Source: Paludibacteraceae bacterium (GTDB lineage: Bacteria > Bacteroidota > Bacteroidia > Bacteroidales > Paludibacteraceae). From it: a stretch of 64,000 nt of DNA. The notes below the pieces were generated by a model. That model ran no database searches. It was not told where the DNA came from and was given only the letters and a program-made list of their open reading frames with translations. Both the position numbers and the translations under genes were made by a program. Shown here in pieces: positions 1 to 64,000 of the stretch. The stretch spans positions 1 to 64,000 of the forward strand of contig JAFTZQ010000005.1 of NCBI GenBank assembly GCA_017464475.1, written 5' to 3'. The stretch's first letter is position 1, and each line of letters opens with the position of its first letter.

Positions 1-2413
1 TACCTGTACATGTTCTTTTCCGATGGTAGTCATTTCCTTCAACGGTTACATCGTCCTCTGTTCGTTGAATCTGGAGATGAATGGTATATGTCTTTTGATC
101 CTTATTTGTTTCTGTGTTAGAATCTTCTGTGTATGTACCATCGATGATGACGGTATTGTCGCCTCTCCGAGTGGCAGTAACTGCTCCCCTGTATTCTGTG
201 TTATAGCCGTCATACCATCCATCGTCTCCGAGGTAGTGCCAGAATCCTCTGCCTTCCACTTGAACATTACTTAAGTCCGGAGCCTGTTGGTACACTTCAA
301 TGGGGAATTCCTTTCTTTTATTAAAACTACCGACGACTACTTTCGAAATATATTCCCCTGTCACTTCACGATCAAATAATGTCGTGTTCTGCTCTGCTTT
401 AATAACCAAATCATAACGGCCCTCATTTTCATCAACAGTTATTATTGTATCCAAAATTGCCCAATACGTTCCATGTGCAAACATAATATCTTCTTTACGT
501 GCATTGGTCTTGATGGAAATGGCCTGTTTCAATCCGGTCTTAGCTCCAAAAGTGACAGAAGGAGTCAGTACTTCCAGTGTATATGGCACGGCAAAGGTGA
601 CAGCGTATTCCCAAAGAACAAACTCTCCCAAACCGCCAACATGAACAATAGGCACAGCAGAATAACCCTTTGCTTCCAAATCACCAAACGGGTAAACAGC
701 GTAGAACCCCTCTTCAGCTTGTTCTTTTGTGACCGAAGTAACATCAAAATGTCCGATTCTGTCTATCTCAGTAGAACTATTTTCAAAAATTCCTATTTCT
801 ACTCGGCAATAACCCAAAGTACGCCCTTCTCCAACATTAAGACGCAAACGCACTTGATTATCTCCCACCATTGCATTCATTGGGGTGCTTATCTGCGGAG
901 CAAGGAATATCGATCCTGTTAAGAATGACCAGTTCTTGTCAAAGAACTTCTTCTCGCCCTCTTTGGAGAAGACGGAGAAGTGCCCCTTCGCCTCCAAATC
1001 CAATGAGATCAGAGCCAAATCCAAGTGGGATTGTTTCAATGTCTCGTAACTTGACGCTCCTTCGAACGTTTGACCCTCTTCGGTCGGAATATCAGCAGAG
1101 ACTACAAATTCTCCGCTTACTTTCGGTCCTGCATAGAGATATGTACCCAGCGCAAAGCGGAAGATCTTCTTAATCCAACTGGCGGTAAAGATGTCGCCGG
1201 AGAACTTCATCCCCGTTTGTACATAACCCGAGAATGCTACTTGTTCGGAGAGGTCTAACATATCTGCCGGAACTTCTTTGTTTTCATCCGGTACTAAATG
1301 CAGGCCTAAGCTGACAGGGAACCATGAATTGGAATCTATGGTATAGTGCTGCCCCACACCCAAACGTACTTGCGGCATGTTCAATTTAGCTTCCAATTTA
1401 CCCTCCCCGCGCAAAAAGAGCGACGGAATAGGATTGATACCGAAGATTGGACACGCGGCAGGGAAGAGAATCTCATCACAGGGTAACAATTCACCGGAGT
1501 CAAACTCAAAGCCCTGAGACACGGACATCGCAAGAGCAGGCTTGGTCTTAATAACCATATCCTGTGAAAGGCTCGCCATAAAACGAGTCCATGTTACATT
1601 AAAAGCTGCACGGAATTTAACGACCAGACCAATTTGTGCGCTAAGTTCGATAGCCGAATTATCGGTCGGATTCCAAGTGCGGGTAAACGTGCTTTCAAAA
1701 TCAATCAGTTTCAATTCGGAATTGCCTGACACTTGTTGAATTTTGGCGCGCGGGAAACCATCCGGTGTGCAGCCTGCGATGCGACGAACGATTTTTCCTT
1801 CTTGGGTAACACCAATTTGCTCCACTGTGATATACTGCTCAAACACATCGCTTAACTGCTCTACGGCATGACCGGTAACCCTCAGCGAACCTCCGCCATT
1901 ATCGTTCACTTGTTCTACCACACAACTGAAACTGCCTTCGTCATATTTGTCTTTGGCAACAGAATCAGTCGGCAGACCAATAAGCACGTCACCTACCTGT
2001 GGAACCAAATTGGCTGGTAGATCTTGGAAGGTTACACCAAACTCATTGGCAGCCATTACGTAAGGACACAGGCCTTCTTGCTCCATGAACTTAACGCGTG
2101 GATTGAATCGGATCTCCGGCTGTTGGAAGCCGATGGAGTCGATCGCTGCGAGCGGAATACGATAAATTGTATCTGCCAACACGACCTCTTGGGTTACCCA
2201 GCGGTCATATTCAATCGAGTCCACGCCAGTCTTGGACTGGCGCATCTCGATCACTTCGTCATAGAAGAATCCGTTGAAATCACCGTCGTTACGGTAGATA
2301 TAAAATGCATCCTGCGCATAAGTACCAAGGGACAAAGTACCAAGGACCAAACACATTATGAGACGCATGACCTTTGTACCTGGTACTTGGTCACTTTGTG
2401 TCTTTGCTCTCAT
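1..2413 (-). CDS. Secreted surface protein, C-terminal part outside the window
   Basis: The frame stays open from the ATG at 2413 to the left edge, about 804 codons with no stop seen. The N-terminus has two candidate starts. The second ATG (2368) opens a typical signal peptide ending in TYAQ; the 15 residues before it come from a short tandem repeat of the type CTTGGTACTTTG, and that repeat also forms part of the signal peptide's hydrophobic core. After the signal, a segment around YRNDGDFNGFFYDEV and IYRIPLAAIDSIGF resembles the N-terminus of other Bacteroidales surface proteins. The rest is beta-rich and not recognised. The start overlaps the stop of the upstream gene as ATGA, so the two are probably translationally coupled. 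Localisation outside the cytoplasm is inferred from the signal peptide; the function is unknown. Confidence 0.8.
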   Translation of the reverse strand, partial: MRAKTQSDQVPGTKVMRLIMCLVLGTLSLGTYAQDAFYIYRNDGDFNGFFYDEVIEMRQSKTGVDSIEYDRWVTQEVVLADTIYRIPLAAIDSIGFQQPEIRFNPRVKFMEQEGLCPYVMAANEFGVTFQDLPANLVPQVGDVLIGLPTDSVAKDKYDEGSFSCVVEQVNDNGGGSLRVTGHAVEQLSDVFEQYITVEQIGVTQEGKIVRRIAGCTPDGFPRAKIQQVSGNSELKLIDFESTFTRTWNPTDNSAIELSAQIGLVVKFRAAFNVTWTRFMASLSQDMVIKTKPALAMSVSQGFEFDSGELLPCDEILFPAACPIFGINPIPSLFLRGEGKLEAKLNMPQVRLGVGQHYTIDSNSWFPVSLGLHLVPDENKEVPADMLDLSEQVAFSGYVQTGMKFSGDIFTASWIKKIFRFALGTYLYAGPKVSGEFVVSADIPTEEGQTFEGASSYETLKQSHLDLALISLDLEAKGHFSVFSKEGEKKFFDKNWSFLTGSIFLAPQISTPMNAMVGDNQVRLRLNVGEGRTLGYCRVEIGIFENSSTEIDRIGHFDVTSVTKEQAEEGFYAVYPFGDLEAKGYSAVPIVHVGGLGEFVLWEYAVTFAVPYTLEVLTPSVTFGAKTGLKQAISIKTNARKEDIMFAHGTYWAILDTIITVDENEGRYDLVIKAEQNTTLFDREVTGEYISKVVVGSFNKRKEFPIEVYQQAPDLSNVQVEGRGFWHYLGDDGWYDGYNTEYRGAVTATRRGDNTVIIDGTYTEDSNTETNKDQKTYTIHLQIQRTEDDVTVEGNDYHRKRTCTG

Positions 2414-2892
2414 TGTTTCACGAATTTAAAGGAGGCACCGCCTGCGTTAATAATATAGTTACCTGCGGGGAACGCGGTCATAGGAAGTACCGTCGTTTGG
2501 CCGCCTATAGCCTGACGGCTGACAAGCAGCTTGCCGTCCGCCGAATAGATGGAGACTGTCGTCTTGTCGGGCAGACCGTCCAACGCCACCATGTCTTTGC
2601 CTTGCCGCACCACAATCGTACCCGGCGCTACGACCGGCGCATCAATGCCTTCCGGCAGACCTTCGTACGTGTACTTGCGTACGTTTTCGATGAGGTAGAT
2701 GATCGGCGCATCGCCTGAGCTCTGAATGATCAGCTGTCCCGGCTCGAACTTCGTCACCGGTTCATCGTCTAAAAGGAACGACACCACTGTTCCGTCCATC
2801 ATGTGGACATTCAGTTTCTGGACAGGTGTGTCCTGCGCCCATACTCCAAGGCAGAGGAGCAAGGCAGAAAGAAGAGGTAAAAGTTTTCTCAT
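2410..2892 (-). CDS. Small secreted protein with type IX-like C-terminal domain
   Basis: About 160 residues. I chose the ATG at 2892 because the longer frame would begin at a GTG only about 10 bases after the promoter -7 box. A signal peptide (MRKLLPLLSALLLCLGVWAQ) is followed by a short beta-rich domain with the pattern DGTVVSFLLDDEPV and a YTYEG motif seen in small Bacteroidales secreted proteins. The last 50 residues (SIYSADGKLLVSRQ ... FPAGNYIINAGG) look like a type IX secretion C-terminal sorting domain. Its stop overlaps the start of the next gene by four bases (ATGA), so the pair forms one operon from the promoter at 2927. The function is not known; export to the surface is inferred. 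Confidence 0.85.
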   Translation of the reverse strand: MRKLLPLLSALLLCLGVWAQDTPVQKLNVHMMDGTVVSFLLDDEPVTKFEPGQLIIQSSGDAPIIYLIENVRKYTYEGLPEGIDAPVVAPGTIVVRQGKDMVALDGLPDKTTVSIYSADGKLLVSRQAIGGQTTVLPMTAFPAGNYIINAGGASFKFVKQ

Positions 2893-2926
2893 AGGTATGT
2901 TGTTTTTGTTGTACACAATTTCCGCT

Positions 2927-2935
2927 GCAAAAGTA
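2927..2935 (-). promoter_or_regulatory. Bacteroidales-type -7 box for the 2892 gene
   Basis: On the minus strand the sequence reads TACTTTTGC, matching TAnnTTTG. It lies 35 bases upstream of the chosen ATG at 2892. Confidence 0.7.
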
Positions 2936-2954
2936 CTGCTTTTTTTGACATTTC

Positions 2955-3157
2955 ACTCTCAAATCGTACAAATCTACTCTCAAATCGTACAATTCTTCAT
3001 TTTTTAACCCTAATAGGTGTATTTTTTGCCACATAATAGGTGTATTTTTTGCCACATACATGATTTATCTTGGGCGGCTTTGCTCTCTTTCTGCTTTCAA
3101 ATACGTAAACGACACGTAAACGACACGTAAACGAGACGTAAACGACACGTAATCGGA
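2955..3157. repeat. Three tandem repeats in the 2936-3234 intergenic stretch
   Basis: This roughly 300-base stretch has no gene I can support. It holds three separate tandem arrays: a 17-base unit (ACTCTCAAATCGTACAA) repeated at 2955 and 2976; a perfect 23-base duplication at 3012-3057 containing GGTGTATTTTTTGCCACAT; and five 11-base units of ACGTAAACGAC at 3103-3157. The remainder, up to the DUF4249 stop codon, contains loosely repeated CGGGAGAA and TCGGAG motifs. The 11-base period recurs at 29916 and 41821. Confidence 0.85.
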
Positions 3158-3234
3158 AGCCGACGACGTCGGGAGAACATCGGGAGAAAGTCGGAGGAGT
3201 ATCGGAAGAAAATACAAACGTCTCGCGGCTGAGG

Positions 3235-4344
3235 CTACGGCGTTGTTGAAGGCGTGCAAGGAAGAACTCTACTCGGCTCAGCAATAATATAAGAGTACGA
3301 ATACGCCCGGAAGCACCCCAAGCCTCCTTCTACATTCGTGAACGGAGGAACCATCTCCTGACCTCCTAAAGCAGAAGCGATCTCCTCCAGTATCTCCTGC
3401 ACGATGTTGCCATTCTGGGTCGGCACGCCGCTCGGAGGAGGAAGCTGCACACCCGTGCTATTCCTGCGGAACACTTCATACAGATAGCTGTCGTGCGTAT
3501 AGGCACGAACCTCCAGAGTCAGATCCCGTACGCCGACCGGATAGTAGTTATTTCGGTTGATATATTCCCTCTTATTATTCAGTTGCCATCCATCGGCAAA
3601 AAGGGAGAGCCGCAGCGTGTCCTGCAATGCCGAAGCAGGCAGGAAGAGAAACTCGCTGCTTGACCCCGCATAATAGCCCTCGCTCTGTAGATTCTGTGCC
3701 TGCGCAAAATCAGCCGACGTGCTATAGAGATATTCCAGATTAAGAATCTCTGTCTGCTTGTCTGCCGTGTCGGCTTTGTTTGCCATCAGGGCGCTTCCGA
3801 GGAGTATCCCGATGCCGATCATATCGTCCGGATTGCCGTGATAAGGATCTAACTCTATGTCCAAAGCGATCCATCCTTCCTGCATGGGATAGCACCTGAC
3901 CACTCTCCCTTCCGTCTTGCCGGGCAGAACCTGCCGAACGGAGACAGCAGGGTAACGCGGGTGCGAGACGTACATCTCCACCGTGTCCAAAGGACGGAAG
4001 TAAACAGGTTGGTCTGCCGAGTCCTTCATATAGTCATAAGGCTTATCCGAAAGACTGTACATCCGTTGCCATGCTCCGCAGTTGGCGCGTACACGCACAT
4101 CTGCATCGCCAACACCCGTCTCGCTTTCGCCCTTGGAAAGCGCTTGGTTGGCAAGGGTAGAGTGGTAGATGCGGGTTGAAAAAGACTCGCCGATAGGGTA
4201 CTCGCTGCTCACTACGATCTTCTCATTCTCGCCCTCTACCGTGAAATCCACCTCGCGGTAGAACATCTCCCTGCATCCGCTGAGGCTCACCACAGCAACC
4301 ATGAACAACACTATTTTATAATAATTCATCATATAATTCATCAT
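3235..4344 (-). CDS. DUF4249-type outer-membrane lipoprotein
   Basis: About 370 residues. Four in-frame ATGs lie between 4344 and 4329, and each gives the same lipoprotein signal, with VVSLSGC as lipobox followed by REMFYREVDF. A longer frame upstream would read through a C/G-rich hairpin and is rejected. The segment after the lipobox (FTVEGENEKIVVSSEYP) and the terminal GGLGCFRAYSYSY fit the DUF4249 family, whose members sit beside TonB-dependent receptors and are thought to work with them at the outer membrane. It lies 67 bases downstream of such a receptor in the same direction. The substrate is unknown. The last dozen residues (PSRVLPCTPSTTP) look degenerate and run into the repeat-rich intergenic DNA. 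Confidence 0.85.
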   Translation of the reverse strand: MMNYMMNYYKIVLFMVAVVSLSGCREMFYREVDFTVEGENEKIVVSSEYPIGESFSTRIYHSTLANQALSKGESETGVGDADVRVRANCGAWQRMYSLSDKPYDYMKDSADQPVYFRPLDTVEMYVSHPRYPAVSVRQVLPGKTEGRVVRCYPMQEGWIALDIELDPYHGNPDDMIGIGILLGSALMANKADTADKQTEILNLEYLYSTSADFAQAQNLQSEGYYAGSSSEFLFLPASALQDTLRLSLFADGWQLNNKREYINRNNYYPVGVRDLTLEVRAYTHDSYLYEVFRRNSTGVQLPPPSGVPTQNGNIVQEILEEIASALGGQEMVPPFTNVEGGLGCFRAYSYSYIIAEPSRVLPCTPSTTP

Positions 4345-4362
4345 ATCTCTCTTTCTTTTTCT

Positions 4363-4410
4363 CCCTCCCCATGAGGGGAGGGCTGGGGTGGGGTTATTGG
4401 GGTTATTGGA
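4363..4410. repeat. C/G-rich hairpin repeat between receptor and lipoprotein genes
   Basis: CCCTCCCC-ATGA-GGGGAGGG forms a perfect 8-bp hairpin (4363-4382), followed by GGCTGGGGTGGGGTTATTGG repeated in part. The same unit recurs at 6703-6778, 40629-40672, 41756-41790 and, shortened, at 63478-63505. Confidence 0.85.
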
Positions 4411-4411
4411 C

Positions 4412-7009
4412 TTAAAACTTAAACATATAACTGATACTTGGCAATATCGGGAACATACTGATGTGGTATAACTTGCCTCTGTATGGATCCAGCTCGACAA
4501 ACATCGGATTCATGTGACAATAGACGTTGTAGCAACTGATATTGAGCACATGCTCCGCATGCCGCAGCCAGCCGCCTTTGCCGTAATAACCGTCCGCTTT
4601 GCCTTTCTTGCCCTGCTCCGAACGCTTGTGCGGGAAATGGAAATTGGCGGACAGATCCAGCCGGTGGTAGTCCGGCAGCACATACCCGTTTCGCTCGCTG
4701 AAGTACTCTACATATCGATCCATCGTGTCGTCGTAATAGATCTGCGTCACCAGCGTTCCGCGGTTGCCCGTCGCATACACCCACGTACCCGCAATATCAA
4801 TCCGCGGTGTGATCTGGTATTGCAGCGTGATACTCAGGTCGTGCTCGCGGTCGTACTTGGCATGGAACGGCTTGCCGTAATTGATCTCGTCAAACTGCCG
4901 CATCGTCCGGCTCCAGGTATAGCCGATCCAACCCGTCACAGGACCGATCTTGCGTTGAGCCAGAAACTCCACGCCGTAGCTCCAACCGTTGCCGATCGCC
5001 ACTTTGCTCTGCCAGTCGGACGAGTAACCCACATAAGAAGCGCCCTCTTTGTATTCGATCAGGTTCAGCGACCGCTTGTAATAACCTTCCACGCTCAACT
5101 CCACTTGTCCGAGGATGTTGTAACTGATCCCTGCCGCTACCTGCATAGACCGCATAGGAGGCACATCGTGCGTCACAGGCACCCACATATCGCTCGGCAG
5201 CGACAGCGAACTGTTGCTCAGCAGGTGCACATACTGGCTCATGTACGAATAACTCGCTTTGATTGCCACGTCCTTATGCACCAGAAAACGTATACCGATC
5301 CGCGGTTCGGCGGAAGGATACACTTTGCCGCGGATGCCGTACATACTGAACCGTGCGCCGTAGTTCAGCCGGAACCATCCGACAGGACTCCATGTGTCCT
5401 CTATATAAGCCGCAACCTCGTGTCCGTACAAGGCTTGGTTGCCGATCGTCGTGTCCATATTGAACGCCCCCGAAGCGGAATCGCCCGAGGAGTAAAACAT
5501 CGTGTTCTGGATGGACGGCTGGAAATGATGGAAGATATATTCTATTCCGGCTTGCACCTTGTGCTTCTGATTCGGACTGTATTCCAGTTTGGAGGAAACG
5601 GACACATCGTTGATCTGGCTGTTATAACCCATCTCCTGCTCAAAACTGCTGCCTGTCTCTTCCATGTTCTTCTCGCTCATGGACTGGCTCAACCTGCTGC
5701 GGTAGCCGCTGTAGAACACTCGCGTATTGAGAAAAAGCTGGTGGTTGATCCGGTGCTGCCAGTCGATGGTGGCAAGCGTATTGCCCCAACCGTAACGCAT
5801 ACCCATCTGCATCTCTGCGCGGCTGTCGGTATAGACATCTCTCTGCCGCATCCGCAGGTATTCCACGTCCGATCCGCTATACACACCGACGCTCAAACGG
5901 TCTTTATCGGAAAAAGTGTGGCTCAGCTTGGCATTGATATCATAGAAATAATACCCCGCCCATAGAGACATGCCTTCGGTGGCGGCGACAGTAGCAATAA
6001 TAGGAGAAGTCAGCAGGTCGAAATACGTTCTGCGTGCAGAGATATTAAAGGTCGTTTTGGCGCGAGGGGAATGTCCGGCTTTCAGGCTGTCCAACTGCGC
6101 TTTGCTGAAGATAGGACCTTCCAAATTGATCTTGCTGGCAATCAGCCCGACCGTTATGCCGCCATGCCAGAAAGTGTTATTGCCGTCTTTCTGCCACACG
6201 TCGATCACCGAACTGAGTCGTGAACCGAAGCGTGCAGGGAAATTGCCTTTGTAGAGCGTCACGTTCTTGATCGCGTCGGCGTTGAAGACGGAGAACATAC
6301 CCAGGGCATGGTTGATATTGTACAGCGGCGCACCGTCCAGCATCACCAGGTTCTCATCCGGTCCGCCGCCGCGCACATACAGACCTGCGCTTCCTTCGCC
6401 GCCGCTCTGCACACCCGGCAATAACTGAATGGCTTTCAGCACATCCACCTCACCCCCGATAGCCGGAATAGCCAGTATCTGCGTCACCGGCACCTCAATC
6501 GCACTCATCTGCACATTCTCCGGCGCTGACACCGACTGATGTCCCTGCACAGTCACTTCCTGCAACTGCGTAGCAAGCCTTAGCTCAAAATTAATAGTCT
6601 GACTGCTGACTTCTGACGGCTGAATGCTGATGGCTGACGGCTGAATGCTGATGGCTGACGGCTCATATCCCACATAAGAAGCGATTAACACCATCTCCGG
6701 TCTTCCCCCCTCCCTTGAGGGTTGGGTTGGGATGGGGTTATTCCCTCCCTTGAGGGGAGGGCTGGGGTGGGGTTTTTTAACTGTCAGCGTATAGAATCCG
6801 GCGGTATTGGTTACGGTGCCTTGGTGGGAGACGGTGTCATACACGGTCGCACCGATAAGCCGCTCACCACTTGCAGCGTCTGTCACATAGCCGCTGATGG
6901 TGTAGCTTTCCGCCCGTTGCGCCATTAACCCCGCCGCGCACACGATGCCAATGAATATGACTGCTATCCGCTTCATGAGCACTCGCTTCATGAGTTTTAT
7001 CCGCTTCAT
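4412..7009 (-). CDS. TonB-dependent receptor with carboxypeptidase-like N-terminal domain
   Basis: 865 residues from the first ATG; in-frame ATGs at 6991 and 6976 are equally plausible, since the N-terminus repeats MKR three times before the signal peptide (IAVIFIGIVCAAGLMAQ). Next comes a carboxypeptidase-regulatory-like domain (SGYVTDAASGERLIGATVYD), a plug domain (IPAIGGEVDVLKAIQLLPGV, GLYVRGGGPDENLVMLDGAP) and a 22-strand-type barrel ending in aromatic SYMFKF. It would import a ligand in a TonB/proton-motive-force-dependent way; the ligand is unknown. The N-terminal domain carries two foreign-looking in-frame insertions: a Pro/Gly-rich stretch from two C/G-rich hairpin units (6703-6778) and PSAISIQPSAISIQPSEVSS from a heptanucleotide array (6597-6664). 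It is followed by the DUF4249 lipoprotein and has its own promoter at 7025. Confidence 0.95.
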   Translation of the reverse strand: MKRIKLMKRVLMKRIAVIFIGIVCAAGLMAQRAESYTISGYVTDAASGERLIGATVYDTVSHQGTVTNTAGFYTLTVKKPHPSPPLKGGNNPIPTQPSREGGRPEMVLIASYVGYEPSAISIQPSAISIQPSEVSSQTINFELRLATQLQEVTVQGHQSVSAPENVQMSAIEVPVTQILAIPAIGGEVDVLKAIQLLPGVQSGGEGSAGLYVRGGGPDENLVMLDGAPLYNINHALGMFSVFNADAIKNVTLYKGNFPARFGSRLSSVIDVWQKDGNNTFWHGGITVGLIASKINLEGPIFSKAQLDSLKAGHSPRAKTTFNISARRTYFDLLTSPIIATVAATEGMSLWAGYYFYDINAKLSHTFSDKDRLSVGVYSGSDVEYLRMRQRDVYTDSRAEMQMGMRYGWGNTLATIDWQHRINHQLFLNTRVFYSGYRSRLSQSMSEKNMEETGSSFEQEMGYNSQINDVSVSSKLEYSPNQKHKVQAGIEYIFHHFQPSIQNTMFYSSGDSASGAFNMDTTIGNQALYGHEVAAYIEDTWSPVGWFRLNYGARFSMYGIRGKVYPSAEPRIGIRFLVHKDVAIKASYSYMSQYVHLLSNSSLSLPSDMWVPVTHDVPPMRSMQVAAGISYNILGQVELSVEGYYKRSLNLIEYKEGASYVGYSSDWQSKVAIGNGWSYGVEFLAQRKIGPVTGWIGYTWSRTMRQFDEINYGKPFHAKYDREHDLSITLQYQITPRIDIAGTWVYATGNRGTLVTQIYYDDTMDRYVEYFSERNGYVLPDYHRLDLSANFHFPHKRSEQGKKGKADGYYGKGGWLRHAEHVLNISCYNVYCHMNPMFVELDPYRGKLYHISMFPILPSISYMFKF
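6597..6664. repeat. In-frame NNCTGAN heptanucleotide array in the receptor gene
   Basis: The plus strand can be divided into consecutive 7-mers such as GTCTGAC, TGCTGAC, TTCTGAC, GGCTGAA and TGCTGAT. Three units make seven codons, so the protein shows a seven-residue repeat (IQPSAIS). A related C/G-rich hairpin pair lies just upstream in the gene at 6703-6778. Confidence 0.9.
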
Positions 7010-7024
7010 AGGATCATTTCCGCT

Positions 7025-7057
7025 GCAAAAGTACTACAATTTAGTGAGATATGCAAA
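7025..7057 (-). promoter_or_regulatory. Promoter of the TonB receptor gene
   Basis: The minus strand shows TACTTTTGC (7033-7025) and a TTTG box (7057-7054) separated by 20 bases, the canonical Bacteroidales arrangement. The leader to the first ATG would be very short, about 10 bases, which slightly favours the later ATGs. Confidence 0.8.
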
Positions 7058-7153
7058 TTTTGACTTGGGAATTTATCTGGGAATCCCATTTTCTGCCCGC
7101 GTAGATAGATTTTGTTTTTATATAGATTTGTTTTTATGCGGACCGGCGATGGG

Positions 7154-7330
7154 TTAATCTTCCGCTCCGTTCTCCATGCGTTTCTTGTCAATGACATATC
7201 CACGGATAGCGAACTGCCTTAACACAGCCGTACACCACTGCCTGAACACCTGCACGCCTTGCGCTTTGTCTTCTGCTCGGAAGATCAGGAACTCAGCCGT
7301 GGAGTTGCGTATTTGTAGTTGTTTGGACAT
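7154..7330 (-). pseudogene. Miniature, internally deleted copy of the RhuM-family gene
   Basis: A 58-codon frame reads as three pieces of the RhuM gene at 8811-9836 joined in frame. Residues 1-29 are the N-terminus (MSKQLQIRNSTAEF ... GVQVF), residues 30-56 are the internal segment from RQWCTAVLRQFAIRGYVID to RMENG, and the end is the C-terminal AED plus stop. The downstream flank (GCGGACCGGCGATGGG on the plus strand) is also shared. Both joints sit at short identities (TTC and GG.GC), as expected for deletions by microhomology. It lies 34 bases after the DUF4143 ATPase stop and may still be transcribed from that gene's promoter. Whether the 58-residue peptide is made is unknown; it lacks most of the domain and is most simply a decayed duplicate. 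Confidence 0.85.
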
Positions 7331-7364
7331 ATTGGTATATGATATTACGCGGACAAGGGACGGA

Positions 7365-8492
7365 CTAAATTAGCCAATCAAGGTAATTGTCGGGAGTGAC
7401 TATTGCTGTTTCTTTGATGTCATATGCTTTCAGAAATGACTCCGGAAGTTTGCTGGTTCCTTTCTTCGGGTTCCATTTCATTTCAAAAGCAGACATCAGC
7501 CCATCCGACTCCTCAATGTAGTCTATCTCCTGCTGCGATGTTGTGCGCCAGAAATACATGTTACAATGGTGTCCCATGTAGTGATTGCGCTTGATACGCT
7601 CCGAGATGAAGAAGTTCTCCCATAATTGCCCCATATCATTGCGCAACGATATAGGTGCAAATTGCTGTATAACCGCGTTGCGTACACCATTGTCATAGAA
7701 ATAAATCTTCTTTGCTTTCTTTAACTCATTACGCAGATTGCGACTCAGTCCGTTAAGCCGGAAGATGATGAAGCATTTCTCCAGCAAATCAATATATTTT
7801 TCTACTGTCTTGCTGTCAGTCCCTACGGTTTGCGCCAATTCGTTATAAGACACCTCCGAACCAACTTGAAAAGCCAATGCTTGCAGAAGTTTATTTAGGA
7901 CTTCCGGTTTGCGCAAACTATCCATCGTCAAAATATCTTTGTACAGATAACTGTCCGAAAGAGACAGCAAAAGACTTTGGGCATTTCCGATATTTGAGAG
8001 AACGTCCGGATAAGAGCCATAGATCAGTCGTGTTTCCAATAAGCGTTTTACATCCAAATATCCTGTAGACTTGTAAATCTCGTTGGTGGAGATTGGGAAC
8101 ATCTGATACTCAAATTTGCGCCCCGTGAGAGGCTCATTGAGCCGGTTTCGCAATTCAAACGCCGATGAGCCGGTTGCTATTATTTGCACATCGGGTATGT
8201 TATCAACAATCAGTTTGAGTGTCAAACCGATATTGTTTACTTTCTGCGCTTCATCAATAACTATGAATTTGGCACCACCCAGTAGCAATTGCAGTTCACG
8301 CAAATTGCGGTTAGTAAGCGCCTCCACTACTTGCGGCTCATCGCAGTTGAGATACTGCACTTCCGATTGTTGTTCTTGGATAATCTGTTTGAGCAGTGTT
8401 GTCTTGCCGACCTGCCGTGCACCAAGAAGGATAATCGCTTTGCCTTGGAAACATTGGCTGATGATGATTGGATGTAAATCTCGCTTAAACAT
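7365..8492 (-). CDS. AAA-family ATPase with DUF4143 domain
   Basis: 375 residues from the ATG at 8492. The longer frame is rejected because it starts upstream of the promoter at 8515. The N-terminal AAA_14-type ATPase has a Walker A motif (LLGARQVGKTTLL, about residues 19-31) and a Walker B-like FIVIDEAQKV. A sensor-like IIATGSSAF follows, and the C-terminal half is a DUF4143 domain with the typical LTGRKFEYQMFPIS and a late FYFWRTTSQQEIDYIEE nuclease-like patch (E-D-Y followed by FEMKW). Such proteins are common single-gene accessory ATPases of bacteria and archaea with no settled role. Neighbours are the miniature RhuM gene downstream and RhuM upstream. Confidence 0.9.
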   Translation of the reverse strand: MFKRDLHPIIISQCFQGKAIILLGARQVGKTTLLKQIIQEQQSEVQYLNCDEPQVVEALTNRNLRELQLLLGGAKFIVIDEAQKVNNIGLTLKLIVDNIPDVQIIATGSSAFELRNRLNEPLTGRKFEYQMFPISTNEIYKSTGYLDVKRLLETRLIYGSYPDVLSNIGNAQSLLLSLSDSYLYKDILTMDSLRKPEVLNKLLQALAFQVGSEVSYNELAQTVGTDSKTVEKYIDLLEKCFIIFRLNGLSRNLRNELKKAKKIYFYDNGVRNAVIQQFAPISLRNDMGQLWENFFISERIKRNHYMGHHCNMYFWRTTSQQEIDYIEESDGLMSAFEMKWNPKKGTSKLPESFLKAYDIKETAIVTPDNYLDWLI

Positions 8493-8514
8493 ACCTGTGT
8501 TGGTAAAAATCGCT

Positions 8515-8547
8515 GCAAAGGTACAATTTTTATTTGAATTCTGCAAA
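8515..8547 (-). promoter_or_regulatory. Promoter of the DUF4143 ATPase gene
   Basis: The minus strand reads TACCTTTGC (8523-8515) with TTTG 20 bases upstream (8547-8544). The expected transcript start is about 15 bases before the ATG at 8492. Confidence 0.8.
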
Positions 8548-8639
8548 TTTTTGGGAGTGTAATCCGAAAAATTATACTATTTTTTTGGAATACAATCCAT
8601 AAATTTACACTTATTAATGGAATTGAGGTGTAGGTTAAT

Positions 8640-8716
8640 CCTCTTGTTCCGTTGCGTTCGCCGTTCGCGAATCGCGAACACTTAGATGATTGCGTATTTG
8701 TAGTTGTATTTATTTT
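8640..8716 (-). other. Possible second RhuM remnant with an 8-bp-arm palindrome
   Basis: The 8548-8810 interval has no gene. Within it, the minus strand shows ACAACTACAAATACGCAA, identical to the start of the miniature RhuM reading frame, and 60 bases further on GAGGATTAACC, similar to the RhuM gene end. Between them is GTTCGCGAATCGCGAAC (8663-8679), a palindrome with 8-base arms that is almost identical to the one in the RhuM leader. I read this as a strongly decayed RhuM fragment, with low certainty. Confidence 0.4.
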
Positions 8717-8810
8717 CCGTCCATATATAGTCAAAAAAGACCGAAAATCTATCACCTCAATAGCAACTTTTTTTCATTTTTTTTGCAGAATTACGCGGAC
8801 CGGCGATGGG

Positions 8811-9836
8811 TTAATCTTCCGCCCCGTCAAAAGGTAAAGTCGGCAGAGTGAACTTATCAAAGTCCGATTCAAACAAGCGGTCCTGGATGACACGGTATTT
8901 CTCAAATTCCGTCTCTGCAAAAGCTTGTGCGAACTCATGCGATACCGAGCCTGCATCGGTCAGTATTCTATCGTCAGTGGCTTCCAGAATGATGTCGATA
9001 CGTTTCGCCCAATCTTCCATCGTCATCGGAATATGCCGTTTGGCCATACGTTCGGCTGCGTCCAAAACAGAGTTGACCAATTGTCCCATGTCTTCCAATT
9101 CGGCTTCGTTGAGATAGTTCTTGGCAATGCTCACATCGGGTTTGACAATCTTCCCGTGCGGAGCATTCTCCCAAGTGGTCAGCCCCATGTGCTCTTTCTC
9201 CGCATTGGCACGCGATACAATCAGTTCCGCAGCCGTCTGTCCGTGTACAGCGTAGTGCATTTTGTTCTGCACTTTGGCGAAAAACTCCCGCGTGGTGGGT
9301 GCATCGCGGTTATAGTCGATAGCCGTTGCATATATATCCGTCAGTTTCTGGTAGAAGCGTCGTTCGGAGAGCCTTATCTCACGAATTTCTGCTAACAGGT
9401 GCTCGAAGTAATCCTCGCTGATGAAAGCTCCGTTCTCCATGCGTTTCTTGTCAATGACATATCCACGGATGGCAAACTGCCTTAACACAGCCGTACACCA
9501 CTGCCTGAACTGCGTAGCACGTCTGGAGTTGACGCGGTAGCCGACAGAAATGATGGCATCGAGATTGTAATATTTGGTCTCATATTCTTGACCTGTTGAC
9601 CCCATGTGTCGGAATTTCCGACATGTGGTCTGTTCATCCAACTCGCCTGATTGATAAATGTTGCGCAAATGCTCCGTAATGGTCGAGCGTCCTTTGTCAA
9701 AAAGGGTCGCGATTGCTTCCTGTGTCGCCCAGATGGTTTCATCTTGGTAGAACACCTGCACGCCTTGCGCCTTGTCTTCGGCTTGGAAGATCAGGAACTC
9801 AGCGGTCGAGTTGCGTATTTGTAATTGTTTGGACAT
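8811..9836 (-). CDS. RhuM-family protein
   Basis: 341 residues. The first half carries the RhuM-family signature: FYQDETIWATQEAIATLFDK, a helix-turn-helix-like segment (GRSTITEHLRNIY), then YYNLDAIISVGYRVNSRRAT and FRQWCTAVLRQFAIRGYVID. The family is named after a Salmonella pathogenicity-island protein and is common on accessory DNA; its biochemical role is not established, and the N-terminus resembles phage antirepressor (KilA-N/Bro-like) proteins. The C-terminal part (about residues 190-300) is helical and contains HAVHGQTAAELIVSRANAEK. The gene has its own promoter at 9900 and a palindrome in its leader. A miniature copy and a probable remnant lie downstream, so the locus has been duplicated and deleted repeatedly. 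Confidence 0.9.
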   Translation of the reverse strand: MSKQLQIRNSTAEFLIFQAEDKAQGVQVFYQDETIWATQEAIATLFDKGRSTITEHLRNIYQSGELDEQTTCRKFRHMGSTGQEYETKYYNLDAIISVGYRVNSRRATQFRQWCTAVLRQFAIRGYVIDKKRMENGAFISEDYFEHLLAEIREIRLSERRFYQKLTDIYATAIDYNRDAPTTREFFAKVQNKMHYAVHGQTAAELIVSRANAEKEHMGLTTWENAPHGKIVKPDVSIAKNYLNEAELEDMGQLVNSVLDAAERMAKRHIPMTMEDWAKRIDIILEATDDRILTDAGSVSHEFAQAFAETEFEKYRVIQDRLFESDFDKFTLPTLPFDGAED

Positions 9837-9869
9837 ATATTTGATAATCTGTTATCCGTTGCGTTCGCC

Positions 9870-9886
9870 GTTCGCGAATTGCGAAC
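9870..9886. promoter_or_regulatory. Palindrome in the RhuM leader
   Basis: GTTCGCGAATTGCGAAC has 6-base perfect arms and lies a few bases downstream of the predicted RhuM transcript start. It is a candidate operator or leader hairpin. A near copy is at 8663. Confidence 0.5.
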
Positions 9887-9899
9887 ACTCAAATGCGCT

Positions 9900-9932
9900 G
9901 CAAAGATACTGCTTTTATTTGAAAATTGCAAA
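9900..9932 (-). promoter_or_regulatory. Promoter of the RhuM gene
   Basis: The minus strand reads TATCTTTGC (9908-9900) with a TTTG box at 9932-9929, 20 bases upstream. Confidence 0.8.
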
Positions 9933-9988
9933 TTAAAACGAAAAAAAGCGGCACATTTGCCGCTCTTTCTCATTTTCTTTGATGCTTG

Positions 9989-10156
9989 CTACAATTTCTT
10001 ACTTGCATCGTAGGTCTCGATGGTCTTGGTCTGAATGACGATGGAGGTGTCATTGCGCTGGATGTACCGGCTCTCGTTCGTGATCGTCCGCGTGACGTTG
10101 CAACTCGCCATCGCGATACTCGTCATAATGACTGTCATAATCAGGATCTTTCTCAT
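9989..10156 (-). CDS. Small lipoprotein, 55 residues
   Basis: The frame MRKILIMTVIMTSIAMASC followed by NVTRTITNESRYIQRNDTS has a short charged start, a hydrophobic stretch and a lipobox-like MASC, so the mature peptide would be about 37 residues anchored by the cysteine. It starts five bases after the stop of the preceding gene (10162-10500), which supports it as the last gene of that operon. The -3 position of the lipobox is Met, less usual than Leu. No family is recognised; a role in the envelope is inferred from the signal only. Confidence 0.65.
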   Translation of the reverse strand: MRKILIMTVIMTSIAMASCNVTRTITNESRYIQRNDTSIVIQTKTIETYDASKKL

Positions 10157-10161
10157 ACCGC

Positions 10162-10500
10162 TTATCCGTTATGCGATTGATCATACTCCTGTCCGCATAC
10201 CCTCCACAAGTACGCGCGCATGGTCTTGGCACCACCTGCCGTGTCTTTCTGCGCGAGGAAGGCTTGCTGGTCGGCAACGATCTTGGTCAGATCGGCGCGG
10301 CGTGCGGTGACCATCGCTGCCACTCCGGCAAAACGCTCACGCGCCTTCAGTTCCTTGGTGCCCGGCTGGGTGGTACGCTCGCCGTGGACGGAAGTATATT
10401 TCAGTCCGGTGGCTTTCATGTAATTGTAAATCGTGCGAAATTTCTTCGCAATCTTGCCCGAGATGTGATGAATCGGGTCTTCAAATACTACTTTTCCCAT
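10162..10500 (-). CDS. Small protein of a three-member local paralogue family (copy 1)
   Basis: 112 residues from the ATG at 10500, chosen because CTAAATCTTAATGAAATGG upstream resembles the A-rich start region of the next paralogue and because the longer frame crosses a GC-rich hairpin. It shares a layout with the genes at 10611 and 11540: an N-terminal GK motif, a basic middle, then E/R..RFA, a helical segment, and an aromatic R-A-Y-x-W near the C-terminus. I do not recognise a catalytic motif. The layout loosely recalls the N-terminal part of DUF6266 proteins, but that is a guess. It is followed at five bases by the small lipoprotein. Confidence 0.65.
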   Translation of the reverse strand: MGKVVFEDPIHHISGKIAKKFRTIYNYMKATGLKYTSVHGERTTQPGTKELKARERFAGVAAMVTARRADLTKIVADQQAFLAQKDTAGGAKTMRAYLWRVCGQEYDQSHNG

Positions 10501-10610
10501 TTCATTAAGATTTAGATTGTTTAACATTTGGTTTAGGTTTGTTCTGTGCTCGGAGCGTAAGCGCCGAGTTTCGACCATGCTGTTTACTCCTCGGCGCTAT
10601 CCCGCCGAGC

Positions 10611-10922
10611 TTACACGAGTTTCGCGTACTCCATTGCGAACATGTACCCTTGCAGCGAAGAATACTTCTTTTGGTTCGCAAACGCCTCCTCGTAGGCCGC
10701 TTTCTGCTCTGCAGTCAGAGCTTTTACAGCCGCACGAGCTTGCGTGAACTTTTGACGCACGGCTAACTCCTCAGCGGAGTACGGCTTCTTCGCCAAGTCG
10801 CGCGGCTTACAGATGCGACCGGTGCACAGGGTTTTGCCTCGTTTCTGGAAATACGTGTCCGAGTGCTCACAGATTTTACCACGGTACTCTTTTACCATGT
10901 CGATAGGTTTGTACTTTGCCAT
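10611..10922 (-). CDS. Small protein of the local paralogue family (copy 2)
   Basis: 103 residues, starting MAKYKPIDMVKEYRGKI. It shares the family layout: GK..., QKRGKTLCTGR, then a helical region with RQKFTQARAAVKALTAEQ, and the C-terminal YSSLQGYMFAMEYAK, which parallels YSTLRGYAYARLYKE of copy 3. It contains four cysteines or histidines in its first half (C18, H20, C32, C37), which could be a small metal site, though copies 1 and 3 lack them. GC-rich hairpins (CTCGGC/GCCGAG) lie in the gap to copy 1. Promoter at 11084. Function unknown. Confidence 0.7.
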   Translation of the reverse strand: MAKYKPIDMVKEYRGKICEHSDTYFQKRGKTLCTGRICKPRDLAKKPYSAEELAVRQKFTQARAAVKALTAEQKAAYEEAFANQKKYSSLQGYMFAMEYAKLV

Positions 10923-11019
10923 TTTGATTTAGGTTTAGTTGGTTAATAAATGTATGTTAATTTCCCGGCATTCTATGCCGTTTATATTCCATTTTATCTG
11001 TCGAGTAACGTGACGTAGC

Positions 11020-11092
11020 CACTCTCGCGCCACTCTCGCGCCACTCTGGTGTATAAAAACACCGCCTCTCAACTGAAAGACGGTGCAAAGAT
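11020..11092 (-). promoter_or_regulatory. Promoter and short tandem repeat upstream of paralogue copy 2
   Basis: The minus strand reads TATCTTTGC at 11092-11084, fitting TAnnTTTG; no clear TTTG box is seen at the usual distance. The leader of about 150 bases includes two to three 11-base units CACTCTCGCGC at 11020-11052. Confidence 0.55.
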
Positions 11093-11108
11093 AGTGTCAA
11101 AACCCCTT

Positions 11109-11396
11109 TTAGTGTTCCTCGGAAAGTGAAAATTTTGTCAAAAAATCGTATTTTTTCCTTTTTTTTGCTTCCTCATAGAACCATTTTAGGATTTTAATTA
11201 CTCGTTTCGGAGTGATGCCGTGCTTCGTAGCCACGACCTCTCGTGCCTCGTTCGCCGAAGCGCCTTTGTCTCGTGCCACGAAATAATCATCCACGATAGC
11301 CTGGTTCCTCACCTCAATCTCATGCCGTTTCTTCGACATCCGGTACTCATTTGGGTCTCGCACCAAATAAGGTACATCATATAAAGGATATTCCAT
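11109..11396 (-). CDS. Small basic protein with a helix-turn-helix-like segment
   Basis: 95 residues from the ATG at 11396 (MEYPLYDVPYLVRDPNEYRM); the frame extends upstream through a run of CGTTTTTC repeats and is not used. The centre reads NEAREVVATKHGITPKRVIK, which resembles a helix-turn-helix (a helix, a GIT-type turn and a second basic helix), so DNA binding is possible. The C-terminus is lysine-rich. No family is recognised. It lies within the cluster of small genes on the same strand and precedes the paralogue at 10611. Confidence 0.6.
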   Translation of the reverse strand: MEYPLYDVPYLVRDPNEYRMSKKRHEIEVRNQAIVDDYFVARDKGASANEAREVVATKHGITPKRVIKILKWFYEEAKKRKKYDFLTKFSLSEEH

Positions 11397-11539
11397 AATT
11401 GTTGACTTTTCGTTTTTCCGTTTTTCGTTTTTTTCTCTGTGCATTTTTGTCCCATCATTGGGACAACTTATTTTCGTCTGTTGTGCCGACTGTCAGTCGG
11501 CGTTTTCTTCGTCTTGTTCGCGGGTCTTTAGCCCCGCGC

Positions 11540-11863
11540 TTACATCCATTCCTTGTACAGCCGCGCATAGGCGTACCCTCGTAACGTGCTGTATTTCTTG
11601 CCGTTGAACTTATACCCGGCGGCTTTCCATTCCTTGCGCAGAAACTCCCATTGTTCGGGTGTGAGCCGCTGAATCGCTTGCGTCAGAGTGGCAAACCGCT
11701 CCCGGTGTTCGATCTCTTTGGAGCTCGGTGGCGATGTCCTTTTCCGTGGCATCTGCATCACAATCTGCTTGCCGTTCCGTACTTGGAAAATCTGGTCTCC
11801 CAACTTGCCGCGAAGCATCATTCCCACTCCGCCTGCTGTTTTTATTTGAATCACTTGTGCCAT
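11540..11863 (-). CDS. Small protein of the local paralogue family (copy 3)
   Basis: 107 residues, starting MAQVIQIKTAGGVG. The pattern RGKLGDQIFQVRNGKQIVMQ, then MPRKRTSPPSS, then EHRERFATLTQAIQ and a final KYSTLRGYAYARLYKE is the clearest of the three paralogues. The GK..G...RNGKQ...PRKRT.PPS...RERFA order is reminiscent of the N-terminal half of DUF6266 proteins of Bacteroidota, a resemblance from memory that needs a profile search. The gene starts six bases after the stop of the gene at 11870, so these two are probably co-transcribed. Downstream, GC-rich hairpins (GCCGACTG...AGTCGGC and CGCGGG...CCCGCG) occupy 11480-11540. Confidence 0.7.
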   Translation of the reverse strand: MAQVIQIKTAGGVGMMLRGKLGDQIFQVRNGKQIVMQMPRKRTSPPSSKEIEHRERFATLTQAIQRLTPEQWEFLRKEWKAAGYKFNGKKYSTLRGYAYARLYKEWM

Positions 11864-11869
11864 AGCATT

Positions 11870-12193
11870 TTAGTTTTTAACGTAAATAACTTGCTGTCCT
11901 GTCGGATTCGCCATTTTCCATCCGTCTCGCTCCAGTGTCGTGCCATATTTGGCGTAATAAGCGGCGTATGTTAACACTTGCTGTTTGGGCTGCCTGACCC
12001 GAAAATCCTGAATGAAGAAATACGGGTTGCGTCCTTTGTATGCGCCGTGTTTGCGTAACCAAGCGATGATGGCTTGTTGTTTGTCCGGCGGACAGGCATC
12101 CCATTCAATTTGGGTAGCGTCTCTGCGGTTCTCAAACTGCTCGTCCGGCTTAAACAACGCCCAATAGGTTTCAAAGTCCGTTTTTAAGTCCAT
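11870..12193 (-). CDS. Small protein of unknown function, first gene of a pair
   Basis: 107 residues from the ATG at 12193 (MDLKTDFETYWALFKPDEQF). The longer frame crosses tandem CAGTCC/GGGGGA repeats and is not used. The protein is rich in aromatic residues (YWALF, NPYFFIQDF, YAAYYAKYG) and charged residues, with no signal peptide, and looks like a small helical cytosolic protein. WLRKHG and YFFIQDFRV are local features that might help a search. Six bases separate it from the paralogue at 11540. No family recognised. Confidence 0.6.
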   Translation of the reverse strand: MDLKTDFETYWALFKPDEQFENRRDATQIEWDACPPDKQQAIIAWLRKHGAYKGRNPYFFIQDFRVRQPKQQVLTYAAYYAKYGTTLERDGWKMANPTGQQVIYVKN

Positions 12194-12359
12194 AATAAAG
12201 ATTTTTAATTGTCTCGTCCCCTGTATGTCTGTCCCTAAAGTCCCTACAGTCCTTAAACGCCTTTGGGGGATTATAGGGGGACTATACAAGGACAGACATA
12301 CAAGAGGACTGACATTTTAATTTTCTTTTTGTCAAACTTTTTCTTTTATCGGCTTTCTT

Positions 12360-12767
12360 TTATCCTACGAACGCCAGCCGGAACCCGTGCTTGATACTCT
12401 CGCTTTCGGGATGGGCTTTCTCGAGCTTCTCCGCCGTGCGTTTGAGGTCAGCACGCATGTCCTTCAGTTGCGCCGCCATCTGCTCCTGCAGCGCCAGTTG
12501 CTGCATGTAGATAGCGTGGTTGGGGTCGGAGGTCACGGCAGGGTTGGTGTTCTTCTCCCACGTGAACGATTTGGGTCGGCTGACGATGATCTTAAAGCCG
12601 TGGTACTCGATCGTTCCGGTGAAATTGGACGGTTTGCCCTGCTCTTTGATGAGCGCCTGCACAGCGGCTTCCATCTGCGGACGGAGCGCTTTCAGCGTTG
12701 CTTCGGATTCGTTACATGCTACTTGCGCAGCGAAAAATTGGTCAATAACTTCAAAATTGGTTGTCAT
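12360..12767 (-). CDS. Coiled-coil protein of unknown function
   Basis: 135 residues from the ATG at 12767 (MTTNFEVIDQFFAAQVACNE). Two long helices, residues about 15-42 and 90-120 (QLALQEQMAAQLKDMRADLK), flank a short beta-like part with TGTIEYHGFKIIVSRPKSFTW, a layout resembling small phage or plasmid proteins that pair an antiparallel coiled coil with a beta hairpin. No catalytic motif is visible. It is the first gene after the promoter at 12886 and heads the cluster of seven small genes. Its role is unknown. Confidence 0.65.
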   Translation of the reverse strand: MTTNFEVIDQFFAAQVACNESEATLKALRPQMEAAVQALIKEQGKPSNFTGTIEYHGFKIIVSRPKSFTWEKNTNPAVTSDPNHAIYMQQLALQEQMAAQLKDMRADLKRTAEKLEKAHPESESIKHGFRLAFVG

Positions 12768-12885
12768 AATGTTAAAAGTTTTGTGCGTGGGCTTGTATGC
12801 GAGTGGCCACTCATTGCACGTGCGGACACACAAACTTTCGCGGTTACTAAATAATGTTCACGCGTCTCTCTGATTGAAAGACGCT

Positions 12886-12918
12886 GCAAAAGTACTGCTT
12901 TATTATGATATGTGCAAA
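12886..12918 (-). promoter_or_regulatory. Promoter heading the small-gene cluster
   Basis: The minus strand reads TACTTTTGC (12894-12886) with TTTG at 12918-12915, 20 bases upstream. It precedes the gene starting at 12767. Confidence 0.8.
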
Positions 12919-13023
12919 TAACTAGAAATGAGTAATATATGTCTTTCTAATAGGTCTAATCAGTATGCGAATATTTGTCTAATAAGTCTAACTACATTGT
13001 CTAATTAGAGATACAACATAAAC

Positions 13024-13060
13024 TAAAAAAATCCTCATCGGGTTGCCCCAATGAGGATTT
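13024..13060 (-). terminator. Rho-independent terminator of the NurA/HerA-type operon
   Basis: AAATCCTCAT (13029-13038) pairs with ATGAGGATTT (13051-13060), extended by a G-rich/C-rich inner stem. On the minus strand a run of T follows. It lies 27 bases after the last stop codon of the five-gene operon. Confidence 0.85.
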
Positions 13061-13086
13061 GTAAAATGATATAAAAATGGTGTTAT

Positions 13087-14103
13087 TTACATTTGAGACA
13101 TGAATATCTCACTTCTGTAATCAGATAGTTTTCTTAATAGACCTTTGGCGATTGCATTCATTCTAACGACCTTATCCCTTTCCAAATTAAGATTTTTGTA
13201 ATTGGCCCACATATCTTTTATCTGTGTAACATTGCCTTTGCTTCGCCATAATGAGCGCTCATGAGATATTGACTTTTGCCAATTACGCTTGTACACATTC
13301 ATTTCTTCAGCAGAATCAAATTGGAATAGCCATGGGAACCAGCTTATCATCTGCTCGATAAAAGTAGAATCTTTAAATTTCCGTGATATTACAATCCCAG
13401 CTTCATCTATAGCCTTGAAGATATAGTACCATTCATTTTTTGTATTGGGATTTATTTGCTCTTTTTCTGGCTGAACTAACTTTCCGTTATCTTCTCCCAT
13501 GTTTATACTTGCAGCAATAATATCACGCAACTTTGTAAGTTTACTATCTGTATCAAATATTCTATAATTGAAGATAATATTGTCTAGTTCTTCGCCGACA
13601 ACACTTTCTTCCTCTTGTTGTTTCTTGCTTTTTTGTATTATGATTTCACCATTAACTATCACGATATTGTCTGCACTGATAGTTGCAGACTTCTGACGCG
13701 CTTCCCAATCAAAAGCTTGAGCTAATAAATGGTCAATAGTGTTCGTTAAACAGTGATAGATAAAGAAATCCTCTAATTCAGCAGAATCCAACTCGCCTTC
13801 ATTAACGACAATTAGTTTTTGAAAGAACTTTATCACATCAAAACTGCCTAACTGGTCATCAAAACATTTCTCTAATATGTAGAATTGAGAGTTCGCTTGA
13901 AAGCCTTTAAGACATTTCTCTCGCTCATCACGGAGAAAGGATTTGAGTGCATCTATATCTCTGTCAGCGACATGGAGTCTTATGCTTGAAAGAAGTTTGG
14001 ATCTTTCATTAGCCCATCTTTTAGAGGATACAAATTTAGCTAATTCAGCATGAAATATCACCTCATAATCAGTTGAAATATTTGCTAAAGAGTTAATCTC
14101 CAT
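13087..14103 (-). CDS. Unknown protein, fifth gene of the NurA/HerA-type operon
   Basis: 338 residues from the ATG at 14103; five further codons upstream are possible. It overlaps the end of the radical SAM gene by 11 bases, so it belongs to the same operon. The first 170 residues are helical (SKRWANERSKLLSSIRLHVA, FFIYHCLTNTIDHLLAQAFD). A linker rich in K, Q and E follows (KKQQEEESVVGEE). The C-terminal part has NEWYYIFKAIDEAGIV and MISWFPWLFQFD, which loosely recall C-terminal helical domains of RteC-like Bacteroidota proteins. No nuclease or ATPase motif is seen. It could be a structural or effector component; I cannot assign a function. Confidence 0.75.
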   Translation of the reverse strand: MEINSLANISTDYEVIFHAELAKFVSSKRWANERSKLLSSIRLHVADRDIDALKSFLRDEREKCLKGFQANSQFYILEKCFDDQLGSFDVIKFFQKLIVVNEGELDSAELEDFFIYHCLTNTIDHLLAQAFDWEARQKSATISADNIVIVNGEIIIQKSKKQQEEESVVGEELDNIIFNYRIFDTDSKLTKLRDIIAASINMGEDNGKLVQPEKEQINPNTKNEWYYIFKAIDEAGIVISRKFKDSTFIEQMISWFPWLFQFDSAEEMNVYKRNWQKSISHERSLWRSKGNVTQIKDMWANYKNLNLERDKVVRMNAIAKGLLRKLSDYRSEIFMSQM

Positions 14104-16006
14104 TCTCTTTTTGATCAAATTTCTGTTTTAATTTATATAGTTCCGAATTATGATTAGCTATATCTCCTCGATAATTTTTGTAAAAATTCAAAATATGGCG
14201 AAACTTTTCATTAGAAGTTAATTCTTCAATATGATTAAAGTCATTATGGAAGATAATAGGATATAACTCATCTCGTTCGGAATCCGTTAGTTCTGCCATC
14301 GCTTTACGCCATTGATCAGTATATCCAAGATGCTCAAAGAAGAAACGGAATAACAGGAAAGTCTCTGGCATAATTAGCAGTTCCATGAATTCTTCTTCGT
14401 TTTTGCCGAACGCTTTCTCAAAAAACGATATACCGCGTCCGACTTTTCCTTTTGTAGCATTGAGAATAGCTTGAACCGCTCGGATATATTTTCGATTCCA
14501 ATTTTTTCCGATGTAATCGCGGTCATGACTATGTTCATCACGGATGGGATGATACTTCATGGGAAATGAATAAACATTGACATCCAATTCTTCACACAAA
14601 TCCACATTAACTCGTAAGCGATAATATAACTCTTGCGGGGTATCATTAAAGTTATATAAAAGGTAGTTAGAAAAATCTCTAATACCGTGCTGAGCACTCA
14701 TACGTATAGCCTCCATATATGAGTGTTCTGTTTTAATATTATCAAAGGCAATACGTAACGGACGGATAGGAATTTGAGCTAACATATTAACACGTTCCTC
14801 ATTAAAGAGACGAGCATCAACACCTTGATTGAAATCAACTATTCTTTGACGTCCTCTTTGCCGTTTATATACTTTGTCAAAATATTCAGCGAAATCTTTA
14901 TATGTGCGGATTAGGTTTTCTTTTGTACAAGTTTCGAGATGGAGAAGTCCATTTTCTTCGCGCAGACTATATATTTTGGTACGTGTCTCCTCGTTAAAAA
15001 TCCGTTTGTCATTAAGTTCACGCAATAGTTTGAATGTCTTTCTTATATATGCTCGGTCATTTAATCCCAATCTGAGATTACGAATAGCAAGATTATATTG
15101 GTTAGGCTCTATATAAGTGGAGTTTTTCCCAAACCCACATTTCTTAATATCTTCGATTATCTCAGGTAAGTTATCTGATGCCAAGACATTGTTATCCATT
15201 AACAACAGATTACGCTTGTCTCCATATAGCCTTCGTGTGCGCGAAATACGTTCGTACAAAGGTAAATAAGGCTGATAGGTGGGTTCAAGAGTCGGAACAG
15301 CACAAAATGGGCAATGACGAATACATCCACGAGTAGAATAACTATAGAACGCGTCGCGGTCAGGATATTCATATTCAATCTCATCCAATATAGAATAATC
15401 CAACGGCAATTCATCAATAATGTATGGATTATCTTCCTCTATATCGACATAGGGTGTATGCAGTGTCCCAACATGTGGCTTAATGCCTGTAGCCTCCTCT
15501 ATTTCTTTGGGTTGGATAGATGCCAAGATTCCACCGACTTGTATATGATTTATATCCTTGGCAAGGAGCTTGGCAAACTCAATTGTTTCAATAGTTATAT
15601 CCCAATAGAATGTGAATAAGGTTGTAACAAATACCCAATCCCATTTAGGATGTTTTATGTACTCCTTATTATGGTAATACTTTTTGTAATATTCAATCCA
15701 TGGGGTTAGTAATAATTCGAATTGGGAGTCATTTAATCTTATCGCTTCTAAATCCGCTTTGCGCCGATATTTGATATAGTCTGCTATACGGTGAGCTCTA
15801 AGTCTCCAATTGATAGAGGCATCTAATTGGGTAAATTTATCAACGCAATCATCCGTTATTTGTTGGATTAGAAAATCATTCAAATCTCCTTTATAAAAGA
15901 CAACATTATCGCCACGCAATCGGAAATAGGTGGCAATTTTCATCAATCCTATAGGTGGAAATTTATTTTTATAATTGGGCTCTATAAGTAAGATATTTCT
16001 ATTCAT
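14093..16006 (-). CDS. Radical SAM protein, fourth gene of the operon
   Basis: 637 residues. The N-terminus (ILLIEPNYKNKFPPIGLMKI) resembles the cobalamin-binding-like Rossmann domain found ahead of many radical SAM domains, though the cobalamin-ligand motif DxHxxG is not visible. The 4Fe-4S site is C228-x3-C232-x2-C235 within RGCIRHCPFC, preceded by YSYS as in MiaB/Elp3-like enzymes. Later segments (LLLMDNNVLAS, FNQGVDARLF, RIAFDN) fit the barrel. The substrate is unknown. It is not a viperin-type enzyme by its cluster sequence. The start overlaps the upstream stop as ATGA, and the end overlaps the next gene, so it is fixed in this operon. Confidence 0.9.
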   Translation of the reverse strand: MNRNILLIEPNYKNKFPPIGLMKIATYFRLRGDNVVFYKGDLNDFLIQQITDDCVDKFTQLDASINWRLRAHRIADYIKYRRKADLEAIRLNDSQFELLLTPWIEYYKKYYHNKEYIKHPKWDWVFVTTLFTFYWDITIETIEFAKLLAKDINHIQVGGILASIQPKEIEEATGIKPHVGTLHTPYVDIEEDNPYIIDELPLDYSILDEIEYEYPDRDAFYSYSTRGCIRHCPFCAVPTLEPTYQPYLPLYERISRTRRLYGDKRNLLLMDNNVLASDNLPEIIEDIKKCGFGKNSTYIEPNQYNLAIRNLRLGLNDRAYIRKTFKLLRELNDKRIFNEETRTKIYSLREENGLLHLETCTKENLIRTYKDFAEYFDKVYKRQRGRQRIVDFNQGVDARLFNEERVNMLAQIPIRPLRIAFDNIKTEHSYMEAIRMSAQHGIRDFSNYLLYNFNDTPQELYYRLRVNVDLCEELDVNVYSFPMKYHPIRDEHSHDRDYIGKNWNRKYIRAVQAILNATKGKVGRGISFFEKAFGKNEEEFMELLIMPETFLLFRFFFEHLGYTDQWRKAMAELTDSERDELYPIIFHNDFNHIEELTSNEKFRHILNFYKNYRGDIANHNSELYKLKQKFDQKENGD

Positions 16007-17577
16007 CTTGTAATGTCTGCTTCAATTTTCGAAATGAGTGCCTCACATTGTTTTTCGTCAGGAATTGCGCTTGTGATAGAGGCATAAATATCTCGAATGA
16101 TTTTCTTCTCTGCTCGGTTGAATTTGGAATAGAGGGGGCTATCTGTTCGATAAATCGGCCTCGTGGTGGGAGCATTTGGCTGTTCCGGGACGTTAGACGC
16201 TGTCGTCGTTGAGACCGAAGGCATATGGCTTAATATGTTGCCAAGTGGAGTATCTGGCAGCAAATGTTTCTGGCTCATAGCAGCAAGCGCTCTCTTGGCT
16301 TGCTCTGATTTTTGTCGATATTCTTCATATTGCCTCTCTAAGTTCTCTTTTTCTTTTTTACTCGTATACCCTCCTGATTTTTCCTTCTGTTGGATTTTAG
16401 TGTGTAACTCTTCTGCTTTACTGATTGTTTTCGCGTTAGATCTATATCGTTGTACATTGTAGCACAATTCTTTTAAGTCGAGGAAATCCTGTTTGATTAA
16501 TCGCTCAAACTCTTCACATTCGGGACTCTCGCTAAAATAATCTCTTCGTGAATTAGGTATTAATCCTTTACTTATTGCGTGTATTTCGCCAAAAAAATAG
16601 AACGAGAAACGCTGATCTTCAGTTTTGGTGAAGAATTTCTTGCATATTTCCTCATCACCAATTTGAATGTTTTCTTTTCTGAGTCGGATGCCGCGTGCAA
16701 TATTTTTGGGCTTCATTTGTCCATTGAGTTGGGACAATGAATACCACCCCCAATATATAATATCACCATTTTTATCTTTTTTCAGCAGGAATTCTACACC
16801 AATAATATCATCTACTTTCTTTTTCCCTCCATTGAGATCTTCGTAGATGTAGTTTGTGTATGGTTTGTATATTTGATCTTGGTTAATATAAATATTATAT
16901 GTATCTAGTGAAAGCTCATTATCACGCATGAACTGATGTATTTTGCTACGATAAAGGAACCTAGAATCAATATCTACCGGAGCGACCATAGATAAGTATT
17001 CTCTAACATTGTCTGCATCCAGCAATTCTTTTGAAGTAACTCCTTCTAGAATAACACGGAAGTAGTGTGCATCAGCATTTTCTTGATATTCTCTGGTTTC
17101 TGTAACACGTCGAAGGACATCCACCGCTTCTTCTTTTGTAGAGCGGTCGTTTATTATTCTCTTAAGTAAGTCCGCATCCCAAGTCATAACGCACTTACAA
17201 TCCTCACCATAATATGATGATTCAAAGCGCAGTTTTGAACAATATCCTAAGCCTCCCAAACGACCAATGCCACGGAATCCTTTATCTTCACCTCTCGTCT
17301 TTGTAGAATGAGCAATATTACGGAGAATAGGAATGAATTTGTCTCGTTCTATGCCAGTAGCATTGTCCTCTATGATTATAGAATGTTCATCGGAATTAAT
17401 GAGAATATGAATTTCTTCTTCATTAGAAGACAGCAACCCACTTCTTCTTGCTTTGTCAATTTGGTCTGCCGAATTTTGGATGTACTCGCGAAAAATAAAG
17501 CGGCTATCTTCATACATTCCTAATGTCAAAGACTCTATTACGTCTTTGCCAATCTGAGGAGAATTATCTTGCATCAT
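16003..17577 (-). CDS. GHKL (Hsp90-like) ATPase, third gene of the operon
   Basis: 524 residues. The N-terminal 200 residues have the Bergerat ATP fold: N box E31-YIQNSAD38, G1 box D71-NATG and G2 box G100-FRGIGRLGGLG. The arrangement is closest to HtpG/Hsp90-like ATPases (REYIQNSADQ; IEDNATGI), but the length and C-terminal part differ from HtpG. A middle beta domain includes WGWYSLSQLNGQMK and GIRLRKENIQIGDE, as in Hsp90/MORC-type proteins. A coiled coil (about residues 395-445, KEKENLERQYEEYRQ) and a proline/threonine-rich stretch end the protein. Its start overlaps the HerA-like stop as ATGA. ATP-driven dimer clamping is the inferred activity; its partner proteins are presumably the operon products. 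Confidence 0.9.
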   Translation of the reverse strand: MMQDNSPQIGKDVIESLTLGMYEDSRFIFREYIQNSADQIDKARRSGLLSSNEEEIHILINSDEHSIIIEDNATGIERDKFIPILRNIAHSTKTRGEDKGFRGIGRLGGLGYCSKLRFESSYYGEDCKCVMTWDADLLKRIINDRSTKEEAVDVLRRVTETREYQENADAHYFRVILEGVTSKELLDADNVREYLSMVAPVDIDSRFLYRSKIHQFMRDNELSLDTYNIYINQDQIYKPYTNYIYEDLNGGKKKVDDIIGVEFLLKKDKNGDIIYWGWYSLSQLNGQMKPKNIARGIRLRKENIQIGDEEICKKFFTKTEDQRFSFYFFGEIHAISKGLIPNSRRDYFSESPECEEFERLIKQDFLDLKELCYNVQRYRSNAKTISKAEELHTKIQQKEKSGGYTSKKEKENLERQYEEYRQKSEQAKRALAAMSQKHLLPDTPLGNILSHMPSVSTTTASNVPEQPNAPTTRPIYRTDSPLYSKFNRAEKKIIRDIYASITSAIPDEKQCEALISKIEADITR

Positions 17578-19259
17578 GATTCGTAATATTTATAAATGGG
17601 TTTGGGAAATTTAATATTCAACAGTGAGCGGAATACTGGATTCTGAATAATATATTCACCTTGTTTTTGTCTGGTCAACATCGTCTTGTAAACAGATGGT
17701 ACAAAGCGGAAATCCTCCTTGGTAATCTCAATAGCATTCGTGCGTCCAAAAGCCTGTGTCGCGCAATTGCCTTTTACTCTTTTATGAATATCGCTTACAA
17801 ATTGTTCTGCTCCAAAAAGGACAATACCAAGCGAGCGTCCGCGTTCTGTTATATCCAATAACTGTCGTAGAATTGGTGAAGACTTTGGAACATCGTTTGA
17901 TGCATATTTATTGAGCTCGTCAATGAAAATAATTATTCTATCGGGAATATCTTCATCTGGACGGTTCTGTGTGTCCCCTAATTTAAGATTATATACGGCA
18001 CGCATGACATCACCAAATACAAATCCTTGTGATTCCTCATCCATTTTTGCTACATCGACAACCATTACATCATTTTTCTTTATTTGAGCTATCTCGTCGC
18101 GGAGGCGCACGCTATTTCCGCCAAGTTTCTCCGTGAACATTTGTCTGCACTTTTGGAAACTTTTATTGAATAGACGATAAAATTTGCGCCAACTCATTAC
18201 AGATATTTCTTTGCCTGCTTTTGACGCAGTATCTGTTTGCGTTTGTTGATATAACGCCTGCTTGAACTCTTCCCAACTTTCAACTCCCTTGAAATTACCT
18301 CCGTTGGATATGATGAAATTAATAATGCTTTCTATTGTGTCATTAGGATCATCCACGTTGGCGAACAGCAAATCGAGGCTTTCTTTATCTTCATCGTTCT
18401 CAAAAAGATACTTGTATTGAAATGCCTTACCAGCTTCAATTCGATCTCTTAATACTTGTTCCTTTTCGTACGTATAAGAAATAGCATCTTTAGAATAGGG
18501 ATAATAGTATTTCACTTGTTGGAAGGGTTTCATTTCCATTCCAAGTTTTTCGTATATAGGTTTGATTTCTTCTAATTCATTTACCCTTTCATTCAACTGG
18601 TCTATACGCAGCAAATCAGTTCCCTTAACATTCATCATAATAAAGGCTACGGATTCATCTTTATGCTTGCTGATATTATCTTGGATGGCTTTCATGAGAA
18701 ACATTGCATAACTTGTCTTTGAAGCCAAGCCAGAAATACCACTAATATTCAAGTGGGCACCTTCGGGACCTATTAAGAAATGTGAATTGAAATATACTGG
18801 GAGCACTTGTTTATTCTCACCATCATACATTTCCATGTAGCCCGCTGGTAACGGATTTTTAACATCATTGAGGCCTAATGCTTCCATAATCTCCTCTCTT
18901 GAGGCTAAAAATACCTTGCGTCCTTCTTGAACAGGAATATACACGTTCTTGTCATTGCCAACAACCTTGCATTTAACATAGTTCATGCTTATGCGCTCAG
19001 TATACGCCAATGCCTCAACATCTCCAAAATCACTTGATATGTAGCCGGCTAATGCACTCGGAGAATCAGTCATGTGTGAAATTTCTTCTACAACTCCATA
19101 AGTTTTAGAATTTTCCACATGTTCAACGACGACAACATCAAAAGGCTTTAACTTAAGATCTTTTCGGGTCCAAAATGTAAATTCTTCAATAGTAGACGGT
19201 TGTTTTTCCGTCGCAATGATTTTTCCGATAGTATCCATATTTGCAGATTTAGAAAACAT
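17574..19259 (-). CDS. HerA-like hexameric ATPase, second gene of the operon
   Basis: 561 residues from the first ATG, which overlaps the NurA-like gene by 11 bases; an ATG at 19238 gives a 554-residue form. The N-terminus (IGKIIATEKQPSTIEEFTFW ... TYGVVEEI) is a HAS-barrel. A modified Walker A lies at residues 174-183 (GISGLASKTS, with A-S in place of the usual G before Lys) and a Walker B follows around residue 450 (IIIFIDELNKYA). The C-terminal part (GIVLFGAEQFVSDIHKR, GNCATQAFGRTN) matches the sensor/arginine-finger region of HerA/FtsK-type DNA translocases. It would form a ring that moves DNA, with the adjacent NurA-like protein as nuclease partner, as in archaeal HerA-NurA. The altered Walker A deserves note. 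Confidence 0.88.
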   Translation of the reverse strand: MFSKSANMDTIGKIIATEKQPSTIEEFTFWTRKDLKLKPFDVVVVEHVENSKTYGVVEEISHMTDSPSALAGYISSDFGDVEALAYTERISMNYVKCKVVGNDKNVYIPVQEGRKVFLASREEIMEALGLNDVKNPLPAGYMEMYDGENKQVLPVYFNSHFLIGPEGAHLNISGISGLASKTSYAMFLMKAIQDNISKHKDESVAFIMMNVKGTDLLRIDQLNERVNELEEIKPIYEKLGMEMKPFQQVKYYYPYSKDAISYTYEKEQVLRDRIEAGKAFQYKYLFENDEDKESLDLLFANVDDPNDTIESIINFIISNGGNFKGVESWEEFKQALYQQTQTDTASKAGKEISVMSWRKFYRLFNKSFQKCRQMFTEKLGGNSVRLRDEIAQIKKNDVMVVDVAKMDEESQGFVFGDVMRAVYNLKLGDTQNRPDEDIPDRIIIFIDELNKYASNDVPKSSPILRQLLDITERGRSLGIVLFGAEQFVSDIHKRVKGNCATQAFGRTNAIEITKEDFRFVPSVYKTMLTRQKQGEYIIQNPVFRSLLNIKFPKPIYKYYES

Positions 19260-20421
19260 TCATAAAATAATAATCGCTGGCGAACCGACTTTTACAGTAG
19301 CATTCGGTCATATATACTGGATAGAGATGGTTTGCCCATCGCGCATCAGAACCATAACATACAGGATTACGTTCATTGATGATACTCGCAGAAATAGTAT
19401 CAATTTCATCGGAAGATAATCCATATTCTGCCTCCTGTCCGGTCATTAGCATCTTTTCTACTTTAACAATTCCCGAATAGGGTGTATCAGTATGAGTGAT
19501 GTCATGTAATCGGATGTACCATATTGCAAATGTAACATTTCCCCATTCTTCTCCCGGTTTCCAGAGGAAAGCAGGTGTTCGATGATAAAGAGGAAGACGT
19601 GCAATAGCTCCAGCATTGCTTTGCCCTCTGTTATCCCGCATGAGATTAGGATTAAATTTTTTTGAAACACCAACAACGTGGCGATAATTACTGCGTATCC
19701 GTGCAAGTTCCTTGTAATCACCAGTTTTCATTGGCTTATATTGAATAGAACCGTCTTTTATCAAATAGCTATCTTGTGTAAGTAGATGGCGACTCATCAA
19801 CTCTGCAACAATACGCTTTTCGCAATCTATCATTTCATCCTGTATGCGTGCTATTCCCTTATTTTCTAACGTTTCTTTGCCTTCTAGTTTTGTTTGATAA
19901 TATAGGACTTTCTCTAAATGAATCTTTTCGGCATTGAGTGCTGCATTTTCTTTTATTTTATCAGTTAGGTTACGAAAGAACACATTATGGTCAATTCCTT
20001 CTCCATTTGCTTTAACAGGTAGACAAAGTACAGAATAGGATGTTTCAATGACCTTCTTAAAATCAAGGAAATGCCCACTCTCATCGCTCTCTCTACCGCA
20101 GCATGCAACAGAAATTTGCCCTCCAATTATAGGATAAACTTTATTGTCATATTCAATATCATCTAACTTGTACACTTTGCGAGAACCATCTAAAAAGAAT
20201 TTAAATTTTGACGGCTGATGCAAGCAGTACTTAGCTCGTTGGCTCAAATCTCGTGGTTTTGGATCTTTTATATCCTCTGCATATTCTTTCAGATTGATGT
20301 ATGTATCTTCTTGCGCCTCGTATTCAATACCGGGGATTCCATCATCAGAGAAACTGTGTTTGTATGATTTAAAGCAGTTCCCCTCGGTTTTTTCACTAAT
20401 GAAATCTAAAATTCTTCCCAT
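19249..20421 (-). CDS. NurA-like nuclease, first gene of the operon
   Basis: 390 residues. FLDGSRKVYK at residues 76-85 matches the NurA motif in which the aspartate of DGSxR binds catalytic metal. A C-terminal segment, WANHLYPVYMTECYCKSRF, fits the NurA pattern of an aromatic/proline motif ahead of a final helix. HRTPAFLWKPGEEWGNVTFA may correspond to the central NurA region. Identification rests on these motifs and on the immediate HerA-like neighbour, the usual partner. It would cut DNA ends during translocation. There is no signal peptide. The operon promoter is at 20486 and an 18-base palindrome covers the start of transcription. Confidence 0.7.
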   Translation of the reverse strand: MGRILDFISEKTEGNCFKSYKHSFSDDGIPGIEYEAQEDTYINLKEYAEDIKDPKPRDLSQRAKYCLHQPSKFKFFLDGSRKVYKLDDIEYDNKVYPIIGGQISVACCGRESDESGHFLDFKKVIETSYSVLCLPVKANGEGIDHNVFFRNLTDKIKENAALNAEKIHLEKVLYYQTKLEGKETLENKGIARIQDEMIDCEKRIVAELMSRHLLTQDSYLIKDGSIQYKPMKTGDYKELARIRSNYRHVVGVSKKFNPNLMRDNRGQSNAGAIARLPLYHRTPAFLWKPGEEWGNVTFAIWYIRLHDITHTDTPYSGIVKVEKMLMTGQEAEYGLSSDEIDTISASIINERNPVCYGSDARWANHLYPVYMTECYCKSRFASDYYFMNVF

Positions 20422-20469
20422 AATTAATCATTATTTTTTATGGTTATTTCTTGTCTCGGTTTGCGCCCC

Positions 20470-20487
20470 GCACGCAAAATTGCGTGC
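20470..20487. promoter_or_regulatory. Palindromic operator-like site at the operon transcription start
   Basis: GCACGCAAAATTGCGTGC has perfect 8-base arms around AA. It touches the -7 box and covers the expected start site, so a bound protein would block transcription. Its RNA form would be a 5'-end hairpin. Confidence 0.6.
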
Positions 20488-20518
20488 AAAGGTACAACTT
20501 TTTTCTGAGATATGCAAG
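20486..20518 (-). promoter_or_regulatory. Promoter of the NurA/HerA-type operon
   Basis: The minus strand reads TACCTTTGC (20494-20486); a CTTG in place of TTTG lies at 20518-20515, 20 bases upstream. The leader to the ATG at 20421 is about 60 bases. Confidence 0.75.
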
Positions 20519-20574
20519 GAAAATCATAGATTTTCGTTCTGCACGATTCTTTTTGTGTCTCGGTCATCTCCCGC

Positions 20575-20946
20575 TCATCGGTCGGTGGATATCACAAGAT
20601 GAGACCATGACAATTTTGACACCAGTGGTGACACAATTTGAAAATCGGGAAATAGCTGGGCAAATTGCATCATTCGACGGATGGTTCTCTCTTCAAATCC
20701 CTTCGTTCCGTACTCCTCTTGTAATTGCGTCGCAACCTGCGACACAATTTGTTTTCCATATTCAGCACGCTCGTTCTTCAGCACATCGCGATTGATGCGG
20801 TCACCGATATGCCAATACATCGCTGTCAACTCATAATTGGCTGTAGCTGCTACGTGTGAACGCGCGGAATCGATTATCTTCCGCAAATCACCGAGTAGTT
20901 CCGCGGAAACTAATTCGGAAGGATTGAGTTTTTCTATATCTGCCAT
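20575..20946 (-). pseudogene. Truncated DUF1016 (YhcG-type) protein, N-terminal domain only
   Basis: 123 residues. The sequence from DLRKIIDSARSHVAATANYE through YWHIGDRINRDVLKNERAEY and IRRMMQFAQLFPDF to LSWSHL is the N-terminal domain of DUF1016 proteins. The full-length family members are about 340 residues and end in a PD-(D/E)XK nuclease domain. Here the frame ends right after LSWSHL with VISTDR and a stop, at a block rich in CCGACCGATGA units that also occurs at the ClC gene end (22545-22575). The nuclease half is absent, so this is probably a broken gene, though the N-terminal domain alone could still bind partners. It lies between the five-gene operon and the HTH ORF. Confidence 0.8.
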
Positions 20947-21013
20947 ATATCTTTACCTTTTCTTTCTTATGGTGTTTTTGTGTCCCGCTATCGCTCGGTG
21001 GGGACAGATGATG

Positions 21014-21280
21014 CTATTTTTCGATTATCTCCCAGTGACCTGCGCTGGTGTTACCTTCGCGGATTAGAATACCCTTCTTTTGTAAGTCTGCAAGGTCTCG
21101 TTCTATAGTTCTCTTAACTACCGACAAAACTACCGACATTTGTTGCGCAGAGATGAATGGATTCTTTCTTATCAATTCAAGCATATTCTGTTGTCTTTCA
21201 GTTAGTTTAACTAGTGACAAACTGGTGACAGAACTAGTGACATCACTACCGACAGAACTACCGACATGAGATAACTTCAT
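21014..21280 (-). CDS. Short winged-helix protein
   Basis: 88 residues from the ATG at 21280; a start at 21340 would overlap the Fic gene. The body (LTERQQNMLELIRKNPFISA, then a second helix and KRTIERDLADLQKKGIL, ending AGHWEIIEK) is a winged helix-turn-helix. It closely mirrors the C-terminal domain of the Fic protein just upstream (LTDRQRVIIEILKN ... GHWEIIEK). It may be a duplicated C-terminal fragment of a Fic or AlbA_2-type gene, or a small regulator in its own right. The first 30 residues are low-complexity (VGSSVGSDVTSSVTS) from short repeated DNA. Confidence 0.6.
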   Translation of the reverse strand: MKLSHVGSSVGSDVTSSVTSLSLVKLTERQQNMLELIRKNPFISAQQMSVVLSVVKRTIERDLADLQKKGILIREGNTSAGHWEIIEK

Positions 21281-21300
21281 AAATACGGTTCGTTTAATAG

Positions 21301-22362
21301 TCACTCGTACACCGCCGCAGAAATTCTCGACCTTGGGCATAGGAATTTTTCAATTATCTCCCAATGGCCGGTTTTGTCAGAGCCAACCCATTGAATCAGG
21401 CGTTTTTCTTGTAAAGCAACAACATCCCGTTGGATGGTTTTTCTATTGACTCCCAATCTTTCGGAAAGATATTTCGTGTTTACTGCGACATTTACTGCGA
21501 CATTTTTTAGAATTTCTATTATAACTCGCTGTCTATCAGTTAAATCATCTGCGACATCTTGAAGGACACCTTGAGGGACACCTGTCTCTTGACTTGCTAC
21601 ATAAGCATCTATTTCCGCTTGCAAGTTGATGTTATGCAAACGCATCATAACAGCAGGTAAGATTGACTCGTCTTGCTTGTCACGTGTGTCGTTGAGGGCT
21701 TGGATATATTCGGCTTTCTGCTCTTTGAGCACCTTAACCGGAATAAGCCCGAACTCCCATTGTAGCATGTTCATTACAAGGCGTGACATGCGGCCGTTAC
21801 CATCCGCCCAAGGATGGATGCTTACCAAGCGGTAGTGTGCCACAAACGAAAGACGATAGGCGGCAAGGATATCATTTTTTGGCAACGAGAAACGTTCGTT
21901 ATTGAGCCATCGGCAGAAATCCGCTAAGGCCTGCGGCACTTTCTCGTGCGCCAGATAACTGCGTCCGCCGAAACCTGCCGTCACATTCACTTTACGCAAT
22001 TCTCCTTCTGCGGCAGAGAACGAACCCAACGGCGTGTTATACGTGCTTCCTGTGTTTCTCATTACGATAGCGGACAAGCGACATAGCACATCCACACTAT
22101 AGGCAGTATGACGCTCGGCTAATCGTTGCGCCTCCTCGTACGCAGCCTTGAGATCAAGGTTCATCATCTGCTCTTGGAGTGTGCGGCCGGGTGCCGTGAT
22201 GCCTTCATCGAAGAGCAGTTGGTTCTCTATCTCTGTGACGGTAGAACCCTCTATGGCGGTAGAGTGCGTAATGATGGAATACAAGTAGAATTTCTTGTAG
22301 TCAATCTGTTCCTCAATGCCCAATTGACGGTAGCGTTCTATGGTTTGCAATAAGTCTGCCAT
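21301..22362 (-). CDS. Fic domain protein with C-terminal winged helix
   Basis: 353 residues from the ATG at 22362; the longer frame starts upstream of the promoter. The Fic motif is complete: H183-PWADGNGRMSR, so the enzyme should transfer a nucleotide (usually AMP) to a hydroxyl of a target protein. An N-terminal inhibitory motif S34-TAIEG fits the class II arrangement, in which a glutamate blocks ATP until released. The FAVAHYRLVSIHP-like helix precedes the motif. The C-terminal 70 residues (LTDRQRVIIEILKN ... RKTIQRDVVALQEKRL) form a winged helix, as in bacterial Fic proteins that bind their own operator. A palindrome over the promoter supports autoregulation. The next ORF downstream copies this HTH. 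Confidence 0.93.
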   Translation of the reverse strand: MADLLQTIERYRQLGIEEQIDYKKFYLYSIITHSTAIEGSTVTEIENQLLFDEGITAPGRTLQEQMMNLDLKAAYEEAQRLAERHTAYSVDVLCRLSAIVMRNTGSTYNTPLGSFSAAEGELRKVNVTAGFGGRSYLAHEKVPQALADFCRWLNNERFSLPKNDILAAYRLSFVAHYRLVSIHPWADGNGRMSRLVMNMLQWEFGLIPVKVLKEQKAEYIQALNDTRDKQDESILPAVMMRLHNINLQAEIDAYVASQETGVPQGVLQDVADDLTDRQRVIIEILKNVAVNVAVNTKYLSERLGVNRKTIQRDVVALQEKRLIQWVGSDKTGHWEIIEKFLCPRSRISAAVYE

Positions 22363-22396
22363 ATCTATCCTTTTTGCTCTGTTTTCTATTCGAAAC

Positions 22397-22438
22397 AAAT
22401 TTGCATGCAAATTTACAACTTTTTTCAGACATGTGCAA
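22397..22438 (-). promoter_or_regulatory. Fic promoter overlapped by an 18-bp perfect palindrome
   Basis: The minus strand has TAAATTTGC (22415-22407) and a TTG-containing box at 22438-22435. AAATTTGCATGCAAATTT (22397-22414) is a perfect 18-base palindrome laid over the -7 box and start. The Fic winged helix is the obvious candidate to bind it. Confidence 0.7.
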
Positions 22439-22578
22439 GTTTTATGGCGGAAATTAAATTTGGTAACGTGGTTTTGGGGCGTTTGGGGACAAAAAATCAC
22501 AAAAAATGAGCAACTTTTTCAGTCGCTCATCTCTCGGTTGTGTCTCGGTCATCGGTCGGTCATCGGTCGGTGGAGGAT

Positions 22579-24366
22579 CTACTCCTCGCTGAAGTGAACG
22601 AGGACGTGGCGGTAAGAATTGAAGATCTTGGATTTGGAGACGAAGCCCAGATACCGGCGGTCCTGATCCACTACCGGCAAGTTCCATGCTCCGGTGTCCT
22701 CAAAGACCTCCATCACTTTCTCCATCGGCAGGTCAAACCGCAGAATAGCGGGAGGGGAAGTCATCAACTGACCCACCGTAAAACGCTTGTATAGACGCGG
22801 CTGGAACATGATATTGCGCACTTCGTCCAGCAGCAGGATACCTTTCAGATGCCCTTCCTGATCGATCACAGGGAAGATATTACGCTTGCTCTCGCTGATC
22901 ACTTTGACCAACTCACCCAGCGTCATTTCCGGGAAGATCGTAATGAAATCCGTCTCCAGCACGCTGTCCATCTTCAAGAGAGTCAATACGTTACGGTCTT
23001 TGTTATGGGTCAGCAGCTCGCCCTTTTGCGCCAGACGCATGGCGTACAACGAGTGCGGTTCGAAGAGCATGATCGTCAGATATGAGATTACCGAAACGAT
23101 CATCAGCGGCATAAACAAGTGATACCCGCCTGTCAGTTCGGCAATCAGGAAGATACCGGTCAGCGGTGCGTGCATGACACCCGACATCAGACCTGCCATG
23201 CCCACCAACGCAAAATTGGCTTCCGGCACACTCAGTCCGGTCATGTTCATGATCCGTGCGGTCAGGAATCCGGTAACTGCGCCCATGAAAAGCGAGGGTG
23301 CGAAGATACCTCCGACGCCTCCGGCACCGTTCGTCGCAACACTCGCAACGATCTTGAATAAAATGATAAATCCGAAATAAGTCAGCAGCAACCACGCCCC
23401 GTTACGCGCCGCCCATTCGTTATGCTCCAGCGGACTGTTCTCCAGAGCCGACATGCAGTCGCCATTGATGAGTTGGCGGATGACATCATAACCCTCGCCG
23501 TACAGAGGCGGGAAAATGAAGATCAGCACACTCAGCGTCATGCCTCCGAGCAGCAACTTCACCCACATGTTCTGAATCGAGTGCTTGAACCACTGCTCCA
23601 AGCCGTTCATGCCCCGCGTGAAATAGAGACTCACCAGTCCGCAAACCACACCCAGCACGAGGTACCACGGTATGCGCTCTACCATAAACGCCTCCGTGCT
23701 GTCCAGCGGGAACATCGGTTCCGTTCCGGTCAGTATATACGAGATCGCCGTCGCCGTGACCGAAGAGATTAGCAGCGGCGCTACGGAGGTCATCGTCAGA
23801 TCCATCATCAGCACCTCCAGCGTGAAGACCAAGCCGGCGATAGGTGCTTTGAAGATACCGCCTATGGCACCTGCTGCACCGCAAGCGATCATCAGCATCA
23901 TCGTCTTTTGGTCGAGCCGGAAAGCTTTTGCCAGATTCGAACCGATCGCCGCACCGGTCAGCACGATAGGCGCCTCTGCTCCGACCGATCCGCCGAAGCC
24001 GATCGTCAGACCCGAACCGATGATCGACGACCACATGTTATGCGCTTTGATAATAGATTTACGCTGCGAGATAGCGTATAGAATCTTGGTAATACCGTGC
24101 GAGATATCGTCCCGCACGATGTATTTCACGAAAATAGCAGCCAGCGTGATACCGATGATCGGCGTGATCAGGTACCACCATGTATGCCCGCTGTCGCCGA
24201 TCAGCTGTTCCTCTACCAGCCACTGGATCAGATGGATAAACGATTTCAGAATCGTTGCGGCTGCGGCGGAGAAAGCACCTACAAAGAACGACAGGAGAAG
24301 AACCAGATCCTTCTCGCTGATATGGCGTTCCCGCCACTCGATCATCCTGTCGTAGAAATTACTCAT
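22579..24366 (-). CDS. ClC-type chloride channel/transporter with two CBS domains
   Basis: 595 residues. The first 430 residues form the ClC membrane domain; visible motifs are GSGLTIGFGGSVGAEAP (the first two ion-filter loops), GAAGAIGGIFKAPIAGLVF and GGIFAPSLFMGAV (third loop). The Ser and glutamate-containing loops resemble Bacteroidota ClC proteins more than E. coli ClcA. The C-terminus has two CBS domains (TDFITIFPEMTLGELVKVIS and MTSPPAILRFDLPMEKVMEV) that probably sense nucleotides. It would move chloride across the inner membrane, by channel or H+/Cl- exchange. Its start overlaps the obgE stop by eight bases (ATGAGTAA), so the two are co-translated. Confidence 0.95.
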   Translation of the reverse strand: MSNFYDRMIEWRERHISEKDLVLLLSFFVGAFSAAAATILKSFIHLIQWLVEEQLIGDSGHTWWYLITPIIGITLAAIFVKYIVRDDISHGITKILYAISQRKSIIKAHNMWSSIIGSGLTIGFGGSVGAEAPIVLTGAAIGSNLAKAFRLDQKTMMLMIACGAAGAIGGIFKAPIAGLVFTLEVLMMDLTMTSVAPLLISSVTATAISYILTGTEPMFPLDSTEAFMVERIPWYLVLGVVCGLVSLYFTRGMNGLEQWFKHSIQNMWVKLLLGGMTLSVLIFIFPPLYGEGYDVIRQLINGDCMSALENSPLEHNEWAARNGAWLLLTYFGFIILFKIVASVATNGAGGVGGIFAPSLFMGAVTGFLTARIMNMTGLSVPEANFALVGMAGLMSGVMHAPLTGIFLIAELTGGYHLFMPLMIVSVISYLTIMLFEPHSLYAMRLAQKGELLTHNKDRNVLTLLKMDSVLETDFITIFPEMTLGELVKVISESKRNIFPVIDQEGHLKGILLLDEVRNIMFQPRLYKRFTVGQLMTSPPAILRFDLPMEKVMEVFEDTGAWNLPVVDQDRRYLGFVSKSKIFNSYRHVLVHFSEE

Positions 24367-25540
24367 CCCAGCCGATCCCCTTGTATTTGTCGAGATCCCA
24401 CTCTTCTTCTACCTCGTTGAGGTAGATAGTGTGCTCCTCTTCGTCCTCCTGCGCCTCCGGTTCGTCACGCTCAATCAAGGTCACATCAATCGGCGCATGG
24501 CTGATCTCTATCACCTGGTTCTGCTCTTTGTTCAGTTCCACCCACAGCGCGTCCTTCAGCGCGTCTATTCCTTCGCCCGTGAGGGACGAGATAGGCAGCA
24601 CCGGAATACCGATCTGATCGCTGATAGCTGACAGCTGCGATCTGATATCCGGCAACTCGTTGCCCTCTTCGTCCAGACGCGGCACATCCGTCTTGCTGAC
24701 GGCTAAGATCCGCGCCTTGGTCAGCAGCTCCGGATTGTACTGTTCTAACTCGCGAAGAAGAATATTGTATTCCTCCACTATGTCTTCGCTGGTCGCCGGA
24801 ACCATAAATAAAAGCACCGCATTGCGCTCGATATGACGCAGGAACCGCAGTCCCAGACCCTTGCCTTCGCTCGCTCCTTCGATGATTCCGGGGATATCTG
24901 CCATGCAGAAAGACCTTCCGTCGCGATAGGAGACGATGCCTAACTGCGGCGTCAGCGTCGTGAACGGATAGTCCGCTATCTCCGGCTTGGCGGCAGAGAC
25001 CACACTCAGCAGCGTGGACTTGCCGGCATTCGGGAAACCGACCAGACCGACATCGGCGAGCACTTTGAGCTGCATGATCACCGTCCGCTCCTGCGCCGGT
25101 TCACCCGGCTGGGCATAACGGGGCGCTTGGTTGGTAGCCGTGCGGAAATGCCAGTTGCCCAGACCTCCGCGACCGCCTTTGAGCAGCACCACGCGCTCGT
25201 CATGCTCCTTCACCTCGCAGATGAACTCACCCGTCTCGCCGTCATAGACCACCGTTCCGCAGGGCACCTCAATAATCTTGTCCTCGCCGTCTTTTCCGAA
25301 CGAACGGCTCTGACCGCCTTTGCCGCCGTCTGTCGCCATGATATGCTTCTGGTATTTCAGGTGCAGCAGCGTCCATAGATTGCGGTTGCCATGCAGGATT
25401 ACCGACCCGCCTTTACCGCCGTCGCCGCCGTCAGGACCGCCTTTCGGCAGGTACTTGGCGCGGTGAAGGTGCATGCATCCTGCGCCGCCCTTACCCGAGC
25501 GGCAGTAGATCTTCACGTAGTCGATAAAATTAGTAGCCAT
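24359..25540 (-). CDS. obgE: Obg GTPase
   Basis: 393 residues from the ATG at 25540 (MATNFIDYVKIYCRSGKGGAG). The glycine-rich Obg domain (GGPDGGDGGKGGSV) is followed by the G domain: G1 GFPNAGKST, G2 with FTTLTP, G3 DIPGIIEGA, G4 SKTD and a G5-like ISSLTGEG. An acidic C-terminal tail (EPEAQEDEEEHTIYLNE) ends the protein. Obg acts in late 50S assembly and stress signalling. Oddly, the loop after G4 carries RSQLSAISDQ encoded by a short heptanucleotide array (24611-24648), inside the G domain just before the G5 strand. The gene precedes the ClC gene with an overlap. Confidence 0.97.
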   Translation of the reverse strand: MATNFIDYVKIYCRSGKGGAGCMHLHRAKYLPKGGPDGGDGGKGGSVILHGNRNLWTLLHLKYQKHIMATDGGKGGQSRSFGKDGEDKIIEVPCGTVVYDGETGEFICEVKEHDERVVLLKGGRGGLGNWHFRTATNQAPRYAQPGEPAQERTVIMQLKVLADVGLVGFPNAGKSTLLSVVSAAKPEIADYPFTTLTPQLGIVSYRDGRSFCMADIPGIIEGASEGKGLGLRFLRHIERNAVLLFMVPATSEDIVEEYNILLRELEQYNPELLTKARILAVSKTDVPRLDEEGNELPDIRSQLSAISDQIGIPVLPISSLTGEGIDALKDALWVELNKEQNQVIEISHAPIDVTLIERDEPEAQEDEEEHTIYLNEVEEEWDLDKYKGIGWDE

Positions 25541-25586
25541 AACTCTATAACAGTTTAACAATTTAACGCTTTAACAGCTTAACGGT

Positions 25587-26171
25587 TTACCGTCTCTCCC
25601 CTTGAAACCGCTCAATGGTGCGCTCGATCTGCAGGAACACATCCTCCATACCGTGGTTGCCGTTCACAGGGCAATAGTTGCCATGGTGCAGGTAATAATG
25701 GGCGATCGGCTCGGTCTGGTTGTGATAAACGGCGATGCGATGACGGATCGTATTGAGATTGTCGTCCGCGCGACCGCTCACTTTGCCGCGCTCGATCAGA
25801 CGCTGGATCAGCAACTGCTCATCTACCAGCAGATCAATCATGATCGCCTCCATGTTGTATTTCTTCAGCAACTCGGTCAGCGACTCTGCTTGCGCCACCG
25901 TACGGGGGTAACCGTCAAAGATCATACCCTTGCTGTCCTTCGGCAGAGAAGAGATATAGTTCTCTATCACGCCGTACATCATCTCGTCCGGAACCAAGTT
26001 TCCCTGCGAGATCAATGCATCGATTTGTTTTCCTAACTCACTGCCCGAAGCTATCTCGGCGCGTAATACATCGCCTGTGGACAGATGTTGCAGACCGTAT
26101 TTCTCCGTGATAAACCCGGATTGCGTGCCCTTGCCACTGCCCGGGGCACCGCATAAAATAATATTCAGCAT
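25587..26171 (-). CDS. adk: Adenylate kinase
   Basis: 194 residues from the ATG at 26171 (MLNIILCGAPGSGKGT), chosen because the P-loop must sit close to the N-terminus and because a terminator hairpin occupies the upstream extension. Visible motifs are the P-loop GAPGSGKGT, LSTGDVLRAEI, FDGYPRT and a short lid region (RGKVSGRADDN), as in short-lid adenylate kinases. It interconverts ATP and AMP with two ADP in the cytosol. Between it and obgE the DNA is an 8-base tandem (ACGCTTTA-like units). The order adk-obgE is a common Bacteroidales arrangement. Confidence 0.97.
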   Translation of the reverse strand: MLNIILCGAPGSGKGTQSGFITEKYGLQHLSTGDVLRAEIASGSELGKQIDALISQGNLVPDEMMYGVIENYISSLPKDSKGMIFDGYPRTVAQAESLTELLKKYNMEAIMIDLLVDEQLLIQRLIERGKVSGRADDNLNTIRHRIAVYHNQTEPIAHYYLHHGNYCPVNGNHGMEDVFLQIERTIERFQGERR

Positions 26172-26190
26172 ATACCTTATTTGAATAAAC

Positions 26191-26229
26191 AGACAAAACG
26201 AGTTGCCCGTATCTTTGGGCAACTCGTTT
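26191..26229 (-). terminator. Terminator downstream of the HU gene
   Basis: ACGAGTTGCCC (26198-26208) pairs with GGGCAACTCGT (26217-26227) as an 11-bp perfect stem with an eight-base loop. On the minus strand it is followed by TTTTGTCTGTTT. Confidence 0.85.
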
Positions 26230-26249
26230 ATAAAGCTACATTGCCTTGA

Positions 26250-26513
26250 TTAGAGAGCAAATTTAGCACCCGGTTTGATACGAACTACCTTCTTTGCCGG
26301 TACCTCAACTACTGCACCGGTACGCGGGTTTTTAGCCTTGCGTGCTGCGCGCTCTGCAACGGCGATAGTAGCGTAGCCTACGAGCTGTACGTTTTCACCT
26401 TTCTTTACTGCCTCTACTGCTGCCTCAAGAGCTGCGTCGATAACTTTTGCTGCGGCTGCTGCAGATACACCTGCCTTCTCAGCGGCTGCTTTAATAAGTT
26501 CTGATTTGTTCAT
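26250..26513 (-). CDS. HU-family DNA-binding protein
   Basis: 87 residues, a nearly full HU subunit. The alpha-helical N-terminus (MNKSELIKAAAEKAGVSAAA) is followed by the beta arm with ERAARKAKNPRTGAVVEVP, the DNA-intercalating loop (NPRTG) and the final KKVVRIKPGAKFAL. The usual GFG..V motif is replaced by GYATIAV. It forms dimers that bend and coat DNA. Own promoter (26576) and terminator; divergent to the rhomboid gene. Confidence 0.95.
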   Translation of the reverse strand: MNKSELIKAAAEKAGVSAAAAAKVIDAALEAAVEAVKKGENVQLVGYATIAVAERAARKAKNPRTGAVVEVPAKKVVRIKPGAKFAL

Positions 26514-26575
26514 AACTTTTGTTTTTTTGGTTATTAATAATGTGAACTATGGGTTCTACTCCCAATTTTGCGACT

Positions 26576-26607
26576 GCAAAGTTACAACTTTTTCTTTATA
26601 TACCAAA
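26576..26607 (-). promoter_or_regulatory. Promoter of the HU gene
   Basis: TAACTTTGC (26584-26576) and TTTG (26607-26604) on the minus strand, spaced about 20 bases. The region between the two divergent promoters has a TTTTTTGGCAAAAAA-like tandem at 26610-26660. Confidence 0.8.
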
Positions 26608-26700
26608 TATTTTGGCAAAAAAAAATGCATTTTTGGCAAAAAAAACTACTTTTTTGACGATTTGGTGTGCTTTTTGTATGTTTATATCGTAAAAAAACTG

Positions 26701-26709
26701 TAACTTTGC
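26701..26709 (+). promoter_or_regulatory. -7 box of the rhomboid gene
   Basis: TAACTTTGC lies eight bases before the ATG at 26717. The TTTG upstream box at 26673 is 24 bases away, a little long. Confidence 0.6.
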
Positions 26710-26716
26710 ACTCGTT

Positions 26717-27481
26717 ATGAGAAATATTCCTACTGTTACGCGCTATCTGCTGATAGCCAATTTTATCGTCTTTTTCCTTGCTGCGGTACTGCAGCGGTAC
26801 GGCATTGATCTGAACGCCCTTGGCGGGCTTCATTATGTTTCCGCTTCCTCCTTTCATTGGTGGCAGCCGATTACCTATATGTTCCTCCACGCGAACTTAA
26901 GCCACATATTCTTCAATATGTTTGCGGTCTGGATGTTCGCGCCCATGATTGAGCAGGAGTGGGGGGCAAGGCGCTTCGCGATTTACTATTTCGTGTGCGG
27001 AATAGGTGCAGCTGTTATCCAGGAGTTGGTGTGGATGATGATGCTCAGCAATATGGCTTCCTCTTATGGTGCGGCAGCGCTGGCGCAATATGCCTTTTAT
27101 CTGAATACGATCGGAGCTTCCGGCGCAGTGTTCGGTATCCTGTTCGCTTTCGGATGGCTCTATCCCGACGTGCCGATGTACATCCTCTTCATCCCGATTC
27201 CTATTCGTGCGCGCACGTTCGTTATATTATATGCCGCCATAGAGCTCTTTGCCGGACTGGGATCCGTGGTCGGATTCACAGCGGATAATGTGGCGCATTT
27301 TGCTCACCTTGGAGGTATGTTGTTCGGCTGGCTGCTGATTCTCTATTGGAGGAAGATGAACTGGCGCGAACCCGGTGAGTGCTGGCGGGATCTGAAATCC
27401 AAACTCGGCATTCACGAGCGTTTGGATAGTTCGGAGAAAGGTGGTAAATTCGATGACTACCACTACCATAAGCGCGTTTAA
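26717..27481 (+). CDS. Rhomboid-family intramembrane serine protease
   Basis: 254 residues with six predicted membrane spans. The catalytic serine is S135 in GASGAVFG and the histidine is H194 or H197 in ADNVAHFAHLGG; an Asn/His-rich second segment (HANLSHIFFNM) also fits. It would cleave membrane protein segments within the bilayer. The product has a hydrophilic C-terminal tail rich in K, D and E. It converges with the EEP-type gene, and the stop codons overlap by two bases with no terminator visible between them. Confidence 0.93.
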   Translation: MRNIPTVTRYLLIANFIVFFLAAVLQRYGIDLNALGGLHYVSASSFHWWQPITYMFLHANLSHIFFNMFAVWMFAPMIEQEWGARRFAIYYFVCGIGAAVIQELVWMMMLSNMASSYGAAALAQYAFYLNTIGASGAVFGILFAFGWLYPDVPMYILFIPIPIRARTFVILYAAIELFAGLGSVVGFTADNVAHFAHLGGMLFGWLLILYWRKMNWREPGECWRDLKSKLGIHERLDSSEKGGKFDDYHYHKRV

Positions 27482-28293
27482 CGCCTTAGAATGTCAATCG
27501 TGGCTACGACCGGCTTATGGTCGGAACCCGGAGCGTCAGGGATAAAACTTTTCACGGGACGCAAAGGATCGGAACAAAGGATATAGTCTATTCGCAGACC
27601 GTATCCTTTTTTCTCGCAGGTCGCGCCCCATTCCCATGTATAATGGGTCTCGCTCCAGGCGTCGTGCAGCCCTTCGCTGATATGCCGATAGGCGTAACTG
27701 AATGAGGTCGAATTGAAATCACCCACAACAATCACGGGATAAGGACTCTTCTCGATCTCTTCGCGGATTACTTGCGCTTGTTTGTTACGCAGCGGAATAG
27801 CCCGCTCCCATTTGGCTTTCAGCCTGCGGATAGTCTCCATCACCCCCTCATAGTTGCGCCGTGCTTCGGCTTCGCTCAAGTCCTCGTGAGAGAAACTATA
27901 GGACTCTAAATGGTTGTTGATCAGTCGGATAGTGTCTGTTCCAACCACCATGTCACATCGGTTGGACAGGTTGCCGCGCGTCTCATAATGGATACTCTGT
28001 TTGTGAATCAAGGGATATTTCGCCCACACCATCGTCCCGAACTGATGACGGCTGTTATAGACCGAGAAATCGATATACGAGTACGGATATTTCTTGCTGA
28101 ACGTGGCGCGCACTTCCGCCAGAGTGAGGTATTTCGCATCCTTATAGACGTCCACTTCCTGCAGGCATATCACGTCCGCATCCTGTGACATCAGATACTG
28201 TATCACCTCGTTCTTCTCCGGCTTCGCGAAACCGCCCATCCTGCCCGTATTCCACGTCAGCACACTGATCGCTATGAGCAAATAGTTTATCAT
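27478..28293 (-). CDS. Endonuclease/exonuclease/phosphatase-family hydrolase
   Basis: 271 residues from the ATG at 28293; the longer frame runs inside the upstream gene and is not used. Family motifs are in order: WNTGRMG (Asn), QEVDV (metal-binding Glu), NNHLES (His), GDFNST (Asp/Asn) and GSDHKPV (Asp/His). It starts with a short hydrophobic segment (INYLLIAISVLTW) that may be a signal anchor. Substrates of Bacteroidota members are not settled; phosphodiester or phosphoester hydrolysis is expected. The start overlaps the stop of the PorX-like gene as ATGA. Confidence 0.9.
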   Translation of the reverse strand: MINYLLIAISVLTWNTGRMGGFAKPEKNEVIQYLMSQDADVICLQEVDVYKDAKYLTLAEVRATFSKKYPYSYIDFSVYNSRHQFGTMVWAKYPLIHKQSIHYETRGNLSNRCDMVVGTDTIRLINNHLESYSFSHEDLSEAEARRNYEGVMETIRRLKAKWERAIPLRNKQAQVIREEIEKSPYPVIVVGDFNSTSFSYAYRHISEGLHDAWSETHYTWEWGATCEKKGYGLRIDYILCSDPLRPVKSFIPDAPGSDHKPVVATIDILRR

Positions 28294-29891
28294 CTCTTCG
28301 GCACCAGCGTCACCAGCGGAATAATCATCTCTTCCAGCGATATACCGCCGTGCTGGAACGTGTTGCGGAAATACTGCGCGTAATAATTGAACTGGTTCGG
28401 GTATGCGAAGAAATCGCTGCCTGTGCAGAACATATAACTGCTGCTCACATTCGGACAAGGCAGACCTACGCGTTTGGGTTGCTCGATGCTCATCACGTTC
28501 TTCGATCCGCAATTAAGCGCTTTGCCTACTTTGTAGCGGATATTGGTGTTGGTATTCTTGTCCGCAATGATCTGCACGGCGTTCTTCACTCTTGTTGTAC
28601 CATGATCGGTGGTCAAAACCAGCGTGAATCCCAACTCGGCTGCACGACGCAATAACTCATGTGTCGGCGAGTGCTTGAACCAACTCATCGTCAGACTCCT
28701 GTATGCCGACTCGTCGTTTGCCAACTCCTTCATGATTTTGCTCTCCGTGCGCGAATGGGACAGCATATCGATGAAATTGAGTACCACGATATTGAGAGGT
28801 GTCTTCACGCCCTTCAATTGGGCTATCACGCGTTCGCAGAAATCGCTCTCGTTCACTTTCCAGTAATTGAAACTCTCCCGTCTCCGATAGCGGTCCAGCA
28901 GCGTCTGCACCAACTCTTTCTCGTATAAGTTCTTGCTCTCCTCGTCGCCTTCTTCTACCCAGTATTGCGGATACATCTCCTGTATCTGCAGCGGCAGCAG
29001 ACCCGAGAAAATGGCGTTTCGCGCGTATTGGGTAGCGGTCGGCAGGATCGAAGTGTATTGCTCTTCCGTCCGGATAGTATAGAATTCGCTGATCAGAGGC
29101 TGAATGGTCTTCCATTGGTCGTACCGGAAATTATCGATCACGCATAGCAGCACTTTCTCCCCTTTGTCCAGTAGCGGAAATACCGCGTGCTTCATCACGT
29201 CCTGCGACATAATCGGTCTTTCTGACGTCCCGAACCATCCCTCGTAATTCTTGCTGATCCATTTGCCGAAAGCGGCATTGGCTTGCGTCCGCTGGTCTTC
29301 GATCAGGCTGTGCATGGTGCTCATCTGATTGCTGAATTCTGAATCCTGAAGGCTCAACTCCCATTTGCTCAACATCCGCTCGATAGCTTGCCATTCTTCG
29401 ATGGTCGTCGCGGTGTCGATCAGATAAGTGATGTCGCTCCATTCCTGACGGTAACTCTGCTGCACTTGTTCGCTGACGATCGCCTGCTGGTGAATATGTT
29501 TCTTCAGGCAAAGCAATATCTGGCTGGGATTGACAGGCTTGGTCAAGTAATCCGCTATCTTGCCGCCGATCGCTTGCTCCATGATATGCTCCTCCTCGCT
29601 CTTCGTGATCATCACTACCGGCACCTCCGGATGAATCCGTTTGATCTCCTGCAGCGTCTCCAGACCGGACATGCCCGGCATGTTCTCGTCCAGGAACACA
29701 ATACTGATAGCTGATAGCTGACGGCTGTCATCTGACGTCTGACGGCTGTCATCTGACGTCTGACGGCTGATAGCTTCTATCGCGTCCTCGCCGTTGCTCG
29801 CGGTCACTACTTCGTAACCTTTCTCTTTCAGATAAATAATGTACGGTTGCAGCAAATCAATCTCGTCGTCAACCCATAAAATCCTGTTCAT
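28290..29891 (-). CDS. porX: PorX-like response regulator with PglZ-type phosphatase domain
   Basis: 533 residues from the ATG at 29891 (MNRILWVDDEIDLLQPYIIY). The receiver has D8-D9 acidic residues, phospho-acceptor D68 (FLDENMPG) and lysine in YLTKPVNPSQ. The C-terminal two thirds is a PglZ/alkaline-phosphatase-like domain (VIDNFRYDQWKTIQ, DMLSHSRTE, TDHGTTRVKNAVQII). PorX proteins regulate type IX secretion in Bacteroidota; the name is given on overall architecture. Unusually, a 22-residue insertion (ISRQTSDDSRQTSDDSRQLS, residues about 41-63) lies between helix 2 and strand 3 of the receiver. It is encoded by a heptanucleotide array at 29702-29778. Confidence 0.9.
   Translation of the reverse strand: MNRILWVDDEIDLLQPYIIYLKEKGYEVVTASNGEDAIEAISRQTSDDSRQTSDDSRQLSAISIVFLDENMPGMSGLETLQEIKRIHPEVPVVMITKSEEEHIMEQAIGGKIADYLTKPVNPSQILLCLKKHIHQQAIVSEQVQQSYRQEWSDITYLIDTATTIEEWQAIERMLSKWELSLQDSEFSNQMSTMHSLIEDQRTQANAAFGKWISKNYEGWFGTSERPIMSQDVMKHAVFPLLDKGEKVLLCVIDNFRYDQWKTIQPLISEFYTIRTEEQYTSILPTATQYARNAIFSGLLPLQIQEMYPQYWVEEGDEESKNLYEKELVQTLLDRYRRRESFNYWKVNESDFCERVIAQLKGVKTPLNIVVLNFIDMLSHSRTESKIMKELANDESAYRSLTMSWFKHSPTHELLRRAAELGFTLVLTTDHGTTRVKNAVQIIADKNTNTNIRYKVGKALNCGSKNVMSIEQPKRVGLPCPNVSSSYMFCTGSDFFAYPNQFNYYAQYFRNTFQHGGISLEEMIIPLVTLVPKR
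29702..29778. repeat. In-frame heptanucleotide array in the PorX-like gene
   Basis: The plus strand divides into 7-mers such as AGCTGAT, AGCTGAC, GGCTGTC, ATCTGAC and GTCTGAC. They encode SRQTSDD-type residues inside the receiver domain. Confidence 0.9.
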
Positions 29892-29915
29892 ATCTTGTCC
29901 TCTTAACATTATGAG

Positions 29916-29959
29916 ATTATTATGTGATTATTATGTTATTATTATGTGATTATTATGTT
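29916..29959. repeat. Four 11-base units upstream of the PorX-like gene
   Basis: ATTATTATGTG and ATTATTATGTT alternate twice in exact 11-base steps. The array sits in the gap between the RluD-like and PorX-like genes, close to the PorX-like start. Confidence 0.9.
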
Positions 29960-29991
29960 ATTCGTATAACCACCGTATAACCTGAATATAC

Positions 29992-31044
29992 TCACAGTAT
30001 AGCCTGAGTATAGTCCCTCCATTTGTTAATCAGCTTTTGCATATCTTCCGGCCATTCGCTGTCGAACAGCATCCTTTCTCCCGTTCGCGGATGAGTGAAA
30101 CCCAATGTCTTGGCATGCAGCACTTGTCGCGGACATAACGCAAAGCAATTCTCAATAAACTGCTTGTATTTCTGCGTTCGAAGACCCTTGAGGATTTCGC
30201 AACCCCCATACTTCTCATCACTGAAAAGCGGGTGACCGATATGCTTCATGTGCACACGGATCTGGTGGGTACGCCCCGTCTCCAGACGGCACTCGACCAG
30301 CGTCACGTACGGAAAACGCTCTATCACCCGCCAATGCGTCACAGCCTCTTTGGCTTGCGGACACTCCTCCGGATCCCAAACGCGGTAGATCGTACGGTCT
30401 CTGTTGTCCCGCGCCAAGGCACCTTCTATCGTCCCGCTCTCCTCTTTGAACGTCCCCCACACCAGCGCATTATACGCGCGCTCGGTCGTATGGTCGAAAA
30501 ACTGCTTGGCGAGGTTCGTCTTCGCCTCAGGCGTCTTGGCAATCAGCAGCAATCCGCTGGTATCTTTATCAATCCGGTGCACTAACCCGATCGCCGGATC
30601 ATTGATATCAATGGCCTTCGTACTTTGTCCTTTGTCACTTTGTACTTGGAAATGCCATGCCAGCGCGTGCAGCAGCGTGTGCTCGTAGTTCCCGTGTCCC
30701 GGATGAACCACCAGCCCTGCAGGCTTGTTCACCACCAGCAGATCCTCGTCTTCATAGACGATATCCAGCGGTATATTCTCCGGCGTGATGGTGAAATCGT
30801 GCGGCTCATGATCCAGCAGCACTTGGATCACGTCACCCGGTTTGACCTTGTAGTTAGAAGCCACAGCCTGCCCGTTTACCCATACATTCCCTGCATCAGC
30901 CGCATTCTGAATGCGGTTGCGGCTGGTGTTGGTCATGTGTTCTGCCAGGTATTTGTCGATCCGCTCTTTGCCTTGACCCTTGTCTACCTCGCATCGCCAT
31001 CTCTCCCACAACTCCTCGGTCTCTATGTCTTCTGTGTTTTGCAT
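29992..31044 (-). CDS. RluD-type pseudouridine synthase
   Basis: 350 residues from the ATG at 31044 (MQNTEDIETEELWERWRCEV). An N-terminal S4 domain (ERIDKYLAEHMTNTSRNRIQ) precedes the catalytic domain; HRIDKDTSG holds the catalytic aspartate and VECRLETGRTHQIRVH is the second conserved block. It would convert uridines of 23S rRNA (RluD sites 1911-1917 by analogy) to pseudouridine. A loop after WHFQVQS is lengthened by SDKGQSTK, encoded by a short tandem repeat (TTTGTCCTTTGTCACTTTG-type at about 30625). The gene follows the PASTA gene, a common Bacteroidales pair. Confidence 0.95.
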   Translation of the reverse strand: MQNTEDIETEELWERWRCEVDKGQGKERIDKYLAEHMTNTSRNRIQNAADAGNVWVNGQAVASNYKVKPGDVIQVLLDHEPHDFTITPENIPLDIVYEDEDLLVVNKPAGLVVHPGHGNYEHTLLHALAWHFQVQSDKGQSTKAIDINDPAIGLVHRIDKDTSGLLLIAKTPEAKTNLAKQFFDHTTERAYNALVWGTFKEESGTIEGALARDNRDRTIYRVWDPEECPQAKEAVTHWRVIERFPYVTLVECRLETGRTHQIRVHMKHIGHPLFSDEKYGGCEILKGLRTQKYKQFIENCFALCPRQVLHAKTLGFTHPRTGERMLFDSEWPEDMQKLINKWRDYTQAIL

Positions 31045-31242
31045 CTTTTTGATTTGGTCAGCAATGCAAATTGTTGGTAATTGTGGATAATTGTTGACCA
31101 ATAAAAAAATTCGTTTAATTCGCGTAATTCGCCGTTAAAAAAAATTCGTTTAATTTGTGTAATTTGTGAACTAAAACCAAATAAATTTTTGAATAATTGT
31201 TGGTAATTTTTGACTAATAAAAATTTTTTTTATGTTTATTGC

Positions 31243-31362
31243 TTTTGAAGGCTTTTACTCGTAGAGTTGCGGAGTTTGTTGTTAAAAACTATCCGAAAGC
31301 TTGCTTGCGAGGAGTTTTTAGCAGCAAAATACGCGTAGAGCGAAGCTCAAAAGCCTTCAAAA
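31243..31362. repeat. Multibranched palindromic element A, copy 1
   Basis: The outer arms TTTTGAAGGCTTTT and AAAAGCCTTCAAAA close a cloverleaf-like structure. Inside are ACTC-GTA-GAGT, a long stem TAAAAACT/AGTTTTTA with an inner AGC-TT-GCT loop, and GAGC-GAA-GCTC. Flanks (TATGTTTATTGC on the left, GGGTTTTGTATGTTTTTGT on the right) are conserved among copies. It lies in the 31045-31421 gap, 3' of the PASTA gene; the rest of that gap holds only AT-rich units and a heptamer array (31384-31425). Confidence 0.9.
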
Positions 31363-31383
31363 GGGTTTTGTATGTTTTTGTTC

Positions 31384-31420
31384 TTAAAATTCTCAATTCT
31401 CAATTATCTATTCTCAATTC
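31384..31420. repeat. ATTCTCA heptamer array before the PASTA gene end
   Basis: Units ATTCTCA, ATTCTCA, ATTATCT and ATTCTCA follow each other in steps of seven. Confidence 0.8.
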
Positions 31421-31421
31421 C

Positions 31422-32240
31422 CTAAAACCACTCTTCTTCGCTCGGCGCACCCCCTCCGCTCGCGGCTTTCTCGATGTCCGCCGACAGCCTCAGTGCTACC
31501 GTCTCGCCTTCAATCAGACGCTCTCCGGCGCTCGGCGTCTGCCGATAGACGTATTGCGTCACGCCCTCTTCGCTCGGCTCGTCGTAATGCACAGCGCCGA
31601 TCGTTAACCGCCGGCTCAGCAGCAGGCTGCGTGCGTCCTGAAGGGTCAGACCGATGACGGAAGGCACTTCCACTTCTTCGGTACCCCGTCCGAAACCGAC
31701 CACCAGCCGCACTTTCGTGCCGACCGCCAGCTTGTCACCCGGCTGTACACTCACTCCGTTGCACTGGACGTCCAGCACCAGGTCGCGGAACTCGGACGGC
31801 TCGTATTCGTATATCGAATCCACCTCCAGCCCCATTCCGCGAAGCGTCGTCTCTGCCTGCCGGTAACTCATGTCCTGCAGGTTCGGCATCGTCACTTGGC
31901 GCTTCGTCGTCGCATTGATCGTCACATAGACCGCGCGTCCGTGCTTGGCATGGCTCATCGGCTTAGGATCTTGCTCAACAATCGTGCCAAACGGCACTTT
32001 GTCCGAATACGTCGAATCGACTACCACCAGGTGCAGCCCCTGATCCGCCAGCAGAGGATTAGCCTCCGCTACCACCAAACCGCGGACGTCAATCACATCC
32101 ACTTCCACTCCGTGCTCCGTGTAGCGACGCAGATAAGCGATCAGAGCGACTAAGATTCCAATACCTACAACGATGGCAATGACGATGTTCCAACCGATAA
32201 ATTTCAGGTCTGATTTATCAAAAAACTCCATTTTCTTCAT
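31422..32240 (-). CDS. Membrane-anchored PASTA-domain protein
   Basis: About 272 residues from the ATG at 32240 (MKKMEFFDKSDLKF); one codon run upstream is possible. A single transmembrane segment (IVIAIVVGIGILVALIAYL, about residues 18-38) is followed by three PASTA repeats: VRGLVVAEANPLLADQGL, MPNLQDMSYRQAETTLRGMG and VPSVIGLTLQDARSLLLSRR. PASTA domains bind peptidoglycan fragments or act as spacers, and here no kinase or transpeptidase is attached. The C-terminal tail is short and acidic (GGGAPSEEEWF). It precedes the RluD-like gene. Confidence 0.92.
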   Translation of the reverse strand: MKKMEFFDKSDLKFIGWNIVIAIVVGIGILVALIAYLRRYTEHGVEVDVIDVRGLVVAEANPLLADQGLHLVVVDSTYSDKVPFGTIVEQDPKPMSHAKHGRAVYVTINATTKRQVTMPNLQDMSYRQAETTLRGMGLEVDSIYEYEPSEFRDLVLDVQCNGVSVQPGDKLAVGTKVRLVVGFGRGTEEVEVPSVIGLTLQDARSLLLSRRLTIGAVHYDEPSEEGVTQYVYRQTPSAGERLIEGETVALRLSADIEKAASGGGAPSEEEWF

Positions 32241-32259
32241 AAAAAACACAAATTATTGC

Positions 32260-32268
32260 GCAAAATTA
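32260..32268 (-). promoter_or_regulatory. Promoter -7 box of the PASTA gene
   Basis: The minus strand reads TAATTTTGC, about 20 bases before the ATG at 32240. Confidence 0.65.
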
Positions 32269-32276
32269 CAATTTTT

Positions 32277-32308
32277 TTTGGATATATGCAAAAAAGTTAG
32301 TACTTTTG
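32277..32308 (+). promoter_or_regulatory. Promoter of the two small lipoprotein genes
   Basis: TTTG (32277-32280) and TACTTTTG (32301-32308) are separated by exactly 20 bases on the plus strand. Confidence 0.8.
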
Positions 32309-32360
32309 TGCCGTTTTTCGCAAAAAGGCGGAAAAAAATAAAGCTTTATTAACAAAAATT

Positions 32361-32407
32361 ATGAAAGTTCGAGTTAGCCAAGTATAAGTTTACTTATGCA
32401 ACTTGGC
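32361..32407 (+). promoter_or_regulatory. Leader with an eight-residue ORF and a 13-bp hairpin
   Basis: The 5' leader of the lipoprotein genes contains ATG AAA GTT CGA and so on, encoding MKVRVSQV and a stop. The ORF's end overlaps a hairpin: GCCAAGT (32377-32383) pairs with ACTTGGC (32401-32407), and inner ATAAGT pairs with ACTTAT. This overlap of short ORF and hairpin could be a translational or attenuation control; there is no direct evidence. Confidence 0.5.
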
Positions 32408-32446
32408 GACACCGAAGTTCCATGGTTTAAAAAATTTTTTTAAAAC

Positions 32447-32677
32447 ATGAAGAAAATGATGCTTATCGTAGCTGTTGCTCTTGCTGCACTCAGCTGCGCA
32501 AACAAGGAGGCAGAGAAAGCTGAGGCTGAAGAGGCTGCTCCTGCTGTTGAGGTAGTTGCTGAACCGGCTGCTGAGCCCGCTGCTGAGGCTGAAGAGCCCG
32601 CTAAAGAGCAAACCCTTATCGAGCGCGCTGTTGAGCTCGGACAGGACGTAGCTGCTGAGGTTGAGAAGAACAAATAA
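32447..32677 (+). CDS. Small Ala/Glu-rich lipoprotein
   Basis: 76 residues. The signal MKKMMLIVAVALAALSC ends in a lipobox (LSC); the mature part is a stretch of A, E, P and V (EEAAPAVEVVAEPAAEPAAE) followed by a helical acidic tail (TLIERAVELGQDVAAEVEKN). It should be a lipid-anchored, natively extended envelope peptide. Its first 17 residues are nearly the same as those of the next gene, so one signal sequence has been duplicated and joined to different mature parts. Confidence 0.85.
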   Translation: MKKMMLIVAVALAALSCANKEAEKAEAEEAAPAVEVVAEPAAEPAAEAEEPAKEQTLIERAVELGQDVAAEVEKNK

Positions 32678-32718
32678 TTGTTCGAAACGCTATTAACTAC
32701 TTAAAACTGTATTAAGCA

Positions 32719-32910
32719 ATGAAAAAAATGCTTCTTATCGTAGCTGTTGCACTCGCTGCAATGAGCTGCGGCAACAAGTGCTGCGACAAAAAATGCGCAG
32801 AGAAAGAGTGCTGCAAAGATAGCGTTGCATGCTGCCAGAAGGCAGACAGCGCTGCTTGCTGTGCAGAGGCTCCCGCAGAGGCTCCTGTTGAGGCTCCGGC
32901 TGGTGAGTAA
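32719..32910 (+). CDS. Cysteine-rich small lipoprotein
   Basis: 63 residues. The signal MKKMLLIVAVALAAMSC parallels the previous gene. After the lipobox cysteine there are nine more cysteines in about 30 residues, four of them as CC pairs (NKCCDKKCAEKECCKDSVAC and ADSAACC), followed by an A/P/E-rich tail. The spacing suggests metal or disulphide binding; a scavenging or storage role for a metal ion is a guess. The promoter is shared with the previous gene, 41 bases upstream of this start. A terminator-like hairpin follows at 32951. I know no family for it. Confidence 0.85.
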   Translation: MKKMLLIVAVALAAMSCGNKCCDKKCAEKECCKDSVACCQKADSAACCAEAPAEAPVEAPAGE

Positions 32911-32950
32911 TCGCTTGTTGCTCATCGAGCGGTTTCCTAACGAAACCGAC

Positions 32951-32985
32951 AAAAGAAGCGACGCTTTCGCGCCGCTTTCTTTTTG
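32951..32985 (+). terminator. Terminator after the lipoprotein genes
   Basis: AGAAGCG and CGCTTTCT form an imperfect GC-rich hairpin around CTTTCG, followed by TTTTTG. Confidence 0.7.
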
Positions 32986-33078
32986 TCTATATAGTATATT
33001 ACTATACACTATACACTTTCTCGATTAGATTAGCAATGCAAATTTTTGACTAATAAAAAATTTTTTTATGTTTATTGC

Positions 33079-33197
33079 TTTTGAAGGCTTTTACTCGGAG
33101 AGTTGCGGAGTTTGATGGTAAAAACTATCCGAAAGCTTGCTTGCGAGGAGTTTTTACCAGCAAAGTACGTGAGAGCGAAGCTCAAAAGCCTTCAAAA
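33079..33197. repeat. Multibranched palindromic element A, copy 2
   Basis: The same outer 14-base arms as copy 1. Internal hairpins are ACTC-GGA-GAGT and GAGC-GAA-GCTC. It lies between the convergent lipoprotein and gpmI genes, within 55 bases of the gpmI stop. Confidence 0.9.
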
Positions 33198-33251
33198 GGG
33201 TTTTATATGTTTTTTTCTTAAAATTATCGCAACACTACTATTTCCTAATCA

Positions 33252-34787
33252 TTAGTCCTTAATTAGGCATCTTCCCGTCATCTCCTTCGGCTGCTCGATG
33301 CCCATGATGTGGCATAGCGACGGAGCTACGTCCGCGAGGATACCGTCCTCTACGTGCGCGTCCGTGTGATCCTTACTGATATACACGAACGGAACCGGAT
33401 TCAGCGAGTGAGCCGTATTAGGCGTGCCGTCCGGATTGATCGCATAGTCGCAGTTGCCGTGATCGGCAATGACGATGATCTCATATCCGTTCTCCAGAGC
33501 TGCCTCAATCACCTTGTGCGAGCACTCGTCGATGCACTTCACCGCTTTCTCGATAGCTTCATACACACCCGTGTGACCGATCATGTCGCCGTTCGCGAAA
33601 TTGAGGGTGATATAGTCGAATTTCTGCGTCTTGATAGCTGCCACCAGCGCTTCCGTCACTTCCGGAGCACTCATCTCCGGCTTCAGGTCGTACGTCGGCA
33701 CTTTCGGACTCGGAATCAATATGCGCTCCTCGCCCGGGTATTCTGCCTCGCGACCGCCGTTGAAGAAGAACGTCACATGTGCGAACTTCTCCGTCTCCGC
33801 AATACGCAGCTGTTTCATTCCCAACCGGCTTACTACCTCGCCTAACGTGTTCTCCACGTTCTCTTTCGGGAACAGGATATGCAGCCCTTGGAACGAGCTG
33901 TCGTACGGCGTCATGCAGCAGTAATGCAGTCCCTTGATAGTCTTCATTCCTTGCTCCGGCATGTCTTGCTGGGTCAGAACGATCGTGATCTCTTTCGCGC
34001 GGTCGTTGCGGTAGTTGAAGAAAATCACTACATCGCCTTCTGCAATCCGTCCGTCGCAATTCGCGTTCACCAGCGGCTCCATGAACTCATCCGTGTCCTT
34101 ATGCTCCTCCGTATGGCGGTCGTAGCAACCTTGCACAGCGGCTACCATGTCGGTCTCCTCACGTCCGATGCCGTTCACCAGCTGGTCATACGCCACTTTG
34201 ATGCGCTCCCAGCGCTTGTCGCGGTCCATCGCATAGAAACGACCGATGATAGAAGCGATATGTGCGCCGTTTGCGTCGCATACTTTCTGCAGGTCGGCTA
34301 CAAACCCTTTGCCGCTACGCGGATCGGTGTCACGGCCGTCCATGAAACAGTGTACGAAGGTCTTCTCTGCCACGCCGTACTCTTTCGCGATCTCCACCAA
34401 CTTGAACAAGTGGTCCAGCGAACTATGCACGCCGCCGGTGGAGCACAGACCCATGATATGCAGTTTCTTGCCTGCTGCCTGCGCGGCTTTGTAAGCGGCA
34501 ATAATCTCCGGGTTCTGCATGATCGAATTGTCGCGGATAGAGCGGTTGATCTTCACCAGATCCTGATACACTACGCGACCGGCACCGATATTCAGGTGTC
34601 CCACCTCACTGTTACCCATCTGTCCGTCCGGCAGACCTACATTCTCCCCGCTCGCCTGTAACTGCGAATGGGGGTATTTGGCCAACAGCGCATCCCAGTG
34701 CGGTGTCGGCGTGCAGCTGATCACATCGGATTTGCTCTTGTCACCGATGCCCCAGCCGTCTAAAATCATCAATAATGCTTTACTCAT
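33252..34787 (-). CDS. gpmI: 2,3-bisphosphoglycerate-independent phosphoglycerate mutase
   Basis: 511 residues, normal for the family. The N-terminal [11 protein letters not shown] gives metal-site residues, and the catalytic serine is S60 in [11 protein letters not shown]. Further blocks are [33 protein letters not shown] and ADHGNCD, as in alkaline-phosphatase-superfamily mutases needing manganese. It interconverts 3- and 2-phosphoglycerate in glycolysis. It has no visible promoter of the usual type and follows 10 bases after the gene at 34799, so it may be transcribed with it. Confidence 0.97.
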
Positions 34788-34798
34788 ATGGATATGTT

Positions 34799-35251
34799 TT
34801 AAAATACTTTTATTACTCCCTTGTCGTTGTAATAACGTTCTATCTGAGCTTTCGGATTTGTGCCAAAATTAACCAGTATGGCTATCGGCCATCCTGTTGC
34901 TCGTAAGTACCCGAATGTTTGATAGCGTTCTTTGGCTGTCAAACCGCTCAATGCCTTACATTCAATAATTACCTTCTCTGTCGCATTCTCCACTACCAGA
35001 TCCATTTTCAGATATGCTTTCATTTCTCTGCCGCGATATACGGGGTGAAATTCCTGCTCCTTGTGAATGGTAAAATGGTTGGCATGTAGTTCGGTGGTTA
35101 ATGCTTCCTGATATATGTATTCGGGTAATCCCGGACCCAGTTGTTTGTGTACTTCGTGCATGCAGCCGATAATCCTGTAGCATGATTGTATCAGTTCCTG
35201 TCGTCTGGGCTCCTCTACTATCTGTATACTTTCTCTATCGTGTGCCTGCAT
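34799..35251 (-). CDS. GxxExxY-type PD-(D/E)XK family protein
   Basis: 150 residues. [10 protein letters not shown] holds the name motif (G-L-P-E-Y-I-Y), and [20 protein letters not shown] supplies Asp, Glu and Lys of a PD-(D/E)XK nuclease-like core. The family is common in Bacteroidota as single genes near tRNAs, repeats or housekeeping genes; its function is unknown. The product has no signal peptide. It lies just upstream of gpmI on the same strand. Confidence 0.88.
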
Positions 35252-35258
35252 AAGTAAA

Positions 35259-35442
35259 TATTTTTGTCATTTTGTAAGGGCGCAGCCCGCATTTTTGTCA
35301 GCAGCCAATCGAGAGACTATCCAAGTCGCTCGATAGAGGGTGACAGGCTGTTAAAGGCGCTGCAAACTTGCTTGCGGGCGCATTTGGCAGGCTGTTGCAC
35401 TCAGGAGCCGTGTAGGCTCGGTAGGCTGCGCATTTTCGATTT
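35259..35442 (+). repeat. Element E, copy 1 (divergent type)
   Basis: It begins ATTTTTGTCATTTTGTAAGG and ends GCATTTTCGATT, the ends of the E family. The first hairpin is GGGC-GCA-GCCC and the last GAGCC-GTGTA-GGCTC. The middle contains ATCGAG/CTCGAT and CTTGCTTGC. It sits between the GxxExxY gene start and the smpB stop. Confidence 0.75.
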
Positions 35443-35469
35443 GTTACTTTACCTTCTGATAACTTTCAT

Positions 35470-35943
35470 CTAATATCTGATGGCTGACAGCTGACGGCTG
35501 ACAGCCGCCATTTGCCGTTTGTCATCTGCCTCACGCAGGCTCTGCCGCTTGTCGTACGTGTGCTTGCCTTGGCAGAGAGCGATCTCCATCTTCGCCAACC
35601 CTTTCTCGTTGATGAAAAGCACCAGCGGAATAATCGTCTTGCCGGTGTCCTTGGTTGCTTTTTCCAGTTTGCGTATCTCGCGCCGTTGCAGCAGCAGCTT
35701 GCGGTCGCGTTTGGCTTCGTGGTTGGCATAACTGCCAAAACGGTATTCGGAGATATGCATCTGTTTGACGTATATCTCGCCGTGTTCTATCGCGCACCAT
35801 GAATCCACCAGCGAAGCTTTACCCTCGCGGATCGATTTGATCTCTGTGCCGAATAGTTGAATACCTGCCGTGTAACGGTCCAGGATGATATATTCAAACT
35901 TAGCTTTCTTGTTCAGTATCCGTATGTCGCTCTTCTTCCTCAT
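35470..35943 (-). CDS. smpB: SsrA-binding protein SmpB with repeat-encoded tail
   Basis: 157 residues. The beta-barrel RNA-binding core ([39 protein letters not shown]) and the conserved [18 protein letters not shown] are intact, so it should deliver tmRNA to stalled ribosomes. After that the last 13 residues ([12 protein letters not shown]) are encoded by an NNCTGAN heptanucleotide array (35476-35512) rather than the usual basic tail. In SmpB the C-terminal tail enters the empty mRNA channel, so this replacement is functionally interesting. Whether trans-translation is affected is not known. Confidence 0.95.
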
Positions 35944-36015
35944 TCTCTTCCTCCTTCTCTCCCTCCTTCCGAGTAATTTCCTAGGTGAAAGAAAAATTTT
36001 ATTTATGTTTATTGC

Positions 36016-36135
36016 TTTTGAAGGCTTTTACTCGTAGAGTTGCGGAGTTTGGGGATAAAAACTATCCGGGAGTTTACTCACAAGGAGTTTTTAGCAACAA
36101 AGTACGCATAGCGCTCTGCGCTAAAGCCTTTAAAA
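36016..36135. repeat. Multibranched palindromic element A, copy 3
   Basis: Outer arms TTTTGAAGGCTTT and AAAGCCTTTAAAA pair with one G-T wobble. Internal hairpins are ACTC-GTA-GAGT, GAGT-TT-ACTC and AGCGC-TCT-GCGCT, the last replacing GAGC-GAA-GCTC of copies 1 and 2. It lies between smpB and the GldE-like stop. Confidence 0.88.
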
Positions 36136-36163
36136 GTGTTTATCTATGTTTATGTTCTTAAAA

Positions 36164-37279
36164 TTATTCTGTTTCCTGTCCCTTGTCACTTGGTACTTTG
36201 TCACTTGGTACTTTGTCACTTAGTCCCTTGTCACTTGGTACTTTCTTATATTTCTTCTGCCGTTGCTCCCAACGCTCGCGGGCATACTGCTGCATGTCGA
36301 TCACGGTGTCGTTCTCGTCGATGATCTCCAGACCGAAGATCGTCTCGATAATATCCTCCAGCGTCAGGATGCCAACGAACATACCATATTCGTCGATCAC
36401 TTGCGCAATCTGGCTCTTCTGCTTCAGCATGCTGTCGAAGATCGTACCGAGCGTCAGGTCTTGGTCGAACGCCGGCAGCGGTCGCTTGATACTGCCTAAA
36501 GTCTTGCGGAAATGGTCTTCCGTCAGATCCTCCAGCGCGTCGTTGCGCAGGATATAACCCGTGATATACTCCGGCGACTCAGGCTTGTACAGCGGAATAC
36601 GCGAGAAATGGTCGTATTCGTCGGAGTCGTAATAAGCGCGAAGCGTCATGTTCTCCGGCGCGATCTTCGCTACCACGCGCGGCGTCATCACGTCGTACGC
36701 ATGGATGCTGTCCAGACGCATCAGATTAGAGAATATCTTGTTCTCGTCCTCATCAACCACACCTTCCTCTTCGCCCACATTCACCATCGACAGCACTTCC
36801 TCACGGCTCACCGATGGCTCGTCTTCCTTGTCGGGGAACATGCGGGTGATCAGCTCTATCAGCCATACAAACGGGTATAGCACGATGATCAGTACGCGTA
36901 TCATACGCGCCGTGAAACCCATCAACTCGCGCCAGTGCGTCGTGCCGATCCGTTTCGGGATGATCTCCGAGAATACGAGTATCAGGATCGTAGTGAGGGC
37001 GGAAACGAGTCCGAACCATTTGGAGCCGAAGAGGATCGTCGCTTGCGAACCCACGCCCGCGGCACCGATGGTGTTCGCTATCGTATTCAGAGACAGAATA
37101 GCCGCCAGAGGACGACCCGTGTTCTCCTTGTAACTGCTCATCAGTTTAGCGGGCGCATAGCCCTCTTCTTCACGTAGATTGATATAGCTCAGCGAGGTAC
37201 TCATCAGTACCGACTCCAGCACGGAGCACAGGAAACTGATCGTCATCGACCCGAGTAAAAATAGCAAAAGTAATCCCAT
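36164..37279 (-). CDS. GldE-like CNNM/CBS-domain membrane protein
   Basis: 371 residues. The CNNM/DUF21 domain has three to four membrane spans (LLLLFLLGSMTISFLCSVLE, GFTARMIRVLIIVLYPFVWL) with a conserved proline-containing IVFSEIIPKRIG-type segment. Two CBS domains (YDVMTPRVVAKIAPENMTLR; QIAQVIDEYGMFVGILTLED) follow. The family includes magnesium/cobalt efflux proteins and gliding-linked GldE. The CorC-type C-terminal domain is absent. The C-terminal tail (KVPSDKGLSDKVPSDK) is encoded by 15-base tandem units (CACTTGGTACTTTGT) and looks like extra sequence. Confidence 0.9.
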   Translation of the reverse strand: MGLLLLFLLGSMTISFLCSVLESVLMSTSLSYINLREEEGYAPAKLMSSYKENTGRPLAAILSLNTIANTIGAAGVGSQATILFGSKWFGLVSALTTILILVFSEIIPKRIGTTHWRELMGFTARMIRVLIIVLYPFVWLIELITRMFPDKEDEPSVSREEVLSMVNVGEEEGVVDEDENKIFSNLMRLDSIHAYDVMTPRVVAKIAPENMTLRAYYDSDEYDHFSRIPLYKPESPEYITGYILRNDALEDLTEDHFRKTLGSIKRPLPAFDQDLTLGTIFDSMLKQKSQIAQVIDEYGMFVGILTLEDIIETIFGLEIIDENDTVIDMQQYARERWEQRQKKYKKVPSDKGLSDKVPSDKVPSDKGQETE

Positions 37280-37296
37280 ATATTTCTAAAAACGCT

Positions 37297-37305
37297 GCAA
37301 AATTA
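37297..37305 (-). promoter_or_regulatory. -7 box of the GldE-like gene
   Basis: The minus strand reads TAATTTTGC 18 bases before the ATG at 37279. No clear TTTG box. Confidence 0.6.
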
Positions 37306-37526
37306 CTACAAAAATTGCACATACGCAAGTATTTTAGCGATAAATTTTAGCAAAATAGAATTTATTCTATTGTTTTGTGTTCGTTTTTGACCTCATTTGT
37401 CGCTCTGCCTTGCGTATGTCCGGCAAGACGCGAACGTACTTTCGGAGGGTACCCGCCCCGAAGGGGAAGGGGCGTGCCGAAATTACTATAAAAATCGACA
37501 TAAAAAAGATTTTTCTTCGTGCGCGC

Positions 37527-37558
37527 TTGCATATTTCAATTTTTTGTTGTAATTTTGC
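37527..37558 (+). promoter_or_regulatory. Promoter of the DUF5606 gene
   Basis: TTGC (37527-37530) and TAATTTTGC (37550-37558) are 19 bases apart on the plus strand. Confidence 0.7.
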
Positions 37559-37588
37559 AGCCGATTTCGAAAAAAGAACAGGAAACTT

Positions 37589-38014
37589 ATGACAAAATTG
37601 ACGGAAATACTGGCAATCACCGGCAAGCCGGGTTTGTATCGTTTGGTTAGTCGCGGCAATAACATGCTGATTGTGGAGAGTCTGGTGGACGGCAAGCGGA
37701 TGCCGACTTATGCGCGCGACAAGATCGTTGCCCTCAGCGATGTATCGATGTTCACCGACGCGGACGACATTGCGCTCCACGAGGTCCTCACCAATGCCGG
37801 CAAGAAAGAGGGACTCAAGCCCGTTGCGCTTGACCCGAAAAAAGCATCCAATGCGGAGCTGCAGGCTTGGTTTGACGAAGTCCTTCCTAACTGGGACCGC
37901 GACCGCGTCTATCCTTCCGACATCCGCAAACTCATCCAATGGTACAACATCCTCATTAACGCAGGAATTACGGACTTTAAGATCGAAGAAGAATCTGAAG
38001 AATCTGAAGGCTGA
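37589..38014 (+). CDS. DUF5606 family protein
   Basis: 141 residues. The N-terminal domain (LTEILAITGKPGLYRLVSRG, MLIVESLVDGKRMPTYARDK) and the C-terminal helical half (WDRDRVYPSDIRKLIQWYNI) match a conserved Bacteroidota family with no known function. An acidic tail (EEESEESEG) ends it. It precedes nif3 on the same strand; the gap between is a heptamer array (38005-38100). Cytosolic. The conservation suggests a housekeeping role. Confidence 0.92.
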   Translation: MTKLTEILAITGKPGLYRLVSRGNNMLIVESLVDGKRMPTYARDKIVALSDVSMFTDADDIALHEVLTNAGKKEGLKPVALDPKKASNAELQAWFDEVLPNWDRDRVYPSDIRKLIQWYNILINAGITDFKIEEESEESEG

Positions 38015-38100
38015 TTGCTGAAGGCTGACTTCTGCCATCTGACAGCTGATTTCTGACGGCTGACAGCTGACCGCTGAAAGCTTGGACGCTGACCGCTGAA
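38005..38100. repeat. Heptanucleotide array between DUF5606 and Nif3
   Basis: GGCTGAT, TGCTGAA, GGCTGAC, TTCTGCC, ATCTGAC and so on, in steps of seven, run right up to the nif3 start codon. The array begins at the stop of the upstream gene. Confidence 0.9.
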
Positions 38101-38963
38101 TGCTTTTAAAAAGCATTATTGATAGCATAGAATCTGTAGCGCCACGGAGTGCCCAGGAGTCTTGGGATAACTCGGGAATGCAGGTAGGTGACACGGGACG
38201 GGACATTCAGTCTGTCCTCTTGACCACAGATGTGACAACAGATGTGGTCGATGAAGCTATTATGCTCGGTTGCCAATTGATTATCTCTCATCACCCCTTA
38301 TTGTTTCATGGTCTGAAGCAGGTCTGCGGTCAGACGCCGCAGGCGCGTATCGTCGAGAAAGCGATCAAGCACGATATAGCGATCTATTCGGCGCACACCT
38401 CCCTCGACTCCGTCCCCGGCGGCATCAACACCCGCCTTGCAGATATCTTGGGGCTTCAGGACTACCGTATCTTACAGCCCTCCGGGCGGTCTAACAGCGC
38501 AAGCGGTCTATCAGGCAACGCCGGTCTAACAGCGCAAGCGGTCGGTTTAGGTGTCATCGGTTCGTTCCCCGAACCCATGCCCTTTGACTCCTTTTTAAAA
38601 CACGTACGCGCGCGCCTGCACACCACGTACATCCGCTACACCCTCCCCAAAACGCAATCTTCGAATCTTCAAATCTTCGAATCTTCGAATCTTCGAATCT
38701 CCAAGGTTGCTCTCTGCGGCGGCAGCGGCGCGGAGTTCATTCCGGAAGCGATAGCGCAGGGCGCGGATGTGTACTTGACGGCGGATGTGAAGTATCATGA
38801 GTTCCAGGAGGCGGATGGTCGGATTGCGATAGTGGACATTGACCATTGGGTCAGCGAGAAGCATGCCCGTGACATCTTCCGTGACCTCCTTGCCCCCCTT
38901 GCTCCCCAAGGTCTCACCTGCTACATCAGCGAAAAAGACCACACTCCCATTCATATATACTAA
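38100..38963 (+). CDS. Nif3-like dinuclear metal protein (YbgI family)
   Basis: 287 residues. Family motifs are present: ISHHPLLFHG (two metal histidines), AHTSLDSVPGGIN and TADVKYHEFQEA, plus a late HWVSEKHARD. The family forms toroidal hexamers with a dinuclear metal centre; the substrate is unsettled (GTP cyclohydrolase-like). Two in-frame insertions look repeat-derived. One is SNSASGLSGNAGLTAQAVGL, made from a doubled CGGTCTAACAGCGCAAGCGG. The other is SSNLQIFESSNLRIS, from CGAATCTT units (38657-38700). The start abuts the heptamer array. It is followed by the zinc-ribbon protein gene, its usual neighbour in Bacteroidales. Confidence 0.92.
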   Translation: MLLKSIIDSIESVAPRSAQESWDNSGMQVGDTGRDIQSVLLTTDVTTDVVDEAIMLGCQLIISHHPLLFHGLKQVCGQTPQARIVEKAIKHDIAIYSAHTSLDSVPGGINTRLADILGLQDYRILQPSGRSNSASGLSGNAGLTAQAVGLGVIGSFPEPMPFDSFLKHVRARLHTTYIRYTLPKTQSSNLQIFESSNLRISKVALCGGSGAEFIPEAIAQGADVYLTADVKYHEFQEADGRIAIVDIDHWVSEKHARDIFRDLLAPLAPQGLTCYISEKDHTPIHIY

Positions 38964-39073
38964 AAGAAATATCTGTTTAATTTGTTTAATTTGTGAACTA
39001 AAAATAATTTTTGGTAAATTTTTGATAATTAATGATCCGCATGGTATTTTCTTTATTTTCCATCCCGCAGGGA

Positions 39074-39218
39074 TATTTTTGTAAGGCGGAAGTACGGCAC
39101 TATTGAGTGCCGGACGAAGTATAAGCGAACAAAGGCGGGCATTGTGCTTGCACAAAAGAACGGCTTTGGGCGATTAGACTAAGGCGCATAGAGCGCCGAA
39201 TCGCCGCATTTTCGATTT
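39074..39218 (+). repeat. Element E, copy 2
   Basis: ATTTTTGTAAGGCGG at the left and CGCATTTTCGATTT at the right. Terminal hairpins CGGCAC/GTGCCG (loop TATTGA) and GGCGC/GCGCC. The middle has GTGC-TT-GCAC. A 40-base stretch with CCGCATGGTATTTTCTTT precedes it (39032-39073) and is shared with copy 7. It lies in the leader of the zinc-ribbon gene and fills most of the 38964-39260 gap. Confidence 0.85.
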
Positions 39219-39260
39219 ATTAAAATAAATATAGAATACTAACTAAAATTAATTAATATT

Positions 39261-39992
39261 ATGGCTAAAAGAGAATTAACAATCGAGGAGAAACTCAAAG
39301 TCCTCTATGATTTGCAACAAGTCGATTCCAAGATCGACGAACTACGTACCCTCGCGGGCGAACTGCCCCAGGAAGTGAAGGATATGGCAGACGAAGTGGA
39401 AGGTCTCAAGACCCGTCTCGTCAATATCGAGAATGACATCAAAGAGTGCGAAACCCAGATCTCGGACCACCGCGTGCGCACCGAGAACGCCAACGCCTCT
39501 ATCTCCCGTTACCGCGAGCAGCAGAACACTGTCCGCAACAACCGCGAGTTCGACAACCTCAACAAGGAGATCGAATACCAGGAGCTGGAGATCGAAGCAT
39601 CGCAGCGCAAAATCAAGCACTATACAGCGGAGCTGGAAGCGCGTCAGGCAGAGAAAGCGAAAACGATCAAGGACATTGAGGAGCGTACCGTTGACCTGAA
39701 CCAGAAGCGTTCGGAACTCGACCAGATCTTGGCGGAGACCAAAGCGGAAACCGAAGCACTCGTGCTCAAAGCCGGTGAATTGGAGAAGAAGATCGACGAT
39801 CGTCTGCTGACCGCCTTCAAGCGTATTCGTAAGAATGCCCGCAACGGTCTGGCTGTTGTGAAGATCGAGCGCGACTCTTGCGGCGGTTGCCACGCGAAGA
39901 TACCTGCTCAGAGCCAGTTGGATATCCGCACCCGCAAACGTATTATTCCGTGCGAGTTCTGCGGCCGTATCCTCGTGGACGCAGATATGTAA
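39261..39992 (+). CDS. Coiled-coil protein with C-terminal zinc ribbon
   Basis: 243 residues. A long coiled coil (about residues 10-185, with ISDHRVRTENANASISRYRE and KRSELDQILAETKAETEALV) leads to the zinc ribbon CGGCHAKIPAQSQL ... CEFCGRILVD at the C-terminus (four cysteines in two pairs). This is the CT398/DUF164-type family, often coupled to Nif3 and flagellar or secretion genes in other bacteria; its exact role is not known. Element E copy 2 lies in its leader and element A copy 4 follows. Confidence 0.93.
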   Translation: MAKRELTIEEKLKVLYDLQQVDSKIDELRTLAGELPQEVKDMADEVEGLKTRLVNIENDIKECETQISDHRVRTENANASISRYREQQNTVRNNREFDNLNKEIEYQELEIEASQRKIKHYTAELEARQAEKAKTIKDIEERTVDLNQKRSELDQILAETKAETEALVLKAGELEKKIDDRLLTAFKRIRKNARNGLAVVKIERDSCGGCHAKIPAQSQLDIRTRKRIIPCEFCGRILVDADM

Positions 39993-40053
39993 TCAAAACA
40001 CATTGTGTTTCTGCGCTACGATCTGATTTGAAAATGTTTTTTATGTTTATTGC

Positions 40054-40173
40054 TTTTGAAGGCTTTTACTCGCAGAGTTGCGGAGTTTGTTGTTAAAAAC
40101 TATCTGTGAGCTTGTTCACAAGGAGTTTTTAGCAGCAAAGTACGCATAGCGCTTTGCGCTAAAGCCTTCAAAA
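40054..40173. repeat. Multibranched palindromic element A, copy 4
   Basis: Outer arms as in copies 1-2. Internal hairpins ACTC-GCA-GAGT, TGTGA-GCTTGT-TCACA and AGCGC-TTT-GCGCT. It lies between the convergent zinc-ribbon and CPBP genes, directly at the CPBP stop. Confidence 0.9.
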
Positions 40174-40178
40174 GGGTT

Positions 40179-41210
40179 TTATGGGTTTTTGTCTATAGAT
40201 AATACTCGAATCAGCCAAAGCAACCCGCAAACGGCAGCAAGGCTGATCAAGCCCACCCACCATGTATCGCCGGCACCTATCGTGTCGGCGATGCTTTTTT
40301 CTGCCTCCTGAAGGCTGACATCTGACATCTGAAGGCTGACATCTGACGGCTGAAGGCTGAAGGCTGACATCTGAAGGCTGACATCTGACTGCTGATAGCT
40401 GACCTCTGACGGCTTACTGCTGACGGCTGAAATCTGATAGCTAATCACGGCTATGCCGTTATTCGTCAAGTGCATGACGATCGGTACCCAAAGCGAACCC
40501 GTCCATGCCAGCACGTAGCCGAACATAGCGCCCATCAGCATCCGTGGCACAAACCCATAAAACTGCACATGTATAGCCGAGAAAATAAATGCCGTCACCC
40601 ATATAGCCACATGCGTCTTTCGACTTCCTCCCTCCCTTGAGGGGAGGGTCGGGGTGGGGTTATTGGGGTTATTTGATGTACTTCCAATCACCCCCTGCAG
40701 CACCCCTCGAAAACTCATCTCTTCCGCCAAAGCCGGCAGAAGCGCCATTAGACCGATATTGACCAGCAATCCGCCCAAACTGTCTGCTTGCAAGAACCGC
40801 TCCGTCAAAACCGTTGCCTCCTCTTCCCGCGCTTTCATCCATTCGATCGTCCCTCTGGACCAGTCACTATTCGCCAATAACCAGTCTAAGAACCGGCTGT
40901 TCAGATCCGCCAGCAGGTTAATCGCCGGAATGGCGCATACCATGGTCGCTATAGCGATAGCAAAAATCTGCCAACTCGCGCCGCGGTCCATCTGCAGCCA
41001 CCGGAAGGGCTTATGATCGCTCTCCCACAGCCATGCGCAAAACAGCGGCGGTAGCAAAAATGTTGCACATGTTTGCAACATCTGTAACCATTTCAAACTC
41101 TCCGTACTCTGTTCTCCGCGCCATCCGATGATCCATATTCCCATCGCCACCAGCGTCAGGCCTGCCATCACCCCCAACCACGTCACTATCTGTACAAATT
41201 TCCGTTTCAT
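40179..41210 (-). CDS. CPBP-family intramembrane metalloprotease
   Basis: 343 residues. The motif EEMSFRGVLQ (two Glu and an Arg), a later FSAIHVQFYGF (His) and HLTNNGIAV (His) define the active site of CAAX-protease/bacteriocin-processing (Abi) enzymes. There are about eight hydrophobic spans. The substrate is unknown. Two repeat-derived segments are seen: STSNNPNNPTPTLPSREGG, from a C/G-rich hairpin unit (40629-40672), and a C-terminal stretch of seven-residue repeats (PSEVSYQQSDVSLQMSAF ...) from a 135-base heptanucleotide array (40308-40442). The leader of about 400 bases crosses the left inverted-repeat arm and element E copy 3. Confidence 0.92.
   Translation of the reverse strand: MKRKFVQIVTWLGVMAGLTLVAMGIWIIGWRGEQSTESLKWLQMLQTCATFLLPPLFCAWLWESDHKPFRWLQMDRGASWQIFAIAIATMVCAIPAINLLADLNSRFLDWLLANSDWSRGTIEWMKAREEEATVLTERFLQADSLGGLLVNIGLMALLPALAEEMSFRGVLQGVIGSTSNNPNNPTPTLPSREGGSRKTHVAIWVTAFIFSAIHVQFYGFVPRMLMGAMFGYVLAWTGSLWVPIVMHLTNNGIAVISYQISAVSSKPSEVSYQQSDVSLQMSAFSLQPSDVSLQMSDVSLQEAEKSIADTIGAGDTWWVGLISLAAVCGLLWLIRVLSIDKNP
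40308..40442. repeat. Long in-frame heptanucleotide array in the CPBP gene
   Basis: At least 18 units of the type ATCTGAC, ATCTGAA, GGCTGAC and GGCTGAA in steps of seven, read as LQPSDVS-type residues. It is the longest array of this class in the window. Confidence 0.92.
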
Positions 41211-41234
41211 ACTATATTAATTTTGTTATTAGTA

Positions 41235-41555
41235 AATCGAAAATGCGGCGGTTCGGCGCTTTATGCGCCATTGCGTTCCAGCCGTGCGTCTGTTCGATGA
41301 GCGAGTTCTTATCTCGCTTTGCTCGAACGATTGCTTCCTCGCCCTGTCGCCCTGCTGACCCGCTCCGTCCGGCAATCAATTTGCCGTACTACCGCCTTAC
41401 AAAAATGCGCTTCGCTTACAAAAATACCAAAAATACCATGCGGCGCGAAGGGATTATAACGGCGAATTGCGCTAATTGGGCTAATGATTAATTCGCTTAA
41501 TTCGTTTAATTAGCCGTTTTATTAATCTGTCCAATCTGCTCAATCTGTGGATTAA
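41235..41555. repeat. Left arm of a roughly 320-bp inverted repeat, with element E copy 3
   Basis: Element E copy 3 (41235-41406, minus orientation) begins AATCGAAAATGCGGCGG and ends CCGCCTTACAAAAAT. Terminal stems GGCGC/GCGCC and CGGCAA/TTGCCG. The arm goes on to 41555 (GATTATAACGGCGAATTGC, CAATCTGTGGATTAA). By eye it matches the inverse of 43655-43972 at roughly 95 percent; most differences are in hairpin stems and are compensated. No gene is seen in 41211-42041; the rest of that gap is described separately. Confidence 0.92.
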
Positions 41556-41620
41556 ATATTTTTCTTATTTTTTATTATTTTCGTTTTTTAAAACTTTTCC
41601 CCCGTACGCGAAAAAACGCA

Positions 41621-41652
41621 CAAAAGTACTGCTTTTTTTTGATTCGTGCAAA
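41621..41652 (-). promoter_or_regulatory. Promoter pointing towards the CPBP gene, across the left arm
   Basis: The minus strand has TACTTTTG (41628-41621) and TTTG (41652-41649), 20 bases apart. It lies between the arms, so its transcript would cross the left inverted repeat. Confidence 0.75.
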
Positions 41653-41755
41653 TTTTTCTTTGTTTATTGCGTCCAAATCGAATTTGGACACGGCTCTGCC
41701 GTCCTCAGCGTTCATTTCAGGGCGATATTATCGCCCGCCTCTCTCCCCCGCCTCT

Positions 41756-41864
41756 CCTCCCCTTGAGGGGGAGGTCGGGTGGGGGTTTCCTTTCATTTTC
41801 CCCTCATTTTCGGTGCACGAGTGGGTGATTAGTGGGTGATTAGTGGGTGATTAGTGGGTTGTTA
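41756..41864. repeat. C/G-rich hairpin and 11-base tandem array
   Basis: A CCTCCCCTTGAGGGGGAGG unit (41756-41775) precedes GTCGGGTGGGGG. Four 11-base units GTGGGTGATTA run from 41821 to 41864. Upstream, GGGCGAT-ATT-ATCGCCC at 41720-41736 is a further hairpin. Confidence 0.85.
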
Positions 41865-41929
41865 GCACGACGAGAGCGGGAGAACAGCGGGATACCACAA
41901 AAGAAAAATGCAATAAAAATGCAGAAAAA

Positions 41930-41961
41930 TTTGCATATATCGGAAAAAAATAGTAATTTTA
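41930..41961 (+). promoter_or_regulatory. Promoter of the AraC-type regulator
   Basis: TTTG (41930-41933) and TAATTTTA (41954-41961) are separated by 20 bases. The last base of the -7 box is A instead of G. Confidence 0.6.
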
Positions 41962-42041
41962 CAGTTCGAATTTACAAGCTACTTTTACAAAGTGCTAACC
42001 ACAACGGACTGAAATCCTGTATTAAGTAAGGAATAATCGCA

Positions 42042-42116
42042 ATGGAAGAAATCCAAACAAAGAACGTAACTGATTATCAATCAGCGAATTGTAATGCGGG
42101 GGGGGGGGTAAAATGA
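42042..42116 (+). CDS. Upstream ORF containing an 11-G homopolymer, overlapping the regulator start
   Basis: ATG at 42042 opens 24 codons (MEEIQTKNVTDYQSANCNAG, then GGVK) and stops with TGA that overlaps the regulator ATG as ATGA. The tract of eleven G lies at 42098-42108. One added G would shift the frame so that the upstream ORF continues straight into the regulator, giving a longer N-terminus. One lost G leads to a different frame. The tract therefore can act as a reversible switch by slipped-strand change; the G number in the assembly is itself uncertain. Confidence 0.6.
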   Translation: MEEIQTKNVTDYQSANCNAGGGVK

Positions 42117-43324
42117 CTCTTCGCGGATACTATCACGAATATAAATCGGAGTTCATCTTCGGTATTTTGTTGCTGGCTGCGGTTGTAGCGAGTTACTATT
42201 TCTCGCAGTTTATTCCGACGCAGTTGTATCTCGATGTGATCAGTCCCTTCTTTTCCGCGGCGTTGTTGGTCACCTGCGGGCTGGGAGCGTGGTTGCTGAT
42301 GAAGCATAGCGAGGGATTGCGGGTGCGTAAGTTGACCGCATATGCCCTCATGGCGTGGACGGTGCTGCTGCTTATAGGTACGGGCTTCAAGATATTCACT
42401 TACGGCGAGCCGGAGGTCTATAGGGGCTTTCTCACACCCTCCAGCCTCGAGTTCGTGCTCGCGAATGTGTTGGGATGGCTGCTGATGGTCTATCTGGCGG
42501 AAGCGCTACGCCCGGGATGGCTCAATTTCAAGCGCGCCTGTGTCCAGTTATTGCCTGTGCTCGTGCTCGGAGTGGTCGATGCCTTCCTGCCGAACGTCGA
42601 TCTGAGATGGCTTCTGGCGGCGTACCCCTTGGTTCTGCTGGCGATGATAGGTTCGTATGTGCGTGATTACCGTAGATATATGGAGGATAACTACGGCTCC
42701 ATGGAGAATATCGATGTCCAGTGGATCGTGCGGTATATCATCATGCTGCTGATTGCCGGCGGATCGCTCTGTTTCCTCTTCTATGCCAAATATCCCACGC
42801 GGCTCTTCACCCAGCAATGGTTCCTTTTCTTCATGATCGCCTATAGCACGGACCGGATTATCTTCCGTCCCAACCCTTGGGGAGATGAGGAAAATGAAAC
42901 GAAGCCGGACGCCGTTCCCTCTATGGAGCCGTCTCCGGAGTCAGTCTCCGATAATGCGGCGCAGAAGGACGATGCTCCTGCTCCCGACAGTTCCTCTTAT
43001 GCCGAGGCTTTGGAGCAATGGATGCAGACGGAGAAACCGTATCTGAACAAGGACTTCCGTCTCACGGATCTCCAGCGGATTCTGCCGCTCAATAGAACCT
43101 ATCTCTCGCAACTGATCAATAGTGCTTTCGGCTGCACGTTCTACCAGTACGTGACGAATTACCGGATCGAAGAAGCAAAGCGTCTGATGCGCGAACAGCC
43201 GGAGCTGAAGATACAAGAGATTGCCGACCGTTGCGGCTTTTCTTCGCCAACGGTCTTCGGACGCACTTTCGCACGCGAAACAGGAATGACCCCTACCGAA
43301 TGGAACGCACAATTCCCGTCCTAA
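42113..43324 (+). CDS. Membrane-bound AraC-family regulator (6TM-AraC)
   Basis: 403 residues. The N-terminal half has six hydrophobic spans (FIFGILLLAAVVASYYF, ALLVTCGLGAWLLMK, LTAYALMAWTVLLLIGTGF, LEFVLANVLGWLLMVYLAEA, LLPVLVLGVVDAFL, IIMLLIAGGSLCFLFYA). The C-terminus is an AraC-type DNA-binding domain: LQRILPLNRTYLSQLINSAF (first helix-turn-helix) and IQEIADRCGFSSPTVFGRTF with FARETGMTPTEW (second). A linker of P, E, S and D lies between. It could transmit a membrane signal to promoters; the fimbrial genes that follow are the natural target. The preceding G tract and the flanking inverted repeats suggest on/off control. Confidence 0.92.
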   Translation: MTLRGYYHEYKSEFIFGILLLAAVVASYYFSQFIPTQLYLDVISPFFSAALLVTCGLGAWLLMKHSEGLRVRKLTAYALMAWTVLLLIGTGFKIFTYGEPEVYRGFLTPSSLEFVLANVLGWLLMVYLAEALRPGWLNFKRACVQLLPVLVLGVVDAFLPNVDLRWLLAAYPLVLLAMIGSYVRDYRRYMEDNYGSMENIDVQWIVRYIIMLLIAGGSLCFLFYAKYPTRLFTQQWFLFFMIAYSTDRIIFRPNPWGDEENETKPDAVPSMEPSPESVSDNAAQKDDAPAPDSSSYAEALEQWMQTEKPYLNKDFRLTDLQRILPLNRTYLSQLINSAFGCTFYQYVTNYRIEEAKRLMREQPELKIQEIADRCGFSSPTVFGRTFARETGMTPTEWNAQFPS

Positions 43325-43342
43325 GGGAACGGTAGGTTCGAT

Positions 43343-43368
43343 AATACGTAAAAAAATGCGTATTTTTC
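43343..43368 (+). terminator. Terminator of the AraC-type gene
   Basis: AATACG (43343-43348) pairs with CGTATT (43359-43364) around an A-rich loop, and TTTTTC follows, 19 bases after the stop. Confidence 0.6.
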
Positions 43369-43389
43369 TCAACTCTGCGTAAAAAAGAC

Positions 43390-43431
43390 TATTATACTAT
43401 TGTATAATACGCAAAATATTAGTAATTTTGC
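43390..43431 (+). promoter_or_regulatory. Fimbrial cluster promoter with palindromic operator
   Basis: TAATTTTGC (43423-43431) is the -7 box. The palindrome TATTATAC-TATT-GTATAATA (43390-43409) covers the -33 region in place of a TTTG box, so it is likely to be an activator or repressor site. The leader to the ATG at 44048 is about 600 bases and crosses E copies 4 and 5. Confidence 0.65.
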
Positions 43432-43498
43432 GCCACTTTTTATATGGAAAGTGCAATCTTTCCACGTGCTCTTTGATAGTAAATAAAAATAAGTTAAA

Positions 43499-43638
43499 AC
43501 GAAAATGCGGCAGGACGGCTACAGAAGTAGCCTAATGGTCATCGGCTTTTGCCCTCTCGTGAGCAAGCTCCCGGAGTTCAAAAACCAATACCCATTCCGC
43601 ACGACTTCAATAAGTCGTCCGTCTGCCTTACAAAAATA
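43499..43638 (-). repeat. Element E, copy 4
   Basis: In minus orientation, beginning CGAAAATGCGGCAGGACGG and ending CTGCCTTACAAAAATAAG. Terminal stems CGGCTAC/GTAGCC and ACGACTT/AAGTCGT. It is almost the same as copy 6 at 49814 and differs from the C-type copies. Together with copy 5 it fills most of the 43325-44047 gap. Confidence 0.85.
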
Positions 43639-43654
43639 AGAAAAATAAGAAAAA

Positions 43655-43972
43655 TTAATCCACAGATTGAGCAGATTGGACAGATTAATAAAAACGGCTA
43701 ATTAAACAAATTAAGCGAATTAATCATTAGCCCAATTAGCGCAATTCGCCGTTATAATCCCTTCGCGCCGCATGGATTTTTGGTATTTTTGTAAGCGAAG
43801 CGCATTTTTGTAAGGCGGTAGTACGGATATCAATCCGGACGCAGCGGGTCGGCAGGGCGTCAGGGCGAGGAAGCAATCGTTCGAGCAAAGCGAGATAAGA
43901 ACTCGCTCATCGAACAGACGCACGGCTGGAACGCAAAGGCTCATAAGAGCCGAACCGCCGCATTTTCGATTA
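43655..43972. repeat. Right arm of the inverted repeat, with element E copy 5
   Basis: Inverse of 41235-41555. Element E copy 5 runs from 43803 to 43972 on the plus strand (GTAAGGCGG ... CCGCATTTTCGATT). Its terminal stems are CGGAT/ATCCG and GGCTC/GAGCC, where the left arm has CGGCAA/TTGCCG and GGCGC/GCGCC; pairing is kept in both. Confidence 0.92.
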
Positions 43973-44047
43973 AAGAAAACAAACGACAGAGGGCTTTATC
44001 TTTATTTATTTACTTTAAAAATCAGCAACCGGGAAACAATAATACAA

Positions 44048-45547
44048 ATGATGATTAGTAAGGTGCAAAAATATTGGTTCGTAGTATTGGCACTCCTGTT
44101 CTGGGGTGGCTTTTCCGTGTATGCTCAGGAGCCGGCAACCGTCAGCGAGGTCGCATCGGCAACCGCTGTCGCGGACAGCGCGGAAGCGTCAGCTCCTGCT
44201 ACTAAGACGAAGACCGAGGTCGTAGCGCTGAAGAACAATCTGCTCTACGACGCGGCGGCTACGCCGAACCTCCAGCTGGAGATCAAGCTCGCTCCCAAAT
44301 GGAGTCTTGAGCTGGGCGTCGGTTTCAATCCCTTCCCGCTGGACGATAAGAAATTCCCCAAATGGCGTCATATCATGGCGAGCATCGCTCCCCGATATTG
44401 GTTCTGTAATGTGTTCAACCGCGGCTTCGTATCGGTTAATGTCGCGTACGCTCATTATAATGTCGCGGGCGACGCGTACCCGGTGAGCTGGATGTACAAA
44501 GAGGTGAAGGACGGCCGTTACCAGGGCGACGCGATCATGGCGGGCGCCAGCGGCGGATGGCATTTCCCGATCTCTCCGCATTTCAGTATCGAACTGGAGG
44601 GTGGTGTCGATGCCGGATACAGCTGGTATGACCAATTTGAATGCAAGCATTGCGGCGACAAGACGGCTTCCGGCGGACGTTGGTTGGTACTTCCGAAAGT
44701 GGGCGTGAACCTCGTGGTGCCTCTGGACGGCGACGAGGAATCGCTCGCGCGTCGTTGCGACTGCGAGAAACTGGCTACGGCGGCTGCTGCGGCTGCTGCG
44801 GCTACGGAAGAAGCCGCGGAAGAACTGGCGCAAGCAACAGACACAACGGCGCAGCCGGCGCCGGGCGACAAAGAGCGTGCGCCGGAGCATGAGGCACCGA
44901 CCGAACCGGTAGTACCGGTAGTGCCTGTGGAGACGGAGGAGGACAAAGCGATTGCCAAGACCGAACCGGAGCCGGAACAGGCTGAACCGACCGAACCGGA
45001 ACCCGAAGTGGAGGAAGAGGTATCGCACATGGTACTCAGCCTTGGTCCGAAGAACGGATACCTCTATTTCGATGTGGATGTATCTAAGATGGATCGTTCA
45101 TACTTAGACAACGAGGAGTTGATGAGCGGTATCATGGATGCCATCGGAGAGATACTGGAGGACAGCACGCTGCGGATCTCGCATATCGACGTAACCGGCT
45201 TCGCTTCCTTCGACGGACGTCTGGCATATAACACACGCCTGGCAGGAGCACGTGCGCAGACAATAAAGAAATATATGCAAGCTACCTATCCGCAGTTGGC
45301 GGACAGTCTGTTCACCGTCACGAACGGCGGCGAGAGCTGGACGGAGCTGCGCGAGAGACTGGAGCAAGTAGAGTTTGAGGGTCGCGACGAAGTGTTCGCT
45401 ATCATGGACGAAGAACCGGATCTGGAGGCGCGCGAGCGGATGATCAAAGCGCTCCACGGCGGTGCTACCTATCGCTACATGCGTGACGAACTGCGCCACA
45501 TCATGCGTAACTTAGGCTACATCAAAGTCTCCATCGAACGAAAATAA
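44048..45547 (+). CDS. DUF3575/OmpA-family outer-membrane protein
   Basis: 499 residues. A signal peptide ending SVYAQ is followed by a DUF3575 beta-barrel-like domain (LLYDAAATPNLQLEIKLAPK, GASGGWHFPISPHFSIELEG). A linker rich in A, E, T and P (residues about 240-320) leads to an OmpA-like C-terminal domain (YLYFDVDVSKMDRSYLDNEE, DVTGFASFDGRLAYNTRLAG). The latter would bind peptidoglycan. This architecture commonly sits at the head of fimbrial gene clusters in Bacteroidales. Promoter at 43423. Confidence 0.9.
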   Translation: MMISKVQKYWFVVLALLFWGGFSVYAQEPATVSEVASATAVADSAEASAPATKTKTEVVALKNNLLYDAAATPNLQLEIKLAPKWSLELGVGFNPFPLDDKKFPKWRHIMASIAPRYWFCNVFNRGFVSVNVAYAHYNVAGDAYPVSWMYKEVKDGRYQGDAIMAGASGGWHFPISPHFSIELEGGVDAGYSWYDQFECKHCGDKTASGGRWLVLPKVGVNLVVPLDGDEESLARRCDCEKLATAAAAAAAATEEAAEELAQATDTTAQPAPGDKERAPEHEAPTEPVVPVVPVETEEDKAIAKTEPEPEQAEPTEPEPEVEEEVSHMVLSLGPKNGYLYFDVDVSKMDRSYLDNEELMSGIMDAIGEILEDSTLRISHIDVTGFASFDGRLAYNTRLAGARAQTIKKYMQATYPQLADSLFTVTNGGESWTELRERLEQVEFEGRDEVFAIMDEEPDLEARERMIKALHGGATYRYMRDELRHIMRNLGYIKVSIERK

Positions 45548-45548
45548 C

Positions 45549-45682
45549 AATAATGTACAATTCACAATGTACAATGTACAAAGGGCTTACGGAGTGTGGT
45601 ACAATGTTTTAAATCCGTACGGACAATTCAGTTTGTACAAAAGCCACCAAGACGCTTTGTGAATTGTGAATTGTAAATTGAA
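45549..45682. repeat. TGTACAA and GTGAATT heptamer arrays after the OmpA-type gene
   Basis: TGTACAA, TTCACAA, TGTACAA and TGTACAA occur between 45553 and 45583, and GTGAATT, GTGAATT and GTAAATT at 45659-45680. This non-coding gap before the fimbrillin gene ends in an A/T-rich leader. Confidence 0.8.
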
Positions 45683-45770
45683 ATAATTACCACAAAAAAT
45701 ATATAAAATACGAAACAGAAATTAAACAAAAAACAAAACAATTAAATTAACTTAATTATTAACAAAAAAA

Positions 45771-47606
45771 ATGTTAAAAAGTATGAGAAAAATGACATTT
45801 ATCGCTTGCGCAGCGATGCTGGCAAGCGCAGTCGCTTTCACAGGATGTAAAGGCGACCAAAATGCCCCGCAGCAGCAGAATGCTCCGGCGGTGAAGACAG
45901 AGTTCTCCATCGCTCTGCCGAACCAACTGAGCAACGGTGCTCGCCGTATGCCGAGTGGAACAGTACAGAAGAAAGGTATGGAAGAATTCAATGGATTAAC
46001 CGGTATTGTTTTGATTCCATTCGCTAAGCAAGGGGCAATTGATGCAAGCTCAGACACTCGTCTGGGAGCACAGAATATTACCCTTGTCGATTTAAATAAA
46101 TCCGAGGTGCAATCAAAAACAAATCAAGCAAAGGTGTACGAAAACGTATCTATTCCTCTGACTACCTCCTCTTTCTTGTTCTATGCTCAATCGAAGGCTA
46201 CTTCGAATCCAGATGAGCCCGAAACTATGTTTAGAGCCGGTGCGCTCGTTGCTACGACAAGCGGAAATCCTACCGTTTGGGCAACAGATGAACCTACCAA
46301 TTTGAAATTCAATCTGAAGTCTATCGCCCCGAGTTATGGAAACTCGTTGTTGGCGGCAGGCAACGGAGGTAAACTGCTTCAGTATCTGACCAACATTGCA
46401 TGTGCATCGGATGGTGAAACTACACCTAAAAAATGGTATGAATATACTTCAGCTGATGATGCAGCTATCAAAGCAATGTTTGATACATACACTCTTATCC
46501 AAGCTGCACCGAATGGCGCAACAGGATTGAAATACCTGTCTTCGTTTGGTGTATCGCGTGTACTTACCGACCTCTACAAGTCGCTCAAACCGCTTACCTC
46601 TCCTATTGCTGTGGGAATTAAGGGTGCTATCAATGATGCTACGTATATTGATCAAACAGAGTTGGCTAACAATGATACAGTAGTTCTTATTGCCGCATTG
46701 CGGAACTATCCTAATGAGATCAACTTGCCGGATGGCGCTATCAGCATTAAATGGGATGGCTCACAACATAAATTCGTAGAGGGTGATTATCCTAATATGA
46801 CTCGTCCGCAGAACTTTACTTATCCGGCACAGTTGTGGTACTATGTGAACTCGCAAATCAAGACTTCGAATACTTCAAAGAAGACGATGTATGAAAATAC
46901 CTCTAATTCATGGCAAAACATTTTGGATGCTCACGAAGCTGCTATCTCTGTTAACACATTGACACGTGCCGTAGCAATTGAGAAACCAATTCAATATGCA
47001 GTAGGTCGTCTTGATGTAACTGTTAAGTTGGCAAACGCCAGCATGGCAGATAATAGCGAATCAGCAACAGGTATTGCTACAGCGGTTGATGTATCGGCAG
47101 GTTTCCCTGTTAGCGCTATTTTCGTAGGTGGTCAGCAGCAAGTAAATTATGATTTTACCTGCTCACAGACGAGTTCGGATCCTGAATACACCATTTATGA
47201 CCGTTCATTAGCCAAGAGTGGTTGGGTAGCTACTACATCAGCTCCGGTGCTGACAGGTGATAATCCTGAAATCAATCACACTTTGGTATTGGAGAACAGA
47301 GAGGCAGATGTGCGTATTGCAGTTGAGTTGACAAATACCGGTAAGGATTTCTACGGATATGACAATCAGTTGATACCTCACGGAGGTAAGTTCTATGTAT
47401 GTGCTCAGTTGGAACACTCGCAGGCAACCCAGACAGGTGGTCGTGTATTCAAACAAGACTACACTACCACAGCTAACTTGACGCTGCCGAACCTCCAAAA
47501 AGCTTATAGCACGCTGCCTGATCTTCGTACCCCGCAACTGGAACTCGGCTTCTCGGTTGATCTGACATGGCAGGATGGTCATGTATACAATATTGAATTC
47601 GAATAA
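45771..47606 (+). CDS. FimA/Mfa1-type major fimbrillin, lipoprotein precursor
   Basis: 611 residues. The signal ends VAFTGC, a lipobox; a segment rich in Q, N, A and P follows. NGLTGIVLIPFAKQGAIDAS and VYENVSIPLTTSSFLFYAQS fit the N-terminal fimbrillin domain, and the C-terminal DLTWQDGHVYNIEFE is the donor-strand-like end typical for these subunits. Processing by an RgpB-like protease at an Arg after the signal (RRMPSGTV) is possible, as for Porphyromonas fimbrillins. It would form the shaft of a surface fimbria. Codon use differs slightly from the neighbours (more A/T), as for exchanged surface genes. Confidence 0.85.
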   Translation: MLKSMRKMTFIACAAMLASAVAFTGCKGDQNAPQQQNAPAVKTEFSIALPNQLSNGARRMPSGTVQKKGMEEFNGLTGIVLIPFAKQGAIDASSDTRLGAQNITLVDLNKSEVQSKTNQAKVYENVSIPLTTSSFLFYAQSKATSNPDEPETMFRAGALVATTSGNPTVWATDEPTNLKFNLKSIAPSYGNSLLAAGNGGKLLQYLTNIACASDGETTPKKWYEYTSADDAAIKAMFDTYTLIQAAPNGATGLKYLSSFGVSRVLTDLYKSLKPLTSPIAVGIKGAINDATYIDQTELANNDTVVLIAALRNYPNEINLPDGAISIKWDGSQHKFVEGDYPNMTRPQNFTYPAQLWYYVNSQIKTSNTSKKTMYENTSNSWQNILDAHEAAISVNTLTRAVAIEKPIQYAVGRLDVTVKLANASMADNSESATGIATAVDVSAGFPVSAIFVGGQQQVNYDFTCSQTSSDPEYTIYDRSLAKSGWVATTSAPVLTGDNPEINHTLVLENREADVRIAVELTNTGKDFYGYDNQLIPHGGKFYVCAQLEHSQATQTGGRVFKQDYTTTANLTLPNLQKAYSTLPDLRTPQLELGFSVDLTWQDGHVYNIEFE

Positions 47607-47621
47607 TTCCATACGAATTAG

Positions 47622-48635
47622 TTGAAAGCAAAGCAATACATAGTATTGTTAGTACTCGCGATCGCGACGGCAGGTTGTAATCTGATAGATGACGACCTGT
47701 CCGTCTGCGGCGCGGACTATCTCATCAATTATCAGATGAATCTCGTTACAGAGGTGCAGACGACGATTGATGAGAAACTATCGTCGGACATAGAGAAACC
47801 TATGGCAGACGCGCTGAAGGCATGGTCTGAACCCTATTTTGAGGGTCATGCACACGATCTGGACATGAGTTTCTATTCCTTGGGTGGAACCGACGAACTA
47901 TTGGAGCACAAGAGCGACACGATCAATGCCAAGCAGAAGTCCTATACGCTCTATATCCCCCGCAAGGACTATAGGCATTTGGCTGTGGTGAATATAGCGG
48001 AGAATAACAACGTGACGCTGATGGGCGGTCAGTATGTTTCTTCGATGCGCGTAGCGCAACGCGAAGCAGACACGCTCCCTTCGCATAGTACAGCGATTTA
48101 TACCGCCCGATTAGATATGTATATGCCGGAGAGCGACAGCAATCTGACCTTTAATGTGCACCTCTATATGGCTTCCAGCGCGGTTGCTATCGTGCAGACG
48201 AACCAGTCTGCTACGTCGTTGCGCATGGAGCGCGTGCTGCTCAGCGGAACGGCGTCAAGCTTCAGTATCAACGATAGCACCTATGCCTTCAATCATAATA
48301 GCCTGATAGAGGCGGAGAAAGTGGTGGACGGATGCTACGCCATGCTGTCCCTTCCTTCTCGTGACGCCGTATCTGCGCCCGGCGGAGCGAAAGCAAAGAT
48401 CAAAGCGGCGGATAACTCGCTATGGCAGTTGCGCGTATATGTGCCTATGCCGGACGGCAAGGTGACTGAGACCGTGCTCTCTTTCCCCTATGCCCTGCAG
48501 GCAGGAAAGATGGAGATCGTGAAGATCGAGGTGCAGGACGACGGTTCAGTGGTCGTAATCGGCAATGCCGAAGTGGGTGCGACTGTGACGCTGGATTGGA
48601 AAGAAGGAAATGAACATGAGTTGATAACGGGATAG
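47622..48635 (+). CDS. Mfa2/FimB-type fimbrial anchor lipoprotein
   Basis: 337 residues, starting at TTG 47622 (the sequence reads KAKQYIVLLVLAIATAGCNL); a lipobox TAGC follows. CGADYLINYQMNL and YLDLDM-like LDMSFYSLGGTDELLEH are characteristic of the fimbrillin-associated anchor family (PF08842), which fixes and ends the fimbria at the outer membrane. KSYTLYIPRKDYRHLAVVNI corresponds to the first beta domain. It starts 15 bases after the fimbrillin stop and is in the same operon. Confidence 0.88.
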   Translation: MKAKQYIVLLVLAIATAGCNLIDDDLSVCGADYLINYQMNLVTEVQTTIDEKLSSDIEKPMADALKAWSEPYFEGHAHDLDMSFYSLGGTDELLEHKSDTINAKQKSYTLYIPRKDYRHLAVVNIAENNNVTLMGGQYVSSMRVAQREADTLPSHSTAIYTARLDMYMPESDSNLTFNVHLYMASSAVAIVQTNQSATSLRMERVLLSGTASSFSINDSTYAFNHNSLIEAEKVVDGCYAMLSLPSRDAVSAPGGAKAKIKAADNSLWQLRVYVPMPDGKVTETVLSFPYALQAGKMEIVKIEVQDDGSVVVIGNAEVGATVTLDWKEGNEHELITG

Positions 48636-48656
48636 GTGAAAGGTGAAAGTTGAAAG

Positions 48657-49736
48657 GTGAAAGTTGAAAGGTACATAGGGATTTTGGTAATGGCACTTGC
48701 GTTGGCGGGATGCAAGGTGAATGAGCCGGAGCAGAAGTTAGGTTTACCGCTGTCGATCTGTCTGCCGGCGAATGAGGTGCAGAGTGCGCGGTATGCGCCT
48801 GCGGCGCGCAGAGCGATCGGCGACCCGGGAGAGACGGAGCTGTTCCTGTTCCCCCTCCATCTGTATATCATTGTGATGAAGCAGGATAACACCACTAAGG
48901 TATGGTCGGTATGGCACGCGGAGGAGCGCACTTTGACGGATGCGGATTGGGAGCCCAAACACTATTCGGGACCGCTACCGACGATGGAGGACAGTATATA
49001 CCAATATACGGAGCAGATCAATCTGCCGCTCACAGCAGGAGGTTCTAAATTTTACGGGCGCGTATATGCGGTAGCTTCGGCGGAGCGGTTGAATTTTAAC
49101 AAGACATGGAGTTCCGGCATAACTTCATTAGACGATCTGCTGAGCTTGACGTTCAATACTTCGGGAGTACAGAGTAGCTTGCAGCATATCTACTCCTCGC
49201 CGTATAACTTGACGCTGAATGGGGACTATTATGGTTCGTTCAATAGTAATCTTCAGCGAGTGCCGTATGTAAACCTCCTCCTATACCATATCGCGGCGAA
49301 GGTGGATATCAAATGGAATGTAGAGGAAGAGAAGCGGATCAATAAAGCGGATCGGGAGAATGCGGTAAGACTGACCTATATGGAGGCGAGAAACTTGTTT
49401 AACGGCAATGCCTATTGCTTCAAACCTATGCGCAATGTATCCGGCTCAGCATTGACTTCCGGCGCAACGGTCAAGATAGCGGAGAACGATGAGGGACTTT
49501 GGTGGGAAGGACGTTCTTATTTCTATACCATCCCTTATACCATAACAGCCGGGGGAAAGCAATATTACCCGCTGCAAATGACGCTGAAGACGAATGGCAG
49601 CACTGAAACAGGCTATCAGCCTACGCTGAACCTACAGGTAGATACCACGGCGAAGTTTGTGCCGTGGCTGCGGGCGAATTTCAATCTGACCGCCCCATTG
49701 GAGAACAAAACAGAAACCAAAACAGTAGATAATTAA
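48657..49736 (+). CDS. Fimbrial tip/minor-subunit-like lipoprotein
   Basis: 359 residues starting at GTG 48657 (KVERYIGILVMALALAGCKV, lipobox LAGC). The start codon and first codons lie inside a heptamer array GTGAAAG/TTGAAAG (48634-48668). LELFLFPLHLYIIVMKQDN-like and YKLDLYVYAVASAERLNFN-like segments (as FLFPLHLYIIVMKQDN and YGRVYAVASAERLNF) resemble Mfa-type minor subunits. It probably sits in the fimbria or at its tip. The tail (ENKTETKTVDN) is polar. It is the last small gene before the giant protein. Confidence 0.75.
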   Translation: MKVERYIGILVMALALAGCKVNEPEQKLGLPLSICLPANEVQSARYAPAARRAIGDPGETELFLFPLHLYIIVMKQDNTTKVWSVWHAEERTLTDADWEPKHYSGPLPTMEDSIYQYTEQINLPLTAGGSKFYGRVYAVASAERLNFNKTWSSGITSLDDLLSLTFNTSGVQSSLQHIYSSPYNLTLNGDYYGSFNSNLQRVPYVNLLLYHIAAKVDIKWNVEEEKRINKADRENAVRLTYMEARNLFNGNAYCFKPMRNVSGSALTSGATVKIAENDEGLWWEGRSYFYTIPYTITAGGKQYYPLQMTLKTNGSTETGYQPTLNLQVDTTAKFVPWLRANFNLTAPLENKTETKTVDN

Positions 49737-49813
49737 ATCTATTTAAGCATTTAACCACGAAACAACCACGACAAAACCACGAAAATTGTAAATAAAAATA
49801 GATAAAAGTTAAA

Positions 49814-50162
49814 ACGAAAATGCGGCAGGACGGCTACAGAAGTAGCCTAATGGTCATCGGCTTTTGCCCTCTTGTGAGCAAGCTCCCAGAGTTCAAAAAC
49901 CGCTCCCCATTCCGCCCGACTTCAATAAGTCGTCCGTCTGCCTTACAAAAATAATAAAAAATAAGAAAAATATATACTATCCGCATGGTATTTTCTTTAT
50001 TTTCCATCCCGCAGGGATATTTTTGTAAGGCGGTAGTACGGCACTATTGGGTGCCGGACGAAGTATAAGCGAACAAAGGCGGGCATTGTGCTTGCACAAA
50101 GGAACGACTTTGGGCGATTAGACAAAGGCGCATCAAGCGCCGAACCGACGCATTTTCGATTT
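49814..50162. repeat. Back-to-back pair of element E, copies 6 and 7
   Basis: Copy 6 (49814-49953, minus orientation) resembles copy 4, and copy 7 (50019-50162, plus orientation) resembles copy 2. Together they fill the 49737-50207 gap between the fimbrial genes and the giant gene and form a larger inverted arrangement with CGAAAATGC at one end and GCATTTTCG at the other. The remaining bases are A/T-rich leader. Confidence 0.88.
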
Positions 50163-50207
50163 ATAAATAAAAACTAAAATAGTAGAAGTAGAAAAAGGAG
50201 AAGAATT

Positions 50208-53200
50208 GTGTTGCTGAGAAATAGAGGAAACATAGTAGGATTTGTATTATTAATAATATTGAACGTGTGTGCATGCGTATGTGCGCACGCGCAAACAGAT
50301 ACTATAAGGTATGTCCATCCGAACGGAGCGTACGAAAAAGACGGACGGTCTTGGGCGAACGCAAAGAACAAAGTGCAGGACGCGATCAACGACCTGCATG
50401 AATACCTGACGACCAACCATCTGACTTCCGGTTCGGTCTATATCGCAGCGGGCACCTACGTGCCTACCGAGAGTACCGAGTCCTCCGGCGGATCTATGCT
50501 CAATACCTCGTTCAAGATCTACAGCGGTATTCATGTCTATGGAGGTTTTAATCCCGATGACCCGGAGTCCAAGCCGGAGGACCGTATTATGGCGAACGAC
50601 AAGAAGCAGAGCGAGAACTGGTCCGACCAGTCCGGTATCGGTACTACCTCCGGTACGGAGATCGCTTCCCAATGGGATTTCAAATACAAGACCATCCTCT
50701 CAGGAAACCACTCGACGACACCTCCTACCTTTACGTTTGACTCTATTCGCGGACGTTTCAACACCGCATACCCTGCTTCTTCGTTCCACGTAGTATGGTT
50801 TGCGACGAACGGCAAATACGAGGGGGCGGGTGTGAACGACAGCACGGCGGGACACTATTGTCCCCTGGAACACCCGGCGTCAGTCGATGGATGTGTGATC
50901 TCGAGCGGTAACGCCGCTACGAAGAGCACCACGCTGCGCGAGCATACAGCTTACGGTGGCGGCGTGTATATGGTTGGTAACTCGTACCTGCGGAACTGTA
51001 TCGTGGAGCGATGCAACGCCACGATGCGCGGAGGCGGTATATATGCGGACGGAGGCGGAGTAATCGAGTTCTGTTACGTACAGACCTGTCAGACTACGGG
51101 TGTGGGTGTTTACGAGGGATACGGAGGAGGCGTCTGCATCGACCAGGACGGTTCCATCGGTCATAGCCATATCACCAACTGCGCCGCCCGTTGCGGAGGA
51201 GGACTGATGATTGCCCATATACCGGGAGAGTACCCTTGGGAGAAACGCGGAAGCGAACCTAGCCAATACGCGCCGTTCACTGCCGCCTGCGTCGTCAATA
51301 ACAATACCGCTTCCGCCGAGGGTGGAGGTATCTATCTCGCGAACGGAGGTACTGTCAACCACGCTACGGTCTGTGCCAATAACTGTATCGGTCCGGATGT
51401 GACCTACTATGGTCGCCGCCACGGACGGTCGGGAGGTATCTATGTCCGCAACTGCGGTATGATCTTCAACTCCGTCTTCTGGGGCAACCGATGCGATGTG
51501 AACAATGATATCCAGTTTGCTTCCGTGCGCCAGCGCATAAGCGACGGATACCAGACTTTCGTCTATCACTCGGCGTTCATGAACCACGATATCACGGACT
51601 GGACGGGTGTGACCAAGGAGCGGGTGTTCTCGCTGGATAAGAATAACATGCCGTCCAAAGGCTCGATCAGCAACCACCCCTGCTTCTTCCATCCTTCCGT
51701 CAATCCGAATAACTGGGCGGAGCACGATCATGACGCCCAGATCTATGGCGCAGGTGTGTTCCTGCATCTGACTGCGAGCGGAATCCCGGGTCCCCGTATC
51801 TGGCACTTGACCTCCTATTCGGCGATCGACCAGAAGGGTGTGCAGGTGTCGGAAGCGGTACAGAACGTGTCTCCATGGCTCATCCATGCGCATACGGACT
51901 ATGGCGTTGTGTCCAACCCCTACGAACCGTCTTCTACGCTGGGTGCGTTGGTGCGCAAGCCTGACCCGATCACGTATGTGTTGGTGGAGCCGCAGGGCTT
52001 GGAGGGACGAAAAGGAGGAGAAAAGATTCCGACGCTTTTCATCGACCCGAATAGACCGGGTGTATATGATGAGGACGGTGTTTTTCTGCCGCAGGATAAA
52101 GAGGGTAACTCTTGGGACACGCCGATCTGCGATATAGGTGAAGCGGTGGAGTTCTTCCGTAAGTGTTTCAAAGACGCAGACCCCTCTAACCGCTATTACC
52201 GTCTGCCGAAACAGGACGGCACGAACGACTCGGTGGACTATCGGACGGTGCAGATTCTGGTCAAGGAAGGTACGCTGACGACGGTCGGTCCGGGTAACTA
52301 TGTCAACAAGAACCTCCGTACGGCAGCTATCGTGACCTACGGTCATATGCGTTTCTACGGCGGCTATCCGGGCGACCTGACGGGCACCGAGACCGAAGGA
52401 CGCAACCCGCATGCCTACCGCTCAACGATAACAGCGAACGTGACGGGCATATCCGGCGAGCAGGGCTATATCAACAACTCCGCCCACCTCTTTGCTCTGG
52501 TGAATGCCGACAGCGTCGTGGTGGATGGTTTTACGCTGCGGGATGCCAATACCCATGGCGTGTATAGCGCTACTGCAGCGAACGACGGTGGCGGCGTGGT
52601 AGTGAATAACTCGACGATCGACCCCTCGCGTCGTATTGATATGGTGGGTAACCAACTCCGTAACTGCGTCATTGCCAACTGTACCTCCCATCTGGGCGCC
52701 GGAATCTATGTCAACGGCGAATGGTCCAAGACGGGAGGAGAGATATGCTATGCGGAGCTGAAAGTGACCAATACGATCATTCGTAATAACAAGGCCTCGG
52801 TTAGTTACGAGGCAACGACCACCAACGGCGGCGGTATCGTTACTGCGAACGGACGCGCGTATATCTGCTTGGACCACTGCGACATCGTCAACAATGCCGG
52901 CGATGCGTTCCTGGCGGATAACAGATATACCGATGGTACCACCATGGCATACCGCGGATTTATCCGCATGGATAACTCCCTCGTCTTTTCCAATGGTACA
53001 AAAGTACTGGATGACTATACCCAACTGGGTAAAACCGGCAACGGCGATGTGACCTCGGCGGAGGCAGACGGACAAGCCCATGTCTATGGTACGTATAATA
53101 TGTTCGACGCTGACTTGGCTTCCAAGCCGAATGGTTTCTTCTCGAGTGGATATAGCCTTCTTTCGATAGACGGTTTCGTGCCGGCGGGCGTGACCTCCAA

Positions 53201-56200
53201 ACTGACGGACGACAAGGCTTCTCTGCCTGCCGACAGCGCCAATCGCCATAACGCAGCTCTCTTCACGCGCAGCGATGTCACGGCGAAGACGTATCCTTCC
53301 TTCATCAACCCGATGCGTACGATCGGTAATTCTCCAAGCGGCGACAAGGCGCTCTACGGAGGTACAGCCAGCTATACCCCGATGAACACCAACCCGTGCG
53401 TCAATGCGGCGCACGTAAACGGCTATAAGCCTATAGAAAACTACGACCGCACGGATGTGATAACCCGTGACCGCGGCGGTGCACCGGATCTGGGTGCAGT
53501 CGAGAATACCGACCTGCCGCCGTCAGGTACGGTGCTCTATGTCACGCCTAACGGCGCCGGCAAAATGGATGGCTCTTCCTGGGACAACGCCATCGCCGGA
53601 AACACGGTGTATGTACTGAATGAGATAGCCGGACCTGCGCTCGCTACGGGCGATCAGATCGATGCAGAGAGTAACCGCGTGCTGGACAGCGGAGGCAACC
53701 CGATCCTGACCACCAACTCCAAATACAACGGCGGGTGGGGTAGAGTATGGTTTACCGATAAACAGATAGGTGCTACTTCTACCACTACGATAACCAAGAC
53801 GTGGACAACGGAAAAGAATGTCTATGATGATGGAACTAAAGTCGGAGATGAGGATATTTTACAGAATAATGTCGAGTCCGAGAGTTCTAATACAGTAAAC
53901 GTTCCCGGTTCTGCACCTGGCGGATTTGTAGCCGGGTATGACTATGACCCACGCTATCCGTATGGAGAGATCTCCGGTGCTTCGCGTTCGTTCTGGAGAG
54001 CGAATCCGTATCATAACGGTACGGATTGGAATAATGCATCTGACTATGGAAATAGAAATGCCTTTATTAATGCATGTAACGCCGCCGGCTGGATTAACAA
54101 TACCCGCGCCGAGCGATATGTAGGCGGTTTGCAGTATGCAGTGGAAATGGCATCCGCATACAACAAAGCGCATAAAGACTCTGTGCAAGTATGGGTGGGA
54201 GCCGGTACGTATAATGACTATAAGGGATTTGTCATGCGTGACTCGGTTACGGTATTAGGCGGTTTCCCCGCCAATAAATACAAAGCACCGGGTATGTCAG
54301 AACGTCAGGCCTTGATGGATACAGTATTAAATATCCCTAAATCCAAACCGGCAGAGAAACTTGATGCGGCAGACTATGAGACTATTTTGCAGATTTCGGA
54401 CATTAACCCCGATAGTACAGAAAACCACCTCCTCGCAAAGCGTGCTGTCAAGTATTGGGACGATGACTATTCTTATACAGAACAGACACAAACGACTCAA
54501 TACGAATACTATAACCGCACAATTGTACACCATTACAAAGCGCAGATGGATTCGATACCAGGCCCTCCTGATCAGGATACATATATGAAGTATGCCAATA
54601 TGACTGCCGGCACACCAACTCTATGTGTTACTAAAACCAATTCACACAAAGGATCTGTAGTGAATGGATTTCAGTATTATACTTTTGGAGAAGCCTCTGA
54701 CGGCAAGGATTGTTGGAATATGAAGTATCCGGCAAAAACGTACTACGTTGCCGATATTGTAAATGATGGTAATGCTAATGATAAAGAGCGTAATATTTAT
54801 GATCCGGAGACTAACGAACAACTGACAGGCACGGATGCCAAATACAAAGGTAACTGGATATTCATAGGTAATGGTTCATTGACGGATTTAGTATTATGGC
54901 AGGATTTATCCAATGTACCGAAAGGAAAATACCAAATATCGGTAGATATAGCCGGAGGTTATAGAAATGCGTGGAAAAGTAAGGATACTACCATGATGTT
55001 TTTCCGCGTTTACGATGCAGATAACACAATATGTGCGGAAGTGAATATTAAAACGCGCGGAAGTTACGCTAATAATGATAACGCGGATAATAACCGTAAT
55101 ATGGCCTATCGTCATGTGCTTACGTTCCATCAGCCGACTACAGGTCCGATGCGTATAGCCGTTGAGGTGGAAGATGGTGTACGAAATCTTGCTACAAACA
55201 TAAAAGATGCGAGTTTAAAACAATATGCCACAGAAGATGGTGGTGACCCCGATCCAATACCCTGTGAATATAAATATGAACAAGGATGTTCAGGGAATGC
55301 CTACGGCGGACGTAACCCTAACCGTCGTGAGTTCTGGCTCTCTAATATTCAAATTAGACCTTATGTTGAAGCTGAAACATACGTATTAGATGAGACAGAG
55401 GATAGTAGTGTAGAAAATGATGAAGTTCCGCATGAAGATCCGGTGATTTCAAAGACGAAGACATATACGCGTCAAACACACCGTACCCCGCTCCGTAAGC
55501 GTGTATTAACTATGCCGGATGTATGTGTTCCAACATACGGCGCCGGTTCCGTGGGAGATCCTGCTAGTTCCAATCGTGGTAAATATGGCGATGATCTGTC
55601 TCATACCCATCGTGTATTCGGTCCATCCAAGGCGAAACGATCGTCTTGGAAGAATGCGGACTTCGTCAGGGAAGATCCAAATTATGTGGAGTATAACGAA
55701 GCGAATTGGGATGGATTCACCATTCGCCATGGACTTATTCATGAAGAAGGAATGGGACATGGTGGTGGTGCCGGTGTGAACATGTATGAAGGAGCGCACC
55801 TGCGGAACTGCATCGTAATCAATAATATGTCTAAAAGCGGACGTGTTAAAGGTGGCGGAATCTATTGCGACGGTGCTACAGCTACTATTGAGGGATGCTT
55901 TGTACTGAATAATATATCTACCAAGCAAAATGCTAATACAACGCAAAACCAGGTATTCTCCGGTGGTATGTTCCTCTATGAAGGTACGTGCTTTAACTCC
56001 TTGTTTGCCAATAACTATTCCTTCGGTTCTGCCGGTGGAGTAGGTTTCTGTGTGGGTAAGTTCTATAATAATACCATTGCGTATAATACTTGCGACCTGA
56101 ATGAAAGCGGACATATTAATGGTGGTGCTATATCGGTAGCAACGGAGTCCACTCCGAACTTGTTTGTCGCTAACACCATTGTGTATGGTAATAAGGGTAT

Positions 56201-59200
56201 GGCCATGCGTGAGAGAACGGAATCGGCCTATCAAGGAAAAAATCTTATTCACCCGTTCATTAATTGCTATATACAGACGGATGTAGCTTTCACACAGGAA
56301 ACCTATAGGGATAATATTATAAATTATTCAGATGGAAAATACGGAAAAGGTAATGTCTTGCTGCAAGAAGGTCCTTCTGCAGCGACTACACCTTTTGTTG
56401 CGGACTTTAATGAGTTAGGAAACTATGTTGCCGGACGTGCGGCTTCGCTCAATGACTTCCGTCTGCGCGATGATGTACCTTGCGTCAACCATGGTACTGA
56501 GGAATTCGCCGGTGACTTGTTAGATGTATTGGAACGTAAGCATAGTAAGACTGAGGCGCAAGTAAAAGAAATGCCCATCTATAAGAGTGTGGAGGCGGCT
56601 CAACTGCCGGATAACGATGTGGCGTTCGCGAAACGTGTCCAGGACTGCCAGATTGATATGGGTGCGTACGAGTTCAACGCGGCGTACTCTATCAAACCCG
56701 ATACGACGACTCATCCGGGTCAGGCGATCTACTACGTTACCTTCAATGCTCCGGGTGGTGACGCTTCGGCTTCCTCGCCGGCGAACGCCGCTTGTAAGCA
56801 GAAGTTGCAGCAAGTGCTCGACGCTGCGGGACGATACAAATACGCCCTGATGACGGAGAACCGCTATAATAAAGGAGCTACTACGGTAGGCGACAAGACC
56901 ACCATAGATGATTTTGTGGCACAGGAGCCCAACAAATACTGGACGGTAGAGGTATGGCTGGAGGGCGATAATACCAACTCCACCACCTCCGATACATACG
57001 GCGCATACTACACCCCGACCCGTTCGACCAAGAATGGTACGAACGGCTACCAGGACAACACGCTGGACTACTCCTTCATCGTGCCCCACGGCGTGCAGCT
57101 GAAAGGTGGATATACCTCTGATTTTACAGGACGCGACCCGCTCACCTATCGGACCGTCCTTTCCGGTAATATCATCTCTAACACCGGTGCGGAAGGTCAG
57201 ACCTACCATGTGGTCACCTTTACCAATGACCTCTTCGACACCGATGAGAACAAGATGGACGACGGCGGTCAGTTGGCGGTAATGACCGATGCGAAAGACC
57301 GGGCTGTGCTGGACGGACTCTTTATCGAAGACGGCTATGCCAACGCTTCGGACGACGAGGGACGTATAGGCGGCGCTGCCGTCGTGACTGACTTTGCCCA
57401 TGTCCGCAACTGCGTCATCCGCAATAACGATGCAGCTGGCGAAGGAGGAGGTCTTTACCTCAAACCCTACGCCCTTGTCAGCGGATGTATCATCCGCGAT
57501 AACTCGGCGAACATAGGCGGCGGTATCTATGTCGAATCGCCGGAGCGACCGAGTAACGACTCGCTGGCATACGTCTATGCTTCTACGATCTGCGCCAATA
57601 CGGCTACGGCTTCCGCCGGAGGTATATGGTTCGACAATACCTACGTCCGCGTGAACTCCACCGCCCTATGGCATAACGAAGCGAACGATAACGCCAACGT
57701 CTCCGGAGTGTTCAGCCGTTCCTCCAGCGAGACCAAATATCCGTTTAACTTCTGTGCCGTCGAGTCCCGCCGTCTGGAGGGTCAGGCGAACGTAGAGCTC
57801 TCGCCGCGCGAGACCGAGGGTGTGCGATGGGATAGAACGGATTCGTTCCTGATCCATAATATCCAGTATTATCCGATTGAGATGTCGTCCACGCTCTCCC
57901 GCGCCGGTATGACCTATCGCAGTTGGAGAGATGAACTCGCGGTATTCCCGACCCTCGATACCGTCGATATAGCCGGTGTGAGCCGACTGGGATGGACGGC
58001 GACAGGCGAGGAACGCGGCTATGCGTGGGGAAGCGATCAACTGATCACCAAGAATAACGACTTCATCGAGATCGGCGCCCGCGCGATCAATAAGAATTAC
58101 GCTATCAACGTCGATGAGAATTACGTCATGCGGCGTCTGTACGTCATGCATACCGACCTGATCAACTCCGAGGCGGCGCGTGCGCTGCAGGACAACGCAG
58201 AAGACACACCATCGGCACACATGTACCGCCAGATGGGTTCCTGTATCCTCAACCCGTTCCACCGTCTGGGAGACGCCTTCGACTATGTCATCGCCGCCCG
58301 TAAGAAGAATGCGGAAAAATACCGCGGAATGGTATTCGAGATCTATATTGAGCAGGGAACCTATTACCCCTACCATAACGCCTATGGAGAGCAAGACCAG
58401 GTGCGTAATAATACCTTCCTGGTGCCGGAGGCGCTCTATGTGATCGGCGGTGTTGACTCCCGTCCGGATAGCCACTGGTATGGCCAGGAGGGATTCTATG
58501 ACGAGTTCTCCGGTCAGTCGTACGGTGACACGACAGTCAATGTCACGGTAGCCGGCTATGAGATCAAGGCCGCCTCCCGCGATGAAATCCGTATCCGCGA
58601 CAAGGACCACCGCCCCATGCGTGATAACAACCTGAACTCTGTGATCGAGCCTTGGGAGCTGGAGCGCCAGACCATCCTCTCCGGTAACGCCGTTGCCGGC
58701 GAAGACTTCACCCATGTCTATCATGTCATCACGATGAATGCGGACTCCTTGCATGTAGGACCCCAACCCTATAAGTACCGCAGCGTGGAGGTAAAAGACG
58801 GACGAAGGATATTGTCGGATCCTATCCCATTCGATCGACCGGATCTCTTCCACGAGGAGAGCGAATACTCCATCCTCGCGCGTACCACCGAGTTCGACGG
58901 TATCCAGATCACCGGAGGATATGCTAACCACTTGGACGCCTCCGACACATTGGTCAATAAGTATGTCAAGAATACCTATTTCCGAGGAGGAGGTATATTC
59001 GTGGATGGATTCTGGACAGCGGAAATGCAATCGGATAAACCGAATATGACGGAAGCCGCTAAATACAATATCCCTATTATCGTGGAGAACTGCTTCTTCA
59101 ACGATAATATGGCGGCTAACGGCGGAGCGCTATACTCCAACGGCGGTATCTATATGTACGGCTGCCATTTCACCCAGAACTACTCGCAAGGACCGATCAC

Positions 59201-62200
59201 CAAGCTTGACCAGAAGTTTATCCCTTGGTCATCCGGAGGATGTATTGCGACCAACGCACTATGCGATATCTCCAATAGCCTCTTTGCTAATAATGAAGCC
59301 CGTCGTGGTCTATACCCCCTCACTAAAGAAGCCGAGGAGGATATACCGGATGCCGATGCGCGTCAGGGCTTCGGAGGCGTGATCTCCGCCGCGGCTCAAG
59401 CCTACCTGAGGGCTGTTAACTGCCATTTCGTGCGAAACAAGGCGGTGGCTTTTCCGGCTATTTATAATTTCTGGGCAAACAACCACTACCACGGCGATGC
59501 CACCCACTCGCGAACCGACTCCATGCAGTTTGCGTTCAACTGTATCTTCTGGGGCAACGAGGTGTTCGAGGTAGAGGATATCGGTAAGTTGGAGAATGTA
59601 GAAGCACCCGATTCGACAGCGATAAAAGACTTTAATCTCAAATACAAAGGCTCCCGCGCCGGTGTCTTCCACTACGATAGTCAGATCTGGGGCAGGTACG
59701 AGAAATACTACCACGAGTACGACTCTCTCTATCACTATTGGACTTCCCTTGACCGAGGGGAGGAGCGCGATACTTTCCATACGGCGACGATAGACAAACT
59801 GATGCAACTCCGCGCGGTGGGCGACTCGCTGGAGGGAATGTTCTTCTGCTCCTACCGCCAGGGTTACGGACCTACCGGCATGCGACCCAACAAGGACGGC
59901 TACCTGCTGACCCAAGATGAGCAACGCGCCTTCGTTGATCCCCGTAAGATGGACGTGAAGACACGGCAGATAAACCCCTTCGTATCTATAGAGAATTACG
60001 ACTCCTTGTTCACCTATGTCCATGGTAACAATAATGTAATTATTAATCGTCTGAACACGGCTACCGACGGACCGAACTTCAAGCAGCCTACTTTCGTCGC
60101 CGGTATCGACGGCTATATGCAGAATGCGGACTGGCTGCAGGCACGTATGAATATCACCACCGACCAAGGTTGGGGTTCGCTGTCCCAGACCGTAAAGCGA
60201 GGCATCGGATGGTATATCACTTCCTATACCGGCAGTACCCATTATGCGACCAAAGAGGAGGCTACCGCTGCTGCTTTGGCGGAACTACAGAAGACCAATC
60301 CATCGGCTACGGCGGAGGATGTGAAAGAGCATGTCATCCCGATCTCCGGTATTCCGGTAGCCACATTTGATGACACCCAAGCCTATCCGGGCGCGATGTA
60401 CAACTGGCTGGCACGGCGGTATGGTGCCTATACATCCCAAGTCAACCCGCCGCTACCCCTCAAGGACCAGCAATACATGGCATTCACGCGTACCAACAGC
60501 GATACTGAGACCTCCGGCGTGATGAACCGTATATCCCGAAATCCCCGTATGGGAATAGAGGACGTGTTCATCGATATGGGTGTGTATGAATACCAATATG
60601 TCCAATTGGACCTGGAGGGACGCGATATAGACACCATGTGGGTGGCGACCAAGGAGAAAGGGGCTGCCCATGACGGTATCACATGGGAGTCGCCTACCAC
60701 CGACCTCCAGTACGCGATAGACATGCTGATGTCCTCCCGCAACAACCACGACAAATACGTCTGCTTTCTGGGCGATGAGGAGGGCTATTTCACACCGAAT
60801 AACGTGCTGAATAACCGCCGTACGTTCATGATCTCCTCCACCTCGCTGGAGCCGCTCCTGCCCGATAGCGCCGAAGCGGATACGGACTATGGCGTGAAGA
60901 GCCTTACCTTCCTCGGCGGATATAGCTATGACGTCAAGAATGCCCAGCGCGACCCCGTCTCGAACCCCGCTATTCTCTCTATGCCGGATATAGGCATCCA
61001 GAGCCAGCGCAACCAGCTCTTCGTGGTCGAAGATATGAACCGCCAATGGGAGCAGGCTAACTATCTGGGACAGAGTACCACCCATGACACGATCGTCATA
61101 CCGATCACCTTCGACGGACTGACCTTCATCAATCCGTATTCCACCCGCGCCATGGGTGACGGCGAAGGTCTGCTGAGCAACAACGGTGGTGCGGCGATCT
61201 ATTACCGCTGGCAGCGCGCCTATGACGAAGAGGCAGGTACCGGGACTATTACGCATAATATGGATTTTGCCCTCCGTCCCGATACGGCTACCGTGGACGG
61301 TACGCTGATCAACCTGCCGAAACTGACGATCTCCAACTGTACCTTCATGGACAACGGCGACTGGACAGTGAAAGCCGCCCAGCGTTCACCGGCAGTACGT
61401 ATCGACCACGGCGGCGGATCGTCCCTGATCGTCAACAGCCTCTTCCATTCCAATGCCGGCGAGCCGATCTATGCCCATAAGGAAACAGGCGGACCCAACT
61501 TGGTGTCCGTGCCCAACGACGTGACGATCATTAACTCCACCTTCGCCCTCAACGGCGGACATATTACTCTGGAGTCCGACCATAACGAGGTTCATAACTC
61601 GCTGATCTGGCTGGACGACCTCGTACACGATACAACCACCATGCTCCAGTTTGGTCCGGATACCGCTGCTACCCTCTGGGGACGTGGGTCCGACGAGGAT
61701 AAGAACCGCCTCGGTATAACCGACAGCGTGACGCACAATGCCTTCTGGGGCTGCTTCCGCGCGGGAGACGCGTTGCATCATAATGACTCGCTCTCGACCG
61801 AGAACAACAATGTTACAGAAGGTCCGGGATTCGTTTTGCCTTTCGTCACGGCTGCCAATTCTGAGCAGCGGCGTGAACGTAATTTCCGTCTCAATCCGAG
61901 TACGAAGACTTCCAACCAGGCGAATGGAGACATCTATACTTCGAGGGTCTTATTCCGCTATCCTGTCGCTGAGCGCCCCGCCCTGGACACCCAATTTGAT
62001 CTGGCGCATAAACCTCGTCTGTCCGGAGGCGGATTGGAGCGCGGCGCATACGAATGTCTGGCGCAGATCCAACGTGTGCTCTATGTGCGTGCGGAGGCTA
62101 TGGATGGAGACGGCTCCAGCTGGGAGAAAGCATTCGGACAAGGACAACTCCAGAACGCTATCGACGCCGCTGCCGTTTATACCTATCTGAACCAAGGAGC

Positions 62201-64000
62201 GGTGAACCGCGAGAGCCGCAAGGCATACGTCTTTGTGCAAGGAAGCTCGCAATCACTCGGATCGATCGAGGCGCGCGACGGCGTCTATGTCTATGGCTCG
62301 CTGCCGACCCACTTCACCGACACAGCAACGGCTACACCTATAGTGGAAGGCTCGACCGAAAAAGAGTTCACCGACGACGAGTGCCAGAGGTTCGTCAACT
62401 ATGTGCGGGCATACGAATCCGGAGTGGCTGCTTCGGGTGCGTCTTCCTATATCACCTCTGTCCGCATAGAGGGCGACCCCTTCCAGACCGGCTTCCTGCT
62501 CGACGGATTTGTGATCACCAACACGACCAACGCTCATACTACGCCGGTTATTATCAACAATGACTTGTCTGCGGTTCGCAACTGCCTCCTTGTCAATAAT
62601 AAAGTGGAGGGTCACCCGCTGGCGGATGTGCAGAAGGGCTTGCTCTATAACTCGCTCATCTATGGCGACTCGGCTTCGACACTCGTGCGCGTGGGAGCCA
62701 ACGGTCTGGCACTCAATAATACCATCGTCTCGGAAATAGAGTCGGTAACGCCGATCGATACCACAGAGGCAAGAGCCGGAGCGGTGCGGAATAATATCTC
62801 CCTCAACTCTCAACTATCAACTATCAACTGTTTTGCGCCCTATATGACGGCGAAGAACCCCTATACGCTGCCGTCATATCTGACGAATAATCCTTCGCTG
62901 GCATACCAGCTATACGAGCGTTCGGATAGTATCAATGCGGGCTTGGCATACAATGACCTGCCTGCGCTCTTCGACGACTACAAGGCGGATCATACCATTG
63001 ATTTCAGCCGCGACCGCGACGTGCTCGGAAACCCGCGTCTGATAGGCACTACCGTCGATATGGGTGCACTGGAGGCTTGGTATATCGCGCCGAAGACGGC
63101 AGTGGAGATCACTGCCATTACCAATATCGTCGGCCCTGGTGCTTCTTCCGGCAAACCCACCGCTTTCACTAATAACTACGGCGGAAACAACTACCCGCAT
63201 CCGGGATCCGTGGTCTATCTGATGGATTCGGCGGTAATGACCATGCAATATGAGAATACCGATTTCCGGGACTTGAAGGAGAATGACATTATCTTCAATC
63301 CGGGATACATGCTGCTCTCTTCGGGTGCGTCGTTCTACGGTAACGGGCATAATGTACAGCTCGCCTATGTGGCGGCGGAGAAACGCTTCGTTAACCAGCG
63401 CTACTCCATGACCGCATGGCCGTTCGACTATGATATCCAAAATATCACGGTCTCCGGTAACCCATTCCCCGTAACTCCCCCTTCAGGGGGCTTGGGGGCT
63501 CCCTTCACCACCTATACCTACAATGGTACAGCTCGTTCGGCGAAAGACTATGTCTTCCAATCGGATAATTCGGATCTATGGATACGGATCGATACTACGA
63601 ACCGTAGTGCGACCGAGGGTTATTTGATGGACTTCGGCTCCGTCATGACGGATACCACGCTCCGATTTACCTCTTTCGCTCCTTCCGCCGGACAGTACGT
63701 CTATGTGGAGGATACGGACGACAAGGAGATCTATCTCACCCAGTACGACCACCGCGATCCTTCCGGGGCGGGTACCGGATTCAATTTCACCCGCCAGGAA
63801 GATATGGGATGGAACATGAAGGGTCTGCCTTGGCTCGTGTCGGAATACCGTACCGATACAATCTTAGAGGACGAGACTTATCTCCGTCAGATGTATATCC
63901 CGCATGTGTTCTACCGGATGGACGGTGCGGTTAATTATGCGATCAATGGCGACCAAGTGATCCCTGACCGCTCGTGGGATAAAGGAACGGTACTGCCGAT
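50208..64000 (+). CDS. Giant beta-helix surface protein, C-terminus outside the window
   Basis: The frame is open from GTG 50208 (AAAGGAG at 50194-50200) to the right edge: at least 4597 codons, spot-checked at many points along its length. TTG at 50211 is an alternative start. The signal peptide (GFVLLIILNVCACVCAHAQ) is followed by repeated modules. Each begins with a pattern such as YVTPNGAGKMDGSSWDNA, then AID/LQ..A, an IAAGTY-like strand and YGGF. Then come right-handed parallel beta-helix rungs (NCIVxNN, GGGIYVxxG), as in polymorphic outer-membrane or pectate-lyase-like repeats. Module starts are seen near 50300, 52110, 53530, 53940, 56720, 58140, 60600 and 62075. Residues coded at 54850-55240 look like a beta-sandwich carbohydrate-binding insert. 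About 53750-56550 is clearly A/T-richer. It is probably an adhesin exported by type IX secretion; the sorting domain would be beyond the window. Confidence 0.92.
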   Translation, partial: MLLRNRGNIVGFVLLIILNVCACVCAHAQTDTIRYVHPNGAYEKDGRSWANAKNKVQDAINDLHEYLTTNHLTSGSVYIAAGTYVPTESTESSGGSMLNTSFKIYSGIHVYGGFNPDDPESKPEDRIMANDKKQSENWSDQSGIGTTSGTEIASQWDFKYKTILSGNHSTTPPTFTFDSIRGRFNTAYPASSFHVVWFATNGKYEGAGVNDSTAGHYCPLEHPASVDGCVISSGNAATKSTTLREHTAYGGGVYMVGNSYLRNCIVERCNATMRGGGIYADGGGVIEFCYVQTCQTTGVGVYEGYGGGVCIDQDGSIGHSHITNCAARCGGGLMIAHIPGEYPWEKRGSEPSQYAPFTAACVVNNNTASAEGGGIYLANGGTVNHATVCANNCIGPDVTYYGRRHGRSGGIYVRNCGMIFNSVFWGNRCDVNNDIQFASVRQRISDGYQTFVYHSAFMNHDITDWTGVTKERVFSLDKNNMPSKGSISNHPCFFHPSVNPNNWAEHDHDAQIYGAGVFLHLTASGIPGPRIWHLTSYSAIDQKGVQVSEAVQNVSPWLIHAHTDYGVVSNPYEPSSTLGALVRKPDPITYVLVEPQGLEGRKGGEKIPTLFIDPNRPGVYDEDGVFLPQDKEGNSWDTPICDIGEAVEFFRKCFKDADPSNRYYRLPKQDGTNDSVDYRTVQILVKEGTLTTVGPGNYVNKNLRTAAIVTYGHMRFYGGYPGDLTGTETEGRNPHAYRSTITANVTGISGEQGYINNSAHLFALVNADSVVVDGFTLRDANTHGVYSATAANDGGGVVVNNSTIDPSRRIDMVGNQLRNCVIANCTSHLGAGIYVNGEWSKTGGEICYAELKVTNTIIRNNKASVSYEATTTNGGGIVTANGRAYICLDHCDIVNNAGDAFLADNRYTDGTTMAYRGFIRMDNSLVFSNGTKVLDDYTQLGKTGNGDVTSAEADGQAHVYGTYNMFDADLASKPNGFFSSGYSLLSIDGFVPAGVTSKLTDDKASLPADSANRHNAALFTRSDVTAKTYPSFINPMRTIGNSPSGDKALYGGTASYTPMNTNPCVNAAHVNGYKPIENYDRTDVITRDRGGAPDLGAVENTDLPPSGTVLYVTPNGAGKMDGSSWDNAIAGNTVYVLNEIAGPALATGDQIDAESNRVLDSGGNPILTTNSKYNGGWGRVWFTDKQIGATSTTTITKTWTTEKNVYDDGTKVGDEDILQNNVESESSNTVNVPGSAPGGFVAGYDYDPRYPYGEISGASRSFWRANPYHNGTDWNNASDYGNRNAFINACNAAGWINNTRAERYVGGLQYAVEMASAYNKAHKDSVQVWVGAGTYNDYKGFVMRDSVTVLGGFPANKYKAPGMSERQALMDTVLNIPKSKPAEKLDAADYETILQISDINPDSTENHLLAKRAVKYWDDDYSYTEQTQTTQYEYYNRTIVHHYKAQMDSIPGPPDQDTYMKYANMTAGTPTLCVTKTNSHKGSVVNGFQYYTFGEASDGKDCWNMKYPAKTYYVADIVNDGNANDKERNIYDPETNEQLTGTDAKYKGNWIFIGNGSLTDLVLWQDLSNVPKGKYQISVDIAGGYRNAWKSKDTTMMFFRVYDADNTICAEVNIKTRGSYANNDNADNNRNMAYRHVLTFHQPTTGPMRIAVEVEDGVRNLATNIKDASLKQYATEDGGDPDPIPCEYKYEQGCSGNAYGGRNPNRREFWLSNIQIRPYVEAETYVLDETEDSSVENDEVPHEDPVISKTKTYTRQTHRTPLRKRVLTMPDVCVPTYGAGSVGDPASSNRGKYGDDLSHTHRVFGPSKAKRSSWKNADFVREDPNYVEYNEANWDGFTIRHGLIHEEGMGHGGGAGVNMYEGAHLRNCIVINNMSKSGRVKGGGIYCDGATATIEGCFVLNNISTKQNANTTQNQVFSGGMFLYEGTCFNSLFANNYSFGSAGGVGFCVGKFYNNTIAYNTCDLNESGHINGGAISVATESTPNLFVANTIVYGNKGMAMRERTESAYQGKNLIHPFINCYIQTDVAFTQETYRDNIINYSDGKYGKGNVLLQEGPSAATTPFVADFNELGNYVAGRAASLNDFRLRDDVPCVNHGTEEFAGDLLDVLERKHSKTEAQVKEMPIYKSVEAAQLPDNDVAFAKRVQDCQIDMGAYEFNAAYSIKPDTTTHPGQAIYYVTFNAPGGDASASSPANAACKQKLQQVLDAAGRYKYALMTENRYNKGATTVGDKTTIDDFVAQEPNKYWTVEVWLEGDNTNSTTSDTYGAYYTPTRSTKNGTNGYQDNTLDYSFIVPHGVQLKGGYTSDFTGRDPLTYRTVLSGNIISNTGAEGQTYHVVTFTNDLFDTDENKMDDGGQLAVMTDAKDRAVLDGLFIEDGYANASDDEGRIGGAAVVTDFAHVRNCVIRNNDAAGEGGGLYLKPYALVSGCIIRDNSANIGGGIYVESPERPSNDSLAYVYASTICANTATASAGGIWFDNTYVRVNSTALWHNEANDNANVSGVFSRSSSETKYPFNFCAVESRRLEGQANVELSPRETEGVRWDRTDSFLIHNIQYYPIEMSSTLSRAGMTYRSWRDELAVFPTLDTVDIAGVSRLGWTATGEERGYAWGSDQLITKNNDFIEIGARAINKNYAINVDENYVMRRLYVMHTDLINSEAARALQDNAEDTPSAHMYRQMGSCILNPFHRLGDAFDYVIAARKKNAEKYRGMVFEIYIEQGTYYPYHNAYGEQDQVRNNTFLVPEALYVIGGVDSRPDSHWYGQEGFYDEFSGQSYGDTTVNVTVAGYEIKAASRDEIRIRDKDHRPMRDNNLNSVIEPWELERQTILSGNAVAGEDFTHVYHVITMNADSLHVGPQPYKYRSVEVKDGRRILSDPIPFDRPDLFHEESEYSILARTTEFDGIQITGGYANHLDASDTLVNKYVKNTYFRGGGIFVDGFWTAEMQSDKPNMTEAAKYNIPIIVENCFFNDNMAANGGALYSNGGIYMYGCHFTQNYSQGPITKLDQKFIPWSSGGCIATNALCDISNSLFANNEARRGLYPLTKEAEEDIPDADARQGFGGVISAAAQAYLRAVNCHFVRNKAVAFPAIYNFWANNHYHGDATHSRTDSMQFAFNCIFWGNEVFEVEDIGKLENVEAPDSTAIKDFNLKYKGSRAGVFHYDSQIWGRYEKYYHEYDSLYHYWTSLDRGEERDTFHTATIDKLMQLRAVGDSLEGMFFCSYRQGYGPTGMRPNKDGYLLTQDEQRAFVDPRKMDVKTRQINPFVSIENYDSLFTYVHGNNNVIINRLNTATDGPNFKQPTFVAGIDGYMQNADWLQARMNITTDQGWGSLSQTVKRGIGWYITSYTGSTHYATKEEATAAALAELQKTNPSATAEDVKEHVIPISGIPVATFDDTQAYPGAMYNWLARRYGAYTSQVNPPLPLKDQQYMAFTRTNSDTETSGVMNRISRNPRMGIEDVFIDMGVYEYQYVQLDLEGRDIDTMWVATKEKGAAHDGITWESPTTDLQYAIDMLMSSRNNHDKYVCFLGDEEGYFTPNNVLNNRRTFMISSTSLEPLLPDSAEADTDYGVKSLTFLGGYSYDVKNAQRDPVSNPAILSMPDIGIQSQRNQLFVVEDMNRQWEQANYLGQSTTHDTIVIPITFDGLTFINPYSTRAMGDGEGLLSNNGGAAIYYRWQRAYDEEAGTGTITHNMDFALRPDTATVDGTLINLPKLTISNCTFMDNGDWTVKAAQRSPAVRIDHGGGSSLIVNSLFHSNAGEPIYAHKETGGPNLVSVPNDVTIINSTFALNGGHITLESDHNEVHNSLIWLDDLVHDTTTMLQFGPDTAATLWGRGSDEDKNRLGITDSVTHNAFWGCFRAGDALHHNDSLSTENNNVTEGPGFVLPFVTAANSEQRRERNFRLNPSTKTSNQANGDIYTSRVLFRYPVAERPALDTQFDLAHKPRLSGGGLERGAYECLAQIQRVLYVRAEAMDGDGSSWEKAFGQGQLQNAIDAAAVYTYLNQGAVNRESRKAYVFVQGSSQSLGSIEARDGVYVYGSLPTHFTDTATATPIVEGSTEKEFTDDECQRFVNYVRAYESGVAASGASSYITSVRIEGDPFQTGFLLDGFVITNTTNAHTTPVIINNDLSAVRNCLLVNNKVEGHPLADVQKGLLYNSLIYGDSASTLVRVGANGLALNNTIVSEIESVTPIDTTEARAGAVRNNISLNSQLSTINCFAPYMTAKNPYTLPSYLTNNPSLAYQLYERSDSINAGLAYNDLPALFDDYKADHTIDFSRDRDVLGNPRLIGTTVDMGALEAWYIAPKTAVEITAITNIVGPGASSGKPTAFTNNYGGNNYPHPGSVVYLMDSAVMTMQYENTDFRDLKENDIIFNPGYMLLSSGASFYGNGHNVQLAYVAAEKRFVNQRYSMTAWPFDYDIQNITVSGNPFPVTPPSGGLGAPFTTYTYNGTARSAKDYVFQSDNSDLWIRIDTTNRSATEGYLMDFGSVMTDTTLRFTSFAPSAGQYVYVEDTDDKEIYLTQYDHRDPSGAGTGFNFTRQEDMGWNMKGLPWLVSEYRTDTILEDETYLRQMYIPHVFYRMDGAVNYAINGDQVIPDRSWDKGTVLP

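Follow-up and report, generated by a model that had tools for sequence, protein, structure and literature searches.

The window, by which is meant the whole 64-kb stretch of DNA analysed, carries five intact, overlapping open reading frames on its minus strand, between positions 13087 and 20421: the predicted products are a NurA-like nuclease, a HerA-like ring translocase, an Hsp90-like ATPase of the GHKL type, a radical SAM enzyme, and an accessory protein without library match, here called U5 (Table 1). In 5' to 3' order the genes overlap by 11, 4, 4, and 11 bases, both of the 4-base overlaps being ATGA, and all five were found as the sequence-only reading had described them, on a single strand, with overlaps of 4 to 11 bases and ATGA at two junctions.

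Table 1. Coordinates of the operon, its putative signals and the neighbouring genes in the window
Feature	Coordinates	Strand	Details
NurA-like nuclease	20421-19249	-	390 aa
HerA-like ring translocase	19259-17574	-	561 aa
Hsp90-like GHKL ATPase	17577-16003	-	524 aa
Cobalamin-type (class B) radical SAM enzyme, predicted	16006-14093	-	637 aa
U5, accessory protein without library match	14103-13087	-	338 aa from ATG; alternative upstream TTG start at 14118
Putative Bacteroidetes-type promoter	20487-20517	-	TTG (20517-20515), 20 nt, TACCTTTG (20494-20487); read by eye
Terminator-like stem	13060-13029	-	14 pairs and T run; terminator scan
DUF1016 N-terminal fragment	20575-20946	-	123 aa; PF17761, 2.1e-31; just upstream of operon
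Fic/DOC family gene	21301-22500	-	PF02661, 7.9e-15; island neighbour
AAA_14/DUF4143 gene	7365-8492	-	PF13635, 3.6e-42; island neighbour
RhuM gene	8811-9836	-	PF13310, 2.5e-104; island neighbour
Gene on the island's left side	4412-7009		

Operon signals and the surrounding island

The putative promoter has the form TTG-N20-TACCTTTG, in agreement with the Bacteroidetes promoter consensus. A sigma-70 scan does not list the site and is uninformative, its 36 sites being no better than the 31.5 +/- 6.8 found in shuffled sequences. The terminator-like stem is the longest in the terminator scan, although that scan in total returned 11 sites against 8.6 +/- 2.8 in shuffles.

Segments lying wholly within the operon have a GC content of 0.35-0.38, against roughly 0.43-0.56 for most of those outside it. 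The island of RhuM, Fic, DUF4143, and DUF1016 genes that the sequence-only reading had drawn around the operon was recovered through Pfam matches to all four, DUF1016 being represented only by a fragment of the DUF1016_N domain. In the one genome of the same genus that was sampled, the operon island is missing beside the ClC gene, and the gene on the left side of the island has no close match.

Identity of the encoded proteins

The identities proposed earlier for NurA, HerA, the GHKL ATPase, and the radical SAM enzyme proved right, those of the first and the last now resting on structure models, whose alignments comprised 46 and 44 rows. The NurA-like protein has no match to the Pfam NurA family (PF09376), and its profile reaches the D. 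radiodurans NurA chain 7f6d_H at an E value of 0.0057. Its AF2 model (pLDDT 85.8) matches the fold of D. radiodurans NurA (7f6d_G, 6.8e-11), as well as those of T. maritima TM1739 and S. solfataricus NurA, and residues D78, E201, D223, E322, and H365, which we presume to be catalytic, are invariant. The predicted NurA fold, together with these conserved acidic and histidine residues, thus supports the assignment of the product as a NurA-like nuclease. The HerA-like protein is a P-loop ATPase with Walker A and Walker B regions, GISGLASKT (K181 T182) and IDELNKYA (D447 E448), whose invariants come from 8 rows, and it is kin to a proven HerA: its profile matches that of D. radiodurans at 5.9e-54, with the same P-loop variant, and a HAS-barrel match (1.8e-4) lies under the Pfam cut-off.

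The GHKL protein matches HATPase_c_3 at 3.3e-10 and, by profile, HtpG at 6.8e-15, with residues E31, N35, D71, G75, G103, and G105 invariant in 13 rows. In the radical SAM enzyme, a CxxxCxxC motif at residues 228-235 and a modelled N-terminal Rossmann domain resembling those that bind cobalamin point to class B; the Pfam scores for B12-binding (0.0018) and Radical_SAM (2.6e-5) are both under their cut-offs. A sequence search of the PDB with the family gave no convincing match (RimO at 0.29), and a fold search was therefore needed. The conserved columns include no extra cysteines of the MiaB type, and the fold reveals no substrate. For U5, neither Pfam nor NCBIfam, PADLOC, or PHROGs gave a match.

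Recurrence and variants of the four-gene unit

Eighty relatives were fetched from at least 538 confirmed, and the NurA, HerA, GHKL, and radical SAM genes are all present in 68 of them, the remaining 12 being either broken by contig ends (10) or without NurA-HerA (2). The full sets comprise 57 from Bacteroidota and 11 records, mostly MAGs, from seven other groups. Cultured carriers of the operon include Prevotella ruminicola KHT3 (L073), Dysgonomonas macrotermitis DSM 27370 (L104), and, for the form accompanied by NsnB-like genes, Chryseobacterium defluvii (L118). The contiguous NurA-HerA-GHKL-radical SAM order is exact in 56 of the 80 relatives, and short gaps or overlaps prevail in most of those fetched, the GHKL-radical SAM junction being a 4-base overlap in 36 of 70 cases. 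Pairwise distances of the four proteins also correlate, with r between 0.66 and 0.95 against a permutation maximum of 0.18, among 65 complete sets (those of 84 loci in which all four proteins exceeded set lengths). The recurrence of this gene order across phyla is beyond chance. The expectation that the same five-gene order would be found in unrelated genomes was thus borne out for four of the genes, but not for U5, which is clade-specific and outside the conserved core: in 8 of the 80 genome loci a related gene comes after that for the radical SAM enzyme, and the other loci have a different gene there or none. With this distribution, and named by no library used, U5 was ruled out as a core component.

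The unit is sporadic. Among 295 genomes at the order level, a strong HerA match (E<1e-100) occurs in 8, of which 7 carry the radical SAM gene and the eighth is broken after NurA-HerA; the radical SAM enzyme itself is found in 10 of these 295 genomes (E<1e-100) and, at the phylum level, in 6 of 395 (E<=1e-30), the window's own being included in both counts, and was not found in the one same-genus genome sampled. Each of 20 carriers has a single HerA copy.

Several variants and contexts have been identified. One copy of the operon, accompanied by AbiEi, sits between HsdM/HsdS and HsdR genes of a type I restriction-modification system, and another (locus L086) comes after primase/helicase-type genes. 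GHKL-radical SAM pairs without HerA-NurA occur in alphaproteobacterial plasmids, in viral contigs, and at loci L097 and L116, in some cases with DpdB-like, PIN, or SNF2 proteins as partners. In Marinitoga virus 1, HerA-NurA adjoins a radical SAM gene, and within the 16.8 kb fetched the profile detected no GHKL gene. On three plasmids, HerA relatives of a more distant kind occur with SbcD and SbcC-like genes. A DpdB-like gene, the main link to DNA marking, lies inside a full-set operon in just 2 of 68 cases (L121 and, by clustering, L115).

The full set is also present in 3 of 80 loci from virus collections, whose contigs could derive from prophages or from the host, while in 60 of these 80 the stretch covered holds the radical SAM gene without GHKL, HerA, or NurA. 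Neighbours of ten phage radical SAM genes scanned (one terminase-like protein, one gpA terminase, one DNA methylase, one radical SAM protein, and six unnamed) give no clear answer as to the substrate. Passages of a paper on Thermus phages connect deazapurine loci with an rSAM-DUF483 module carried by phages (PMC11437467), though the rSAM of this module may be of another family.

Ten phmmer queries located defence or mobile markers in the flanks of 21 of 80 loci (894 kb) and in 2 of 17 controls (272 kb), a modest enrichment of about three times per base. For HsdM the counts were 0 of 80 flanks and 1 of 17 controls. Pfam matches in the flanks included integrase (3), Y2 transposase (2), DUF1016 (2), DUF4143 (2), and RhuM (2) among 108 of 132 chosen proteins from 14 of 17 loci, as opposed to RhuM (1) among 108 control proteins from 15 of 17 regions. 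Since these counts are drawn from the top 25 families (of 119 and 171 in total) and cover part of the proteins and loci, the Pfam statistics on the island are weak.

Proposed function and relation to known systems

We infer a defence role for the four-gene unit, of which the copy nested in type I restriction-modification genes, the patchy spread, the copies in virus collections, and the exchange of NsnB-like and DpdB-like genes are suggestive. With confidence that is evenly balanced, the operon can be read as a mobile system of four proteins directed against invaders, in which one arm degrades DNA and the other marks or licenses. HerA and NurA, identified by homology and fold, would act as a motor-nuclease on duplex DNA, binding and degrading it, while homology suggests that the Hsp90-like GHKL protein could work as a dimeric clamp or switch driven by ATP and that the cobalamin-type radical SAM enzyme could perform a chemical modification. 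These two latter proteins would make up the marking or licensing arm, most likely acting on DNA and instructing HerA-NurA what to spare or attack, with U5 and other variable downstream genes probably representing exchangeable accessories. Least certain of all is the placement of the mark on DNA as opposed to RNA, nucleotides, or protein. In favour of the anti-invader reading are the conserved four-gene order, the correlated distances, the patchy single-copy distribution, and the antiviral complexes reported for other HerA proteins. Against it stand the modest enrichment of defence and mobile markers in the flanks, the scarcity of DpdB-like genes in full-set operons, the end-resection role described for Deinococcus HerA-NurA, and the fact that no sequence-specificity subunit was found. 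A more detailed proposal, which is tentative and must be considered rather doubtful, is that of a new form of self/non-self discrimination: the radical SAM enzyme, loaded by the Hsp90-like clamp, would write a mark on host DNA and HerA-NurA would degrade unmarked DNA, the GHKL-radical SAM writer being a portable core that is combined with HerA-NurA, SNF2, PIN nuclease, or DpdB-like ATPase readers, and whose mark could be mimicked by stand-alone radical SAM copies of phages.

It is unlikely, by comparison with such a DNA mark, that the radical SAM enzyme of an anti-phage system would act here on tRNA, a nucleotide, or a protein, yielding a signal, an antiviral product, or a trigger for HerA-NurA, given that variants bring in DNA-linked partners (DpdB-like, SNF2, and HerA-NurA) and that the conserved columns lack the extra cysteines of the MiaB type. 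The unit could also be a mobile module for DNA end processing and repair that serves mobile elements, in which HerA-NurA would resect ends and the GHKL and radical SAM proteins would repair a lesion; the Deinococcus HerA-NurA pair as nearest relatives of solved structure, the more distant plasmid-borne HerA relatives found with SbcD and SbcC-like genes, and the locus behind primase/helicase-type genes are in line with this idea. However, sporadic spread, single copy, restriction-modification nesting in one genome, and NsnB-like exchange fit immunity better than repair, and such a module appears quite improbable. The loci with GHKL-radical SAM but no HerA-NurA, and the Marinitoga virus with its HerA-NurA and radical SAM genes, could further evoke two independent cargo pairs that merely lie side by side; this is very improbable in view of the one four-gene order in most relatives fetched, the short gaps and overlaps that accompany it, and the strong HerA copies at the order level, all of which have a radical SAM gene in the genome or are cut.

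If the anti-invader reading is true, the operon would represent a widespread immune system, present in about 1-3% of genomes sampled among Bacteroidota. It would couple radical chemistry to a motor-nuclease and might bring to light a new DNA modification. Phage-encoded radical SAM genes (PHROG 9298) would gain a testable counter-defence purpose, and bacterial HerA-NurA an immune role akin to one now suspected in archaea.

The sequence-only reading knew of no described system joining a NurA/HerA pair with both an Hsp90-like ATPase and a radical SAM enzyme, and that statement holds within the sources covered: in PADLOC, mad8 was the only match of HerA (1.9e-9), the other four proteins having none at E 0.1, and open PMC papers, apart from their supplements, yielded no description of a system made up of these genes, although a preprint or a paper outside this set may name it. 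The Dpd 7-deazaguanine system is approached through DpdB-like proteins (L121, 4.7e-15; L027, 2.1e-7) that adjoin radical SAM and GHKL genes, and its set, including the DpdA transglycosylase, has no match among the window's five proteins. Nor do NsnA, NsnB, and NsnC of Menshen (NsnABC), whose resemblance is confined to just seven of the compared relatives: these carry a one-cluster AAA_15 gene, the L094 member of which matches NsnB at 3.3e-65, and a second gene, represented in L094 by a protein with an NsnC match of only 0.002, the two lying between two GHKL genes in several of the seven. The window's radical SAM enzyme matches the stand-alone phage family PHROG 9298 at 6.5e-43, but 60 of the 80 viral loci differ in having the gene without GHKL, HerA, or NurA in the stretch covered.

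HerA-SIR2 and HerA-DUF4297 have been reported as antiviral complexes in passages of PMC12977600, and likewise place a HerA-family ring ATPase next to a gene for a nuclease or effector; the window's operon differs in having a NurA partner and two further conserved enzymes, and none of its five proteins matches SIR2 or DUF4297. The same passages present the HerA-NurA of Deinococcus as an enzyme of end resection and recombination (PMC12977600). The Deinococcus radiodurans pair (PDB 7f6d, 7wrw, 7wrx) and its archaeal counterparts resemble the window's proteins in the HerA profile, with its unusual P-loop, and in the NurA fold, whereas the operon described here adds GHKL and radical SAM genes and is sporadic in Bacteroidota.

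The operon and its island

The five one-strand genes with overlaps of 4 to 11 bases that were described in the sequence-only reading were recovered intact, with successive overlaps of 11, 4, 4 and 11 bases. A putative Bacteroidetes-like promoter, read by eye, precedes the operon, which is followed by a terminator-like stem with 14 base pairs, and GC content is 0.35-0.38 inside the operon versus about 0.43-0.56 in most outside windows. In a genome of the same genus (G245), relatives of the rhomboid-like, Obg and ClC genes are collinear, and the sequence beyond ClC is unrelated to the island, which is thus absent from this site; the left boundary, sought by comparison with a same-genus genome, was not found.

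Operon and neighbouring features in the window
Feature	Position	Remarks
NurA, HerA, GHKL, radical SAM (rSAM), U5 (338-aa accessory protein)	13087-20421	minus strand
DUF4143		
RhuM		
Six small unnamed ORFs	10162-12833	between RhuM and U5; no Pfam match in the five scanned
Two of these ORFs	10611-10922, 11540-11863	common C-terminal KKYS(S/T)LxGY-like motif, by eye
Fic		
DUF1016_N fragment		123 aa
ClC	22579	
Obg	24359	by eye
Rhomboid-like	26717	by eye

Conservation of the four-gene set

The NurA-HerA-GHKL-rSAM system is real, conserved and apparently undescribed, and is assembled from known parts. A scan of the genome collection yielded at least 589 pattern stretches and at least 538 confirmed rSAM relatives, the best 80 of which were analysed. 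All four families occur together in 68 of these 80 loci, whereas U5 follows rSAM in only 8, so that the core of the proposed five-gene set holds and its fifth member does not. The four genes are exactly contiguous in 56 of the best 80, the other 12 full sets showing an insertion, a duplication or a split frame; contig ends interrupt 10 loci, and two (L097, L116) carry GHKL, rSAM and another partner gene, with no HerA or NurA within 10 kb upstream. A 4-base overlap joins GHKL to rSAM in 36 of the 70 gaps measured. Judged by record title, the full sets come from Bacteroidota (57), Melainabacteria, Bacillota, Lentisphaerota and Aminicenantes (2 each), and Ignavibacteriota, Deferribacterota and Kiritimatiellota (1 each), where single placements outside Bacteroidota may be binning errors, since many such records are MAGs.

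As these 80 loci were chosen for their similarity, less biased samples matter. At order level, rSAM was detected at E<1e-100 in 10 of 295 genomes. Six of these encode members of all four families, in part as split or interrupted genes; three loci are cut by contig ends, and one genome (G057) has just GHKL and rSAM. In the reverse comparison, strong matches to the HerA family occur in 8 of the 295, seven of which have rSAM; in the eighth (G274) the contig ends after NurA-HerA. At phylum level, rSAM is present in 6 of 395 genomes, the window's own included; four of the other five have the set and G572 retains a remnant. The NurA of G454 lies outside the stretch analysed and is visible in L094, whose contig agrees in both length and coordinates; the phylum-level genomes thus overlap with the 80 loci. 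Across 65 sets the four proteins show correlated pairwise distances (r 0.66-0.95, against a permutation maximum of 0.18), and HerA is single-copy in 20 of 20 genomes tested. Split, interrupted or remnant copies of GHKL (L045, L105), HerA (L123, L035) and rSAM (L247) were also observed, and fit an accessory system under loss.

Variable partners and mobile forms

The gene after rSAM varies or is missing, 36 of the 80 loci having no same-strand gene within 250 bp (contig ends counted). Large proteins at 18 loci form one single-linkage cluster of 18; an alpha-CTD-like domain is present in the L035 member, and the L072 member has no Pfam match. Elsewhere the downstream product matches the C-terminal half of DarG (L046, with L047 in its cluster), Schlafen/AlbA (L030, with L076 in its cluster) or RelA/SpoT (L115), or is UvrB-like (L109).

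In seven loci (L037, L094, L101, L113, L117, L118, L122) two genes, where tested (L094) an NsnB-like ATPase gene and a weakly NsnC-like one, precede GHKL-rSAM, and in several the pair sits between two GHKL genes, as if parts of Menshen (NsnABC) had been exchanged. Three alphaproteobacterial plasmid loci (L027, L028, L029) carry the order DGQHR(DpdB-like)-rSAM-GHKL, and two of them (L027, L028) also have a PIN-domain gene paired with a second GHKL gene close by; this cassette may be a mobile system of its own. More distant HerA relatives on plasmids of Streptomyces (L234), Sphaerospermopsis (L235) and Chlorohelix (L236) have SbcD and SbcC-like genes after them. ImmA/IrrE genes lie near two of the three, and L236 also has a TIR-domain gene; this may be another mobile cassette linked to HerA.

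Of 80 loci from the viral collection, the full set is present in 3, rSAM with only a GHKL gene in 13, and rSAM alone in 60, and no rSAM ORF was called in 4. The two genes adjoin in 12 of the 13; in the other, L161, a weak GHKL gene lies on the strand opposite rSAM. HerA-NurA adjoins rSAM in Marinitoga virus 1. Comparison of 196 neighbours of the stand-alone phage rSAM (PHROG 9298 family, L142-L203) gave single-linkage clusters of 15, most listed members being of ~200 aa and one (L168) a DNA methylase, and of 9, including a terminase-like protein (L144).

Proposed function and relation to known systems

By homology or fold, HerA and NurA are a DNA motor-nuclease pair, the third protein is a GHKL ATPase, and rSAM is a cobalamin-type radical SAM enzyme. 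GHKL and rSAM may form one functional arm, since the pair persists without HerA-NurA alongside other DNA-acting proteins. DpdB-like partners, given the role of DpdB in the relevant passages of PMC12839542, hint at DNA as the rSAM target; such a partner occurs in only 2 of the 68 full sets, and that the enzyme marks DNA is a tentative, rather doubtful proposal. In VcSduA, a Shedu-type system, passages of PMC12137116 propose GHKL as a gate on the nuclease, a parallel suggesting that switch-like control could operate here. Possibly, the four-gene system embodies a new marking-restriction principle.

The system probably serves in defence. Its distribution is sporadic and single-copy, the core pair is found on plasmids and copies occur in virus-collection contigs, NsnB-like and DpdB-like genes are exchanged, and in G499 (contig 76; L246 with L248) a complete cassette with AbiEi lies between HsdM/HsdS and HsdR of type I R-M. 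Against this, or neutral, are the modest enrichment of defence or mobile markers in flanks (21 of 80 loci, 894 kb, versus 2 of 17 controls, 272 kb), HsdM in 0 of 80 flanks versus 1 of 17 controls, and the description, in passages of PMC12977600, of the nearest characterised HerA-NurA (Deinococcus) as an end-resection enzyme. The same paper argues that an archaeal HerA-NurA is possibly antiviral rather than resecting, which fits the defence reading.

HerA/FtsK capture systems are treated in passages of Rakesh et al. 2024 (PMC10853773), whose main text lacks NurA, Hsp90 and GHKL and mentions radical SAM only in the passage on DndC. Passages of PMC4158269, PMC10250203, PMC13092281 and PMC13391042 do not describe the four-gene set, and no description was found in the main texts of open papers. 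In relation to HerA-nuclease systems, the four-gene system is a new variant made of known parts.
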